A program made the position numbers and the translations under genes. DNA of 49,493 nt from assembly GCA_024276305.1 (NCBI GenBank), contig JAJRXK010000028.1:1-49493 (forward strand), read 5' to 3'. Below, piece by piece: positions 1 to 49,493 of this stretch; within the stretch, counting starts at the first letter, position 1; the number at the start of each line of letters is the position of its first letter. Source of the DNA: Candidatus Krumholzibacteriota bacterium (lineage in GTDB: Bacteria > Krumholzibacteriota > Krumholzibacteriia > JAJRXK01). Below the pieces are notes generated by a model. The model did not search any database, was not told the DNA's origin, and worked only from the letters and a program-made list of their open reading frames with translations.

Positions 1-587
1 ACCATCATGTCCTCGGCAAACGATTTGCCGTCCACGAACAGAGACACCAAATCCAGCTCCGATAGGTCGCGCTCGCTGAGCTCCTTCAGCCGCTTCGCGC
101 TCTCCTCTTTGAACCGTCGTGATACCGTCGAGCTCGACAACCCGATCGCCCCAGGCACCGCGTCGGCGGCCGCCTCGTAGTCGCGGCAGGAGATCCCACC
201 CAACACCCGACGAAAAAGCACTTCGTTGAGATGGCCATGGTCCTGAAACGATCGGTAGCTCGAGAGGGCAACCTCCCCCTCTGGGCCGCGCACGCGGGCC
301 ACGTCGATGCCCACCCGTTGACCGGCCAGCTTCACAGATCCAGGGTTCCGGCCGTGTCGCCGGTACTGGGTCTCGTGGTCCTTGCGGGCGTAACGCTCTC
401 CGGCCAGAGACACCACCTCACGATCAATCTCCTCGTGGACGTGGAGAAGCCCGATGCCCACCAGCGTGCGAATCGCCTCCACCCGTCCAGCCATCTCCAT
501 CACCTCGAAATCCTCTCGGTTCATTGACTTGCTCCGACTCAGAACCTTCTGCTTGCGTCCGGAGCGTACTACTTGAATACTCGCCAT
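1..587 (-). CDS. IS256-family transposase, N-terminal part (runs off window)
   Basis: This frame is open from an ATG at 587 to the left edge with no stop, so the C-terminal part, including the later catalytic acidic residues, lies outside the window. The start follows a good AAGGAGA ribosome site. The protein reads as a Mutator/IS256-type DDE transposase: an N-terminal segment with YRRHGRNPGSVKLAGQRV, a helix-turn-helix-like GLSSSTVSRRFKEESAKRL near residue 150, and LVSLFVDGKSF, which leads into the first catalytic Asp region of the family. Such enzymes cut and join the terminal repeats of their own element. No frameshift is visible in the part present, so the element may be intact beyond the edge. 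It sits beside a broken metallopeptidase and an IS3 remnant, which marks this end as an insertion hot spot. The family call is firm; activity cannot be judged. Confidence 0.85.
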   Translation of the reverse strand, partial: MASIQVVRSGRKQKVLSRSKSMNREDFEVMEMAGRVEAIRTLVGIGLLHVHEEIDREVVSLAGERYARKDHETQYRRHGRNPGSVKLAGQRVGIDVARVRGPEGEVALSSYRSFQDHGHLNEVLFRRVLGGISCRDYEAAADAVPGAIGLSSSTVSRRFKEESAKRLKELSERDLSELDLVSLFVDGKSFAEDMM

Positions 588-601
588 CGGCGGTCTCCTT
601 G

Positions 602-642
602 ATCTGGTGGATGTTGTTGTTGCACATCCACTTCTACCAGAT
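602..642. repeat. stem-loop just upstream of the IS256 transposase
   Basis: ATCTGGT at 602-608 pairs with ACCAGAT at 636-642, and GGATGT at 609-614 pairs with ACATCC at 624-629, leaving a small internal bulge and a GT-rich loop. The structure lies between the transposase start and the likely outer end of the element. Hairpins in this position can block read-through transcription from outside an insertion sequence; that role is inferred. The true terminal inverted repeat cannot be set without the other end of the element. Confidence 0.45.
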
Positions 643-676
643 TTCGGAGCCGCCTCCTATTTCAACTAAACTTGGC

Positions 677-1051
677 ACATCCTCCGGCGCCTGCTGCGTT
701 TATGTAAAAAGCGACTTAGTGCCACTTGATTTTCGAGACGATGTCGCCGTTGCTGTGGGATGGTGGCAGGCGAAGCTGGCCAGCACACATCCGACGGTCA
801 AGATAGAGAACACTGACGAACCGCCCCCGTTTGCACACCAAATCACTGTTCTTCAGACGAAGGACTTCGGTGACCCCACGGCTCCAGGAACCCATACACT
901 GGCAGAGACGCAAACCGCTCATGTGGGGTGCAGCATGGCCAGTAATCTCGACCTTGTCTTGAATATGAACTCCAATATGAGTTGGTACCACGGAAGCGAC
1001 GATAGTAGCATACCGAGTGGTAGTTTTGACGCAAAGACGATAATTGCGTAA
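677..1051 (+). pseudogene. truncated matrixin-like zinc metallopeptidase fragment
   Basis: The forward frame ending in TAA at 1049-1051 contains peptides typical of bacterial matrixin-like secreted peptidases: a VYVKSDLVP strand, a Trp-containing helix (VGWWQAKL), HTLAETQT, then LDLVLNMNSNMSWYHG and SFDAKTIIA. In that family the last segment runs straight into the zinc-binding HExxHxxGxxH motif. Here the frame stops right at that point, next to the IS3-type remnant. The left side is lost toward the IS256 element. I infer a gene cut on both sides by insertion sequences. Base composition is more AT-rich than the neighbouring genes. The assignment rests on motif memory, not on an alignment, and no catalytic residue survives. 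Confidence 0.42.
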
Positions 1052-1121
1052 GCTTCCCCTGATCTGAGACAGGTCAAGAGTAGAGCGTTCAGGCATACTA
1101 CCCAGCAGCCAGGAGGCTCAG

Positions 1122-1356
1122 ATGAAGCGATCGAAGTTCACGGAGGAACGAATCGTCCGGATCCTGAAGGAGTCCAACGCGGGCGGTACGGTCAAGGACC
1201 TGTGCCGTCGCCACGGCCACTTTCTACCAGTGGAAGTCGAAGTACGGCGGCCTGGAGGCTTCGGACCTGCGAAAGCTCGAGGAACTCGAGCGCGAGAACA
1301 GTCGGCTCGAGAAGATGTACGCCGACCTCTCGCTCGAGAACCGCGCGCTGAAGGAC
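1122..1356 (+). pseudogene. IS3-family OrfA transposase remnant, frameshifted and truncated
   Basis: The gene opens with ATG after an AGGAGG ribosome site, and its first 32 residues (MKRSKFTEERIVRILKESN, then TVKDLCRRHG) are the helix-turn-helix start of an IS3/IS911-type OrfA. After about 1215 the reading continues one frame over as TFYQWKSKYGG, then EELERENSRLEKMYADLSL and ENRALKD, the leucine-zipper part. The jump fits loss of about 11 bases between two GGC copies, where ISEA would be expected. The homology stops near 1356, before the usual end of OrfA, and no OrfB (the DDE part) follows. The element is dead. It probably interrupted the metallopeptidase fragment to its left. Confidence 0.8.
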
Positions 1357-1396
1357 GAGGGAATGGAGCATCGCTACATCCGAAATGAGACGCGGA

Positions 1397-2311
1397 CTAT
1401 TTCAACATCAGCACCGCCACCCCTCCCACCGCGATCAACGCGCCAGCGGTTTCGGTCTTGGTGGGAGCATCGTGTTGGAGCAATGCACCGAGAGGCAGAA
1501 GCCACACCGGAGAGAGGGCGAGCAAAGTGAGTACGATTCCAGTGGGGGCGTGCTGCAGACCATAGATCATGAGCCATACGCCGATGAAGGGACCCAGAAT
1601 GCTTCCGGCAACGACTCTCCAGAGCACCTTGCGGACGACCAGACCACGGATCCATGCCCCGAGTTCGCCACGGGCCAGGGCATAGAGAGTGAGGGCCACC
1701 GCGCCCGCCGCAACTCGGACCTCGGTGGCGGCGAAGGCGTCCACTCCTTCGAGCACCGCCTTGGCCGAGAGCGCCCCGGAGGCCTGGCACACCGCTGCGC
1801 CGAAACTCATGGCGGTCCCTAGCCACATGCGACCGTGGCCGGATCGCGGAATGGCGCGCATGCCGGCATGGATGACGAGGGCGGTTCCGCTCAGAGCCAG
1901 GCCCATTCCCACGAAGTCGAAGAGTCCCAACTTCTCGCCCAACAACAGCCAGGCCCACCACACGCCCAACAGAGGATTCAGTCCCATCACCAAGAGAGCT
2001 CGGCGCGTACCGATGTACTGATAGCCGGTGTAGAGCAGGGAATCCCCCACGGCGAAGCCGAGCAGACCGCTCAGACCCAACATCCCGGCTCGGTACCATC
2101 CCAAGGAGGTGTCGAAGGGAATGCCATCTCTCCCCAGCATCACCAGAGCAAAGAGGATGGTTGCCGCGGAGGTCTTGAAGAGATTGGTCGCAACCGGCGA
2201 AACATTGCGTCCGGCGGCGGCAAAGAGGATCGACGTGAGAGCCCAGATGAATCCGGTGGTCAGAGCCGCGAGCTCGCCTGCGGGCAGATGACCCGAGATC
2301 GTCCCAGCCAC
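1397..2311 (-). CDS. EamA/DMT-family membrane transporter
   Basis: A 304-residue integral membrane protein with about ten hydrophobic helices arranged as two EamA repeats (residues about 5-140 and 155-300). Characteristic segments are GFIWALTSILFA at the start, GDSLLYTGYQYIG before helix 4, and PLLGVWWAWLLLGEKL at the end of the first repeat. The family exports or takes up metabolites such as amino acids or nucleotide-sugars; the substrate cannot be read from sequence. I place the start at a GTG that shares one base with the TAG of the upstream aldehyde dehydrogenase. The two genes are therefore tightly coupled and likely co-transcribed. The 3' end abuts the IS3 remnant but the protein looks complete. 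Confidence 0.85.
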   Translation of the reverse strand: MAGTISGHLPAGELAALTTGFIWALTSILFAAAGRNVSPVATNLFKTSAATILFALVMLGRDGIPFDTSLGWYRAGMLGLSGLLGFAVGDSLLYTGYQYIGTRRALLVMGLNPLLGVWWAWLLLGEKLGLFDFVGMGLALSGTALVIHAGMRAIPRSGHGRMWLGTAMSFGAAVCQASGALSAKAVLEGVDAFAATEVRVAAGAVALTLYALARGELGAWIRGLVVRKVLWRVVAGSILGPFIGVWLMIYGLQHAPTGIVLTLLALSPVWLLPLGALLQHDAPTKTETAGALIAVGGVAVLMLK

Positions 2312-3762
2312 TAGGGCCGATCCTCGGCGTCTCGGATCACCAGGAGTCGCAGCTCGGTCATGTCCTCCATGGCGTAGCGGATCCCTTCCCGTCCGAGACC
2401 GCTGTTCTTGACGCCGCCGTAGGGCATGTGATCCACCCTCCAGCTGGGAACATCGCCGATGATCACTCCTCCCACCTCCAACCGATCCCAAGCCCGCTGT
2501 GCTTTGTAGAGATCGCGAGTGAAGACTCCGGCCTGCAATCCGTACTGACTGCGGTTGACCTCGTCGAGGGCCTGGTCGAAGTCCTGGAAGCGAGAAAGAA
2601 CCGCGACCGGCCCGAAAGCCTCTTGGGCACACAAGGGCAATTCGGGGGGAACTCCTTCCAAGAGTGTCGCTTCGAGCATGGCCCCATCGCGGTGGCCTCC
2701 ACAGAGGAGCTTCCCTCCGGCCGCGACGGCCTCGGTGATCCACGACTCGAGCCTCTGCGCCTCGGCCTCACTGATCATGGGACCGAGGAAGGTGTCCTCG
2801 TGCTTGGGATCTCCGGCGACCAGCTCCTGGGTTGCTCTCAGCAGCTGCCCGCGGAAGTCCTCGTAGACCCTTTCGTGGACGAGGATCCGCTGCACGCTGA
2901 TGCAGCTCTGGCCGGATTGGTAGAAGGCTCCAATGATGATGCGGCGGACGGCGTCGTCCAGGTCGGCATCCTCGTCGACCACGCAGGCCGCATTGCCTCC
3001 GAGCTCGAGGACCACGCGCTTGCGCCCGGCACGAGCCTTCAGATCCCACCCCGAAGATGGCGATCCGGTGAAACTCAACAACTTGAGTCGATCATCCTCG
3101 GTGAAGAGCCGCGCTCCCTCCCGCCGGCAGGGAAGGACGGAAAGGGCGCCCTCGGGCAAGCCGCTTTCGGCCAGAATCTCGCCGATGATCAACGCCCCCA
3201 CCGGAGTGCGGCTGGAGGGCTTGAGCACGAAAGGACAGCCCACCGCCAGGGCCGGGGCCACCTTGTGCGCCACCAGGTTGAGGGGGAAGTTGAAGGGAGC
3301 AATGAGCGAAACCGGCCCTATGGGCACTCTCCGCGTCATTCCCCGGTAGCCGTGAGCGCGGGGGGAGATCTCCAATTCGAGGACCTCGCCCCCGATCCGC
3401 ACCGATTCCTCCGCCGCGATCCGGAACGTATCAATCAGACGTGATACTTCGCCTCGTGCATCTCGGATGGGTTTGCCCGCCTCGATGCAAAGCCCCCGGG
3501 CGAGCTCCTCGCGCCGCTCCTCGAAGCGTCTCACGCAGTGATCGAGAATCCTCTGCCGTTCATAGGCCGGCAAGGAGGCCATGGCCTCAGCGGCGGCGGC
3601 GGCGGCGGCGATCCCCCGATCGATGGTCGACTCATCGGCGAGGGGCACGCGGCAGGCCACTTCCCCGGAATACTTGTCGCAGACCTCGAGGGCGAGGTTC
3701 GGCGTCTCGGCACGACCCGCGACCCACAGAGGGTAGTGGTCTCGAAAAACTGCGGATTCCAT
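2311..3762 (-). CDS. NAD(P)-dependent aldehyde dehydrogenase
   Basis: A 483-residue cytoplasmic enzyme of the ALDH superfamily, which oxidises an aldehyde to the acid with NAD(P)+. The oxyanion-hole Asn is in APFNFP (about N158), the cofactor-binding Lys in LKPSSRTP (K181), the general-base Glu in ELGGNA (E253) and the nucleophile Cys in GQSCISVQR (C287). The C-terminal PYGGVKNSGLGREG is also typical. The GQSCISVQR form occurs in the branch that includes lactaldehyde-like and non-phosphorylating glyceraldehyde-3-phosphate dehydrogenases, but the substrate is not settled. The start ATGGAATCC is preferred over an ATG nine codons upstream because GGAGG lies ten bases before it. It is coupled to the EamA transporter and divergent from pntAA. 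Confidence 0.92.
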   Translation of the reverse strand: MESAVFRDHYPLWVAGRAETPNLALEVCDKYSGEVACRVPLADESTIDRGIAAAAAAAEAMASLPAYERQRILDHCVRRFEERREELARGLCIEAGKPIRDARGEVSRLIDTFRIAAEESVRIGGEVLELEISPRAHGYRGMTRRVPIGPVSLIAPFNFPLNLVAHKVAPALAVGCPFVLKPSSRTPVGALIIGEILAESGLPEGALSVLPCRREGARLFTEDDRLKLLSFTGSPSSGWDLKARAGRKRVVLELGGNAACVVDEDADLDDAVRRIIIGAFYQSGQSCISVQRILVHERVYEDFRGQLLRATQELVAGDPKHEDTFLGPMISEAEAQRLESWITEAVAAGGKLLCGGHRDGAMLEATLLEGVPPELPLCAQEAFGPVAVLSRFQDFDQALDEVNRSQYGLQAGVFTRDLYKAQRAWDRLEVGGVIIGDVPSWRVDHMPYGGVKNSGLGREGIRYAMEDMTELRLLVIRDAEDRP

Positions 3763-3945
3763 GGCTCGATGGCCTCCAATCGCCGGCAAGTGCAGCTTTG
3801 GAAGATCACAGGATAGCAGAGGCGACGCCCTGCGATCACAACATCTTATGTGGACGTGTCGATGATACGGACCCTAACTTCTCTTGGCCCGGGCCCCAAC
3901 GCAAGGCCCGACATGGCACGATTCAGCCCGACAGAGGGAGTACCC

Positions 3946-5130
3946 ATGCCGACCGTATTCGTTCCGAAGGAAACGCTCGCGGGTGAGACCCGCGTGGCGG
4001 CCACTCCGGATACCGTAGCGCGATTGGTCAAACACGGGATGACCGTGCAGATCGAATCGGGTGCAGGTACCGGTTCGCAGATCCACGACCAGGACTATGA
4101 GAAGGCCGGCGCCTCGCTCGTCAACGATGCGAGTGCCGCCTATGGGGCGGCCGACCTCATTCTGAAGCTCCACCCTCCGACCGACGCCGAGATCTCGGCC
4201 ATGAGATCGGGATCGATCCTCGTGAGCTTCATCCAGGCCCTCACCGACAAGGCCATCGTCGAAAAGCTTTGCCAACAGGGCGTGACGGTCTTCGCCATGG
4301 AGCTCATCCCGCGCATCACCCGTGCGCAGAAAATGGATGCCCTCAGTTCTCAAGCCAACCTGGCGGGTTACAAGGCCGTGATCATGGCCGCAGACCACCT
4401 GCCTCGCATCTTCCCCATGCTGACCACCGCGGCGGGGACGATCCAACCCGCGCATGTCGTGATCATGGGCGCGGGAGTCGCCGGTCTGCAGGCCATCGCC
4501 ACCGCGAAACGCCTGGGCGCGGTGGTCGAAGTGAGCGACGTGAGGCCCGCGGTCAAGGAACAGGTCGAGAGCCTCGGTGGAAAGTACATCGAAGTGCCCA
4601 CCGACGAAACGGCCGAGGACGAAGGTGGATACGCCAAGGAACAATCGGAAGAGTTCCTGGCCAAACAACGGGAAGTGGTCCGCAAGAAGATCGTCAAGGC
4701 CGACGTGGTCATTACCACCGCGGCCATCCCCGGACGTCCTGCGCCGAAGCTCGTGACCGACGACATGGTCGAGGAAATGCCCATGGGATCGGTGATCGTC
4801 GACCTCGCAGCGGCCACTGGCGGCAACTGTACCTTGACCGAGCGCGGTGAAGTCGTCGTCAAGCACGGCGTCACGATCATCGGCAAGCTCGAGGTTCCGG
4901 CCCTGGTGCCCACCAATGCCACCATGGTCTACGCCAAGAACGTCTTGAACCTCGTCGAGGACCTGATGGACAAAGAGGGCACCCTCCACATCGACCGAAG
5001 CGACGAAGTGGTCGACGGATCATTGGTGTGCCAGAACCAGCAGGTCGTTCACAAGCGCGTCTGCGAGGCGCACGGTTTCACGGCTCCGGCCCCGGCGGCC
5101 GAGGCTCAGACCACTTCCGAGGAGGGGTAG
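3946..5130 (+). CDS. pntAA: Proton-translocating NAD(P) transhydrogenase, alpha subunit part 1
   Basis: The NAD(H)-binding domain I of the membrane transhydrogenase, 394 residues and cytoplasmic. The enzyme uses the proton gradient to reduce NADP+ with NADH, supplying NADPH. The start MPTVFVPKET has GAGGGAG upstream; an earlier in-frame ATG is unlikely. The alanine-dehydrogenase-like first half contains the RAQKMDALSSQANLAGYKAV loop region. The second half has the Rossmann motif GAGVAGLQAIATAKRLGA and the mobile-loop region near LVTDDMVEEMPMGSVIVDL. The alpha subunit is split in two as in Rhodospirillum rubrum, rather than fused as in E. coli. It is the first gene of a three-gene operon with three-base gaps, strongly suggesting fixed stoichiometry. 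The Ala/Pro-rich tail (residues about 380-390) looks like a linker to the membrane part. Confidence 0.95.
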   Translation: MPTVFVPKETLAGETRVAATPDTVARLVKHGMTVQIESGAGTGSQIHDQDYEKAGASLVNDASAAYGAADLILKLHPPTDAEISAMRSGSILVSFIQALTDKAIVEKLCQQGVTVFAMELIPRITRAQKMDALSSQANLAGYKAVIMAADHLPRIFPMLTTAAGTIQPAHVVIMGAGVAGLQAIATAKRLGAVVEVSDVRPAVKEQVESLGGKYIEVPTDETAEDEGGYAKEQSEEFLAKQREVVRKKIVKADVVITTAAIPGRPAPKLVTDDMVEEMPMGSVIVDLAAATGGNCTLTERGEVVVKHGVTIIGKLEVPALVPTNATMVYAKNVLNLVEDLMDKEGTLHIDRSDEVVDGSLVCQNQQVVHKRVCEAHGFTAPAPAAEAQTTSEEG

Positions 5131-5133
5131 TCG

Positions 5134-5451
5134 ATGGATGTCCAACAGGCCATGCAGTCGCTGAACATCTTCGCGCCGCTCATGATCGGCCTCTACGTCT
5201 TCGTGCTGGCGATCTTCCTGGGCTTCGAGCTCATCACGAAGGTCCCTCCCACGTTGCACACGCCGCTCATGTCCGGAGCGAACGCCATCAGCGGAATCAC
5301 CATCGTGGGCGCACTCTACTGCGCCAAGACGGACTATCCCCTGCTGGCGAACATACTCGGAGCGGTGGCCATCGCCTTCGCAATGATCAATGTGGTCGGC
5401 GGATTCGCGGTCACCCGACGCATGCTCCAGATGTTCGGGAGGAAGAAGTAA
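5134..5451 (+). CDS. pntAB: Proton-translocating NAD(P) transhydrogenase, alpha subunit part 2
   Basis: A 105-residue membrane protein with about three to four helices (LMIGLYVFVLAIFLGFELI; HTPLMSGANAISGITIVGAL; LLANILGAVAIAFAMINVVG). It forms part of domain II, the proton channel. The segment VPPTLHTPLMSGANAISG is the family signature and is nearly invariant. In the split-alpha arrangement this protein links the NAD-binding PntAA to the beta subunit in the membrane. It begins three bases after the pntAA stop and ends three bases before pntB. Its length is typical of the stand-alone form. Confidence 0.95.
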   Translation: MDVQQAMQSLNIFAPLMIGLYVFVLAIFLGFELITKVPPTLHTPLMSGANAISGITIVGALYCAKTDYPLLANILGAVAIAFAMINVVGGFAVTRRMLQMFGRKK

Positions 5452-5454
5452 GCC

Positions 5455-6882
5455 ATGTTCGATATGATCATTCCTCTCCTCTACCTCTTCTCGGCGATCC
5501 TGTTCATTCTCGGGATCCGTCGCCTCTCCAAGGTACGCACCGCGAACTCCGGCAACAGCCTGGCCGCCGCGGGCATGGCCGTGGCCATCGTGGTCACCAT
5601 GGCCATCGTCAGCGGCGGGGCCGCGTGGCCCTACATCATCGGCGGCATGATCGTCGGGAGCATCATCGGGATGGTCTCTGCGAATCGGGTGGAGATGACG
5701 CAGATGCCCGAGATGGTCGCCCTCTTCAACGGCTTCGGTGGAGGCGCCTCGGCCCTGGTGTCCTTGGCCCTCTTCTTCGCCGCCTTCGACGGACACAAGA
5801 GCGGAGACTTCCTGATGACCGACTTTGCGGACATCGGAACGGTGTCCTCGGGAATCAGCGCCATCCTCGGCTTGGTGGTGGGAGCGATCACCTTCAGCGG
5901 TAGCATGATCGCCTTCCTCAAACTCAACGGCACGATCAAGGGCAACGCCTTTCAGTTCCCGGGCCGCAATGCATTCAATGCGCTCCTGACGGTCGGACCG
6001 ATCGTCGCGGGGATCATCCTCTGCGTGACCCCCATGCCCTTCGCAACCGCGATGACCATCATGTTGGCGATCGCGGCCGCAACGCTGATCGTGGGGGTGA
6101 CCGCGACCCTGCCCATCGGGGGCGCGGACATGCCGGTGGTGATCTCGCTGCTCAACTCCCTCTCGGGCGTTGCCGCCGCCATGGCCGGCTTCGCGGTGAA
6201 GAACCCGGTGCTCATCATCGCCGGTTCCCTGGTCGGTGCCTCGGGCTTGATCCTCACCATGATCATGTGCAAGTCCATGAATCGCACCCTGGGCGGAGTC
6301 CTCTTCAAGAGCTTCGGCAGTACGAGCTCGAGCAACGATGGCTATACCAACATCACCGAGTCCTCGCCCGAAGAACTCGCGATGCTCCTCGAGGACGCAG
6401 AGCGCGTGGTCTTCGTGCCGGGCTACGGTCTCGCGGTGGCGCAGGCCCAGCACGCGACCCGTGAGCTGGCCGACCTGCTGCAGGCCAACGGCACCGAAGT
6501 TCGCTACGCCATCCATCCGGTGGCGGGCCGGATGCCCGGACACATGAACGTCCTGCTGGCCGAAGCGGATGTGCCCTACGAACAGCTCATCGAGATGGAT
6601 GAAATCAATTCGGAATTCAAGACCACGGATATCTCGATCGTGCTCGGAGCCAACGACGTGATCAATCCCGCTGCGATCAACGACGAGAGCAGTCCGATCT
6701 ACGGAATGCCGATTCTGAACGTTCACGAGTCGCGTTCCGTGGTCGTCGTGAAGCGTTCGTTGAGCCCGGGCTTTGCGGGAATCCCCAACGCACTCTTCGA
6801 CGGCGACAACACCATCATGGTCTTCGGAGACGCGAAAAAGGTGCTCACGGAAACCATTGCGGAGTTCAAGGAAAACCTGTAG
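5455..6882 (+). CDS. pntB: Proton-translocating NAD(P) transhydrogenase, beta subunit
   Basis: A 475-residue beta subunit. The first about 265 residues are eight to nine transmembrane helices of domain II, and the rest is the cytoplasmic NADP(H)-binding domain III. Visible family marks are the channel-region segments GGMIVGSIIGMVSANRVEMT and GFGGGASALVSLALFF, and in domain III VFVPGYGLAVAQAQHATREL, the inverted NADP-binding fold start, followed by HPVAGRMPGHMNVLLAEA and GANDVINPAA. It couples hydride transfer between PntAA and this subunit to proton movement. The gene ends the operon and is followed by a hairpin terminator at 6936. Confidence 0.95.
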   Translation: MFDMIIPLLYLFSAILFILGIRRLSKVRTANSGNSLAAAGMAVAIVVTMAIVSGGAAWPYIIGGMIVGSIIGMVSANRVEMTQMPEMVALFNGFGGGASALVSLALFFAAFDGHKSGDFLMTDFADIGTVSSGISAILGLVVGAITFSGSMIAFLKLNGTIKGNAFQFPGRNAFNALLTVGPIVAGIILCVTPMPFATAMTIMLAIAAATLIVGVTATLPIGGADMPVVISLLNSLSGVAAAMAGFAVKNPVLIIAGSLVGASGLILTMIMCKSMNRTLGGVLFKSFGSTSSSNDGYTNITESSPEELAMLLEDAERVVFVPGYGLAVAQAQHATRELADLLQANGTEVRYAIHPVAGRMPGHMNVLLAEADVPYEQLIEMDEINSEFKTTDISIVLGANDVINPAAINDESSPIYGMPILNVHESRSVVVVKRSLSPGFAGIPNALFDGDNTIMVFGDAKKVLTETIAEFKENL

Positions 6883-6935
6883 ACCTTGCCCACATTGTCC
6901 TCACGAGCAAGGGATGTGGGGTGGAGTGGACAAGA

Positions 6936-6969
6936 GAAGAGGCCCTCGCCGGTAGGTGAGGGCCTCTTC
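6936..6969 (+). terminator. hairpin terminator after pntB
   Basis: GAAGAGGCCCTC at 6936-6947 pairs perfectly with GAGGGCCTCTTC at 6958-6969 across a ten-base loop. The 12-bp stem is very stable. There is no long T-run after it, so termination may be partial or factor-aided. It separates the pnt operon from the hemerythrin gene. Confidence 0.7.
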
Positions 6970-7090
6970 CTGTGCCCCCACCACGCATTTCCCTAAAGTC
7001 CTCGGCTCCCCTGACGATACCTACCTCAGGCAGGCCCTCTCGAGATCCGAGCAGGGCCCCAGATCTTCACCGTTCGACACGGAGCGAAGC

Positions 7091-7540
7091 GTGGAAGCGA
7101 TCGACTTCACCGACGCATTGCGAACCGGGATCGAAGAGATCGACTCCCAACACGAGGTCCTCATCGACATCCACAACGAGTTGGTGGAGGCCATGCAGAA
7201 AAACCACGGAAACCGCGTGATGAACGAGATCCTGGCGCGCCTCTTCCAGTATTCGAAGGAGCACTTCCAGGACGAAGAGGCCCTGCTGGAGGCCCATCAC
7301 TACCCGGAGCTCCAGAAGCATCGCCAGCGCCACCTCGATCTGGTGAAGTCCATCCGTCGGTACATTTTCCGCCACACCCGGTCCGGCGAGCGAATCACCC
7401 ACGAGATGGTAGATTTCATCGGCAAGTGGATCACCGATCACATCATGGTCGAGGACATGGCCTACGTGGATTGTGTGTCGGGCCGCATTCCCGCGGACGA
7501 AGCCACCCATCCCGGGTCGGAAGAGCTCGTGCCCTCCTGA
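7091..7540 (+). CDS. Bacteriohemerythrin
   Basis: A 149-residue four-helix-bundle di-iron protein that reversibly binds O2 for storage, delivery or sensing. The expected ligands are all visible: His in EIDSQH (H21), H58 and E62 in EHFQDEE, H77 and H81 in LQKHRQRH, and His plus Asp in WITDHIMVED. The opening IDFTDALRTGIEEIDSQH is the canonical start. I place the start at GTG 7091, six bases after GGAG; an upstream in-frame ATG at 6956 would place the N-terminus inside the terminator hairpin and is unlikely. It lies 30 bases before a SpoIIAA-like gene and may share its transcript. With the ODP-like protein farther on, it is a second di-iron oxygen binder in the window. Confidence 0.92.
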   Translation: MEAIDFTDALRTGIEEIDSQHEVLIDIHNELVEAMQKNHGNRVMNEILARLFQYSKEHFQDEEALLEAHHYPELQKHRQRHLDLVKSIRRYIFRHTRSGERITHEMVDFIGKWITDHIMVEDMAYVDCVSGRIPADEATHPGSEELVPS

Positions 7541-7570
7541 CCCCCCTCGACCCCGGGACGGAGGCTCCCC

Positions 7571-7963
7571 GTGGCCATCCACTGGACCATCGACGAAGAC
7601 CAGGGCCTCTTTGTAGAGGTCTGGGAAGGTCTGGTCACCGCCTGTGATGCCTGCGGAGCGGTCGACAAGGCCGTCCTGGACCCGCGCTACCGAGCGGGAA
7701 TGCGCGGCCTCCTCGACATGCGCCGCGCCCAGATCGGCTTCGGTACGGCCGGGGTGGAACAGATCTTCCGAAAGAAGCGCCAGTACGCGGACCTGCACGT
7801 GGGCTGGCGCTGGGCCTTGGTCGCCACCACGACCTCTCAGATCGCAACCTGCGCCCTCTACGTCAGCATCACGGACCACACCCCCATCGAGATTTCGGCC
7901 TTCGGAGACCTCGATACTGCGCTGCACTGGCTGGGGGCCTACGCCCCAGCCCAGCTCCGCTGA
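7571..7963 (+). CDS. SpoIIAA/STAS-like small protein, function unknown
   Basis: A 130-residue soluble protein starting at GTG after ACGGAGG. It alternates short beta segments and helices: IHWTIDEDQGLFVEVWEGLV, a helix through DACGAVDKAVLD, then MRGLLDMRRAQIGF, the central strand and helix, then RWALVATTTSQIATCALYV and a final helix DLDTALHWLG. The order and the closing DxxxALxWL resemble the SpoIIAA-like fold used by many single-domain bacterial proteins of unknown role. No phosphorylatable Ser in a DSxG motif is seen, so an anti-anti-sigma function is doubtful. It follows the hemerythrin gene closely. A protein of similar layout occurs at 48970. Confidence 0.6.
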   Translation: MAIHWTIDEDQGLFVEVWEGLVTACDACGAVDKAVLDPRYRAGMRGLLDMRRAQIGFGTAGVEQIFRKKRQYADLHVGWRWALVATTTSQIATCALYVSITDHTPIEISAFGDLDTALHWLGAYAPAQLR

Positions 7964-8097
7964 GGATGCGCGACGACCGTCCCCGAGCGAGACCCTGGAT
8001 TTTTTCCTGTCGGCCAGCCCGGTGTGGGCTTAGCTTTGCTGTCCGCGCGTGCTCCGAGAGAGCCCTGAACATTCCTGAAGACGACGCACAAGAGATC

Positions 8098-9366
8098 ATG
8101 CTTTTTGATTCTTTCGAACTCGACCGACGCCTCCTCCGGGCCGTAGACAGTATGGGCTTCGTGCATCCGACGCCGGTGCAGCTCGAAGCCATCCCCGTCG
8201 CGATGCAGAAGCGCGACGTCATGGCCTGTGCTCGTACCGGATCCGGCAAGACCGCCGCCTTCGGCCTGCCTGCCCTCCATCGCCTCTTGACCGAGGATCG
8301 TGTGGGATCGAAAGGTCCCCGCATGCTCGTGCTCTGTCCCACCCGTGAGCTCGCGGCCCAAGTTCACGGACAACTCGAGGAGCTGGCCCAGTACAGCCGC
8401 ATCGAGGTCGGTCTGATCGTCGGGGGTGAAGCCTACCCTCCGCAGATCGAGATGCTCCGGCGGGAAGCAGAGATCGTGGTCGGAACCCCGGGCCGCCTCA
8501 TCGACCACATGAAAGAGCGTCGGCTGGACCTCGCGAATATCGAGATCCTGGTCCTCGATGAAGCCGACCGGATGCTGGACATGGGGTTCATCGACGATGT
8601 CATGCAGATGGCCCGCCGTTGCCCTGAAGAACGACAGACTCTCTTCTTCTCGGCCACTCTCGACGGCGAAATCGATTCGGTCGCCACGCGACTCGTACGA
8701 GATCCGGTGCGAGTCGAGACTGATCGTTCCGATGTCGAACACATCGACATCGAGGAATACGTTCTCCGCGCCGACAACGAAGGGCACAAGCAACAATTGC
8801 TGCTGCACCTCGTCCGTGATCCGGAACTCACCCTCGGAATCATTTTCGTGGGAATGAAGGCTCGAGCCGACGACCAGACATCGCTCTTGAAGCAGGCCGG
8901 GCACGACGTGGTCACCTTGCACGGCGACCTTCCGCAGGCCAAACGGAGCCGAGTCATCGAGAGCTTGCGAGCGGGCAAGGTTCGGCTCCTGATCGCCACC
9001 GACGTCGCGGCCCGAGGCCTGGACATCGAAGGGGTCAGCCACGTCATCAACTACGACTTGCCCAAGGCCCCTCGCGACTATGTCCATCGCATCGGTCGTA
9101 CCGGCCGCGCCGGAGAATCGGGAGTTGCCATCTCCTTGGTGACTCCTGCAGAGTGGATTCAACTCGTCGACATCGAGGACTTCAAGGGAAGCAAGCTCGA
9201 GCGCCGGGAGATCCCCGGCATGGAGCCCACCCGACCCGAAGCCCAGGGACGCGCCGAAACTGCGGCGACCTCCGGGCGTAAGCGTTATGGTCGGAGGGGC
9301 GGAATGCGCCGACGCACCGAAATCGATCTCCCCGAAGACGAATCCGGAGTCGAAACCCCGGAATAG
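8098..9366 (+). CDS. DEAD-box ATP-dependent RNA helicase
   Basis: A 422-residue RNA helicase. The motifs run in order: Q-motif region (FVHPTPVQLEAIPVAM), motif I ARTGSGKT, Ia PTRELAAQVH, Ib TPGRLIDH, II DEAD, III SAT, IV GIIFVGMKARA, V TDVAARGLDI and VI HRIGRTGRAG. The start is at ATGCTTTTTGATTCTTTC, which matches the usual short N-terminus; an upstream in-frame ATG adds 44 residues without domain character. The C-terminal about 60 residues are basic then acidic (RKRYGRRGGMRRR), a common RNA-binding tail. Enzymes of this type (RhlE/CsdA-like) act in ribosome assembly and mRNA decay, often at low temperature; the exact subgroup is not certain. Confidence 0.93.
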   Translation: MLFDSFELDRRLLRAVDSMGFVHPTPVQLEAIPVAMQKRDVMACARTGSGKTAAFGLPALHRLLTEDRVGSKGPRMLVLCPTRELAAQVHGQLEELAQYSRIEVGLIVGGEAYPPQIEMLRREAEIVVGTPGRLIDHMKERRLDLANIEILVLDEADRMLDMGFIDDVMQMARRCPEERQTLFFSATLDGEIDSVATRLVRDPVRVETDRSDVEHIDIEEYVLRADNEGHKQQLLLHLVRDPELTLGIIFVGMKARADDQTSLLKQAGHDVVTLHGDLPQAKRSRVIESLRAGKVRLLIATDVAARGLDIEGVSHVINYDLPKAPRDYVHRIGRTGRAGESGVAISLVTPAEWIQLVDIEDFKGSKLERREIPGMEPTRPEAQGRAETAATSGRKRYGRRGGMRRRTEIDLPEDESGVETPE

Positions 9367-9393
9367 GTCCTCCCCGCAGATTCGGAAGGTCCC

Positions 9394-9762
9394 ATGGCAC
9401 GCAACGTTCTCGGCGGTCCGCTACAACCCTGCTCCACCGATCCTCTCACCGGATTCTTCCGGGATGGATCCTGCCGCACCGGTTCGGGTGATGTCGGAAT
9501 GCACGCGGTCTGCGTCATGGCCACCGAGGAGTTCTTGGACTTCTCGGCCCGGCACGGAAATGACCTGACCACCCCCCGGCCCGAAGCCGGATTCCCAGGG
9601 GTCCAGCCCGGCCAGCGTTGGTGTCTCTGTGTCTCCCGGTGGCAGGAAGCCCTCGAGGCGGGACTTGCCCCCCCAGTGATTCTGGAAGCCACGAACATGA
9701 GCGCACTGGAGTGGGTGAGCCTCTCCGATCTGCAGGCTCACTCGACCGACGCCATGCGCTGA
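9394..9762 (+). CDS. DUF2237 family protein
   Basis: A 122-residue protein matching the DUF2237 family along its whole length, with NVLGGPLQPCSTDPLTGFFR at the start, then DVGMHAVCVMATEEFL and PGQRWCLCVSRWQEAL. The conserved Cys residues (CSTDP, CRTG, CVMA, WCLC) suggest a metal or redox role, but the family has no established function. A ribosome site GGAAGG lies before the ATG. The gene follows the helicase by 27 bases and precedes the carboxylesterase by 18, so the three may be co-transcribed. Confidence 0.88.
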   Translation: MARNVLGGPLQPCSTDPLTGFFRDGSCRTGSGDVGMHAVCVMATEEFLDFSARHGNDLTTPRPEAGFPGVQPGQRWCLCVSRWQEALEAGLAPPVILEATNMSALEWVSLSDLQAHSTDAMR

Positions 9763-9780
9763 CCCCGACTCCATGATCCC

Positions 9781-10455
9781 ATGACCGAAGAACTCCTTCC
9801 CCGAGTCGAGAGCGGCGCCGACCCTGCCCGCTGCACCGTGATCTGGCTGCACGGTCTGGGAGCCGATGGGCACGACTTCGAATCCATCGTCCCGGAGTTG
9901 GGCCTCGATCCCTCCATCGGCGTGCGCTTCCTCTTTCCTCACGCACCGCAGATCCCAGTCACCCTCAACGGCGGAATGCGGATGCGGGCGTGGTACGACA
10001 TCGCAGAACTCGATCTGCGACGGCATCATGACGAGGCCGGTATTCTGCGCTCCTGCGCTCGGATCGAAGCCCTCATCGACCACGAGATCTCACGGGGAGT
10101 GCCGACGGAAAGAATCGTATTGGCCGGCTTTTCGCAGGGAGGAGCCATTGCTCTCCACTTGGGCCTGCGCTTCGATCGAAAGCTGGCGGGGATCGTCGCC
10201 CTCTCCACCTACCTCGTCCGCGCGGAGAGTCTCGACCAGGAACTCTCTCCGGCGAACCGGAAGACTCCCATCTTCCAGGCCCACGGAGCCCACGATCCCA
10301 TGGTGCCCCTCGACCGAGGTCAAGAAGCTCGGGACCGCCTCCTGGCCCTGGGCTACCCCCTCTTCTGGCAGCGCTATCCCATGCAACACGAAGTCTGCTG
10401 GGAAGAGATCCGGGCCCTGGGAGATTGGTTGAAGACCCAACTGACCGCGACCTAG
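9781..10455 (+). CDS. Carboxylesterase/lysophospholipase-like alpha/beta hydrolase
   Basis: A 224-residue serine hydrolase of the small phospholipase/carboxylesterase family, cytoplasmic with no signal peptide. The oxyanion-region HGLGADGHDF comes near residue 24, the nucleophile Ser is in GFSQGGA (about S122), the acid in HGAHDPMVP (about D172), and His in YPMQHEVCWEE near the end. MRAWYDIAELD is also a family mark. The family hydrolyses short-chain acyl esters. The gene is convergent with the HD hydrolase: the tetranucleotide CTAG at 10452-10455 supplies the TAG stop for both strands. Confidence 0.92.
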   Translation: MTEELLPRVESGADPARCTVIWLHGLGADGHDFESIVPELGLDPSIGVRFLFPHAPQIPVTLNGGMRMRAWYDIAELDLRRHHDEAGILRSCARIEALIDHEISRGVPTERIVLAGFSQGGAIALHLGLRFDRKLAGIVALSTYLVRAESLDQELSPANRKTPIFQAHGAHDPMVPLDRGQEARDRLLALGYPLFWQRYPMQHEVCWEEIRALGDWLKTQLTAT

Positions 10456-11708
10456 TCGCGCGTCAACCAATAGACCCTGCGGGTCACGAGTTTCTGGGCC
10501 AGTGCCCGAATGGTGGGGCTGTCTTCGGTGATGTCCACCAGCCGCCCGTCTCCGTGCCGCACCCTCAGACCTCGGCGAGAGCTCTCGGGATCGTAGGGTC
10601 GGTAGGGAACGTCCTCGGCCGCATCCTCCCAGACTGCGGTGTCCGGGTCGAGTCCCTCCGCCGCGGCCGCTTCGCGGCGACGCACCAAGACCTCGTCGAG
10701 TTCTTCTCGAGTGACTTCGCCCCGGCCCCACGACGTCAGCTGACGCAACGGTCGGCGGCGACAGAGAATCCGGGCGAGCTGGCATACCGTGGGGTCGGGG
10801 TGATCCACCAAGGTCGCGATCTCCACCAGGAGCATTCGGTCGTTGAGGCCCAGGAATGCCTCGAGGGGCAGGTCCTGGTGTTGGAGAACGTGCAGCGCCC
10901 GGGCGGTCGAGGGAAGAGCGGTCGGGCCGAGAGCCCTCAACCGACGGCAGAGTTGTCCGAAGGCGCCTTCGAAACCCCGGGAAGTCTTGTGAAGGTAGAC
11001 ATTCTGGAACATGTGGTAGCGACCGATGAGATATTGCTCGACCGCGGCCCGCCCCTTCTCGACCACCACGATGGATTGGCGGTCTTCGGTGGGAACCATC
11101 TCTCCCAAGATCCAATCGCGGTCGAAGTTCCCGTAGCGCGCTCCAGTGTGGAGAGCGTCCCGCCGCAGGTAGTCCATGCGATCGCAGTCCAGCGCACTCG
11201 AAACCAGCTCGCTCAGAAAGGCGAAGGAATCGTCTTCGACGGAGTGGGTGAGGAGTTGGACCACCTGCTCCGGCAGATCCTCGGCGATGCGCCGCAGGGC
11301 CGCAGGCACTTCCGGACCCCCGCGCACGATCTCTCGAGTGCGGTCCTCGTGACTCTGTTCCGTGACCGACTCGAAGGTGTGGCTGAAGGGTCCATGGCCC
11401 AGGTCGTGGAGCAGACAGGCCAGGGCCGTCGCCACGTACCAGTGGTCGGGGATCTCGACTCCCCGCTCGCGCAACTTGGTCAGAGCCCGCTGCGCGCCCT
11501 GAAAGGAACCGAGAGAGTGGGCGAATCGGGTGTGCGTCGCTCCCGGATAGACGTATTCGGTGAATCCCAGCTGCCGGATGGCCCGCAGACGCTGGAGCTC
11601 CGGGCAATCGAGGAGAGTGACCACCAAGCCGACATCGACCCGAGGCAGAAGGTCGAGATCGATGATACCTTCCACTGGGCACTTGATCTTCGTGGTCGCC
11701 AAAATCAC
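10452..11708 (-). CDS. HD-domain phosphohydrolase
   Basis: A 418-residue protein with a metal-dependent HD domain in the N-terminal half: H64 in TRFAHSLGS, H101-D102 in CLLHDLGHGPFSH, and a later Asp in SALDCDRMDYLRRDA. This arrangement, with DxxDYLxRD following, is that of the SAMHD1/dGTPase-like branch (for example B. subtilis YwfO) that hydrolyses nucleotides. The start is a GTG 55 bases upstream of the neighbouring divergent methyltransferase gene. The C-terminal third (about residues 290-418) is helical, acidic and unrecognised. Substrate is inferred only as nucleotide-like. Confidence 0.88.
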   Translation of the reverse strand: MILATTKIKCPVEGIIDLDLLPRVDVGLVVTLLDCPELQRLRAIRQLGFTEYVYPGATHTRFAHSLGSFQGAQRALTKLRERGVEIPDHWYVATALACLLHDLGHGPFSHTFESVTEQSHEDRTREIVRGGPEVPAALRRIAEDLPEQVVQLLTHSVEDDSFAFLSELVSSALDCDRMDYLRRDALHTGARYGNFDRDWILGEMVPTEDRQSIVVVEKGRAAVEQYLIGRYHMFQNVYLHKTSRGFEGAFGQLCRRLRALGPTALPSTARALHVLQHQDLPLEAFLGLNDRMLLVEIATLVDHPDPTVCQLARILCRRRPLRQLTSWGRGEVTREELDEVLVRRREAAAAEGLDPDTAVWEDAAEDVPYRPYDPESSRRGLRVRHGDGRLVDITEDSPTIRALAQKLVTRRVYWLTRD

Positions 11709-11782
11709 TCCGCAGGAGGGTCGCGGGCAGAAGAGCCCAGTCTAGCCTCGCCCGCGATCGGGATCCAGGGAGGAGATTGAGG

Positions 11783-12628
11783 TTGGATTCGACAATTCCT
11801 CTCGACCTGCTCCTCGCCCGTACCAGAGCCGAAGCCGACCAATCTCATGGAGTCCGAGTCCTGTGGGTCAGCGAAGACCGCCGTCCCCCCGCAGTTCACC
11901 TGCCGGGGGCCGCCTGGTGGAGCTCTCCGGAGGCCGATCCTCCCCCTCCCGCTTTCCTCGGAGCTCGGGACGAAGAAGTCTGGGTGGCCAGTGTGGAGGC
12001 CGAGAGAAGCGCGGCGGTGGCCGCGAAGCTCCGCTGCATGGGCTACGTCGCACGAGCCCTGAGGGGCTCTCTCCCGCCGGACCTTCTCGTTCCCGGCCCT
12101 CCGGTCGCCGCACTCTGGGCCCCCGACCCCTACCTGCAGACCCACGCTCACCACCTGCTCCGCGGTGGGGGCTGGGTTCTGGACCTCGGCTGCGGCAGTG
12201 GACGCGATGCGGTATTCCTGGCCCAGGCTGGGGCCCGCGTCTGCGGGGTGGATCACCTCCCCGACGCCCTCGAATTGGCGGGGGCGCGGGCGCGGCACCA
12301 CTGCGTGTCGGTGGAGTGGGTCTGTCAGCGCATCCGCGGTGCCCAGGATCTCCCCGCCCTCGAAGTCGGTGCGGTGGTCTCCATTCGCTTCACCACCATC
12401 TCCTGGTGGGAGGGCCTCCATCGGCGGGTGCCCTCGGGCACTCTCTTCCTTCTCCGCGCTTTCGGCCCGCCTTCGGCCGACCGCCCCGGGCCTCGACGTC
12501 CCTCTCAACGCCTCGACTCCGACCTCGCCCACCGCCTCCTCGGCGGCCACTGGGAATTCGAAGACGGGCCCCGCGAGACCATCGATGCCCGTGGATCCTG
12601 GCTGGAATTCCTGGCCCGCCGGCGTTGA
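11783..12628 (+). CDS. Rhodanese-like/SAM methyltransferase fusion
   Basis: About 281 residues with two parts. Residues 1-105 look like a degenerate rhodanese domain: VRVLWVSEDRR and AVHLPGAAWW at the front, then VWVASVEAERSAAVAAKLRC, where the position of the catalytic Cys holds other residues, so sulfur transfer is unlikely. Residues 115-230 form a class I methyltransferase with the SAM-binding loop LDLGCGSGRDAVFLAQAG and VCGVDHLPDALELA. The family resembles tellurite/thiopurine-type methyltransferases. I prefer the TTG at 11783 to one two codons earlier because GGAGGAG sits at normal distance. The gene is divergent from the HD hydrolase. Acceptor unknown. Confidence 0.75.
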   Translation: MDSTIPLDLLLARTRAEADQSHGVRVLWVSEDRRPPAVHLPGAAWWSSPEADPPPPAFLGARDEEVWVASVEAERSAAVAAKLRCMGYVARALRGSLPPDLLVPGPPVAALWAPDPYLQTHAHHLLRGGGWVLDLGCGSGRDAVFLAQAGARVCGVDHLPDALELAGARARHHCVSVEWVCQRIRGAQDLPALEVGAVVSIRFTTISWWEGLHRRVPSGTLFLLRAFGPPSADRPGPRRPSQRLDSDLAHRLLGGHWEFEDGPRETIDARGSWLEFLARRR

Positions 12629-12719
12629 GGCAGAGGGGATTTGCTATTTGGTAAAACGCCTCATCTGCAAATACTACTGAGGAACACTCTCTTCGGCATG
12701 ACGCCATGTGCGAGACCCC

Positions 12720-12959
12720 TCAGTCTTCCTCACCTCCCCTCCCGCAATACTCCCGAAGCAGCTCCTGGGCGGCACTCTTGCGATCCTCGGGAACCTCCAA
12801 GCCCACTCCGAGCCCGAAGGCGAATTGGGGTTGCAATCCCCCTGAGTCGTCCAAGCGCAACATGCACGGGATCTCCGCGCCCTCGAGAATCTCCTGCATC
12901 ATCTCGGCCCGAGCGCGGTCGCTGAAGGTCGCCACAATGACGTAGCCGTCGAATGCCAT
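12720..12959 (-). CDS. DUF2007-like small protein
   Basis: A 79-residue protein that starts two bases after the stop of the M16 protease, so it is translationally linked to it. The N-terminal GYVIVATFSDRARAEMMQEI plus a GLEVPEDRKSAAQELLREY ending is typical of the putative signal-transducing DUF2007 family: a beta strand, a helix that 'selects' an index, and a closing helix. No function is established. It is short but supported by its position and codon pattern. Confidence 0.72.
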   Translation of the reverse strand: MAFDGYVIVATFSDRARAEMMQEILEGAEIPCMLRLDDSGGLQPQFAFGLGVGLEVPEDRKSAAQELLREYCGRGGEED

Positions 12960-12961
12960 GG

Positions 12962-15829
12962 TCAGTCCTCCGATTGGGAGTGAGAATCCGTCACCTTCTC
13001 GTCGGCCGGTTCCGCGGGCAGGAGATCGAAGCGCAGGAAACGATCCCACCGCAGGATCTTCCCAGCGGTCTGGTGAACCATCTCCGAACGGAGGGACTCG
13101 ATCAACTCCCGCGAGTCCAGGATCTGCGACTGGGGCAACCCCCACCGATCGCGAACCACCAATCCCCCGATCCAGAAGTCATTGGACTCGAGGCCCTCTT
13201 CGAAGTCGCGAATCTGGGCCTCTTTGACCTTGGCCAGGGTGTCGTCGTCGATTCCTTCGACCCGGATTTCGTTCATCACCCGACCCACCTCGTCGACCAG
13301 TTCGTCGAGACGATCGGGGGAGCAGCGGAAGCGAATGGTCACCACGAAGGTCGGTTCGGGAAAGCGATGGCTGGTCGCGGAGACCGAGACTCCGTAAGTG
13401 CCCGAGAGCTCTTCGCGGAGCACCTCTCGCAGACGGATCTGCAGAGCTGCTCCGGTGCTGGAAATCCGGTGCCGCTCCTGGCGATTCCACTCCATGGGCC
13501 CGCTGAAGGTGAGGGTGGTCTGGGCCTTGGGCTCGAGTCCCGCGCGCACCACGAAGTGCCCGGGTTCCCGACGTCGCCGCAATCCGATGTCTCGGGGCTC
13601 CTCCGAACCCGGGAGCGAGGGCAGGGAGCCCAGATAGCGCTCCACCAAGGGACGCAGGGTTTCTGCATCGACACTTCCCACGAAGAAGAAGTGGAAATCA
13701 TCGGCGTCGGCAAAACGCTCGCGGTAGAAGGCCACCGCCTCTTCGGCGTCCAGATCCTTGACATCCTCGACCCGAAGAGGCCTCACCCAAGGATGGTGAC
13801 GAAAGAGAATCGCCCGCAGGCTGTCGGAGTAGACGGACTCCGGCACCACCGAGCGGTTGCGCAGTCGGGCCTCGAGGCGCTTGGATTGCGACTTCACGGC
13901 CGACGAATCCGCCCGGGGTGCGACGAAGTAGAGGTGGGTGAGCTGGAGAAGGGTCTCGAGGTCGGCGGGCGAAGCCGCGCCATCGAGAGCCTCGGAATAG
14001 GTCCCGATCGAGGGGCTGACCCCCGCCCGTTTGTCGGCCAGGAGATGACTCAGACGGATCCGGTCGAAGGATCCGAGCCCTCCGAGCCGGGTGAGGAAGG
14101 CGGCCAGAGCGACCGAAGGACTGGGGTCGCGGGGTCCCAGGCTCTCTCCGCCGGGACTCCAGGCCTGCATGAGCACCTGGTCGTCCTGGAAGTCGGTCTG
14201 CTTGTGGAAGACCTTCACTCCATTGGAGAGGGTCCAGATGGTGAGATCGATCTCCTCGATGCGTTCCTCCTCCACCACCGGACCGGGCTGGGGCAATTCC
14301 GCCAGGAGGGGCTCCGTCGACTCCTCCTCGGTCCAGGCCTCCACCGGAGCTTCGGCGGCCCGGGCGAAGCACTCCCGGATCTCCTCCTCGGTGGGGGGTG
14401 CGAGGCCCTCCTTCTCGGGAACGCTGACCAAGACCACTCGATCCGCCTCGTCGAACCAAGGGCGTTCCCCCTCCTCCAACTCTTCCAGAGTGATCGTCGG
14501 CAAGACCTGCTCGAAGAGCTCGTAGCGGAATTCGGTCCCCGGAACCGGAGCCTGGTCCAGGAAATGTCCCGCGTAGCGACCGGCGATGGTCGCCGAGGGG
14601 ATCTGCTCCCTTTCGGCGTATTCGCTCTGCACCGAACGCAGCAGTCGTTTCTTGGCTCTCTCGAGTTCCTCCGCCGTGAAGCCGAGCTCACCGGCCCGCC
14701 TCGCCTCCACCAACACCGCCTGGAGGGCGCCCATCAGCCCCCCGTCATCCGCACTGACCACGAGATTCTCGGTGTCCAGAACCCGTCCCAGTCCCCCCTG
14801 GCCCACGAAGGCGGAGGTGAAGGGAGGATCGGGTCGCTGGCTCAGCACGTAGAGACGCTCGTTGAAGATGCGGTCGCAGAGGATCTCGAGGAGAGAGCGA
14901 CGATAGTCACCGACCACCCGAATCCGAAGCCGGGGCATCTTGAGTTGGACTTTGAGGGTGCTACGGGGGCTCTCCGGATCGGCCACGATCGAGAAGAGAG
15001 TCTGGGCATGGAGCGGGACCGGCGTCTCGACCCGTGGCGGGCCGGCCTCGTGGCCCCAGGATCCGGCGAAGAATTCCGCGATCTGCGGGATCACCTGGTC
15101 GGGATCGAAGTCTCCGACTGCGATCACCGCCATCAATTCCGGGCGATACCAGTCCCGGTAGAACTCTCGGAGCTCGTCCGCGGTGGCCCTCTCCAGAATC
15201 TCCAGGGTGCCGATGGGGATCCGTTCCGCATATTTCGAGCCGTGATAGGTCACCGGCAGGTGCTGGTCCTGGATCCGCTGGGCACTGCCCAGGCGGCCTC
15301 TTCTCTCCTCGATGACCACCCCCCGCTCCTTGTCGACCTCGGTGGGGTCGAGGCGAATCCGGCGGGACCACTCGGCGAGAATCTCGAGCCCCCGGCGCAG
15401 AAGCTCCGGATCGTCGGTGGGGACGGTGAGCATGTACATGGTTCGGTCGAAGCCGGTGACCGCATTGATGTCCGGCCCGAAACGCATGCCGGTGAGTTCG
15501 AGATAGTCCACCAGCTCCTGAGCATGGTACTTTTCCGTACCATTAAAGGCCATGTGCTCGAGAAAGTGGGCCAGACCCCGCTGATCATCCCGCTCCACTA
15601 TGCTCCCTACATTGACCACTAGCCTCAACTCTGCCCGGTGGGGCGGTTCCCGGTTGGATTGGACATACCAGTGGAGGCCATTGTCCAGGCTGCCCATTTG
15701 GACCCGCGGATTGATGGGAACCTCCGCGGTGGGACTCAGATCGAATTCCGCTCCCAGCACCGAACCCACCGAAAAGAGCAGCGCCACCGCCCCGAGGATG
15801 AGTCCGTAGTGCCAACGGGTATCAGTCAT
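12962..15829 (-). CDS. Secreted M16 (insulinase/pitrilysin) zinc metallopeptidase
   Basis: A 955-residue peptidase. Residues 1-26 form a signal peptide (hydrophobic ILGAVALLFSVGSVLG, cleavage before AEF), so it acts in the periplasm or is membrane-attached. The inverted zinc motif HFLEH is at 88-92, with the substrate-binding FNGT next to it. The third ligand Glu is expected about 75 residues later. Two M16 repeats of about 450 residues fill the chain, the second (starting near LTIWTLSNGVKVF) lacking a zinc motif, as is normal in the single-chain 'clamshell' enzymes that digest peptides. The start ATG overlaps the last bases of the upstream DUF3228 gene by 8 bp. A weaker upstream ATG would lose the signal peptide. 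Confidence 0.93.
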   Translation of the reverse strand: MTDTRWHYGLILGAVALLFSVGSVLGAEFDLSPTAEVPINPRVQMGSLDNGLHWYVQSNREPPHRAELRLVVNVGSIVERDDQRGLAHFLEHMAFNGTEKYHAQELVDYLELTGMRFGPDINAVTGFDRTMYMLTVPTDDPELLRRGLEILAEWSRRIRLDPTEVDKERGVVIEERRGRLGSAQRIQDQHLPVTYHGSKYAERIPIGTLEILERATADELREFYRDWYRPELMAVIAVGDFDPDQVIPQIAEFFAGSWGHEAGPPRVETPVPLHAQTLFSIVADPESPRSTLKVQLKMPRLRIRVVGDYRRSLLEILCDRIFNERLYVLSQRPDPPFTSAFVGQGGLGRVLDTENLVVSADDGGLMGALQAVLVEARRAGELGFTAEELERAKKRLLRSVQSEYAEREQIPSATIAGRYAGHFLDQAPVPGTEFRYELFEQVLPTITLEELEEGERPWFDEADRVVLVSVPEKEGLAPPTEEEIRECFARAAEAPVEAWTEEESTEPLLAELPQPGPVVEEERIEEIDLTIWTLSNGVKVFHKQTDFQDDQVLMQAWSPGGESLGPRDPSPSVALAAFLTRLGGLGSFDRIRLSHLLADKRAGVSPSIGTYSEALDGAASPADLETLLQLTHLYFVAPRADSSAVKSQSKRLEARLRNRSVVPESVYSDSLRAILFRHHPWVRPLRVEDVKDLDAEEAVAFYRERFADADDFHFFFVGSVDAETLRPLVERYLGSLPSLPGSEEPRDIGLRRRREPGHFVVRAGLEPKAQTTLTFSGPMEWNRQERHRISSTGAALQIRLREVLREELSGTYGVSVSATSHRFPEPTFVVTIRFRCSPDRLDELVDEVGRVMNEIRVEGIDDDTLAKVKEAQIRDFEEGLESNDFWIGGLVVRDRWGLPQSQILDSRELIESLRSEMVHQTAGKILRWDRFLRFDLLPAEPADEKVTDSHSQSED

Positions 15830-16406
15830 GATCTTGTCTTTCGGTGGAGAGGTGGCGGAGATTCGCATGGTCCTGCCAATAGGCCACCGACTCCAGGTAG
15901 GATGCCCGATCGAGAGACACTCCGCTTCCCCCTTCGGCCACCCCCAGGGCATTGCGCATCATGGTAATGGGAACCATCGGCGTGGGTTTCGGTTCCATGG
16001 TCGCCAACACCCCGACCACTCCCCACTCGGCCTCGATCTGCTCCCCCTCCCGGAGCAGCTGCTCCCGGTCGTAGAGAATCACGCAGAGGTACTCGGCCAC
16101 CGGCGCCTCGATGCCTTCGAACCACCGCACGAGCACCGGAAGTTCTTCCGGGGTCCGGGCCTCGTAGGCGCTGCGCAGCCGACCTTCGTTCTCGGGCGTG
16201 ATTCTCAAGGCATCCACCGGAGTCTGGGTCCAGTTCCCGTGGATGTGCAACTTGCAGAAGGGGGCATAGCCGTCGAGGATTTTCAGAGGTCGGCGCCGGT
16301 TGAGCTCGCCCTCGAAGTCTTCCAAGCTACAGCCAACGATGCCCTTCCCGGACCGCTGAGGGTCGAAGAGGCGTCCGCGTGCGAATTCTGTCACAACCAT
16401 GGTCAT
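15822..16406 (-). CDS. DUF3228 family protein
   Basis: A 194-residue soluble protein that matches the DUF3228 pattern: YAPFCKLHIHGNWTQTPVDA in the first half, ITPENEGRLRSAYEARTPEE, LPVLVRWFEG, then YLCVILYDREQLLREG and PMVPITMMRNALGVAEGGSG near the C-terminus. No function is established for the family. The start ATGACCATGG is preceded by GGGAGAAGG at seven bases. Its stop overlaps the M16 protease start by 8 bp, and its start lies opposite the start of the nucleotidyltransferase gene, so the shared interval must contain both promoters. Confidence 0.85.
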   Translation of the reverse strand: MTMVVTEFARGRLFDPQRSGKGIVGCSLEDFEGELNRRRPLKILDGYAPFCKLHIHGNWTQTPVDALRITPENEGRLRSAYEARTPEELPVLVRWFEGIEAPVAEYLCVILYDREQLLREGEQIEAEWGVVGVLATMEPKPTPMVPITMMRNALGVAEGGSGVSLDRASYLESVAYWQDHANLRHLSTERQDHD

Positions 16407-16485
16407 GTTCCGACCTTCTCCCTTAGGATGCCTACGCGTCGAGCATGCTCCATTGCGCTCCTCGCGGAAAGAAGGAATCCCTCCC

Positions 16486-17877
16486 GTGCACCACCCCGAT
16501 CCCGACCAAGCCATCGCGACGCTGGATCCCCGAGTGATCGAGATCTGCCAGCGCATCGCCTCGGAAAACGGCCGGGCCTATCTCATCGGGGGATTCGTTC
16601 GTGACTGGCTGCGCGGTGAGTTCTCCAAGGACATCGACATCGAAGTCTTCGGACTCGACCTCGACACCTTGCGGCGGATTCTGGCCGAATTCGAAGGGGT
16701 GGACGACGTCGGCAAGAGCTTCGGAGTCCTCCGAGTGAGCGGGCTCGACGTGGATTTCGCGGTCCCCCGACGTGATTCTTTCGCGGGACGAGGACACCGC
16801 GGAATCCACGCCGACCTCGATCCTCTTCTGAGTGTCGAAGAGGCCGCCCTCCGCCGCGACCTCACGATCAACACCCTCTCCCTCGATCCCCTGAGCGGAG
16901 AAGTCCTCGATCCTTGGGGAGGAATGGCTGACCTCGAGGCGGGCTTGCTCCGAGCCGTGGATCGCCGATCCTTCGGAGAAGATCCTCTGCGGGCCCTGCG
17001 AGTCATGCAATTCGCAGCCCGCTTCGAGATGAGCGTGGACGACGAGACCCTGTCGATCTGCGCCGAGCAGGACCTCGGCGAACTGAGCCCCGAGCGCATC
17101 TACGGGGAGTTCACGAAGTGGGCGCAGCTCGGACGACGTCCTTCTCTGGGCCTGGACTTCCTGCGAGAGACGGATCTCCTGCGCTTCTTCCCAGAATTGG
17201 CGGCCCTCATCGGAGTGCCTCAGGACCCCCGATGGCATCCCGAAGGGGATGTCTGGACCCATACGCGGATGGTGGTCGATGAGGCCGCTCGACTCCGCCG
17301 CCAAGACCCTCGCTGGGATCTGGCCCTGATGTTCGGAGCCCTCTGCCACGATCTGGGCAAGGCCACGACCACCCAAGACGACGGCGAGCGCATTCGTTCT
17401 CGGGCCCACGACACCGCTGGCGTCCCTTTGGTGGCCACCTTTCTGGGGCGCATGCGGGCACCGCTGTGGCTCGTGGAATCCGTACAGGCCTTGACCCGCG
17501 CTCACCTCGCGCCCATCCACTTCGAGAATGGCAAGGCTGGCGATCGGGCCTACCGGCGGCTGGCTCGCCGTCTGGCCCGGGCCGGAGTGAGCCTCGAATT
17601 GCTCGAAGCCCTGGCCCGAGCCGACCACTTCGGCCGTAGCACCGAGGAGGCGCAGGCCCGCAGTTTTCCCGCCGGAGACCACTTCCTGGATCGGGCCCAA
17701 GCTCTCGAAATCCGTGACCGCGCGCCCACGGACGTCGTCCATGGTCGCCACCTGCTCGCGAGAGGCCTCCAACCGGGACCCCACATCGGCGAGATCCTCG
17801 CACGCTGTCGGGCCGTGCAAGACGAAACCGGGTGGACCGATCCCGACAAGATCCTGGCCCGGGCCCTCGATCCCTGA
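16486..17877 (+). CDS. CCA tRNA nucleotidyltransferase/poly(A) polymerase family with HD domain
   Basis: A 463-residue enzyme of the class II nucleotidyltransferase superfamily. GGFVRDWLRG and DIDIEVFG carry the active-site signature GG-x-VRD and the metal-binding D-x-D. The following RRDLTINTLSLDP, VLDPWGGMADLEAGLLR and FGEDPLRALRVMQFAARF blocks complete the head and neck. From about residue 245 the chain holds an HD phosphohydrolase domain (DVWTHTRMVVDEA; ALCHDLGKA), as in E. coli-type CCA enzymes that repair tRNA 3' ends. The GTG start has AAGGA at nine bases. Whether it adds CCA or A alone cannot be decided from sequence. Confidence 0.9.
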   Translation: MHHPDPDQAIATLDPRVIEICQRIASENGRAYLIGGFVRDWLRGEFSKDIDIEVFGLDLDTLRRILAEFEGVDDVGKSFGVLRVSGLDVDFAVPRRDSFAGRGHRGIHADLDPLLSVEEAALRRDLTINTLSLDPLSGEVLDPWGGMADLEAGLLRAVDRRSFGEDPLRALRVMQFAARFEMSVDDETLSICAEQDLGELSPERIYGEFTKWAQLGRRPSLGLDFLRETDLLRFFPELAALIGVPQDPRWHPEGDVWTHTRMVVDEAARLRRQDPRWDLALMFGALCHDLGKATTTQDDGERIRSRAHDTAGVPLVATFLGRMRAPLWLVESVQALTRAHLAPIHFENGKAGDRAYRRLARRLARAGVSLELLEALARADHFGRSTEEAQARSFPAGDHFLDRAQALEIRDRAPTDVVHGRHLLARGLQPGPHIGEILARCRAVQDETGWTDPDKILARALDP

Positions 17878-17908
17878 GACCGACCGAGTCGACCCCGAGC
17901 GCCTGCTG

Positions 17909-18811
17909 TCACGAGGCGGCGGGGCCCGCGTCGACCCACCCCAACAGCTCCTCGATGGCGGCGCGGAGTTCCGATTCCTGAGCCCAGGGCAAAAAATGAT
18001 CCGCACCCTCGAGAACCCGGACTTCCACCCGTGAGGCATGACTCAGTTCTCGCCGACTGTATTCGGCATTGGCGAAGGGCACGAGGCGATCCGCCGTGCC
18101 ATGGACGATCATCACCGGGCAGCGCACCTTTTCCAACTCCGGCGCCAATGACTCGCACTGCCGCCTTGCGGCCAAGACCTCTTCGTTGGATCGCAGAAAG
18201 GCCCGGGGAAGGGCCTTCGTGAAGGGCCACCACTGCAGGAGAGTGTTGTACCACTCCAACTTCTCCAGGGCGGGATCGAGGGACCCCGCCGCCAATAGAA
18301 TTCCCGCGACCCGCCGAGGATGGTCCGCTGCCGCTCGGGCCACGATGGGTCCTCCGAGGGAGTGACCCACGAGCACCGCACGGTCGATGCCGAGGTCGTC
18401 GAGCACCGCAAGGACCGCGGTCGCCTGGTCCTCGAAGCGAACGAAAGACCGGTCGGTGGTGCTCCGTCCGAAACCAGGACGATCGATGGCGATGCTCCGT
18501 CGCCCTCCCACCGGATGGCGAAGGAAGTTCGTGAAGTTCGTGGCGTCGCCGGGAGTGCCGTGCACATAGACGAGGGGCAGTCCCTCTTCGGTCTGGGTCT
18601 GGAGGTAGGAAACCTTCACTCCCCGACTGCGGTCGAGGCTCAGCTCCACCTCCGCTCGCCGGAGATCGCCCACCTCGGGAATGACCATCGTGCGCTGCAG
18701 AATCTGACCGGCGATGAAGAGGAGAGAGAGCATCAGAACCAGCAGAGCGAGGGGCAGGAAGGCCCAGAACCAGGGTCTGCGCCACCAGCGTCGGAAAGGG
18801 AATCGGATCAT
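17909..18811 (-). CDS. Membrane-anchored alpha/beta hydrolase
   Basis: A 300-residue protein with one N-terminal transmembrane helix (WAFLPLALLVLMLSLLFIAG, residues about 16-35) after a basic stretch, so the catalytic domain probably faces the periplasm. The fold marks are VYVHGTPGDATNF (oxyanion loop), DRPGFGRS, the nucleophile in GHSLGGPIV, the acid in HGTADRLVP, and the His in GADHFLP. Substrate unknown; the family includes esterases and dehalogenases. It ends about 30 bases from the convergent nucleotidyltransferase gene. Confidence 0.88.
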   Translation of the reverse strand: MIRFPFRRWWRRPWFWAFLPLALLVLMLSLLFIAGQILQRTMVIPEVGDLRRAEVELSLDRSRGVKVSYLQTQTEEGLPLVYVHGTPGDATNFTNFLRHPVGGRRSIAIDRPGFGRSTTDRSFVRFEDQATAVLAVLDDLGIDRAVLVGHSLGGPIVARAAADHPRRVAGILLAAGSLDPALEKLEWYNTLLQWWPFTKALPRAFLRSNEEVLAARRQCESLAPELEKVRCPVMIVHGTADRLVPFANAEYSRRELSHASRVEVRVLEGADHFLPWAQESELRAAIEELLGWVDAGPAAS

Positions 18812-18880
18812 GGAACCTGGCCTCGGCGGTTGAGTGGACTACGGCGCACGTTCAGAGAAAGTGACAATTTCCAGGCCAAG

Positions 18881-18909
18881 GGAACTTTTCGGAGGCATCC
18901 CACCGTTCT
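18881..18909 (+). promoter_or_regulatory. possible ECF-type promoter before secreted protein genes
   Basis: GGAACTT at 18881-18887 and CGTTCT at 18904-18909 are separated by 16 bases. This resembles the -35 GGAACTT and -10 CGTC/TCTGA pair of group-I ECF sigma factors. The signal is 72 bases before the first secreted protein, and the ECF sigma/anti-sigma pair is 1.5 kb downstream. No second copy was found by eye in front of the sigma gene, so the link is only suggestive. Confidence 0.3.
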
Positions 18910-18980
18910 CGGGTCAGACACGGGAGAAATCCCCCTCGTATGCCATCACTGGTCTCGAACAAAACGAGAGGAAAACCTCG

Positions 18981-19652
18981 ATGCGCCTGAGTGAACGATT
19001 CACAAGCGCGGCCCTTGGCGCCGCCCTTTTCCTGACTGCTACCAGCGCCTCCGCCGCGCTCATCGATTTCGTCGGCTTCGGCTGGGAGCAAGGCGGGATC
19101 AATCCAAGCACGAGTGGCGATGTCCTCGACATCACCGCAACCACTTCCCAGATCGATGCTCTCTTCGGAGTCGATCTCAGCGGGGCGGAAGTCACTCTCC
19201 ATTTCTACGACCTCGTCAGCAACGGCGAATTCCACGATCCGGTGAGCGGCTGGACCATCATCAGCTACTCCGGGGGGATGGTGGACGTTCGGTCCGATCC
19301 TTCTTTCGATGCGGACTGGGGAGTCTTCCCCCCCAACGCCACCAGCCCGGCGACCTTCGACAACGGTGAACTCCTCTTCCGGGGCAGTTTCACCAGCTTC
19401 ACCCTGACCCTCGCCGCCAATGGCAGCGGAGCTCTCGAAGGCATGGCCGACGGGATCGCGGGCAGCCAGCTCGCCAACATCTGTTCGGGCTGCGCCTACG
19501 GCTTCGCCGGGGTGTTCACCGCCTCCACCGGAGCTCAGCTCCTGGACGGCTACGACATGCAGATCGACGGAACCCTCGACATCAACTCGTCCGTTCCGGT
19601 CGCGGCAGCATCCTCCTGGGGCAATGTGAAGTCCCTCTACGGGGAGCGGTAG
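18981..19652 (+). CDS. Secreted protein of unknown function with WGNVK C-terminal tail
   Basis: A 223-residue exported protein. The start follows a GAGAGG site; residues 1-25 are a clear signal peptide (ALGAALFLTATSASA, cleavage before ALIDF). The mature part is beta-rich, with Asn/Gly/Ser turns, and lists no known domain; I see no catalytic motif. One Cys pair is present (NICSGCAYGF). The chain ends with SSWGNVKSLYGER. The next gene ends with STWSSLKGRF; the shared pattern S-S/T-W-x2-V/L-K plus a basic end may be a sorting signal. The two genes are 55 bases apart and probably form an operon. Confidence 0.72.
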   Translation: MRLSERFTSAALGAALFLTATSASAALIDFVGFGWEQGGINPSTSGDVLDITATTSQIDALFGVDLSGAEVTLHFYDLVSNGEFHDPVSGWTIISYSGGMVDVRSDPSFDADWGVFPPNATSPATFDNGELLFRGSFTSFTLTLAANGSGALEGMADGIAGSQLANICSGCAYGFAGVFTASTGAQLLDGYDMQIDGTLDINSSVPVAAASSWGNVKSLYGER

Positions 19653-19707
19653 ACCCATGACGACTCCTACCACATCACTCGCACCATTCACCCGGAGGAA
19701 GGCCCTC

Positions 19708-20316
19708 ATGCAGAAAATGGGAACGCTCTTGATTCTCTCGATTCTTCTCGGGGCAGCTCCCGCAAGATCCGCCCAGCTCTTCGACTTCGACGGCCAGGCC
19801 GTCGACGCCATGGGCATCGGAGGGCAGCTCCACATGGAAGCGGTGATCCTGAACAATTCCGCGATCACTCTTCCGCTCCCCCTGGACCTGGCGAATTTCC
19901 AGTACACCATCGTGGTCAGCGGATTGACCCTGGATTCAGTGGGGCCCTCTGACAATTTTTCTGGCGGTTTCGTCGCCATCTACGAGGACAACATGACGCC
20001 TGCCACCTGGGCGAATCCGGGGAGCTTTTCCGACGGCACGATGATCCTCAGTGGCTCCCTGTTCACCCTCCAACGCACGATGTTCACCTCCACCCTGGGT
20101 TCCGCGGTGGGGAACGTGGATTGGACCGGAGGCAGTCGAATCGGCGATCTCTCCCCAGGCGATCGCCTCAATTGGCCTTTTCTCGTCAGTGTGAGCCGGG
20201 CCCCCAGCATGGTCCAATCCGGCTACGACGAGCGCTGGGACGGAAAGGTCGAGCCGCAGGGTGCGGTGGTCTCAACTGAGGGTTCGACCTGGTCGTCCCT
20301 CAAAGGGCGCTTCTAG
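19708..20316 (+). CDS. Secreted protein of unknown function with WSSLK C-terminal tail
   Basis: A 202-residue protein. The start ATGCAGAAAATG is chosen because GGAGGAAGG precedes it at six bases and because it gives a compact signal peptide (MGTLLILSILLGAAPARSA). The mature chain is beta-rich, acidic, with no recognised domain: it opens with LFDFDGQAVDA and contains FSGGFVAIYEDN. The end, STWSSLKGRF, shares its pattern with the preceding protein although the bodies show no obvious similarity. That is what one expects of a shared C-terminal address rather than of paralogy. The function is not known. Confidence 0.7.
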   Translation: MQKMGTLLILSILLGAAPARSAQLFDFDGQAVDAMGIGGQLHMEAVILNNSAITLPLPLDLANFQYTIVVSGLTLDSVGPSDNFSGGFVAIYEDNMTPATWANPGSFSDGTMILSGSLFTLQRTMFTSTLGSAVGNVDWTGGSRIGDLSPGDRLNWPFLVSVSRAPSMVQSGYDERWDGKVEPQGAVVSTEGSTWSSLKGRF

Positions 20317-20404
20317 GCCTCCGCACGGGGGGCCATGTGGTGTAAGCTATGGGAAAGATCCAACATCTACCCGAACGACTTCAGTCCTGTAGGCTCTCAC
20401 ACCC

Positions 20405-20971
20405 ATGGTCCCCTACCCTTCCGAATTCGAGAGCGCCCTGGTCGAGAACTTCGACGTTCTCTACCGGATGGCCCGGTCTCTCCTCGGACCGAAGGACGGG
20501 GTCGAGGACCTGGTTCAGGAATCGAGTCTCCGCGCGATGCGCGCCTTTCCCCGCCTGCGCCACCACGACAATCTGCGCAGCTGGTTCGCCCGCATCGTCC
20601 ACACCACCTTTCTCGACCAATTGCGCTACGACCAACGGAGGATGGCGTTCCCCCTCGATGACCACATCCAGGACGTCGAGTCCCAGGGCCTCGATGGCGA
20701 GGAGTGGGAACCGGAGATCCTCCGCGAAGGTTTCGAGGATTCCCTGGTCGACATCCTCGCCGAATTGTCTCCGGGAGCTCGAGCCGTGGTCCAACTCGTG
20801 GATGTGGAAGGATTCAGCTACGACGAAGTGGCAGAAGCTCTCGACATCGCGGTGGGGACGGTCCGCTCTCGGCTCTTCCGCGCTCGGCGCCAACTCTATC
20901 AAGCCCTCAAGCCTCGAGATCAGCTCGCCTCGGATTCACGCGACACCACATCCTCTGAGGAACAACGATGA
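20405..20971 (+). CDS. ECF-type RNA polymerase sigma factor
   Basis: A 188-residue sigma-70-family factor with only regions 2 and 4. Region 2 carries FDVLYRMARSLLG, DGVEDLVQESSLRAMRAF and LRSWFARIVHTTFLDQLRYD; region 4 carries DILAELSPGARAVVQLVDV, GFSYDEVAEALD and VGTVRSRLFRARRQLYQAL, the -35-binding helix-turn-helix. It directs RNA polymerase to a small regulon. Its TGA overlaps the start of the next gene (ATGA), which encodes a likely anti-sigma factor, so the pair is translationally coupled. Its targets may include the two secreted proteins upstream. Confidence 0.92.
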   Translation: MVPYPSEFESALVENFDVLYRMARSLLGPKDGVEDLVQESSLRAMRAFPRLRHHDNLRSWFARIVHTTFLDQLRYDQRRMAFPLDDHIQDVESQGLDGEEWEPEILREGFEDSLVDILAELSPGARAVVQLVDVEGFSYDEVAEALDIAVGTVRSRLFRARRQLYQALKPRDQLASDSRDTTSSEEQR

Positions 20972-21831
20972 GCGCTGAACCCAAGCTTCACCATCAATCC
21001 CTGCACTGGGTCCAGACCAACGCAGATAGCGAATCCTGGCCCGCCGAAGTGCGCGATCACGTGAGCCAATGCGAATGCTGCCAGCGAAGCGCAACCGCGA
21101 GTCTGCAGTTGCGGGCGGGTCTGAAGCGCAGTCAATCCCCCGCCGCACCGCCCGAACTCCTGGCCCAAGTCCGGCAACGGCTCGCCCCAGAGCCGTCGAT
21201 CCCTTCACTCCCGCAGCCCGCCCCGCCGCGGAGCTCCGCTCCATTTCTGACCCGGCGGGCCTGGGTCCCCGCGGCCCTGGCGGCCGGATTGATCCTGGGC
21301 ATCGGCCTCGGTCCTCTGCTGCGCAGTGGAGGCGGACGGATCGGACCGAAGGTCATCAACGGCCAAGTGGTCAAGACCATCGGAGACTATCTCTCCGACG
21401 TAACCCACGACCGCTACCTCCTCGACCGGACCGGACGTCCGATCGAGATGCCCTCTCGGGACCGGGGGGAGCTGTCGAGGTGGCTGACCGACGGCACCGG
21501 ATTCGAATTGGCCCTCGGGACCGAGCCTGCGGGGTGGGAATTGGAGGGCGGTCGGGTCTGGCACACCGTCAGCCGGATTTCTGCCCTGGCCGAATACGCC
21601 GACGGAGCCCACCGGATTACGGTGTTTGCGGTCCCCGCCCAGGGAATCCAGTCCTCGGGATTCGACTCTCAGCGGGTGGCGGGATCGGAGCTCTGGACCC
21701 ACGAGGCGTGGTCCTTCCGCGGCGTGGCATGGTTCGACCAGGATCTGGTCTGGTCGGCCGTGAGCGACCTTCCACTGGATTCTCTGGTGGATTGGGTGGG
21801 GAGCTATCGCTCTCTCTCGGCCAAGAACTGA
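20968..21831 (+). CDS. Zinc-finger-type membrane anti-sigma factor
   Basis: A 287-residue protein. Near residue 31 it has HVSQCECC, matching the H-x3-C-x2-C metal site of ZAS-type anti-sigma domains that bind and hold an ECF factor. A Pro-rich linker follows, then a transmembrane helix (WVPAALAAGLILGIGLGPLL, about 91-112) and a periplasmic part of about 170 residues with a beta-rich layout and no known motif. The periplasmic domain may sense envelope conditions. Overlap with the sigma gene by four bases supports the pairing. The sensing ligand is unknown. Confidence 0.78.
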   Translation: MSAEPKLHHQSLHWVQTNADSESWPAEVRDHVSQCECCQRSATASLQLRAGLKRSQSPAAPPELLAQVRQRLAPEPSIPSLPQPAPPRSSAPFLTRRAWVPAALAAGLILGIGLGPLLRSGGGRIGPKVINGQVVKTIGDYLSDVTHDRYLLDRTGRPIEMPSRDRGELSRWLTDGTGFELALGTEPAGWELEGGRVWHTVSRISALAEYADGAHRITVFAVPAQGIQSSGFDSQRVAGSELWTHEAWSFRGVAWFDQDLVWSAVSDLPLDSLVDWVGSYRSLSAKN

Positions 21832-21962
21832 TTTTTCGAAATTTCCTGACCCCTTGTCGCCCGACTCTGCGCGTATCCCCCTTGAGAGTCCTGTTCTGCC
21901 CACACCTCTGCTCTCCTTGCGGCGCTCGTGCAGAGCGCACCCGTCGGCAGTCCCGGTCGCTC

Positions 21963-22171
21963 GTGGCCTCGAATTCCCAGGGGGCGAGCGTGGTCTTCGA
22001 CCTGCTCCCTCCGAACAGTCGGGGTACCGCTCGTCGGGGCCGGCAATGATGGCTCCCTCGCCGACCTCGAACGGGTGAGCTCGCTCCCTGGGGAACTACA
22101 CGGTGTTGGGGCGAGTGGATGGAGGGGAGTACAAGTGGAGTCTTCGGCGGATGCATGCAGGGATCTTCTGA
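21963..22171 (+). pseudogene. decayed FlgD-like C-terminal Ig domain fragments (tentative)
   Basis: The 503-base stretch between the anti-sigma gene and the kinase gene holds no intact gene. Three pieces in different frames can be read in the order of a FlgD-like/C-terminal sorting Ig domain: ASNSQGASVVFDLLPP (as in NP..ATVRFDLP), GNDGSLADLERVSSLPGE, and GNYTVLGRVDGGEYKWSLRR followed by MHAG and a TGA at 22169. Such domains end secreted proteins in several phyla. The pieces look like a frameshifted relic. This is an eye-level reading and may be chance. I see nothing in 22172-22334 except presumed promoter space for the kinase. Confidence 0.28.
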
Positions 22172-22334
22172 GACCTCGCTTGGTGGAGCAAATCACGCCG
22201 GTCTGACCTCTGGTCTCCCGGCATCTGGCGAAACCGCTCTGCGGGACCGCTCCGCTCCCCTCTTCCACACCGAGCCCGACGCCAGCCCTCCTCTGTGCTA
22301 AGCTCTCGGTTCTCGAACCCACCGAGAACTGACC

Positions 22335-24560
22335 ATGAACCCATCCTCGCGATCCCGCATCGAGAAGCTCTTCTCCGCCGCCCTCGATCGTCCACTTCGC
22401 GAGCGCGAGGCCTTCCTCCGCGAAGCTTGCGGCCAGGATTCGTATCTCTTCCGAGAAATCTGTTCCCTTCTCGAGGCGGATGCCCACGGGGACGACCTCC
22501 TCGAACGCGGAGCCGCGGACGCCATTCTCGAGGACCTCGAATCGAGCCTCTTGGACCGGCGCATCGGCCCCTACCGGGTGTCCGCCCTTCTGAGCACGGG
22601 ACCGATGGGCTGGGTTCTGCGAGCCACCCGGGACGACGGCCAATTCGATCGTGACGTCATCCTGAAGCTCTTCCCCGCGGTGGGAGACCCCCACGAGCGA
22701 GCCCGCTTTCTGGAGGAGCGCCAGATCCTGGCATCCCTGGGGGATCATCGCATCGCCCAGCTCTACGAGGGAGGATGCACCGTCGAGGGGTGGCCCTGGT
22801 TCGCGATGGAGGAAGTCCACGGAGTCCGCATCACCGACTGGTGTGACCAACATGCGCTGCCGCTCAAGGATCGACTGCACTTGTTCATCGAAGTCTGCCG
22901 CGCCGTCGACGATGCTCATCGTCGACTGGTCGTTCACTGCGACCTCAAACCCGAGAATATCCTCATCGCCGAGAGCGCACAGGTGCGCCTCATCGACTTC
23001 GGAATCGCCCGGCTGATTCCCTCCGGCGAATCGGCGACAAGCCCCGCGGCTCACCGCTATCTCAGTACCGAATACGCCAGCCCCGAACAGTTGAGGGGAC
23101 AGGAGCTGGGAACCGCGACCGATGTCTATTCTCTGGGCGCAGTTCTCTACCGCCTCCTGACCGGAGCCGTCCCCTTCCCCTGCTCCACTCTCGAGATCTC
23201 CGCCCTTCTTGCCGCGCGAGACCAAGAGCTCATCCCCCCCAGCCAGAGAGTCTGCGAATCCCCGACCCTCCCGGTCCGCAGCCGCGAACTCCGCGGGGAC
23301 CTGGACCTCCTTCTCGCACGAGCTCTCGAACCCTCCCTGCAGAACCGCATGGCCAGCGCGGGAGAACTGGCCGACGAGATCGAGCGCATTCTGGCGCACC
23401 GGCCGCTGCGCATTCGCGAGGGGGAACGGGGCTACTCTCTCTCGCGGGCGGTGCGTCGTCATCGGCTCGCGCTGGCGATCGGAGGCCTTGCCTTGATCCT
23501 CGGCGTGGTCACCGGAGCCCATGGCTTCCGTCAAGCCCGAATCCTGGCCCAGCGATCTGCGGCCCTGCAGCGAGAACGGAACCGGGCCCAGCACGCCACC
23601 CAACTCCTCACCCAGATGTTCGATCTCGTCGATCCCTACGCTCCCACTTCCGCGGTCGGCGATACCATGAGTGTGGCGTCCTTTCTCCAGAGCAATCGAA
23701 ATCGGATGATGGAGGAAACCGCGGACAGTCCCGTCCTGAGGGCAGAAGTCACGCTGCTCTTGGCTCGACTCTATGGCAATCTCGGCCGCTACGACGAAGC
23801 CTTGCCCCTGATCACCGAGAGTGTGGACAAACTCCAGTCCACGGACCCCGGAAACGAATTGATGTTGGCCGACGCCATCAACCAACTCGGCCTGATCCAG
23901 ATGAAGCGTGGCGAATACGAAGAAGCTCGCATTGCATTCCGGAAAGCTCTGGACTTGCGACGGCATCTCGCCCACGTGCCCCCAACCGATCTGGCCCAGA
24001 GCCTCAGTGATCTCGCGGTGATTCTCTCTCGTTCGGATAGTCTGGACACCGCGATCGTTCTCGATGAAGAGGCGTTGCGTTTGCGCCGAGCGGCTCCTCG
24101 CTCCGATGAACTCAAGATTGCTGAAAGTCTCAACAACCTCGGAGCCGATTCCTACTTCTTGGAGCAGGACAACCGATCCATCGATTACTATGAGCATGCC
24201 CTGCGAATCCGGGAGCGCGCCCTGGGAGAACACCACCCTCTCGTCGCCGACACCCGAAGCAGCTTGGCCCGCGTCTACTCCGAGATCGGACAGGTGGACC
24301 GGGCGCGTGAACTCTACCTGGCCGCCCTCGATGGTTGGCGGGAGAGCCTGGGTGCCGATCATTCCCAGTGTACCATCGCGACCTACCACCTCTCGCGCCT
24401 GGCTCGGGAGCAGGGGAATCGGGAAGAGGCCATCCGATGGATGAGGGAAACCCTCCGTATCGTCTGCGCTTCGCTCCCCGAATCCCATCCCTGGCGCACG
24501 AACATCGCCAACCAACTGGCAGAGCTTCTCGAAACGACTCCGGAGTCCTCCAATGAGTGA
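22335..24560 (+). CDS. Ser/Thr protein kinase with transmembrane helix and TPR repeats
   Basis: A 741-residue protein. Residues 1-75 form a helical region usual in this group. The kinase domain covers about 78-355: glycine loop LLSTGPMGWV (weakened, one Gly replaced by Ser), ATP-Lys K111 in VILKLF, the catalytic loop HCDLKPEN (D203, K205, N208) and DFGIAR (D221). A transmembrane helix (LALAIGGLALILGVVTGA) lies near 376-396. TPR-like helical repeats fill about 430-720 on the far side of the membrane, probably a ligand- or partner-binding sensor. The 3' end overlaps the next gene by 8 bp. That gene encodes an ECF sigma factor of the group controlled by kinase phosphorylation, so this kinase is its likely activator. 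Confidence 0.93.
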   Translation: MNPSSRSRIEKLFSAALDRPLREREAFLREACGQDSYLFREICSLLEADAHGDDLLERGAADAILEDLESSLLDRRIGPYRVSALLSTGPMGWVLRATRDDGQFDRDVILKLFPAVGDPHERARFLEERQILASLGDHRIAQLYEGGCTVEGWPWFAMEEVHGVRITDWCDQHALPLKDRLHLFIEVCRAVDDAHRRLVVHCDLKPENILIAESAQVRLIDFGIARLIPSGESATSPAAHRYLSTEYASPEQLRGQELGTATDVYSLGAVLYRLLTGAVPFPCSTLEISALLAARDQELIPPSQRVCESPTLPVRSRELRGDLDLLLARALEPSLQNRMASAGELADEIERILAHRPLRIREGERGYSLSRAVRRHRLALAIGGLALILGVVTGAHGFRQARILAQRSAALQRERNRAQHATQLLTQMFDLVDPYAPTSAVGDTMSVASFLQSNRNRMMEETADSPVLRAEVTLLLARLYGNLGRYDEALPLITESVDKLQSTDPGNELMLADAINQLGLIQMKRGEYEEARIAFRKALDLRRHLAHVPPTDLAQSLSDLAVILSRSDSLDTAIVLDEEALRLRRAAPRSDELKIAESLNNLGADSYFLEQDNRSIDYYEHALRIRERALGEHHPLVADTRSSLARVYSEIGQVDRARELYLAALDGWRESLGADHSQCTIATYHLSRLAREQGNREEAIRWMRETLRIVCASLPESHPWRTNIANQLAELLETTPESSNE

Positions 24561-25101
24561 GTCCAACGACAAGGTCCTGGCCGCAATCCTTCCCCAGCTC
24601 TACGGAGACCTGCGCAATCTCGCCCATCACCTCCTGGGTCCCGAGCGACGAAACATGACCCTGCGCACCATCGACCTCGTGCATGAGTCCTACCTCAAGC
24701 TCGCGCGCGAAGACCAACAGCAATGGCGCGGACGCAAGCACGTCCTCGGAGTGGCGGCCCTCGCCATGCGCCGGGTCCTGGTCGACCACGCGCGTCGCAG
24801 GCTCACCCAGAGGCGGGGCGAAGGCCATGTTCCTCTTCCCTTGGACGACGCCGAAGTACTGGCCACGAATGTCCACTCCGAACAGGATCTCGAGCGAATC
24901 GTGGAGATCGACCGTCTTCTCGGAGCACTTCAGACCTTGGACGATCGGGCGGCTCGAGTCGTCGAATGCCGCTTCTTCGCCGGTTACACCGTCGAGGAGA
25001 CCGCGGAGACTCTAGGGATCTCCGTCCCGACCGTGAAACGTTCCTGGAGATTCGCTCGAGCGTGGTTGAAGGCTCGACTCGGAGACGACTCGGAGATCTA
25101 G
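24553..25101 (+). CDS. ECF sigma factor of the kinase-linked group (TIGR02999/ECF43 type)
   Basis: A 182-residue sigma factor with regions 2 and 4. It opens with LPQLYGDLRNLAHHLL, then TLRTIDLVHESYLKL and RVLVDHARRR, marks of the TIGR02999 group; region 4 is TVEETAETLGISVPTVKRSW. Other ECF factors bear acidic residues in region 2.2 for contact with RNA polymerase; this group has a Thr there instead. In Vibrio EcfP, phosphorylation of such a Thr by a Ser/Thr kinase switches the factor on. T39 is my candidate here. There is no anti-sigma gene; the overlapping upstream kinase takes that place. Its TAG lies in CTAG, shared with the stop of the convergent gene. Confidence 0.9.
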   Translation: MSESNDKVLAAILPQLYGDLRNLAHHLLGPERRNMTLRTIDLVHESYLKLAREDQQQWRGRKHVLGVAALAMRRVLVDHARRRLTQRRGEGHVPLPLDDAEVLATNVHSEQDLERIVEIDRLLGALQTLDDRAARVVECRFFAGYTVEETAETLGISVPTVKRSWRFARAWLKARLGDDSEI

Positions 25102-25463
25102 ATCCGCGGAGACTCCATGAGCACGTAGAGCATGTTGTCCATGAAGGCTCGATCCCGGGTCGGCCCCATGTCTTTCGAAAACAGCAAGATCACGTCGTGC
25201 CAGGGCATCGGGGTCGCCAGAGAAAACCGCCATTGGCCGGCCAACCTCTCATCCATCAAGGCGCTGCTGCGGCGCCAATCGTCGTCGAACTGAACACAGG
25301 TGCAGTGATCCGATCCGTAGTCGACCTCTCCTCGCGCCGCGAGGTCCCGGCTCCGCCATCCCCCGACCCCGAGCGCGGTCAGGATGTCGGTGCATGCATC
25401 CACAACCATCGGTAGACCCAGGACCCGTATCTTCATCCGATCCAGGGATCCGTCGGCGCGCAT
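25098..25463 (-). CDS. Small unknown protein at the end of the chemotaxis operon
   Basis: A 121-residue reading frame beginning 70 bases after cheB and ending at the CTAG shared with the convergent sigma gene. Either the ATG at 25463 or the one at 25436 (MKIRVLGLPMVVDACTDILT) could be the start; the second gives a more natural N-terminus. It shows an N-terminal helix (MVVDACTDILTALG), a CTCVQFDD strand, a WRFSLATPMPW stretch and a final helix. It has a loose feel of CheC/CheX-type phosphatase proteins, but the ExxN signature of that family is missing, so I do not assign it. Position suggests a role in chemotaxis signalling. Confidence 0.5.
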   Translation of the reverse strand: MRADGSLDRMKIRVLGLPMVVDACTDILTALGVGGWRSRDLAARGEVDYGSDHCTCVQFDDDWRRSSALMDERLAGQWRFSLATPMPWHDVILLFSKDMGPTRDRAFMDNMLYVLMESPRI

Positions 25464-25532
25464 GGCCGCGAACCGTCCTGCGGTGCAGAGGAATCCACAT
25501 GCGGTACTCCTGGATCTTGGGGATCGTGACCC

Positions 25533-26618
25533 TCACACCCGCTGGGGAGTGCCCAATCCTCCCTTCAATGCTGCGGACCTTCGCAAGAGCACTCCCGCAA
25601 TGTCCTTGAGCGAAACCAGGTCTTCGGCCGCTCCGATCCGGTGCGCGGATCCAGGCATGCCCCACACCACACTTGTAGCCTCATCCTGAGCAATGGTGCG
25701 GGCGCCGCACTCACGCAGTTCTTTCAGTCCTTCCGCGCCATCCGCGCCCATGCCCGTCAACAAGGCCGCCACGGCCATCGATCCGGCCGCTTCGGCGACG
25801 GACCGAAACATGACATCGACCGAGGGCCGATGACGGTTCACGGCTTCCGAGGAATCGAGACGACATCGATAGCCCTCTCTTCCCCGAATGATGGTCAGAT
25901 GACGGTCACCAGGCGCCACGTAGGCGTGTCCTTCCATCAGGAGTTGACCATCTGTCGCTTCGCACACATGGATTGCACACTCGCGGTCGAGTCGCTCTGC
26001 AAAGCGAGCACTGAAGAGAACCGGGATGTGCTGGGTGACCACCGCAGCCGGTGCATCGCAGGGGAATTCTCTCAAAACGTCGCAGATCGCTTCGGTCCCT
26101 CCAGTCGACGCCCCGATGGCAATGATCCGATCCGAGGGACAAGCGGCGAGAATCGCATCCGTAGACACCCGCGTAGCCCCCCGATTCCGGCGCCGGGAGA
26201 ACACATTCACCGCTGCCGCCGCAGCAAGTTTCTCCAGAATCTCTTCGCGGTAGTCCTCGATGGCTTGGGCCGACTCCACCCGGGGCTTGGCCACGAAGTC
26301 GATCGCCCCCAGACTCAACGCGTCGAGGGTCACGTCGGCTCCCCGTTGGGTGAGCGAAGACACCATCACCACTGGCATCGGATGAAGTCGCATGAGATTC
26401 TTGAGGAACACCAGGCCATTCATTCGAGGCATTTCCACATCGAGAGTGAGGACATCCGGATGCGACACCTTGATCTTGTCCCGGGCCTCATAGGGATCTG
26501 CGGCCGCGCCTACAACACAGAACCGATTGTCGGAATCGATGATCGCCGTCAGCACCGCTCGAACGAGGGCCGAGTCGTCGACTACTAGCACTCTGATCTG
26601 TGAGTTTCCAACGGCCAC
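25533..26618 (-). CDS. cheB: Chemotaxis response regulator/protein-glutamate methylesterase CheB
   Basis: A 361-residue CheB that removes methyl groups from (and deamidates) chemoreceptors. The receiver domain (about 8-125) has LVVDDSALVR, phospho-Asp in LTLDVEMPRMNG, and the conserved Lys in VAKPRVE. The esterase domain (about 165-350) has Ser in GASTGGTEA, His in TQHIPVLFS, and Asp in LLTGMGADGAEGL. I place the start at the second of two nearby GTG codons (26618) because AGGAG lies five bases before it; the first would leave no room for the ribosome site. It begins ten bases after the cheD stop in the chemotaxis operon. Confidence 0.95.
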   Translation of the reverse strand: MAVGNSQIRVLVVDDSALVRAVLTAIIDSDNRFCVVGAAADPYEARDKIKVSHPDVLTLDVEMPRMNGLVFLKNLMRLHPMPVVMVSSLTQRGADVTLDALSLGAIDFVAKPRVESAQAIEDYREEILEKLAAAAAVNVFSRRRNRGATRVSTDAILAACPSDRIIAIGASTGGTEAICDVLREFPCDAPAAVVTQHIPVLFSARFAERLDRECAIHVCEATDGQLLMEGHAYVAPGDRHLTIIRGREGYRCRLDSSEAVNRHRPSVDVMFRSVAEAAGSMAVAALLTGMGADGAEGLKELRECGARTIAQDEATSVVWGMPGSAHRIGAAEDLVSLKDIAGVLLRRSAALKGGLGTPQRV

Positions 26619-26627
26619 CGGCACTCC

Positions 26628-27284
26628 TCAGAACAACTCGATCGATCCGCCAACCTCACGCTGAGCGATTTCCGATCGGTAGACCCTCTCCTGCTCCACT
26701 GCCTCCGCGCTCTCATCCAGTCTCAACCGGCGGACCCTGACCCATCCCGTCACCGTGTCGTAGTAGACTTTCCTCGGAGATCGGCCGCCTAGATCCTCTG
26801 CTACGATGCTCACGCTCTCCGCCGACAAATAATCTCGCACGAACTCGATGTTCCGGTCTCCAACGTCGAGACGGCTGTTCAAGACCCGCGCTCCCCCGAA
26901 CACCTTGGCGGTGAGCCGCTTCCGGTCAGCGCCTCGCTTCAAGAGCTCGTTGATGAGGTTCTCCATGGCGTGGGTTCCAAATCGGGTTTCTGCCGACAAC
27001 TTCGAGTTGTGGGCCGCAGTCGAGGTCATCGTGGGCAGCATGAAGTGATTCATTCCCGCAATTCCTCGATGATCATCACGGATGCAAGCGGCGACGCAGG
27101 ATCCCAGAACCGTGACCAACAGATCTCCGCGAGCACTCACCGCAAACTCTCCGGGCTTGATGCGAGCCGCATAGCAATCGTGCAACCGATCGCGTACCAG
27201 CGTGAGGTGTTCGAAACCTGGTATTGGCTCTCGCTCCTGCCTCCCCAACTCCGTCCGATCCGCAGTGTGATTGCCGGTACTCAT
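26628..27284 (-). CDS. cheD: Chemoreceptor glutamine deamidase CheD
   Basis: A 218-residue protein, somewhat longer than the usual about 160 because of an N-terminal extension of about 40 residues. The catalytic Cys is in LVTVLGSCVAACI (C63), the His in GMNHFMLP (H80), and the Thr-containing stretch KVFGGARV completes the family fold. CheD deamidates specific Gln residues on MCPs and can bind CheC. The start overlaps the cheR stop as ATGA. No CheC is present in the window, so a plain deamidase role is most likely. Confidence 0.94.
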   Translation of the reverse strand: MSTGNHTADRTELGRQEREPIPGFEHLTLVRDRLHDCYAARIKPGEFAVSARGDLLVTVLGSCVAACIRDDHRGIAGMNHFMLPTMTSTAAHNSKLSAETRFGTHAMENLINELLKRGADRKRLTAKVFGGARVLNSRLDVGDRNIEFVRDYLSAESVSIVAEDLGGRSPRKVYYDTVTGWVRVRRLRLDESAEAVEQERVYRSEIAQREVGGSIELF

Positions 27285-28138
27285 CGGATCCGCCGATACA
27301 TGCTGCGGCCCATGAATTCGAATCGATCCGAGATGTTGTGCAGGCTCTCCGAATGGCCCACGAAGAGCCACCCACCCGGTCGCATTCTCTCAGCCATGCG
27401 ATCAAAGAGCCTTCGCTGCGTGATAACGTCGAAATAGATGACGACGTTCCTGCAGAACACAGCGTCGAAGGATCGTTTCATCGGCCATTCGTCCATGAGG
27501 TTCAGGGTTCGAAACCGCACGAGCGCACGCAGGCCTTGCTTCACTCGACAACGGCGTGCCGCCAATGGCTCGAAGTACTTCGTCCGCCATCGGAGTGGTA
27601 GGGGATCCAATGCTTCTTCGGGGTACTCTGCGCGTTCGCCCGCGCGCACCATCGTCGCATCCAGATCACTGGCGAGAATCAGCAGGTCCCAGCGATCAAG
27701 ATCCTGACCCATGGTCTCAGCGACGGTCATGGCGATCGAATAGGGCTCTTCCCCGGAGCTGCACCCCGCAGACCAGATGCGGACTCGCCGGCCCTCGGTA
27801 TTCTGGTCGAGGATCTGGGGCAAGACTTCCTGCTCCAGAGCCTCGAAGTGATGTTGCTCCCGAAGGAACTGCGTCACATTGGTGGTCAGAGCGTGGAGCA
27901 GCTCTCTCCGACACCTCTCGTCCCCGCCGCGGAGCATCTCGAAATACTCCGCCGTGGACCCAACCCCGCAGGCTCGCATGGCCCGAATCAGTCGGTTGCG
28001 CACCATGTCGCGCTTCTCTTCTTTCAGACGAATGCCAGCACGATTGCGTACGTAGTGCCGAATCCACTCGAATTCCGCATCGCCGAGAATCGACTCGTCG
28101 CGGGATTGCGAGGCTGGACTCGCTGAAGGCGCAAGCAT
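27281..28138 (-). CDS. cheR: Chemotaxis protein methyltransferase CheR
   Basis: A 285-residue SAM-dependent methyltransferase that methylates Glu residues on MCPs. The N-terminal helical domain (FEWIRHYVRNRAGIRL; FEMLRGG) precedes the catalytic domain with NVTQFLREQHHFEAL, the SAM loop RIWSAGCSSGEEPYSIAM, and FDAVFCRNVVIYFD. RPGGWLFVGHSESL near the end is also typical. I choose the start MLAPSASPA, which has AGGAAGGA at the correct distance, rather than either of two upstream in-frame starts. It follows the MCP gene by 23 bases and overlaps cheD. The MCP's C-terminal EWAEF pentapeptide may dock to its beta-subdomain. Confidence 0.95.
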   Translation of the reverse strand: MLAPSASPASQSRDESILGDAEFEWIRHYVRNRAGIRLKEEKRDMVRNRLIRAMRACGVGSTAEYFEMLRGGDERCRRELLHALTTNVTQFLREQHHFEALEQEVLPQILDQNTEGRRVRIWSAGCSSGEEPYSIAMTVAETMGQDLDRWDLLILASDLDATMVRAGERAEYPEEALDPLPLRWRTKYFEPLAARRCRVKQGLRALVRFRTLNLMDEWPMKRSFDAVFCRNVVIYFDVITQRRLFDRMAERMRPGGWLFVGHSESLHNISDRFEFMGRSMYRRIR

Positions 28139-28161
28139 GGGATTCCTTCCTGGCATCGGTC

Positions 28162-29409
28162 TCAGAACTCGGCCCATTCGTCTTCACCCTCGCCCGAACT
28201 CACCGTGGCGTAGTCCGAAACCAGATCGGCGACGTCGTCCGCATCTCCGCTCTTCACCGTGGGCCTGGACTTCGGGGCCTCCTTCGTCTGCGTCCTGGCG
28301 TGCGTGCGGAAAAAGGCCATCAGCTCGGCAAGTCCACTCGCCTGCTCGTCCATCGATGCAGCCGCGGCCGTGGCTTCCTCCACCATGGCCGCATTCTGCT
28401 GGGTGATTCCGTCGATCTGGGCTACCGCCTTGGCCACTTCGTCGATTCCCTGAGCTTGCTCTCGGCTCGCGATGGCGATTTCTCCAACGATGGACGTCAC
28501 CTGTTGCACTCCGCGAACGATCTCCTGCAAGGTCTCACCCGACCGATCCACGAGGTCGCTTCCTTGCTGAACTCGAGCCACGCTATCGCTTATGAGAGCC
28601 TTGATCTCCTTGGCAGCCGTGGCGCTCCGCTGGGCGAGATTGCGGACCTCTCCTGCAACCACTGCGAAACCGCGGCCCTGATCTCCAGCCCTTGCTGCTT
28701 CGACCGCCGCGTTGAGGGCCAGGAGATTGGTCTGAAACGAGATCTCATCGATGACACTGATGATTTCGGAGATCTGCCGACTGCTCTCATTGATGGCCGT
28801 CATTGCCATCACCGCCTCCGCAACGACTTCCCCGCCCTTCTCAGCTACATCACTGGCTTCGACGGACAACTCGCTTGCCCTCGCCGCATTCGCCGCCGTT
28901 TGCTTGACCGCCGTCGTGAACTCCTCGAGACTACTGCTCGTCTCCTCCAGAGACGATGCCTGCTCTTCCGTTCGATGGCTCAACTCGCCGTTCCCAATGG
29001 CGATCTCCGAGGCCGAAGACTTGATCGAAGCGGCAGCGACACCGATGCGTCCGACCATCTCGGACAGGTTCGTGATCGACGAATTGATCGCCGACTTCAG
29101 CTCGCCGAAGACCCCGGAATAATCCGTCTTCACCGTCTCGGTCAGATTCCCCTTCGCCATCTCTTCGGCCACTTTCGTGACGTCCTGGGTGGCATTGAGC
29201 ACGATGTCCAAGAGCTCATTGATGGATTGCGCCAAGCTGCTCAGGAATGTCCCTTCCGAGTCAATTGTGATTCGACTACGAAGGTCACCACTACTCGCAC
29301 TCTTGACCAAGTCGTTGATGGCCTCTTCTGCTCGCACTTGTGCACTGATGTCGGACCATTCGTTGGTGTAACCGATCACCGTCCCGTCTTCGTCTTCGAT
29401 GAGAGACAC
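28162..29409 (-). CDS. MCP signalling half, downstream part of an interrupted receptor gene
   Basis: The C-terminal 415 residues of a methyl-accepting chemotaxis protein. It starts at a GTG only if translation reinitiates; the same frame continues from the upstream PAS part across a single TAG at 29422-29424. Contents: the end of a PAS domain ([15 protein letters not shown]), a HAMP-like helical section around SSGDLRSRI and AKGNLTETV, methylation helices ([18 protein letters not shown]), the kinase-control tip [20 protein letters not shown] with [18 protein letters not shown], and a flexible tail ending EWAEF, which fits the x-aromatic-x2-aromatic CheR/CheB docking pentapeptide. There are no membrane helices, so the receptor is cytoplasmic. 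Without read-through this half has no sensor. Confidence 0.88.
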
Positions 29410-29421
29410 CTTGAGATGGAA

Positions 29422-30090
29422 CTACAGGGGCCCAAGCTGAAGGGTGGTCTCGTAGGGAAAGATCGATCGATTCTTCAGAAGTCTTCTCTGATGATCTGGA
29501 TTCTGATGAAAGTCATCGATGCTCCGTCCCACCAGCGCGGATGGATCGAGGTCCGGATAGAACTTCCTGAGATCCCCAATGTGTTCGTTGAGTGTGTGCA
29601 CTGTCGCACGATTGACATAGGTGATGTGCAAGTCGTCGTCGACGATGATGATATTCGTCGTGACTCCATCCATCGCAGCCTGCAACTGCTGTACATGACA
29701 CTCCCGCACACGTTTCTCCGTCGCGTCGGCGATCTGGACGTGGAATCCCATCGCTGCGCCACGCTCCGTTCTCAACGGCGTGACCCGAAGATCCAGAATC
29801 CGGCCCTGACACTCCACATCCACCGACCAAGACCTCGAGGGCCCCATCTGTAGTTTCGAATCCAGCACCGGCCCCAGGGTCGACGTTTCCATCAGCTCCG
29901 CGAGCGACTGGTCTTCCGTCGGTCGAATGTCCGACGATTCCCCACTCAAGCGCCGAAGAAGTCTCCGTGCCTCCGCATTGGCGTAGACCGCGCGCATGGA
30001 CCGATCGAAATGGAGGATCGCGGTCGGAGAGCAGTCCAACGCGGTCTGGTTGCGTCGATGAACATCGAAGTGTCTCCCGAAAATCTTCAT
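29422..30090 (-). CDS. PAS-PAS sensor half, upstream part of the interrupted receptor gene
   Basis: About 222 residues that end at a TAG. They hold two PAS domains: the first around TALDCSPTAILHFDRSMRAV and YANAEARRLLRRL, the second around AAMDGVTTNIIIVDDDLHIT and YVNRATVHTL. The chain stops after YETTLQLGPL, just where the closing PAS strand should run on; the next codons in the same frame read [19 protein letters not shown], exactly the expected continuation. A Trp-type TGG to TAG change would explain the break. The start ATGAAGATT has AGGAG at ten bases, 17 bases after the cheW stop. No cofactor-binding residue can be named. It is either a pseudogene, a recoded gene, or a sequencing error. 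Confidence 0.82.
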   Translation of the reverse strand: MKIFGRHFDVHRRNQTALDCSPTAILHFDRSMRAVYANAEARRLLRRLSGESSDIRPTEDQSLAELMETSTLGPVLDSKLQMGPSRSWSVDVECQGRILDLRVTPLRTERGAAMGFHVQIADATEKRVRECHVQQLQAAMDGVTTNIIIVDDDLHITYVNRATVHTLNEHIGDLRKFYPDLDPSALVGRSIDDFHQNPDHQRRLLKNRSIFPYETTLQLGPL

Positions 30091-30107
30091 GGTACGCGCG
30101 CTCCTGA

Positions 30108-30680
30108 TCACATGTGGGGGGTCGCTACCGCGACGGAACTTTCAAACGTCCGATTCGTCTCCGAGGAAGATGGCTCCGCGAGTCCAGGCGTCTGAATGGA
30201 ATCGAGAAGCCGATCGACATCGAGCAGAATCAGAAGTCGATCATCGAGAGTTGCCAGACCCGTAACTGCGGACATCTCGAAACTCTCGGCGAAGCGAGGA
30301 GGGGGCCCGATTTGGTCTGGGGCCAGAGCGTAGACATCGGACACCGCATCGGCTACGACCCCAACTACCCTCTCTTTTTGATCACCGCCAACGACCTTCA
30401 GAACAATGACCACCGTCGTGGAATCGTAGTCCACCACCTCGATGCCGAAGCGAGACCTCAAGTCGATCACCGGGACAATGGTTCCCCGTAGATTCATCAC
30501 CCCCCGGACATAGTCCGGGGTATTCGGGAGCGGCGTTACCCTACTCCATCCTTTGATCTCCTGAACCCTCAGGATGCCGACCGCATATTCTTCGTCTGCG
30601 ATGACGAAGGCCAAGTATTGCTCCACATCCCTCTTCGAAGTGGAGTGGGCGGCTTCCGAGGTCATCCGGTCTACGCTCAT
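30108..30680 (-). CDS. cheW: Chemotaxis scaffold protein CheW
   Basis: A 190-residue CheW that links CheA to receptors. The core runs from YLAFVIADEEYAVGILRVQE through IKGWSRVTPLPNTPDYVRGV and MNLRGTIVPVIDLRSRFG to VVADAVSDVYALAPDQI. Both termini are longer than in E. coli CheW (about 20 residues at each end). The start has a perfect AGGAGG at six bases and lies ten bases after the cheA stop, fixing it over an upstream in-frame ATG that would overlap cheA. It is the only cheW in the window. Confidence 0.95.
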   Translation of the reverse strand: MSVDRMTSEAAHSTSKRDVEQYLAFVIADEEYAVGILRVQEIKGWSRVTPLPNTPDYVRGVMNLRGTIVPVIDLRSRFGIEVVDYDSTTVVIVLKVVGGDQKERVVGVVADAVSDVYALAPDQIGPPPRFAESFEMSAVTGLATLDDRLLILLDVDRLLDSIQTPGLAEPSSSETNRTFESSVAVATPHM

Positions 30681-30690
30681 CCGATCCCTC

Positions 30691-32754
30691 CTAGATTCCC
30701 GCATGAGCTGAGGCTGCGCAGCCGAGGTCAATCCTCGATTGCGACATCCGAAGCAGCTCGTTCACATCGAGAATCAACGCGACCATTCCATCTCCGAGGA
30801 TCGTCGCGCCCTCGATTCCCGGGATGTGAACGTAATTCGCTTCCAGGCTCTTGATGACCACCTGCTGTTGGGTCAGCAGCTCGTCTACGACCAGTCCCGT
30901 TTTCTCGCCGTCGTTTTCGATCACCACGAGCAATTGCCGTCGCTGGTCCTCGTCACGAACCGATGACCCCAGAACCCGATTCAGATGCAGAATCGGGATG
31001 TTCGATCCCTGGAGTCGGTAGACCTCCTGGGTCCCTGCGACGACCCGCATCCGCCGAGGATCGATCTGAAGGGTCTCGGACACGGAGACCAGCGGAAGCA
31101 CATAGATGTCATTTCCCACTCTGACCAGCTGTCCATCCAGGATGGCCAGGGTAAGAGGAAGCCGAATGGTGACCGTGGTCCCCACTCCCGCGGCAGTGCG
31201 AAGGGTCACCACGCCGCCGAGAGAGCTGATATTGCAGCGAACCACGTCCATGCCCACCCCCCGACCCGACACATCGCTGATCTGGTCGGAGGTCGACAGC
31301 CCGGCATGAAATACCAGGTCCGCGATCTGTCCGGGCGAAAGCTGATCTTCCGGACCCACGATGCCGCTCGACCTGGCCTTCTCCAGAATCCTCTCCAAGT
31401 CCAGGCCGCGACCATCATCACGGACTTCGATGACGACGTTGCCGCCTTGGTGGGAAGCGCTGATGGACAGGGTTCCTTGGCGTGGCTTTCCTGCGGCCAC
31501 CCGATCCTCGGGATCCTCGAATCCATGGTCGAGAGCGTTGCGCACGATGTGAACCAGAGGGTCGCCAATCTTCTCCAACACCGTCTTGTCGACTTCGGTA
31601 TTCTCCCCGGAGAACTGGAGTGCAACGGTCTTTCCCAACTTGGCGCTCGTGTCGTGGACGATTCTCGGAAGACGGTTGAAGGCGAAGGAGATCGGAAGCA
31701 TCCGAATTCGCATGACGCTGTCTTGGAGGGCTCGGGTGTGCTGTTCGAGCTCGGCCACTCCTGACCTCAGGTCGTCCACTCGATCCACGCTGAACTCCTC
31801 CACGATCTGACTGAGCATCGACTGCGTGATCACCAGTTCGCCCACCATATTCATCAGCACGTCGATCTTGTCGGTCCCCACCCGAATCGATGCGGCCCGT
31901 CGCGCCTCGGCCCGAGTCTCGCTGCGAGGCCCGTCGGAAAAAGATGGCTGAGCTTCGGGATGGGGTTCTCGGGTTCCTGGCCGGCCTCCGACCGTCCGGT
32001 CCTCGACCCGTTCATCGAGAGAGAGTTCGCAATCGCCTTCGACCCACTCGAAGGCCTCTTCCAGGGAACGGCGGTCTGCGGAGGTCGCGAGCTCCATGCT
32101 CCATCGCAGATAGCAACTCTCGGGGTCGAAGCGCGTCCACTCCGGGATGTGAGAGGTGTCGACCGTCAGATTCAATTCGCCGAGGCGCCGCAGCTCCTCG
32201 AAGATGAGGTGAGGGTCGTTGCCGGTCTGCAGAAGGTGCGCGTGGGGCGCGAATTCGATGCTCCATCGGCGAAGAGTCTCGGGCCCGGAGTCCGCAGAGC
32301 CGTGGTCATCCGATGGCTGGAATTCCTCTTCGAATTCCTGGTCGCCTCTGGATTCCACGCACTGGGTGACATGGAGGATCTTCTCCAAGTCGGCCCGCGC
32401 TTCTGCAGTGGAGATCGCGTCCAGCTCCACGTCATCTCGAAGAGACACCAGTTGAGTACGCAGGGCATCGACACTGCGCAACAGGACATTGGTCAACTCG
32501 GAGTCGGTCTGTCGACGGCCGTCACGCATTTCATCGAGAATGGCCTCGAGAAGGTGCGTAAAATCCGTCACCGACTGGAATCCGAAGGTTCCACTTCCGC
32601 CTTTGATCGAATGCGCGGCCCGGAAGATGTCCTGGATCGCATCGTCGGACGAAACTCCTCGACCCAAGTCGAGGAGCCCTTGCTCCATGGCATCCAGGTT
32701 CTCGAAGCTCTCCTCGAAGTAAGTGTCTCGGAACTGAGAGAGATCGATGGCCAT
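30691..32754 (-). CDS. cheA: Chemotaxis histidine kinase CheA
   Basis: A 687-residue kinase that phosphorylates CheY and CheB. P1: phospho-His H48 in AAHSIKGGSGTFGF. A linker of about 150 residues follows, with an additional acidic segment. The dimerisation helices begin near RVGTDKIDVLMNMVGELVIT; the ATP domain has the N box HIVRNALDHGFE, G1 VRDDGRGLDL, G2 GRGVGMDVV; and the C-terminal P5 domain is CheW-like (GQLVRVGNDIYVLPLVSVSE). A Ser/Asp/Arg-rich stretch near residues 250-290 separates P1-P2 from the core. It starts three bases after cheY. Confidence 0.96.
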   Translation of the reverse strand: MAIDLSQFRDTYFEESFENLDAMEQGLLDLGRGVSSDDAIQDIFRAAHSIKGGSGTFGFQSVTDFTHLLEAILDEMRDGRRQTDSELTNVLLRSVDALRTQLVSLRDDVELDAISTAEARADLEKILHVTQCVESRGDQEFEEEFQPSDDHGSADSGPETLRRWSIEFAPHAHLLQTGNDPHLIFEELRRLGELNLTVDTSHIPEWTRFDPESCYLRWSMELATSADRRSLEEAFEWVEGDCELSLDERVEDRTVGGRPGTREPHPEAQPSFSDGPRSETRAEARRAASIRVGTDKIDVLMNMVGELVITQSMLSQIVEEFSVDRVDDLRSGVAELEQHTRALQDSVMRIRMLPISFAFNRLPRIVHDTSAKLGKTVALQFSGENTEVDKTVLEKIGDPLVHIVRNALDHGFEDPEDRVAAGKPRQGTLSISASHQGGNVVIEVRDDGRGLDLERILEKARSSGIVGPEDQLSPGQIADLVFHAGLSTSDQISDVSGRGVGMDVVRCNISSLGGVVTLRTAAGVGTTVTIRLPLTLAILDGQLVRVGNDIYVLPLVSVSETLQIDPRRMRVVAGTQEVYRLQGSNIPILHLNRVLGSSVRDEDQRRQLLVVIENDGEKTGLVVDELLTQQQVVIKSLEANYVHIPGIEGATILGDGMVALILDVNELLRMSQSRIDLGCAASAHAGI

Positions 32755-32757
32755 GAC

Positions 32758-33120
32758 TCAGCCCAGTACTTTCTTGATCGTGGCCAACAGTCTCTCGGGA
32801 TCGAAGGGCTTGACCAGCCAACCCGTCGCTCCGGCCGCCTTCCCGGCGCCTTTGGCATCGCCCCCGGATTCCGTAGTGAGAACCAACATTGGAGTGAAGC
32901 GATACTCCTCGAGCTCGCGCAGCTCTCGAATCAGATCGAGGCCTCCCATCTTCGGCATGTTCATGTCCGTCAGGACGAGATCGAAATGTCGTTTCCGAGC
33001 TCGTTCCAGAGCTTCGACCCCGTCCTCAGCCTGAATCACCTCGTGTTCATCCTGCTCGAGGGTGATCCGGACCATGTCTCGGATGGAGCGGGAATCATCA
33101 ACGGTGAGAATCGCAGCCAA
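32758..33120 (-). CDS. cheY: Chemotaxis response regulator CheY
   Basis: A 120-residue single-domain receiver. The acidic pair D8-D9 is in LTVDDSRSIR, the phospho-Asp is D51 in LVLTDMNMPKMGG, the switch Thr is in MLVLTTESG, and the Lys is in GWLVKPFDPE. Phospho-CheY would bind the flagellar switch. It starts at TTG, six bases after GGAGGG, directly after the STAS gene, with a two-base gap. Flagellar genes are not in the window, so motility itself is inferred only from this operon. Confidence 0.94.
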   Translation of the reverse strand: MAAILTVDDSRSIRDMVRITLEQDEHEVIQAEDGVEALERARKRHFDLVLTDMNMPKMGGLDLIRELRELEEYRFTPMLVLTTESGGDAKGAGKAAGATGWLVKPFDPERLLATIKKVLG

Positions 33121-33122
33121 GG

Positions 33123-33500
33123 TCAGCCCTCCTCCGTCGAGGATTGCCGACCTGACGACGGATCCCTCGAACCGTCAGCGGCCAGGTTCATTCGCAGTAT
33201 GTTCAAGCCCAGCGACACCGCGATCCTGGTGGCCGCAGCACTGGAACCACGCCACCGGATCTGCACTCCCAGCTCCTCCCCTCGGCGAATGACGGCCTGC
33301 AGGAACTGAGCGCCGGCGGTATCCATCCTCCCGAGCTCGGTGACGTCCAGAGTGAAGGTCTCGTTCGGGAGCATTCGCTCATCGACTTGGTCTTTCAGCT
33401 CACGGACCTTCGCGATGGTCAGCGTAGCCGGAAGGTATAGGACTCGGTCCACGGTCGTTGCTCCCTCTTCCGCAATGCGCAATTCGTGAACCCAGGGCAC
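33123..33500 (-). CDS. STAS-domain protein in the chemotaxis operon
   Basis: A 125-residue STAS domain, the fold of anti-anti-sigma factors and MlaB-type regulators. The strands and helices run LYLPATLTIAKVRELKDQV, FTLDVTELGRMDTAGAQFLQ and IRRGEELGVQIRWRGSS. The phospho-acceptor position has Thr instead of Ser (MDTAG). STAS genes of this kind are common beside cheY-cheA in chemotaxis-like operons, but their job is not settled; adaptor or scaffold roles have been suggested. I take the GTG at 33500 as start (AGGA at seven bases); the frame stays open to 33665 but that part would overlap the ODP gene. Confidence 0.8.
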   Translation of the reverse strand: MPWVHELRIAEEGATTVDRVLYLPATLTIAKVRELKDQVDERMLPNETFTLDVTELGRMDTAGAQFLQAVIRRGEELGVQIRWRGSSAAATRIAVSLGLNILRMNLAADGSRDPSSGRQSSTEEG

Positions 33501-33606
33501 GGATCGTCCTGGACCCAGAGCTCTTTCGCTATCGGCGTCCGACCGCGATTCCTTTAGCGTCACGGAGTCGGAGCTGGCTGGGGATCGGCAGAATCGGGCG
33601 CGGAAG

Positions 33607-34386
33607 CTAGGGACCGGCAAGGATTTCCCCGACCGCCGTCGAATTCGGGTCGACCTCTTCGACATCCAGATTCGCTTGCCAATCCAGGAAGCGGCTTACA
33701 TCGAAACCCCGGAAGATGCTCCCATGCTGCGGGCAGATGATCTTCGGGTCGAGCAACCGCACTCGGTCGACCCAGCTTCGCAGAGCACGGTTCGAGGGCA
33801 TCCACCGCCGATGAAAACCTTCCATCAACACCACGTGGCGATCGAAGTCCTCCACGAAGAGAGCCTCGTCCGCCGACGGCAGCATCGCTGCGCCGATGTC
33901 TCCCGAGTAGAGGATAGATGCCTCAGGGTCGTAGAGGCTGAAGTTTCCAGAACTGTGGCAATAGTGAGCCGGGATTAGCTCGACGGTCGATCCATTGCCG
34001 ATGGCAATCGCTCCTCCCTCATCTGGAAGGGCAACGAAGTCGATGTGGTTTCCCATACAAAAGTGAGCGATGAACCCCGTCCACAGCCAAGAAGTGTACA
34101 CCTTCGCGTTCGGACACAAGTCCAACCACATGGAGAGGCTCGAAATCACGTCCGGATCCTGGTGGCTCGAAAAGATCCCCGTGACTTCGTCTGCCCTCAA
34201 GTGCCGAGCGAGTTCCGCCAGCACTTGCGGAAATACTTCGATCCCTTCGGGATCCAGAAGCAGCGCACCTCGTCCTCCGCGAATCACGTACTGGTTCGTG
34301 TCGATCACGTCGGGCCGCCGGCTCTCGTCCCTTCCGAGTACGATCCACTGGCAACAGGAACTCTCGTGGAGGACAATGCTCTTCAT
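33607..34386 (-). CDS. ODP-like di-iron metallo-beta-lactamase-fold protein
   Basis: A 259-residue protein with the MBL fold of flavodiiron proteins but with no flavodoxin domain. The metal motif is HQDPDV (H75, D77, D79), followed by a second His in PAHYCHSSGN, an Asp in LYSGDIGAAM, and a final His in CPQHGSIF. Flavodiiron enzymes have HxExDH at the first site; here Glu is Asp and the last His is missing. That modified site and the linkage to cheA-cheY fit the oxygen-binding di-iron proteins (ODPs) described as chemotaxis sensors for O2 and Fe(II) in Treponema. Its start overlaps the upstream small gene as ATGA, so their levels are coupled. I infer a sensor, not an O2 reductase. Confidence 0.78.
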   Translation of the reverse strand: MKSIVLHESSCCQWIVLGRDESRRPDVIDTNQYVIRGGRGALLLDPEGIEVFPQVLAELARHLRADEVTGIFSSHQDPDVISSLSMWLDLCPNAKVYTSWLWTGFIAHFCMGNHIDFVALPDEGGAIAIGNGSTVELIPAHYCHSSGNFSLYDPEASILYSGDIGAAMLPSADEALFVEDFDRHVVLMEGFHRRWMPSNRALRSWVDRVRLLDPKIICPQHGSIFRGFDVSRFLDWQANLDVEEVDPNSTAVGEILAGP

Positions 34387-34772
34387 GACGCCCCCACGGC
34401 CTCCAGGAGACGGTGAAGGCGACTCTCTCCATTGGCCGTCGATCGAGCGAGATCCTCGAGTACCGACTCCATGCTTCCGATCGAATTCTTCATGCTCTGA
34501 GCCAGATTCCCGAAGACCGGTGTGAAGTCCCCAGCCTGCGCCGATTCGATATTGATGCACTGGGCCAGGTAGTCAGAGGTCCGGCCAATGGAGTCCAGTT
34601 CCTCGAGTCCGCTGCGCACCTCCTTCAGCACTCGGATGGAGTCGTGGAGGCGATCCGAGACCCGCATGAGATTCGCCCCACACATCGCCTCCAACCGTTG
34701 CGAACTTGCCAGGACTGTCCGAGGGGGATCCGCCTCTTCGATCTCAACGCAGAGATTGCGGATGGAGCTCAC
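34383..34772 (-). CDS. Small helical protein with degenerate MCP-tip-like segment
   Basis: A 129-residue, all-helical protein with no membrane helix; start at GTG with a weak ribosome site. The middle segment YLAQCINIESAQAGD lines up ungapped with [15 protein letters not shown] from the MCP in the same operon, sharing L-A, I/V-E, A, A-G-D, and a following Phe and Leu-Ala. That segment in MCPs is the hairpin tip that contacts CheA and CheW. Flanking parts (RLHDSIRVLKEVRSGLEEL; MKNSIGSMESVLEDLARS) have coiled-coil character, so a short hairpin dimer is plausible. It is not a known family to me. It overlaps the ODP-like gene by four bases, and a six-base gap separates it from the similar upstream gene. 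Confidence 0.62.
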   Translation of the reverse strand: MSSIRNLCVEIEEADPPRTVLASSQRLEAMCGANLMRVSDRLHDSIRVLKEVRSGLEELDSIGRTSDYLAQCINIESAQAGDFTPVFGNLAQSMKNSIGSMESVLEDLARSTANGESRLHRLLEAVGAS

Positions 34773-34778
34773 TTTGCG

Positions 34779-35183
34779 TTAGCCCGTGGACTCCCGAGAC
34801 TTGATCTTGAGCGCTCCGGTTTCGCTCTGGAGGCGACGACGAATCACCAGCAGGGACCGGACGAGCTCATAGTGCAAACGGATCGAGTTGCTGGCATCGG
34901 CGGTATTCCGAGTCAGCGTTTGGCATCGCTCTTCGAGACTCCGAATCACGGTGCGGATTCTTCGGGGGAGGTCGGCCAGAATCTGAGCCAAGGTCAGCAG
35001 GGCCGCCCCTCGATCCTCGGGCAAACGCGCTGCGCGAGCCACTCCATTGCGCGCCAACAGCTCCATTTCCAGCATCGAGGAGTCGAGCCGGGCGGCGGTG
35101 GTCCGGATCTCAATACAAGCCCCGAAGACGAGATTCATCTCCCGGTTGTATCGAACCAAGCCATCGATGCTCGAAGATTCCAC
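34779..35183 (-). CDS. Small helical protein with second MCP-tip-like segment, first gene of chemotaxis operon
   Basis: A 134-residue helical, soluble protein and the first gene of the operon. The start is GTG at 35183 with weak GAGG upstream; an open frame continues 15 codons more. Segment ELLARNGVARAARLPEDRG can be laid on the MCP tip [23 protein letters not shown]-x-N, AAR and RG coincide. The helices before and after (DSSMLEMELLARNG; TVIRSLEERCQTLTRN; LHYELVRSLLVIRRRLQ) look like coiled coils. With the next gene it may form a two-chain hairpin. I know no named family. It is divergent from the DUF420 gene; the 144 bases between must carry the operon promoter. Confidence 0.58.
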   Translation of the reverse strand: MESSSIDGLVRYNREMNLVFGACIEIRTTAARLDSSMLEMELLARNGVARAARLPEDRGAALLTLAQILADLPRRIRTVIRSLEERCQTLTRNTADASNSIRLHYELVRSLLVIRRRLQSETGALKIKSRESTG

Positions 35184-35327
35184 TGTCCAGCCCCGTCCTC
35201 GAGTCTTCCGCGAGGCGGAGCACCTCATCTCTCGCCTGGATGTACAGATAGCATATCAGGTGTCACCGCCCTATCATGGGATTCCGCTCGGCCTCTGCCC
35301 TGTCGAAGCGGCCCGACGAGGAGAACC

Positions 35328-35753
35328 ATGAACTTCGAATCGCTGCCAGCACTCAACGCCTCTCTCAACGCCGTCGCCGCCACCCTGCTCTTGGTTGGAC
35401 GCTGGGCCATCGCGCGGGGTCGAGAATCTCTCCACCGTGGGATCATGCTGTCCGCGATCGGCGTCTCGACGGTCTTCCTCGGCAGCTACTTGTTCTATCA
35501 CTGGCACCACGGATCCACGCCCTTTCCCGGCGAGGGGTGGTCTCGGCCGCTGTACTTCGGGATTCTCATCCCCCATACCATACTCGCGGCCGCCCTCGTG
35601 CCACTCTTGATCCTGACCGTCCGCCACGCGCTCCGAGGCGACTTCGTCCGTCATCATCGGATCGCTCGATTCACGTGGCCGATCTGGCTCTATGTATCCA
35701 TCACCGGTGTGCTCGTCTACTTCATGCTCTACCAATGGTACCCAACTCCCTGA
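35328..35753 (+). CDS. DUF420 family membrane protein
   Basis: A 141-residue membrane protein with about four helices. LPALNASLNAVAATLLLVG at the start, then IMLSAIGVSTVFLGSYLFYH, and TPFPGEGWSRPLYFGILIPH followed by TILAAALVPL, are family marks of DUF420; conserved His residues (YHWHHG, HTILA, HHRIARFTWP) could bind heme or copper. Members often sit near terminal-oxidase assembly genes and may help build cytochrome oxidase. None are next to it here. The ribosome site GAGGAGA precedes the ATG closely. It is divergent from the chemotaxis operon. Confidence 0.88.
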   Translation: MNFESLPALNASLNAVAATLLLVGRWAIARGRESLHRGIMLSAIGVSTVFLGSYLFYHWHHGSTPFPGEGWSRPLYFGILIPHTILAAALVPLLILTVRHALRGDFVRHHRIARFTWPIWLYVSITGVLVYFMLYQWYPTP

Positions 35754-35799
35754 TGGGCACGACGGAAGATTGACGAATCGCCGCACGTCGGACTAAGCT

Positions 35800-35968
35800 C
35801 TAGCAGGCTGCTGAAGAACTCCGGACCGAGCGCTGTGCGTGGATCGGGACCGAGGTCGAGGCGCGAGAACGTGGCCGTAGCCATAGCTACGGGTACGTTC
35901 TCGCAACGAAGAGATCGGTCCCGAGATGCGTACATCGCGACGGGAGGAGTTTTTCAGCAGCCTGCTAG
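35800..35968. repeat. 169-bp imperfect palindrome, MITE-like
   Basis: The arms begin with CTAGCAGGCTGCTGAAGAACTCC (shown in two parts: CTAGCAGGCTGC, TGAAGAACTCC) at 35800-35822, and the reverse complement with one difference lies at 35946-35968. Inside, CGGGACCGA (35845-35853) pairs with TCGGTCCCG (35915-35923), GCGAGAACGT (35863-35872) pairs with ACGTTCTCGC (35895-35904), and GTAGC/GCTAC close a four-base loop at the centre (35884). The whole unit is symmetric about one point. The end sequence resembles terminal repeats of known transposons that start with a CAGGCTGCTGAAAAA-type motif. It is too short to encode a transposase. It lies between the DUF420 gene and the response regulator. Confidence 0.82.
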
Positions 35969-36039
35969 ACGAAACCGAGGCTCCCGACCTTGCAACCAAG
36001 GCTCCCGATGGCGAGTGTTGCCATCGTGATCGACATATC

Positions 36040-37542
36040 ATGCCAACACCCCCTGGCAACACGAACACGCACGAGCGTCGTCATATCCTCATTGCGGACG
36101 ACGACCCCACATTCCTGAAGATCGCTTCTCGCGTTCTGGGGCTGCGTTTCGATATCTCTACCTGCCAACGTCCCGAGGACATCTGCGACCGCCTGCAGGA
36201 AGGTGACATCGATATCGTCCTCCTCGACCTCTACTTCGATCAGGTCGAAACCGACTGCACCGGATTCGATATGATCGAGAAGTGTCGTGATCAGTATCCA
36301 GCGATTCCGATCATCGTGGTCAGTCGGACCATCGATCCCAAAGACATCACGAAAGCCCTCGATCTTGGGGCCTTCCACTTCGTCACCAAGCACTTCGAGA
36401 GCACCGAACTCAGCAATCTGATCGAGAGGGCGATTCGAAACGCGTTCTTGGAGCAGCATTTCCAGTCTCAGCTCACCACCGATGCGCTGAATCTCGGCGG
36501 GATCGTCTACAGTTCTCCGGTCATGCAAAGTGTGATCGATCGGGTGCGTCGATTCGCATCGTCACCGCTCCCGGTCCTCATCACCGGAGAGAGTGGGACG
36601 GGCAAGGACCTCGTGGCCCGCCTCCTCCACGATCTCGGGCGGCGGGGAAAGCCCTTCAACGCAGTCAACATCACCTCTCTGCCCGGGAGCCTCTTCGAAT
36701 CTCAGATGTTCGGACATGAGCGGGGTGCTTTCACCGACGCTCGAGAAAGCCGCCGGGGCCTGCTCGAGCAGAGTCACGAGGGATCGCTCTTCCTCGATGA
36801 GATCGGCTCCTTGCCCTTGGACAAGCAGGTCGCCCTCCTCCGCGTGCTCGAAGACGGTCGAGTGCGGCGCCTGGGATCGGAGACCGAGCGCAAGGTGGAT
36901 GTGCGGGTCATCCTTGCCACTCACGAGGACCTCGACGCGAGGCGTAGAGCTCACGAGTTCCGCGACGATCTCTGGTATCGGATCTCGCAGCTCCACATTC
37001 ACCTGCCTCCGCTGAGAGAGCGTGGACTGGATGCTCTGCATATTGCCGACGCCTTCATCGAGAAGATGAGGGGTCCGGTCAAGGCAATCTCCGAAGATGC
37101 ACGGGAGTATTTGTTGTCGAAGAGCTGGCCCGCGAATGTGCGTGGACTGATCGGCTTGCTCCACGCCGCCTCCCTCTACGATTCCGACGGGGTACTCAGC
37201 CGGCGGGACTTGGAGCGGGCCGAGGATTCTGCCCTGGGAAACGATGAGGAGAACTCCGAGCCCATCGCCGGACCTACCGTCGACGAAGATTGCGTGCTTC
37301 CCGCGCTTCCCATCGCTTCGCTCCTGCCTCATCTTCGGGGTGAGTCCTCGATCCGACGAGAATTCCGATGGCAGTGCTTGCAGTACGCGATGGCACTGAG
37401 TCCGAAGAACAAACAGCGCGCAGCCGAAATCCTCGGAATTCAGCGTCAGACTCTTTACTCGTGGCTCGACGAGTTCGGATTGAGAAAGTCGAAGACTCGC
37501 CGGGAAGACGAACCAGAAGAAGAAGCCCCGACCGGTTCCTGA
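36040..37542 (+). CDS. Sigma-54-type response regulator (REC-AAA+-HTH)
   Basis: A 500-residue NtrC-family regulator. The receiver domain (about 15-130) has acidic residues in LIADDDPTF, phospho-Asp D63 in VLLDLYF, and K117 in FVTKHF; it carries an insertion of about five residues after the phospho-Asp. The AAA+ domain has Walker A GESGTGKD (183-190), Walker B LFLDEIG, and the sigma-54 contact loop GAFTDA, where GAFTGA is usual. A Fis-type HTH ends the chain (RAAEILGIQRQTLYSWL). The changed loop leaves sigma-54 use in doubt. The start ATGCCAACACCC avoids reading out of the palindrome. The giant sensor kinase follows 200 bases downstream and is its probable partner. Confidence 0.92.
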   Translation: MPTPPGNTNTHERRHILIADDDPTFLKIASRVLGLRFDISTCQRPEDICDRLQEGDIDIVLLDLYFDQVETDCTGFDMIEKCRDQYPAIPIIVVSRTIDPKDITKALDLGAFHFVTKHFESTELSNLIERAIRNAFLEQHFQSQLTTDALNLGGIVYSSPVMQSVIDRVRRFASSPLPVLITGESGTGKDLVARLLHDLGRRGKPFNAVNITSLPGSLFESQMFGHERGAFTDARESRRGLLEQSHEGSLFLDEIGSLPLDKQVALLRVLEDGRVRRLGSETERKVDVRVILATHEDLDARRRAHEFRDDLWYRISQLHIHLPPLRERGLDALHIADAFIEKMRGPVKAISEDAREYLLSKSWPANVRGLIGLLHAASLYDSDGVLSRRDLERAEDSALGNDEENSEPIAGPTVDEDCVLPALPIASLLPHLRGESSIRREFRWQCLQYAMALSPKNKQRAAEILGIQRQTLYSWLDEFGLRKSKTRREDEPEEEAPTGS

Positions 37543-37602
37543 ACCGACCGGGGCGAGAGATCCCCGCCGTCGTGTCTCGCCCGAAGGCGAGCACAACGGC
37601 GG
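37525..37602 (+). terminator. tandem hairpins after the response regulator
   Basis: The first hairpin, GCCCCGACCGGTTC against GAACCGACCGGGGC (37525-37554, two mismatches), encloses the stop codon. A second, CCGCCGT at 37564 against ACGGCGG at 37596 with an inner CTCGCC-CGAA-GGCGAG stem, follows. Neither has a clear T-run, so they may attenuate rather than stop transcription into the sensor kinase gene. Confidence 0.5.
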
Positions 37603-37741
37603 TTCGGGTGACATCGTCCATCACTGTCGCCGGTGGCTCCCGAAATGGCGGCAACGACGTCGAAGTCCCCGGCTCACTCAACATTTGCTTGAGCCACTTC
37701 GGTCAACGCAAGGGGTGTGCCGAAGCCTTGAAATCATCGGA

Positions 37742-40700
37742 ATGCGGTTTCTTGCAATGACTTACACATACAGCCATCGAAACCGAACCCATTCTTTCGG
37801 CCCTCGGCGATCGAGGGTGTGCATTCGACTGGACAGTCTGTGGATCTTCCTCCTCTGCATCGCATCGGGGTGGATCCCCGCCGAAGCAGCGACGCTGCGA
37901 TTGAGCGCCGCTCCCGGACTCGAGGATTCCGACGTCGAATCGGCACTCCTGGTCTCTGACCACCTCCTTGCGGGCACCGCGCACGGGGTCTTCGCCTACG
38001 ACGGTGTGCGTTGGACCTCGCACACCTTCGCCGACACCGTTCGCTGGCTCGAAGTGGTCGACAACCGGGTCTTTGCCGGCGGGAGCCGCGGAGTGTGGGA
38101 GGCGTCGATCAATGATCTCTCCTTTCGTCTCTCGCCGGACAGCCCTCCCTTCCAACGTTGTTCCCTCAATGAAAGCGAGTCCGGGGGGGCGCTTCTTGCG
38201 GGCACCGACCAAGGCCTCTTCGCCTACGACGGAACGAGCTGGGTGCAACGACTCGATGGGCACCGCGTGCAGTCCCTCGCGCGGCATCCTCAGAAGGGAC
38301 TGCTCGTGGGGAGCTGGGGAGATGGACTCCTGGTCAGAGCCCCTTCCGGAGAAGAGGAATGGCTCGCCTGCCCCGGAGCCGGAGTCGTCGACACCCTGTC
38401 CGGGAACTACATCCACGACATCGCGGTCGACTCCGATGGAACGGTGCGCCTTGCCTGCAGTTGGGGATCCCTGGATCCGCGCCACATATGCTACGAGAAT
38501 GTCGTGACCCGAGGTCTCGTCAGCCGGAGAGACCCCCACACCTATCTCCGAGCCAGCCTCTGCACTTGGTCCGCGACGGGATGGAAGGTCACCTACCTCC
38601 TGCAGAACTTCACCCTGGTCCCCGACCCTCCCCTTCTCACTTTCGGCACCAAGTACTTGGGCACCCTCCGAGGATCTGATCGCGTCCAGTGGGTCCTCGG
38701 GATCTCCGTCGGCCGCCGCCTCCATCCCAGAGGGCTGGTGTCCTTCGACCTCGAGAGCCGCGAGCAGAATTGGTTCGTGGGGTCCCCCGCGAGACCCCTC
38801 TACATCTTTCCTCTCCAAACCGGAGGAGGCACCGAACTGGTCTCGGTCGAAGCCGCTCCCGATCACGGGACCGCCCTTGGCGACCAGAGCGATGACCGTA
38901 CCCGGATTCGTCGCGTGGACGGTCGCGGCCGTCACCGAGTTCTGAAAGAGTCCGATCACATGTTGTCCCCCGCGGACGCCAACTCCGAATTACTGCTCCG
39001 CAGAACGAGGGAGCGGGCTCTCGTCGTCGAAGCAGATGTGAATGCAGTCGACTCCGCTGCCAACGCGTTGTGGGAAATCGCCGTACCCCGTCAGGCGAAC
39101 AACGACTCGCTCGTGGTCACTTGCGTCGACAGCCTCCAGATCCCCCCTGCGTCCCTGCGCTACTTCACACCGCCAGACCGCTTCATCTGCGTACGGGTCG
39201 ACCGCATGTATGCCGACTTCATGATGGCGCGCAACGAGACTACCGGGGAAAGGTGGGACTTGGTCACCGATTCCCTCCGCGCCACTCTCGAAGGGATTCC
39301 CTTTCCCGCGATCACTCCGGTCCTCCTGCCTTCGGGACGGATGGGAGCGCTGGGCATCGATCGCAATGCCGTCTACTTGGTCGACCGGGGCGAGGTGCGT
39401 TCGTGGCCCCACTCCATCGACGTGAAGGGCGTCGTTCGCTGGTCCTGGATGAATCTCCTCCACCAAGACATGCCCCAACTCCTGATGAGGCGACGCGAGG
39501 ACCGAGGAGACGAGTTGTGGGGCTTTTCGACCGCGACTCCCTTGGGAAAACAGATCTTCCGAGATGCGACCTGGCTGGAACTGGCGTCCGACGACCTCTC
39601 TTCGCTGCGGCGATTGTCGAGATTCTCTCCGGAGCACGTGCCCACGCATCTGTACCTAGACCTCGCCCCCCTCTTCGATGATCACTATCAGTTGTCCGGC
39701 TGGATCTCCCGCTGGGTGCACAACGACGCTCTTCCCATCTACCATTCCGACGGAAGATTGCAACGATGGCTCCCCCTGCCTCCGTCCTTGGCCAAACAAG
39801 ATGACCTCCGCTGGATTGGCGGCGCGTGGCCTCTGGGGGCCAATGGAACTCCCACCCCCTGCCTCTTCCCCGCCAAGGACTATCCCTGGCCCATCTGGCG
39901 CTACGACAGCACTCTCGATCAGTGGATCGGACCCTACACCCTCGATGTCCCCTTCGAAGACTTCGGTTGCAATGCCATCACCGCTCTCGCCGCGAATACG
40001 AACTGGTGGGGCAGCGAGCAGGGACTGCGGGGAATGGCTTCGAGCTCAGACCTCAACGGCGGTCGCATCCGCGGGATGCGCGCCGAGGAAGACGATGTCC
40101 GAGACCTCGTCTGGGGAACGAATCGCGTGGAGTTGATCGAATCCGCGTCTCATTCGGAGTTCGAGAGGGCGTCGGACCTCCTGCACACCGGAACAGAACT
40201 CTTCGTCGCGGCCGGGAGCTCGCTGCTCCGCAGAATGGGTGAATCCTGGGAGGTTCTCAACGAGAGCCCGAGCGCCAGCCTCACCCGACGCCGCCTCCTC
40301 AATGTCGAAGGCCACCTCTGGTTTCAGGACTGGTCCAACCTGAACGGCTTTGTTCCCCCGAGACCCGCGGGCCGATCTGGGACTACGCCCCTCTCGGACT
40401 ATGGGGTGACCATGTTCGAGTTCGGCCACCGACGCGTGATCGGAATCCTGCGAATCTCCGACGACAACTATCTCATGGCCACCAGTTGGGGACTCCACGT
40501 CCTTCGGAGTGACTCCACTTCGGCGAACAACTACGTCCGCATTCCACTCCTCACCGCCCGCAGCGCCGCCACCGCCCTCATCCTCAACTCCGAGGGGTCC
40601 GCGATCGCGACCCTCGCCGACGGGCGGGTGTTCCGCATCGATCCCGAGACTCCCACCCGAGTCCACGAGTCAGCCTGGAGTCGGCCGCCCGCCCGGGCGG

Positions 40701-42382
40701 TCCAACAACTCATCGAAGATGGATCCACGATCTGGGCCCGGACCACCCACGGCATCGAAAGGTGGGGAAGCACCGACGGAGAGATTCTCCGGACTTGGCC
40801 GCTCCCCGATTCGCTGCGTACCATCGACTTCTGTTTGGCCGCTCAGGGCGGGGTATGGATCGGCACCAACGAAGGCCTGTGGCGCGTCCGGCCCCACGAA
40901 GAGCTGGCTCTGCCTGCGCGCCCACCAGGACTCCGCCGTGGGGAGGTGTCGCGGGTGGTGGAAATGGACGGATCGCGCCTCTACACCATCGTCGACCAGG
41001 AGCTCTGGGACCTTCCGATTCCTCGAAGCCAACCTTCTCTTCGCACCGTCGAGATGCCGACGGAGGTGGTGCTCGGACTCTGGGATCAGGGCCCCGTGCA
41101 ATCCGCCGGTTGGGCCATCACCCAATACAACGGGCAGAAGCCCCGAGTCACCCGCGCCCTGTTCCGCGCCGACGGAGCCACGGTGGTCCCGATCCCCGAC
41201 CACGGACGAGGGAATCACCGCTGGAAGGTCTGGGCCATCTCCGCCCGGGGCGAGCGTGTCGGCCAGGCCCTGCGCATTCATCGACGGGTCCACGGCCCCT
41301 CCCCCCTCGCAGCCGCAGCGGGAATCCTGGGGCCCGGATTCCTGGTGGGACTGTGGGCTCTGGATCTTCGACGAAGGGCCCGCTTCGCCCTGTGGATGGG
41401 CGCCAGCAGCATCGGAGTCTGGCTACTCCTCTACGAAGGTCTCCTCTTCGAACTGCCCTGGGGAAGCGCCATTGCCCTCCCGGCCGGAATCGCCGGTCTC
41501 GGAGTCGTCCTCCGGCGACGAGAATCCGCTCGGCACATCCCCGTCGAGGTCGCCGTCGCGCGCCTCGATGAACTCCTACGAGGCTTTCGTCACCGGGGGG
41601 GCGGGCTCAATCCCATCGACGAATTGCTCATCCATGTTCGCAACGTGACTCTCCTCCACGAAACCGAGGAGAATTTCGAGGGAACCATCGCCGGAATCTG
41701 CGAACGCGTTCTCGATGCCACCGAGGATCTCAGCACGCAGGGAAGCCACCTCATCGACGACGCCCAACTCGAACCCACCCTATTGCGTCGTTTCTTCCAC
41801 CGCCTCGAGGAACTTCGAACCCTCTGCCTCGAGCTGAGCGAAGACCGATGGCGACTGAGGGACTGGATGCAGCGCAGCGACGAGCATCTTGCCTGCGCCG
41901 AACTCTGCACTTCCTTCTTGCAGGCGGTGGAGTCCCTGACCCATCTCTTGGCTCGTCACCGTTACGTGGTCGTCGAGCGATTCTTCCCGGAATACTGCGC
42001 GACACTGCGACGCCGGTCGGAAGTGCAGTGCGACTTTCTGAATCGTTCTTCCCTCGAGCTTCTGCCCGCGAAGCAGGGAGAGGTTGCCGAGTTCCTCGAC
42101 AACCTCGTGGGCAACTCCCTCAAGGCCTGCACATCACCGGTACTCCGCCTCACCGTGGTCGATGACTCCGATGGTGTCCGCTTGCTCTTCGAGGACAACG
42201 GGCCCGGAGTGCCCGGCGAAAGCCTCCCGCGGATCTTCGACCGTTGCTACTCCGGCACAGGTTCCAGTGGATTCGGCCTCGCCCGCTGCGCAGAACTCGC
42301 CACCGGCTGGGGCGCGATCCTCCGTTATCTCCCCGCCCCCCATCTGGGAGGAGCGGGATTCGAGGTGAAGTGGAAAGGATGA
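37742..42382 (+). CDS. Giant propeller-type sensor histidine kinase
   Basis: About 1546 residues, with a signal-anchor/peptide (LWIFLLCIASGWIPAEA) and a periplasmic part of about 1130 residues that repeats motifs such as LLAGTAHGVFAYDG and LLAGTDQGLFAYDG, typical of 'two-component regulator propeller' blades. One to three membrane helices lie about 1185-1260. The cytoplasmic end has a helical region and a HATPase: N box EFLDNLVGNSLKA, G1 LFEDNGPGVP, G2 SSGFGLARCAEL. The usual H-box (HExxN/RP) is missing; the best candidate phospho-His is in GFRHRGGGLNPID. The start is uncertain: ATG at 37742, ATG at 37757, or a GTG at 37817 that would open right at the signal peptide. It probably acts with the regulator just upstream; the ligand is unknown. 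Confidence 0.85.
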   Translation: MRFLAMTYTYSHRNRTHSFGPRRSRVCIRLDSLWIFLLCIASGWIPAEAATLRLSAAPGLEDSDVESALLVSDHLLAGTAHGVFAYDGVRWTSHTFADTVRWLEVVDNRVFAGGSRGVWEASINDLSFRLSPDSPPFQRCSLNESESGGALLAGTDQGLFAYDGTSWVQRLDGHRVQSLARHPQKGLLVGSWGDGLLVRAPSGEEEWLACPGAGVVDTLSGNYIHDIAVDSDGTVRLACSWGSLDPRHICYENVVTRGLVSRRDPHTYLRASLCTWSATGWKVTYLLQNFTLVPDPPLLTFGTKYLGTLRGSDRVQWVLGISVGRRLHPRGLVSFDLESREQNWFVGSPARPLYIFPLQTGGGTELVSVEAAPDHGTALGDQSDDRTRIRRVDGRGRHRVLKESDHMLSPADANSELLLRRTRERALVVEADVNAVDSAANALWEIAVPRQANNDSLVVTCVDSLQIPPASLRYFTPPDRFICVRVDRMYADFMMARNETTGERWDLVTDSLRATLEGIPFPAITPVLLPSGRMGALGIDRNAVYLVDRGEVRSWPHSIDVKGVVRWSWMNLLHQDMPQLLMRRREDRGDELWGFSTATPLGKQIFRDATWLELASDDLSSLRRLSRFSPEHVPTHLYLDLAPLFDDHYQLSGWISRWVHNDALPIYHSDGRLQRWLPLPPSLAKQDDLRWIGGAWPLGANGTPTPCLFPAKDYPWPIWRYDSTLDQWIGPYTLDVPFEDFGCNAITALAANTNWWGSEQGLRGMASSSDLNGGRIRGMRAEEDDVRDLVWGTNRVELIESASHSEFERASDLLHTGTELFVAAGSSLLRRMGESWEVLNESPSASLTRRRLLNVEGHLWFQDWSNLNGFVPPRPAGRSGTTPLSDYGVTMFEFGHRRVIGILRISDDNYLMATSWGLHVLRSDSTSANNYVRIPLLTARSAATALILNSEGSAIATLADGRVFRIDPETPTRVHESAWSRPPARAVQQLIEDGSTIWARTTHGIERWGSTDGEILRTWPLPDSLRTIDFCLAAQGGVWIGTNEGLWRVRPHEELALPARPPGLRRGEVSRVVEMDGSRLYTIVDQELWDLPIPRSQPSLRTVEMPTEVVLGLWDQGPVQSAGWAITQYNGQKPRVTRALFRADGATVVPIPDHGRGNHRWKVWAISARGERVGQALRIHRRVHGPSPLAAAAGILGPGFLVGLWALDLRRRARFALWMGASSIGVWLLLYEGLLFELPWGSAIALPAGIAGLGVVLRRRESARHIPVEVAVARLDELLRGFRHRGGGLNPIDELLIHVRNVTLLHETEENFEGTIAGICERVLDATEDLSTQGSHLIDDAQLEPTLLRRFFHRLEELRTLCLELSEDRWRLRDWMQRSDEHLACAELCTSFLQAVESLTHLLARHRYVVVERFFPEYCATLRRRSEVQCDFLNRSSLELLPAKQGEVAEFLDNLVGNSLKACTSPVLRLTVVDDSDGVRLLFEDNGPGVPGESLPRIFDRCYSGTGSSGFGLARCAELATGWGAILRYLPAPHLGGAGFEVKWKG

Positions 42383-42559
42383 GCTGAGCCCACCCAGGGA
42401 GCTTGATTGCCCCTCGCTCCGTCCCCAATCGACGCCGAAGATCACGTTTTCACTACGAAGGCTACGGTCTCGCACCGCGCCATTCGCTGCAGGACCTTGG
42501 AATTCTAGCCCCAACCGACTATCCTTTCTTCACAACCTGAATCTCCGAGCCGCTGCGTC

Positions 42560-42640
42560 TAAAGGGATCTCCCCCACGACGCCCCGGCCGATAGGGTGCG
42601 GCGGGAAACTACCGCGCCTCCCGTGTTTGGAAAGGAGTCA
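42560..42640 (+). promoter_or_regulatory. probable molybdenum-cofactor (Moco) riboswitch before moaA
   Basis: The 263-base leader before moaA holds no gene but ends with a compact, GC-rich fold: GCGG (42598-42601) pairs with CCGC (42612-42615) around CGGGAAACTA, a GAAA-containing loop, followed by GCCTCCCG and then GGAAAGGAG, which includes the ribosome site. CTCC at 42618-42621 can pair with GGAG at 42634-42637, hiding the site. The order GTGC-GG...GAAAC...CC-GCCTCCCG...GGAAAG agrees with my memory of the Moco RNA motif (Rfam MOCO_RNA_motif). It would shut translation when the cofactor is abundant. Not tested by covariance search. Confidence 0.58.
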
Positions 42641-42645
42641 GGCGC

Positions 42646-43554
42646 ATGGTTGCCCACGCAGCAATCTCCTTGCGCGTCAGCCTCACCGAGAGCTGTCAGT
42701 TTCATTGCATCTACTGTCGTCCGGCCCACGCGAAGATCCTCGCGCGGGAAGCGGCGACTCCTCCTGCGGAGTGGATCTCCCGCATCACCACCGTCCGCAG
42801 ACATGCGCCGATCGAAAAGGTCCGTTTCACGGGGGGAGAACCCCTCCTCTATCCCTTCCTGGATGAGGTCGTCGAAGGCATCCGTGGGTTGGGAATCGGG
42901 GACCTCGCTCTCACGACCAATGCCTTCCTCTTGGCATCTCGAGCCGCGGAGCTCGCAGAGCGGGGCCTGCGCCGAGTCAACATCAGCCTCGACAGCCGCA
43001 ATCCCAAGACCTTCGAGAAGATGACCGGAGCTCATCCCTCCAAGGTCCTCACCGCCATCGACGCGGCCATCGACGCCGGACTCGAAGTGAAGCTCAACGC
43101 GGTGATCCTGCGCGGAGTGAATGACGGGGAGCTTCTGGATCTCCTCGACTACGCCACCGACCGAGAAGTTCCCATCCGCTTCCTGGAGCTGATGCCCATC
43201 GGCCCGACCGCAAAGGACTTCGACGAGCTCTACGTCAGCGGTGCCGAGATGAAGGCTCGCCTGAGCGAGCGCATCACCTGGACGGAGCTCCCTTACTCGC
43301 GCTCTGAGACCAGTCGAAACTTCATCGGCCACTGGTCCGATGGCCGCGAGGTCCGCTGCGGGTTCATTCTCCCCACCTCGACCCCATTCTGTGACGGATG
43401 CCGACGGCTGCGTCTGAGCTCGGACGGAAAGCTGGTCGGGTGCCTTGCCCAACCCGACCGCTTCGACCTCGACCAGATCGAAGAGGCCCTGGCGGTGAAA
43501 CTGCGACCCCAACGCTTCGAGGATCAACGGGCCATGGTCAGTATCGGAGGTTGA
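42646..43554 (+). CDS. moaA: GTP 3',8-cyclase MoaA
   Basis: A 302-residue radical-SAM enzyme that, with MoaC, turns GTP into cyclic pyranopterin monophosphate, the first step of molybdopterin synthesis. The N-terminal 4Fe-4S/SAM site is CQFHCIYC (C17, C21, C24), with RFTGGEPLL after it. The second cluster, which binds GTP, is FCDGC plus a Cys 14 residues on (LVGCL). The usual Gly-Gly end is present (MVSIGG). AAAGGAG lies nine bases before ATG. It heads the Moco operon and is probably controlled by the leader RNA. Confidence 0.95.
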   Translation: MVAHAAISLRVSLTESCQFHCIYCRPAHAKILAREAATPPAEWISRITTVRRHAPIEKVRFTGGEPLLYPFLDEVVEGIRGLGIGDLALTTNAFLLASRAAELAERGLRRVNISLDSRNPKTFEKMTGAHPSKVLTAIDAAIDAGLEVKLNAVILRGVNDGELLDLLDYATDREVPIRFLELMPIGPTAKDFDELYVSGAEMKARLSERITWTELPYSRSETSRNFIGHWSDGREVRCGFILPTSTPFCDGCRRLRLSSDGKLVGCLAQPDRFDLDQIEEALAVKLRPQRFEDQRAMVSIGG

Positions 43555-43559
43555 AGTTG

Positions 43560-44315
43560 GTGTTGACCGAGATTCTCCTCCTGGCCCTGGGCTTTCTGGT
43601 GATCGCGACGCTCTATGCCTCGATCGGATTCGGCGGCGGCTCCTCCTACACCGCGGCGCTGGCCGCGGTGGGCGTCGCGACCACGATGGTTCCCATCCTC
43701 TCCTTGAGCTGCAACCTCATCGTCTCTGCGGGGGGGGTGTGGTGCTTCCAACGCCGACAGCACTTGAACGGCCCGCTGGTCTGGCCCTTCCTCGTCTCCT
43801 CGGTCCCTGCAGCATTCCTGGGTGGCCGCATCCCCATCGACGCCGATCTCTTTCTGGCCTTGCTGGGACTCTCGCTGCTGGCCGCAGCCGCGAGCCTGCT
43901 CTTCTCCCCACCGCGGCGCGAGAGCTTCCACCGGGTCCGACTTCCGGTGGCTCTGGCGGTCGGAGCTCTCCTGGGCCTGCTTTCGGGAGTGGTCGGTATC
44001 GGCGGGGGGATCTTCCTCGCGCCGACCCTCTTGGTCCTGGGTTGGGGACGACCCAAAGAGGTCGCAGCGACCGCCGCGGTGTTCATCTTCGTGAACTCCC
44101 TGGCCGGACTGGCCGGACAACTGACCAAGTCCCATCCGGCCGACCTCCCCACCCTTCTCCTGCCCTTGGCCCTGGCAGTGCTCATCGGCGGACAAATCGG
44201 CAGTCGCCTCGGATCGGGACGCCTTCCCCCGCTCTTGATTCGCCGCGCCACCGGCCTGTTGGTGATGATCGTCGGGGCACGACTGACTCTCCAAGCCCTT
44301 CCCCTTCTGCGTTGA
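43560..44315 (+). CDS. TauE/SafE-type sulfite/sulfonate exporter-like membrane protein
   Basis: A 251-residue membrane protein with about eight helices in two repeats. YASIGFGGGSSYTAAL at the front and LGLLSGVVGIGGGIFLAPTL in the middle are the paired signatures of the TauE/SafE family, which exports sulfite, sulfoacetate or related anions. The start GTG follows GGAGG at nine bases, five bases after moaA. Its place inside a Moco operon suggests clearance of a sulfur product or import/export of an anion needed for the cofactor or a molybdoenzyme; this is inference. Confidence 0.85.
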   Translation: MLTEILLLALGFLVIATLYASIGFGGGSSYTAALAAVGVATTMVPILSLSCNLIVSAGGVWCFQRRQHLNGPLVWPFLVSSVPAAFLGGRIPIDADLFLALLGLSLLAAAASLLFSPPRRESFHRVRLPVALAVGALLGLLSGVVGIGGGIFLAPTLLVLGWGRPKEVAATAAVFIFVNSLAGLAGQLTKSHPADLPTLLLPLALAVLIGGQIGSRLGSGRLPPLLIRRATGLLVMIVGARLTLQALPLLR

Positions 44316-44326
44316 GGATCCCGACC

Positions 44327-44827
44327 ATGTCGAAGTCCACCTCCATCACCATCGAAGCCATCGTCACTTCGGCCGATCACAACTACGTCGGTCACTTCGG
44401 CCGTGCAGCAGGAGAGAATCCCACTCGACGCCACGACCGAGTCCTCCTCCTCGCGGGTCGCGGGATCGAGGGTGATCGCTACACTCAGCGAGAGGAGGGG
44501 CATCCCCGACAAATCACCTTCTTCGACATGGCAGTCCTCGAAGAACTCGGCCGACGATTGGCGGTCGAAGTCGCGCCCGATGCCGTGCGGCGCAATGTCT
44601 TCGTCCGCGGAGTCGACCTCAATTCTCTCGTGGGACAGGCCTTCACTCTCCAGGGGGTCCGTTTCGAAGGAGTGGATCCCTGCAAGCCCTGCTTTTGGAT
44701 GGATCAGGCCGTGGCTCCCGGCGCGGAAGAAATCATGAAGGGGCACGGAGGATTGCGGGCCCGAATCCTCACCGACGGTTCGCTCAGCCTGGGTGAAGCG
44801 GAGCTGGTGGTGGAGGAGGGATCATGA
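44327..44827 (+). CDS. MOSC-domain protein
   Basis: A 166-residue single MOSC domain, the fold of Moco sulfurase C-terminal regions and of YiiM-like N-hydroxylated-base reductases. Marks: GIEGDRYTQREEGHPRQITF, DAVRRNVFVRGVDLNSLVGQ, then the Cys-containing VDPCKPCFWMDQ and a final HGGLRARILTDGSLSLG. Such proteins bind or handle the sulfur of the cofactor. It lies 11 bases after the TauE gene and overlaps moeA by four bases. Confidence 0.88.
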   Translation: MSKSTSITIEAIVTSADHNYVGHFGRAAGENPTRRHDRVLLLAGRGIEGDRYTQREEGHPRQITFFDMAVLEELGRRLAVEVAPDAVRRNVFVRGVDLNSLVGQAFTLQGVRFEGVDPCKPCFWMDQAVAPGAEEIMKGHGGLRARILTDGSLSLGEAELVVEEGS

Positions 44828-46017
44828 TCTCGGTGGCCGAAGCCCAGCAACGCATCGAGGAGGCGGTGCGACTCGGGCCCGCGGAGGACTGCCCTTGGAC
44901 CCAAGCCCACGGGCGGGTGCTCCGCGCCTCGATCCGCGCCGATCGGCCGAGTCCCCCCTTCGACCGAATCATGATGGATGGCTTCGCCCTGGCTTCCGGA
45001 GCGTGGGCCGATGGTCAACGCAGCTTCGAAATCCAACAGAGTGTCGGGGCCGGTCACGAAGCCCCCCCCCTGCGATCACCCGATGGTGCCCTCGAAGTGA
45101 TGACCGGCGGAACCCTTCCCTCGGGATGCGATCTCGTGGTCCCGGTGGAGTGGTGCACCACCGAGGGAAACCATCTTCGGATATCGCCTCCGGAATCCGC
45201 GATCCTGGAGGCCGGACTCTACATCCACGCCAGAGGAAGCGATGGCGACGCAGGAAGGATCGTGTTGGAGGAAGGCACTCGCCTCGGGCCTGCGGCTCTG
45301 GCCGTCGCGGTCACCGAGGGCGCCACCACCCTGCGCGTCAACCGCAAGCCCCGGATCTACCTCCTCACTACCGGAGACGAAGTCGTTCTGCCCGAGGCGA
45401 CTCCCCAACCCTGGCAGATCCGGGGAAGTCATGCGGCCGCGCTTTCGGCACTTTGCGCCCAGTGGGGACCGATGGAGTGGACCCACGCACATGTGGGTGA
45501 CGAAGAAGAGGCCCTCCGCGCCGCGATCGCGAACGCTCTCGATACCTGTGACCTGCTGATCACGGTGGGAGGTGTCTCGCGCGGGAAATGGGATTTGGTA
45601 CCCGGAGTCCTGGGATCGTTGGGGGTCGAAGAGAAGCTGCATCGAGTGGCCCAACGTCCCGGCAAGCCGATTTGGTTCGGAGTTCGAGATCAGCAGTTGG
45701 TCTTCGGACTCCCCGGCAACCCGGTCTCGGCTCTCTGCTCGGCCCGCCGCTATCTCTGGCCCGCCCTCGATCAATGGTGCGGAGTTCGACCGGTGGCACC
45801 ACCTCTCGCCATCCTGGGAGACGCCATCGAGCGCCTGCCCCACGCCGTGCGTTTCGTCCCCGTTCACGCCGATGGAGCGAAGGTTCTCCCGATTCTTCCC
45901 CGCAACTCGGGGGCGCTCCACGCCCTGACTCGAAGTACCGGTTTCGTGGAATGTCCCCCCGGATCCGAACCCATCACCGCCGGAACCGAACTCCCTTACT
46001 ACCCCTGGACCCGCTGA
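44824..46017 (+). CDS. moeA: Molybdopterin molybdenumtransferase MoeA
   Basis: A 397-residue enzyme that inserts molybdate into adenylated molybdopterin. Domain order is normal: RADRPSPPFDRIMMDGFAL, VMTGGTLPSGCDLVVPVEW, then the MPT-binding domain with LTTGDEVV, LLITVGGVSRGKWDLVP and RPGKPIWFG followed by FGLPGNPVSALCSARRY. The C-terminal beta domain is present (about 315-397). It overlaps the MOSC gene as ATGA. No MogA/MoaB (the adenylating partner) is in the window; it must be elsewhere. Confidence 0.94.
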   Translation: MISVAEAQQRIEEAVRLGPAEDCPWTQAHGRVLRASIRADRPSPPFDRIMMDGFALASGAWADGQRSFEIQQSVGAGHEAPPLRSPDGALEVMTGGTLPSGCDLVVPVEWCTTEGNHLRISPPESAILEAGLYIHARGSDGDAGRIVLEEGTRLGPAALAVAVTEGATTLRVNRKPRIYLLTTGDEVVLPEATPQPWQIRGSHAAALSALCAQWGPMEWTHAHVGDEEEALRAAIANALDTCDLLITVGGVSRGKWDLVPGVLGSLGVEEKLHRVAQRPGKPIWFGVRDQQLVFGLPGNPVSALCSARRYLWPALDQWCGVRPVAPPLAILGDAIERLPHAVRFVPVHADGAKVLPILPRNSGALHALTRSTGFVECPPGSEPITAGTELPYYPWTR

Positions 46018-46039
46018 CGCGGGCATCGGAGGACGATCC

Positions 46040-46525
46040 GTGAAGGACTCACGATTGAGCCACGTCGACGCCGAAGGCAATCCCGGGATGGTCGATGTCT
46101 CGGCCAAGAACTCTTCGCTGCGTGTCGCAGTGGCCGAGGCCCGCCTCCTCTTTCCTGCCGATGCGCTGAGAAGCTTGAGATCCCAGACTTGGACTACGAA
46201 GAAAGGACCGGTCGCCCACACCGCGATCATCGCCGGCACCCAAGCGGTCAAGCGCACGGCCGATCTGATCCCCTTTTGTCACCCTCTTCCCATCGAGCGC
46301 TGTAGGATCGAAGTGCACGACGAGGAGGATGGACTGCGAGTGAGCTGCGAGGTGGCCACGACCTATCGGACCGGCGTCGAGATGGAGGCGTGGACCGGGG
46401 CCAGCGTAGCAGCCCTGACCATCATCGACATGTGCAAGGCTCTGACCCCTGCGATTCGCATCACCGACATTGGGTTGGTCGAGAAGCGCGGAGGAAGGTC
46501 CAACTATTCCGGAGCCGACGCATGA
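46040..46525 (+). CDS. moaC: Cyclic pyranopterin monophosphate synthase MoaC
   Basis: A 161-residue enzyme that completes cyclic pyranopterin monophosphate after MoaA. Family marks: LSHVDAEGNPGMVDVSAKNS, GTQAVKRTADLIPFCHPLPI, RTGVEMEAWTGASVAAL, IDMCKALTP with the catalytic Lys, and LVEKRGGRSNY. The GTG start has GGAGGA at good distance. It starts 22 bases after moeA and overlaps mobA by four bases, so the whole run is translationally coupled. Confidence 0.95.
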   Translation: MKDSRLSHVDAEGNPGMVDVSAKNSSLRVAVAEARLLFPADALRSLRSQTWTTKKGPVAHTAIIAGTQAVKRTADLIPFCHPLPIERCRIEVHDEEDGLRVSCEVATTYRTGVEMEAWTGASVAALTIIDMCKALTPAIRITDIGLVEKRGGRSNYSGADA

Positions 46526-47112
46526 GTGCCCCCCCTCTGAAGGCCTTGGTCATGACTGGCGGCTTCAGCCGTCGGATGGGGCGAGACAAGGCTTTGGTGG
46601 AGTACCATGGGATGTCGCAGGTGTCGTGGACCGCAAGCCTGCTCTCACGAATCTGCGATCGGGTTTATCTCTCCTGCCGCCGCGACCAGAATCTCGGAGA
46701 CATCGACCTCTGCCGCTACGAACGCATCCATGATCGGGTGGAGGGACTCGGCCCCATGGGAGGACTCAGCGCAGCCCACGCCCTGCGCCCGCAGGACGCC
46801 TGGCTCGCCGTGGCCTGCGACCTTCCGCGCCTGGACGAAGAGACCCTGCAGACCCTGGTTGCCGCTCGAGATTCCGAGTGCATCGCCACCGCATTTCGGT
46901 CGAATTCCGGAGGTCTCCCCGAACCTCTCTGCGCGATCTACGAACCGGCAGCCTTCGCGCTGGTCCAGCGTTCCCTCGACTCCGGCAAGCGCTGTCCTCG
47001 TAAGCTTCTGATCGACGAAGTCGAGCGTGTTCGCCTGGTGGATCTTCCCCATCCCGATGCCCTGGACAACATCAATACTCCCGACGAAGAACACCTCTTC
47101 CGGAGGCTCTGA
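46522..47112 (+). CDS. mobA: Molybdenum cofactor guanylyltransferase MobA
   Basis: A 196-residue nucleotidyltransferase that attaches GMP to Moco to make the bis-MGD form used by DMSO-reductase-family enzymes such as formate dehydrogenase or nitrate reductase. Marks: ALVMTGGFSRRMGRDKALVE (the GGxSxRMGxDK loop), RIHDRVEGLGPMGGLSAA, AWLAVACDLPRLDEE, and SGGLPEPLCAIYEP. It overlaps moaC. Its presence implies that the organism makes bis-MGD enzymes. Confidence 0.92.
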   Translation: MSAPPLKALVMTGGFSRRMGRDKALVEYHGMSQVSWTASLLSRICDRVYLSCRRDQNLGDIDLCRYERIHDRVEGLGPMGGLSAAHALRPQDAWLAVACDLPRLDEETLQTLVAARDSECIATAFRSNSGGLPEPLCAIYEPAAFALVQRSLDSGKRCPRKLLIDEVERVRLVDLPHPDALDNINTPDEEHLFRRL

Positions 47113-47113
47113 A

Positions 47114-47356
47114 ATGACCAGAGTTCGACTTCAATACTTCGCTGCACTGCGAGAGCACGCGGGACGGTCCGAAGAAGTTCTCGAGAGCTCGGCGGCTACC
47201 CTCGCAGATCTCTACGAGGAGCTGCGCCTCCGCCATGGATTCGTCCTGGATGCCAGTCGCATTCGAGCGGCAGTGAGCGAACGCTACGTCCCGCTCGAAA
47301 CTCCTCTCACCGAAAACATGCAGATCACCTTCATCCCTCCCGTGGCCGGCGGCTGA
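47114..47356 (+). CDS. moaD: Molybdopterin synthase sulfur-carrier subunit MoaD
   Basis: An 80-residue ubiquitin-fold protein ending in the essential Gly-Gly (PPVAGG). The start VRLQYFAALREHAGRSEEVL is typical. MoeB adenylates the C-terminus and it then carries the sulfur that MoaE adds to the pterin. It starts one base after the mobA stop and is followed after one base by the fused MoaE-MoeB-rhodanese gene, which supplies its partner enzymes. Confidence 0.93.
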   Translation: MTRVRLQYFAALREHAGRSEEVLESSAATLADLYEELRLRHGFVLDASRIRAAVSERYVPLETPLTENMQITFIPPVAGG

Positions 47357-47357
47357 T

Positions 47358-48842
47358 ATGTTTCGACTCGCTGCGACTCCTCTCGATCCCTCTCGTCTTT
47401 CTCACGAGTTGAAGAACCCCCGAGCAGGGGCGCTGGCGACCTTCGAGGGTTGGGTGCGCAACCACGACGACGCTCGAGCGGTGGACGGATTGGAATACGA
47501 GGCCTTCGAATCCATGGCCGAGTCCGTGGGACAGGATCTGGTGGGGCAGGCCATCGAACGCTTCTCGTTGATCGATGCCCTCGTGGTCCATCGCATCGGC
47601 AGAACGGAGGTGGGCGATCTCGCAATCTGGGTCGGAGCCACCGCCGAGCACCGTCAGGAGGCCTTTCTGGCCTGCCGGTGGATCATGGATCGGATCAAGG
47701 AAGATCTACCGATCTGGAAGCGCGAGTCCTACACGAAGGGTGGCGAGGCGACGTGGGTCCACGCGGGAGCTTCGAGCCTCTCCCACTCCGAAGATCCCGC
47801 GACCAACCCTTATTATGCGCGACAGGTGACCCTCGACTGGATCGGCCCCGCGGGCCAGCGCAAGCTGGCGCAATCACGGGTGCTGGTGATCGGAGCAGGA
47901 GGCCTGGGATGTCCAGCCCTTCAATACCTGGCGGCTGCCGGCGTCGGAACCCTGCGCATCTGCGACGGAGATCGGATCGACGAGACCAACCTTCACCGCC
48001 AGATTCTCTTCTCTGCCCACGAGATCGGACAGAACAAGGCCGAAGTGGCCGCCGAAAGAATACGCGCGCTCAATCCCCACATCGCCGTGTCTGCCATCGC
48101 CGATGCCGCCACCGGAGCGCGACTTCCCGAGCTGGTGACCGAGGTCGATGTCGTTCTCGACTGTACGGACTCGTTCGAGGCGAAGTACATGATTCACGAC
48201 GCCTGCTGGCAAGCGGGAACGGTGCTGGTCCAAGCCGCGGTCTACCAGCTCGAAGGTCAGATCCAGGTCATCGACCCTCGAGCCGAGGCTGGATGCTTCC
48301 GCTGCCTCTGGCCCGAAGCGCCTCCCTCGGGTTGCGTGGGAAATTGCGCCGAAGCCGGCGTCCTCGGAGTCACCCCCGGATTGCTCGGCCTGTACCAGGC
48401 CATCGAAACCCTCAAGCTACTGGTCGGCGGGGAGAATAGTCTCCGCGATGCCACCCTCCTGGTGGATGTCCTCAGTGGACGGACCCAACGGATCCTGCGA
48501 TCCGCGCGTGAGGACTGTGTCTGCCGCGGAGGAACCCCCTGGCCGAACACCCCTGACCATCTCCTCTTCCCGGGACGGGGTGCGCAGGAACTCCTGGCCA
48601 ATGCAACCGTCATCGATCTGCGTGAGGATCACGAAAGGCTTCAGGACCCCGAATGGATTCGGGCTCTCCCTCACCTGCCCCGGGCCATGTGGCCCGCCCT
48701 TCTTCGGGAATTCCCCGAACGTCCGCTGGTGCTCTGCTGCGCGGCGGGCTTGCGGAGTCGGGAATGCGTGGATCTGCTCGAGCATCCGCCGGAGGTCTAC
48801 GCCTGGACCCGTCCCATCGCCGAGATCGCCCGCTACCGATAG
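47358..48842 (+). CDS. MoaE-MoeB-rhodanese triple fusion
   Basis: A 494-residue protein joining three functions that work on MoaD. Residues 1-145 are MoaE, the large subunit of molybdopterin synthase: GALATFEGWVRNH, then YEAFESMAE, VHRIGRTEVGD, and catalytic Lys residues in RIKEDLPIWKRESY. Residues 150-395 are MoeB/ThiF-like: the YYARQVTLDWIG start, VLVIGAGGLGCPALQYLAAA, DETNLHRQILF, zinc Cys pairs CFRC and CVC, and CAEAGVLGVTPGLLG. Residues 405-494 are rhodanese: VIDLREDHE and an active Cys loop LCCAAGLRSRE. MoeB-rhodanese fusions are known (MOCS3-like); adding MoaE on the front is unusual. The fusion would channel MoaD from adenylation through sulfuration to pterin sulfur insertion. Confidence 0.93.
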   Translation: MFRLAATPLDPSRLSHELKNPRAGALATFEGWVRNHDDARAVDGLEYEAFESMAESVGQDLVGQAIERFSLIDALVVHRIGRTEVGDLAIWVGATAEHRQEAFLACRWIMDRIKEDLPIWKRESYTKGGEATWVHAGASSLSHSEDPATNPYYARQVTLDWIGPAGQRKLAQSRVLVIGAGGLGCPALQYLAAAGVGTLRICDGDRIDETNLHRQILFSAHEIGQNKAEVAAERIRALNPHIAVSAIADAATGARLPELVTEVDVVLDCTDSFEAKYMIHDACWQAGTVLVQAAVYQLEGQIQVIDPRAEAGCFRCLWPEAPPSGCVGNCAEAGVLGVTPGLLGLYQAIETLKLLVGGENSLRDATLLVDVLSGRTQRILRSAREDCVCRGGTPWPNTPDHLLFPGRGAQELLANATVIDLREDHERLQDPEWIRALPHLPRAMWPALLREFPERPLVLCCAAGLRSRECVDLLEHPPEVYAWTRPIAEIARYR

Positions 48843-48969
48843 GCTCGATCCCGCGACGCCGCCCCCCCCACCGTCTCCGTTCAGAAGCCGTGCTTGCCCC
48901 TCCGCCCTCGAAGTGCGAGATTCCGAGGCGTCCACCTTCTCGCACGACCGTCTCGACCGAGGTTCCCCC

Positions 48970-49344
48970 ATGGCCCACGTGAACCACTGGCTTCACCGTG
49001 GATTCCACTGCGAGTTCCACGGCCAAATCGACCTCCCGGAACTCCACGCCGGCATCCACGATTTCTATTCCGATCCTCGGAGCGAATCCTGTCGCTACAT
49101 GATCGTCGACTTCTCCGACTCGACCCTTCCCGAGATCCCGGACCTGGAGAATGCCAAGTTCGCGGCTCTCGACAAGGGGGGGAGTTCCTACATCGAGACA
49201 TTCCGGCAGGTCTTCGTGGCACCCTCCCCACAGGTTCGCGCCTTCGCCCAGGATCACATCGACCGACTCCAAAAACTGGGCGTACCCTGGGAATTCGAGA
49301 TCTTCGACACTCTCGAAGAAGCTCGAAGTTGGGTGGAGAGCTGA
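48970..49344 (+). CDS. SpoIIAA-like small protein, function unknown
   Basis: A 124-residue protein. It alternates strands and helices: HRGFHCEFHGQIDLPELHAG, CRYMIVDFSDS, a helix through PDLENAKFAALDKG, RQVFVAPSPQVRAFAQDHI and a last strand-helix EIFDTLEEARSWVES. The layout agrees with the SpoIIAA-like fold, as in the gene at 7571, with little sequence identity. No catalytic motif is visible. It lies 127 bases after the Moco operon and has its own strong terminator. Confidence 0.65.
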   Translation: MAHVNHWLHRGFHCEFHGQIDLPELHAGIHDFYSDPRSESCRYMIVDFSDSTLPEIPDLENAKFAALDKGGSSYIETFRQVFVAPSPQVRAFAQDHIDRLQKLGVPWEFEIFDTLEEARSWVES

Positions 49345-49388
49345 AACCGATCAGTTGTGTCTCCGAAATTGTTGATGATCGCGTACGA

Positions 49389-49422
49389 GAAGACCCCGGC
49401 TGCGTGAGCAGCCGGGGTCTTC
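49389..49422 (+). terminator. strong hairpin terminator
   Basis: GAAGACCCCGGCTGC at 49389-49403 pairs perfectly with GCAGCCGGGGTCTTC at 49408-49422 around a GTGA tetraloop, a 15-bp stem. It ends the SpoIIAA-like gene and may also end a convergent gene that enters from the right. Confidence 0.85.
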
Positions 49423-49471
49423 TACTCGATGCTCGGGGAAGTCGGCGGTTCGGGGTGTCGTTCAGGGTTGG

Positions 49472-49493
49472 TCAGAAGGCCATCACCAGGTCG
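49472..49493 (-). CDS. possible 3' end of a minus-strand gene (last 7 codons)
   Basis: Read from the right edge on the minus strand, the frame gives DLVMAF and then TGA at 49474-49472. An aromatic last residue after alternating hydrophobic residues is common in outer-membrane beta-barrel proteins. The bidirectional hairpin at 49389 would fit as its terminator. The piece is too short to prove. Confidence 0.25.

Follow-up and report, generated by a model that had tools for sequence, protein, structure and literature searches.

Two small open reading frames at the head of a chemotaxis operon in a Candidatus Krumholzibacteriota bacterium are, judged by sequence comparison, almost certainly the two halves of one protein: a soluble, single-chain, MCP-like partner of the oxygen-binding di-iron protein (ODP) that carries two receptor tips and occurs here in split form. 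The fuller reading, which joins this identity to a mechanism and leaves room for impairment of the module, we consider probable. The stretch analysed, here called the window, comprises 49,493 nt of contig JAJRXK010000028.1 (assembly GCA_024276305.1). Its chemotaxis operon runs from 35228 to 25533 on the minus strand in the order P0001, P0002, ODP, STAS, CheY, CheA, CheW, PAS fragment, MCP, CheR, CheD and CheB.

P0001, the N-terminal half with tip 1, occupies 34779–35183 when read from the GTG at 35183 (134 codons); an upstream ATG at 35228 offers a longer alternative (34779–35228, 149 codons). P0002, the C-terminal half with tip 2, spans 34383–34772 (129 codons). The tip motifs, placed by an alignment of 24 sequences, are LLARNGVARAARLPEDRG at 35007–35060, where a helix break is predicted, and YLAQCINIESAQAGD at 34527–34571. 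Both frames and both motifs had been described in an earlier, sequence-only reading of this DNA and are present as described, as is the four-base overlap (ATGA) between the stop of P0002 and the start of the ODP gene (33607–34386). Domain searches identify the next three genes as those of a STAS-domain protein (33123–33665), a CheY-like receiver (32758–33120) and CheA (30691–32754). A single-domain CheW (30108–30731) follows, then the MCP in two parts (29422–30111 and 28162–29409), CheR (27281–28177), CheD (26628–27371) and CheB (25533–26624). The genome encodes flagellin alongside this full che operon. The divergent neighbour of the operon is a DUF420 gene. Between it and a sigma-54 regulator lies an imperfect inverted repeat (35799–35969; 55-nt arms, 61-nt spacing, 76% complementary) with the look of a small element, mobile or structural, and further on an ORF of 1565 residues (37685–42382, plus strand), with HATPase_c at its end and a long N-terminal part of beta-propeller-like appearance, is probably a large sensor kinase.

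P0001 and P0002 share one reading frame, a feature overlooked before: the frame meets a TAA at 34779–34781, passes two further codons (6 bases) and reaches the GTG of P0002. Relatives of the ODP were found in 22 genome contigs (46–55% identity; labelled Pseudomonadota, Actinomycetota, Leptospiraceae and others), 21 of them with upstream sequence. In all 21 of these loci, and in two plasmid loci from Pseudoalteromonas and Shewanella, ODP is immediately preceded by a single two-tip ORF of about 190–300 codons whose end lies near or overlaps the ODP start; the Pseudoalteromonas plasmid pair is annotated 'chemotaxis protein' beside 'MBL fold metallo-hydrolase'. The two-tip protein is thus uninterrupted in 23/23 relatives, and the in-frame TAA is seen in the window genome alone. 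When the TAA is read through, the window protein can be aligned with the relatives over its whole length, and the codon-position GC of both halves resembles that of the neighbouring genes. P0001 and P0002 have in common with the family the position upstream of ODP and the two ordered motifs, and lack the uninterrupted chain, so we class them as a split variant. The proposal of a system built on two split tips does not survive, since every one of the 23 relatives encodes one protein with two tips. The gene order is conserved in that a partner gene stands directly before ODP; the split is seen only here, and a search for P0002 in 98 related genomes matched its own genome alone.

The assignment of each half is specific. 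Against profiles of the two halves built from 20 relatives with the window left out, P0001 scores 28.5 bits with the N-half and 5.5 with the C-half, and P0002 scores 29.2 bits with the C-half and 4.2 with the N-half. For neither protein did any of 500 shuffles reach the own-half score, and the cross-half scores are those of shuffled sequences.

The sensor gene itself is certainly that of a true ODP by every sequence comparison made, and what had been called an ODP-like di-iron protein can be named without the qualifier. The product has 259 residues, a metallo-beta-lactamase fold and no flavodiiron extension; it matches Pfam ODP (PF19583) at 3.7e-72, above the cut-off, and aligns over nearly its full length with the solved ODPs 6qrq (6e-68) and 6qnm (7e-65), keeping the site stretches HxDxD, AHY..H, SGDIG and PQHG. 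No sensor-type ODP was found in the 79 other genomes of the phylum searched, where the ODP model matches proteins that are longer, at about 400 residues, and probably flavodiiron proteins. ODP-like genes at 41% identity also occur in two 94-kb records labelled Acinetobacter phage MD-2021a (H10 and H11), which may be bacterial DNA, and the plasmid set has similar genes in its Acinetobacter records.

The MCP gene of the operon is interrupted as well. The frame 28162–30111 encodes a PAS-PAS-HAMP-MCP receptor with one in-frame TAG at 29422–29424, so that the N-terminal part holds a PAS domain and the start of a second, and the C-terminal part the end of PAS 2, HAMP and MCPsignal. This is the only MCPsignal match of the genome, and its presence in the same operon contradicts the earlier view that signalling proceeds with no classical MCP. 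An in-frame stop therefore interrupts each of the two receptor genes, with a GTG following within about five codons (a few codons on in the MCP), and no other che gene is broken. Elsewhere in the window, same-frame neighbours with an interrupted look (2251–6882 and 7648–10455) are ordinary adjacent genes, for example a transhydrogenase set.

The most serious competitor to a functional split is decay, in which the two-tip partner and the MCP have both recently been hit by nonsense mutations as a first step in losing chemotactic input. We give this substantial weight, if less than an even chance. Two genes are interrupted in one operon and both encode receptors; the absence of sensor ODPs from the 79 other genomes of the phylum points the same way. 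The MCP stop, moreover, falls in the middle of PAS 2: the PAS_4 match covers residues 152–259 (profile positions 6–109 of 110) only when the TAG is read through and otherwise ends at 209. A stop within a folded domain fits decay as well as it fits a functional split. Yet all the remaining che genes are whole, each receptor gene carries a single stop and no frameshift, coding composition is kept on both sides, and the stop of the two-tip gene falls exactly within the linker.

A sequence or assembly error, in which the genes are whole in the cell and the stops come from miscalled bases of a metagenome-type assembly, would require only one wrong base for each stop; the assembly is in 119 contigs, and the relatives all have the two-tip protein whole. 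However, when matches to two domain families in the same genome were surveyed for internal stops (44 ABC_tran and 47 Response_reg matches, about 10,000 codons), none of the 91 had one. The assembly is thus not riddled with stops, two errors in one operon would be improbable at such a rate, and we regard this explanation as improbable. Far less credit is due to read-through, by which TAA and TAG would be recoded and both receptors made full-length part of the time. Homology does run gap-free across each stop, but two different stops are involved, no known read-through context was recognised, and no suppressor tRNA was found within the 49,493-nt window. Within this operon TAG is also the terminator of the ODP and CheA genes, which speaks against recoding, and we reject TAG recoding as a general feature. 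That the tips are merely coiled-coil look-alikes, as might be supposed from P0001 alone, which reaches no more than 2.9 bits on a small MCP profile and is equalled by 14/450 scored shuffles, is barely credible and is refuted at the family level by the family profiles, the conserved gene order and the register with MCP tips.

The family evidence shows, on sequence grounds, that P0001 and P0002 share ancestry with MCP hairpin tips and with the two-tip family. The ungapped alignments to the MCP on which the sequence-only reading had relied are weak in themselves; on the small MCP profile P0002 reaches 12.6 bits (0/458 scored shuffles). Neither protein, nor the joined read-through protein, has a Pfam match to MCPsignal (PF00015), and the best matches when each small protein is searched alone are chance coiled-coil families. 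Yet 20 of 21 members of the two-tip family match MCPsignal, the best at 1.4e-11 and the window member being the exception, and two of them, L013 and L027, exceed the Pfam cut-off. Among PDB structures the two-tip family profile also matches solved MCPs, most strongly 3g6b at 3.6e-16. In a profile–profile comparison, with each half modelled without the window and set against 13 MCPs, the N-half falls in register with the MCP tip at 98.5% (E = 1.8e-15) and the C-half at 95.5% (E = 1.4e-8), and the conserved Glu of tip 2 falls on the MCP Glu. We accept the resemblance as real because it is carried by profiles and register across the family rather than by pairwise alignment; the descent of both proteins from MCP hairpin tips, as first proposed, is thereby supported.

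The two tips are not equivalent. We take the tip residues to be Asn381, Glu385 and Arg388 in Tsr numbering. The MCPs in the loci examined have Asn in 13/13, Glu in 13/13 and Arg in 11/13. An alignment of 24 two-tip proteins, which fall into 15 groups when clustered below 50% identity, shows for tip 1 Asn in 24/24, Arg in 21/24 and Glu in none (by group 15/15, 12/15 and 0/15); tip 2 has Glu in 24/24, Asn in 17/24 and Arg in 3/24 (by group 15/15, 8/15 and 3/15). Neither the window proteins nor the family thus show the MCP pattern of all three residues in each hairpin, and the family appears, from this alignment, to have divided the conserved residues of the tip between its two halves. The window follows the same division: P0001 has the equivalents of Asn381 and Arg388 and lacks that of Glu385, and P0002 has the equivalent of Glu385 and lacks the other two. 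That the asymmetry outlasts the split argues against a long decay and gives no date for the split.

In ordinary receptors the positions that the two identical subunits take up in the array differ: one is at the trimer axis, and the other is peripheral and faces CheA/CheW. Ordinary mutations cannot separate the roles of these two positions (PMC4692393). The two-tip family offers a natural handle on these axis and periphery roles. Tentatively, and against the balance of probability, it may be a natural tip with permanently different subunits, each perhaps fixed in one place of the trimer of dimers, which in this genome would be an obligate heterodimer reading ODP. Should the split form be functional, its halves could be swapped and mutated separately.

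AlphaFold2, given 21 sequences, modelled the 266-residue read-through protein with a pLDDT of 84.5 and a pTM of 0.75. The helices (2–52, 56–131, 153–214 and 218–263) form two hairpins with turns at the two tip motifs, joined by a low-confidence linker (128–149), and both the TAA, at residue 135, and the GTG, at residue 138, lie in this unstructured linker. The intact relative L027 of Magnetospirillum was modelled with a pLDDT of 89.5 and a pTM of 0.80, with a tip-2 turn at 181–182. Here a continuous helix (39–119) runs through tip 1 and forms no hairpin, which counts against the best explanation. The antiparallel hairpins that had been predicted are thus seen for both tips in the window model and fail for tip 1 in L027. 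Foldseek searches of the PDB with both models returned generic single-chain four-helix bundles and weak MCP matches, none with E below 0.001.

The mechanism that we attach to this identity has roughly an even chance of being correct. Each half is expected to fold as an antiparallel helical hairpin, and both together would make a single-chain counterpart of the four-helix tip that is built by two MCP subunits. ODP would bind O2 or Fe(II) and thereby alter its contact with the two-tip module. By analogy with Treponema denticola, this module would enter receptor arrays with ordinary MCPs and shift CheA activity, so that signalling to CheA is plausible. In this genome the hairpins would be made separately, through a restart at the GTG two codons past the TAA, and would pair as a heterodimer; failing that, the module would be impaired. 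That the split functions as two parts seems to us somewhat less likely than not, decay, sequence error and read-through taking up the remaining probability. No good Shine-Dalgarno sequence was found before the GTG of P0002, and the relatives found are too distant to gauge selection on the split form; both points count against our preferred explanation.

The genomic settings of the pair are varied. In Methylobacter it follows CheR-CheD-CheB within one che cluster, and che genes lie near it at L022 and L028. Several genomes have the pair with no che genes nearby, and there it must serve distant arrays. In a MAG labelled Rickettsiales (L010, 4838–11118) the pair directly follows a FixG-type gene and is followed by a short membrane-protein ORF and an apparent metal-transporting ATPase, with a cytochrome c-type gene adjoining; this looks like a cbb3-type oxidase cluster. 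The gene neighbourhoods of L010 and of the window, with its DUF420 gene, fit an oxygen theme. At another locus (L004, 1429–2915) ODP is followed by an overlapping gene for a soluble mini-MCP of 243 residues, which has one intact tip with all three tip residues and by its sequence is a different partner form of ODP.

Several known systems come close to this one. In Treponema denticola ODP works with a soluble MCP homolog, TDE2496, which modulates CheA (PMC7666581, citing Muok et al. 2019). The present family likewise pairs ODP with a soluble MCP-like partner; here the partner has two tandem tips, and in this genome it is split. Two gene orders have been described for ODP-MCP operons (Muok et al. 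2019, summarised in PMC7319448), and here too a receptor gene stands beside ODP; going by that summary, the upstream order may be one of the two. DosM of the F9 systems has tandem signalling domains, mostly without a sensory domain (PMC9321776). Its companions are CheW3 and cytoplasmic arrays of two layers, whereas the CheW of the window is single-domain, which sets the present system apart from DosM/F9; DosM is also much longer than the two-tip protein. In the literature searched, which was of limited coverage, we found no ODP partner described as a two-tip protein, with asymmetric tips or in split form. Natural soluble single-chain MCP signalling domains are known from Rhodospirillum centenum and others, with function unassigned (PMC4692393). 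As in the present family, a single soluble chain holds two MCP signalling units; the link to ODP, the asymmetric tips and the split form are absent from that account. Engineered single-chain Tsr~Tsr also signals, and the length of its linker matters (Mowery et al. 2015, PMC4692393). Tsr~Tsr is man-made and full-length with identical tips, whereas the two-tip partner is natural, short and asymmetric, and in the window has been split again. On these comparisons of sequence, the window system is best regarded as belonging to a single-chain family, in split form, rather than as a new system of independent mini-tips.
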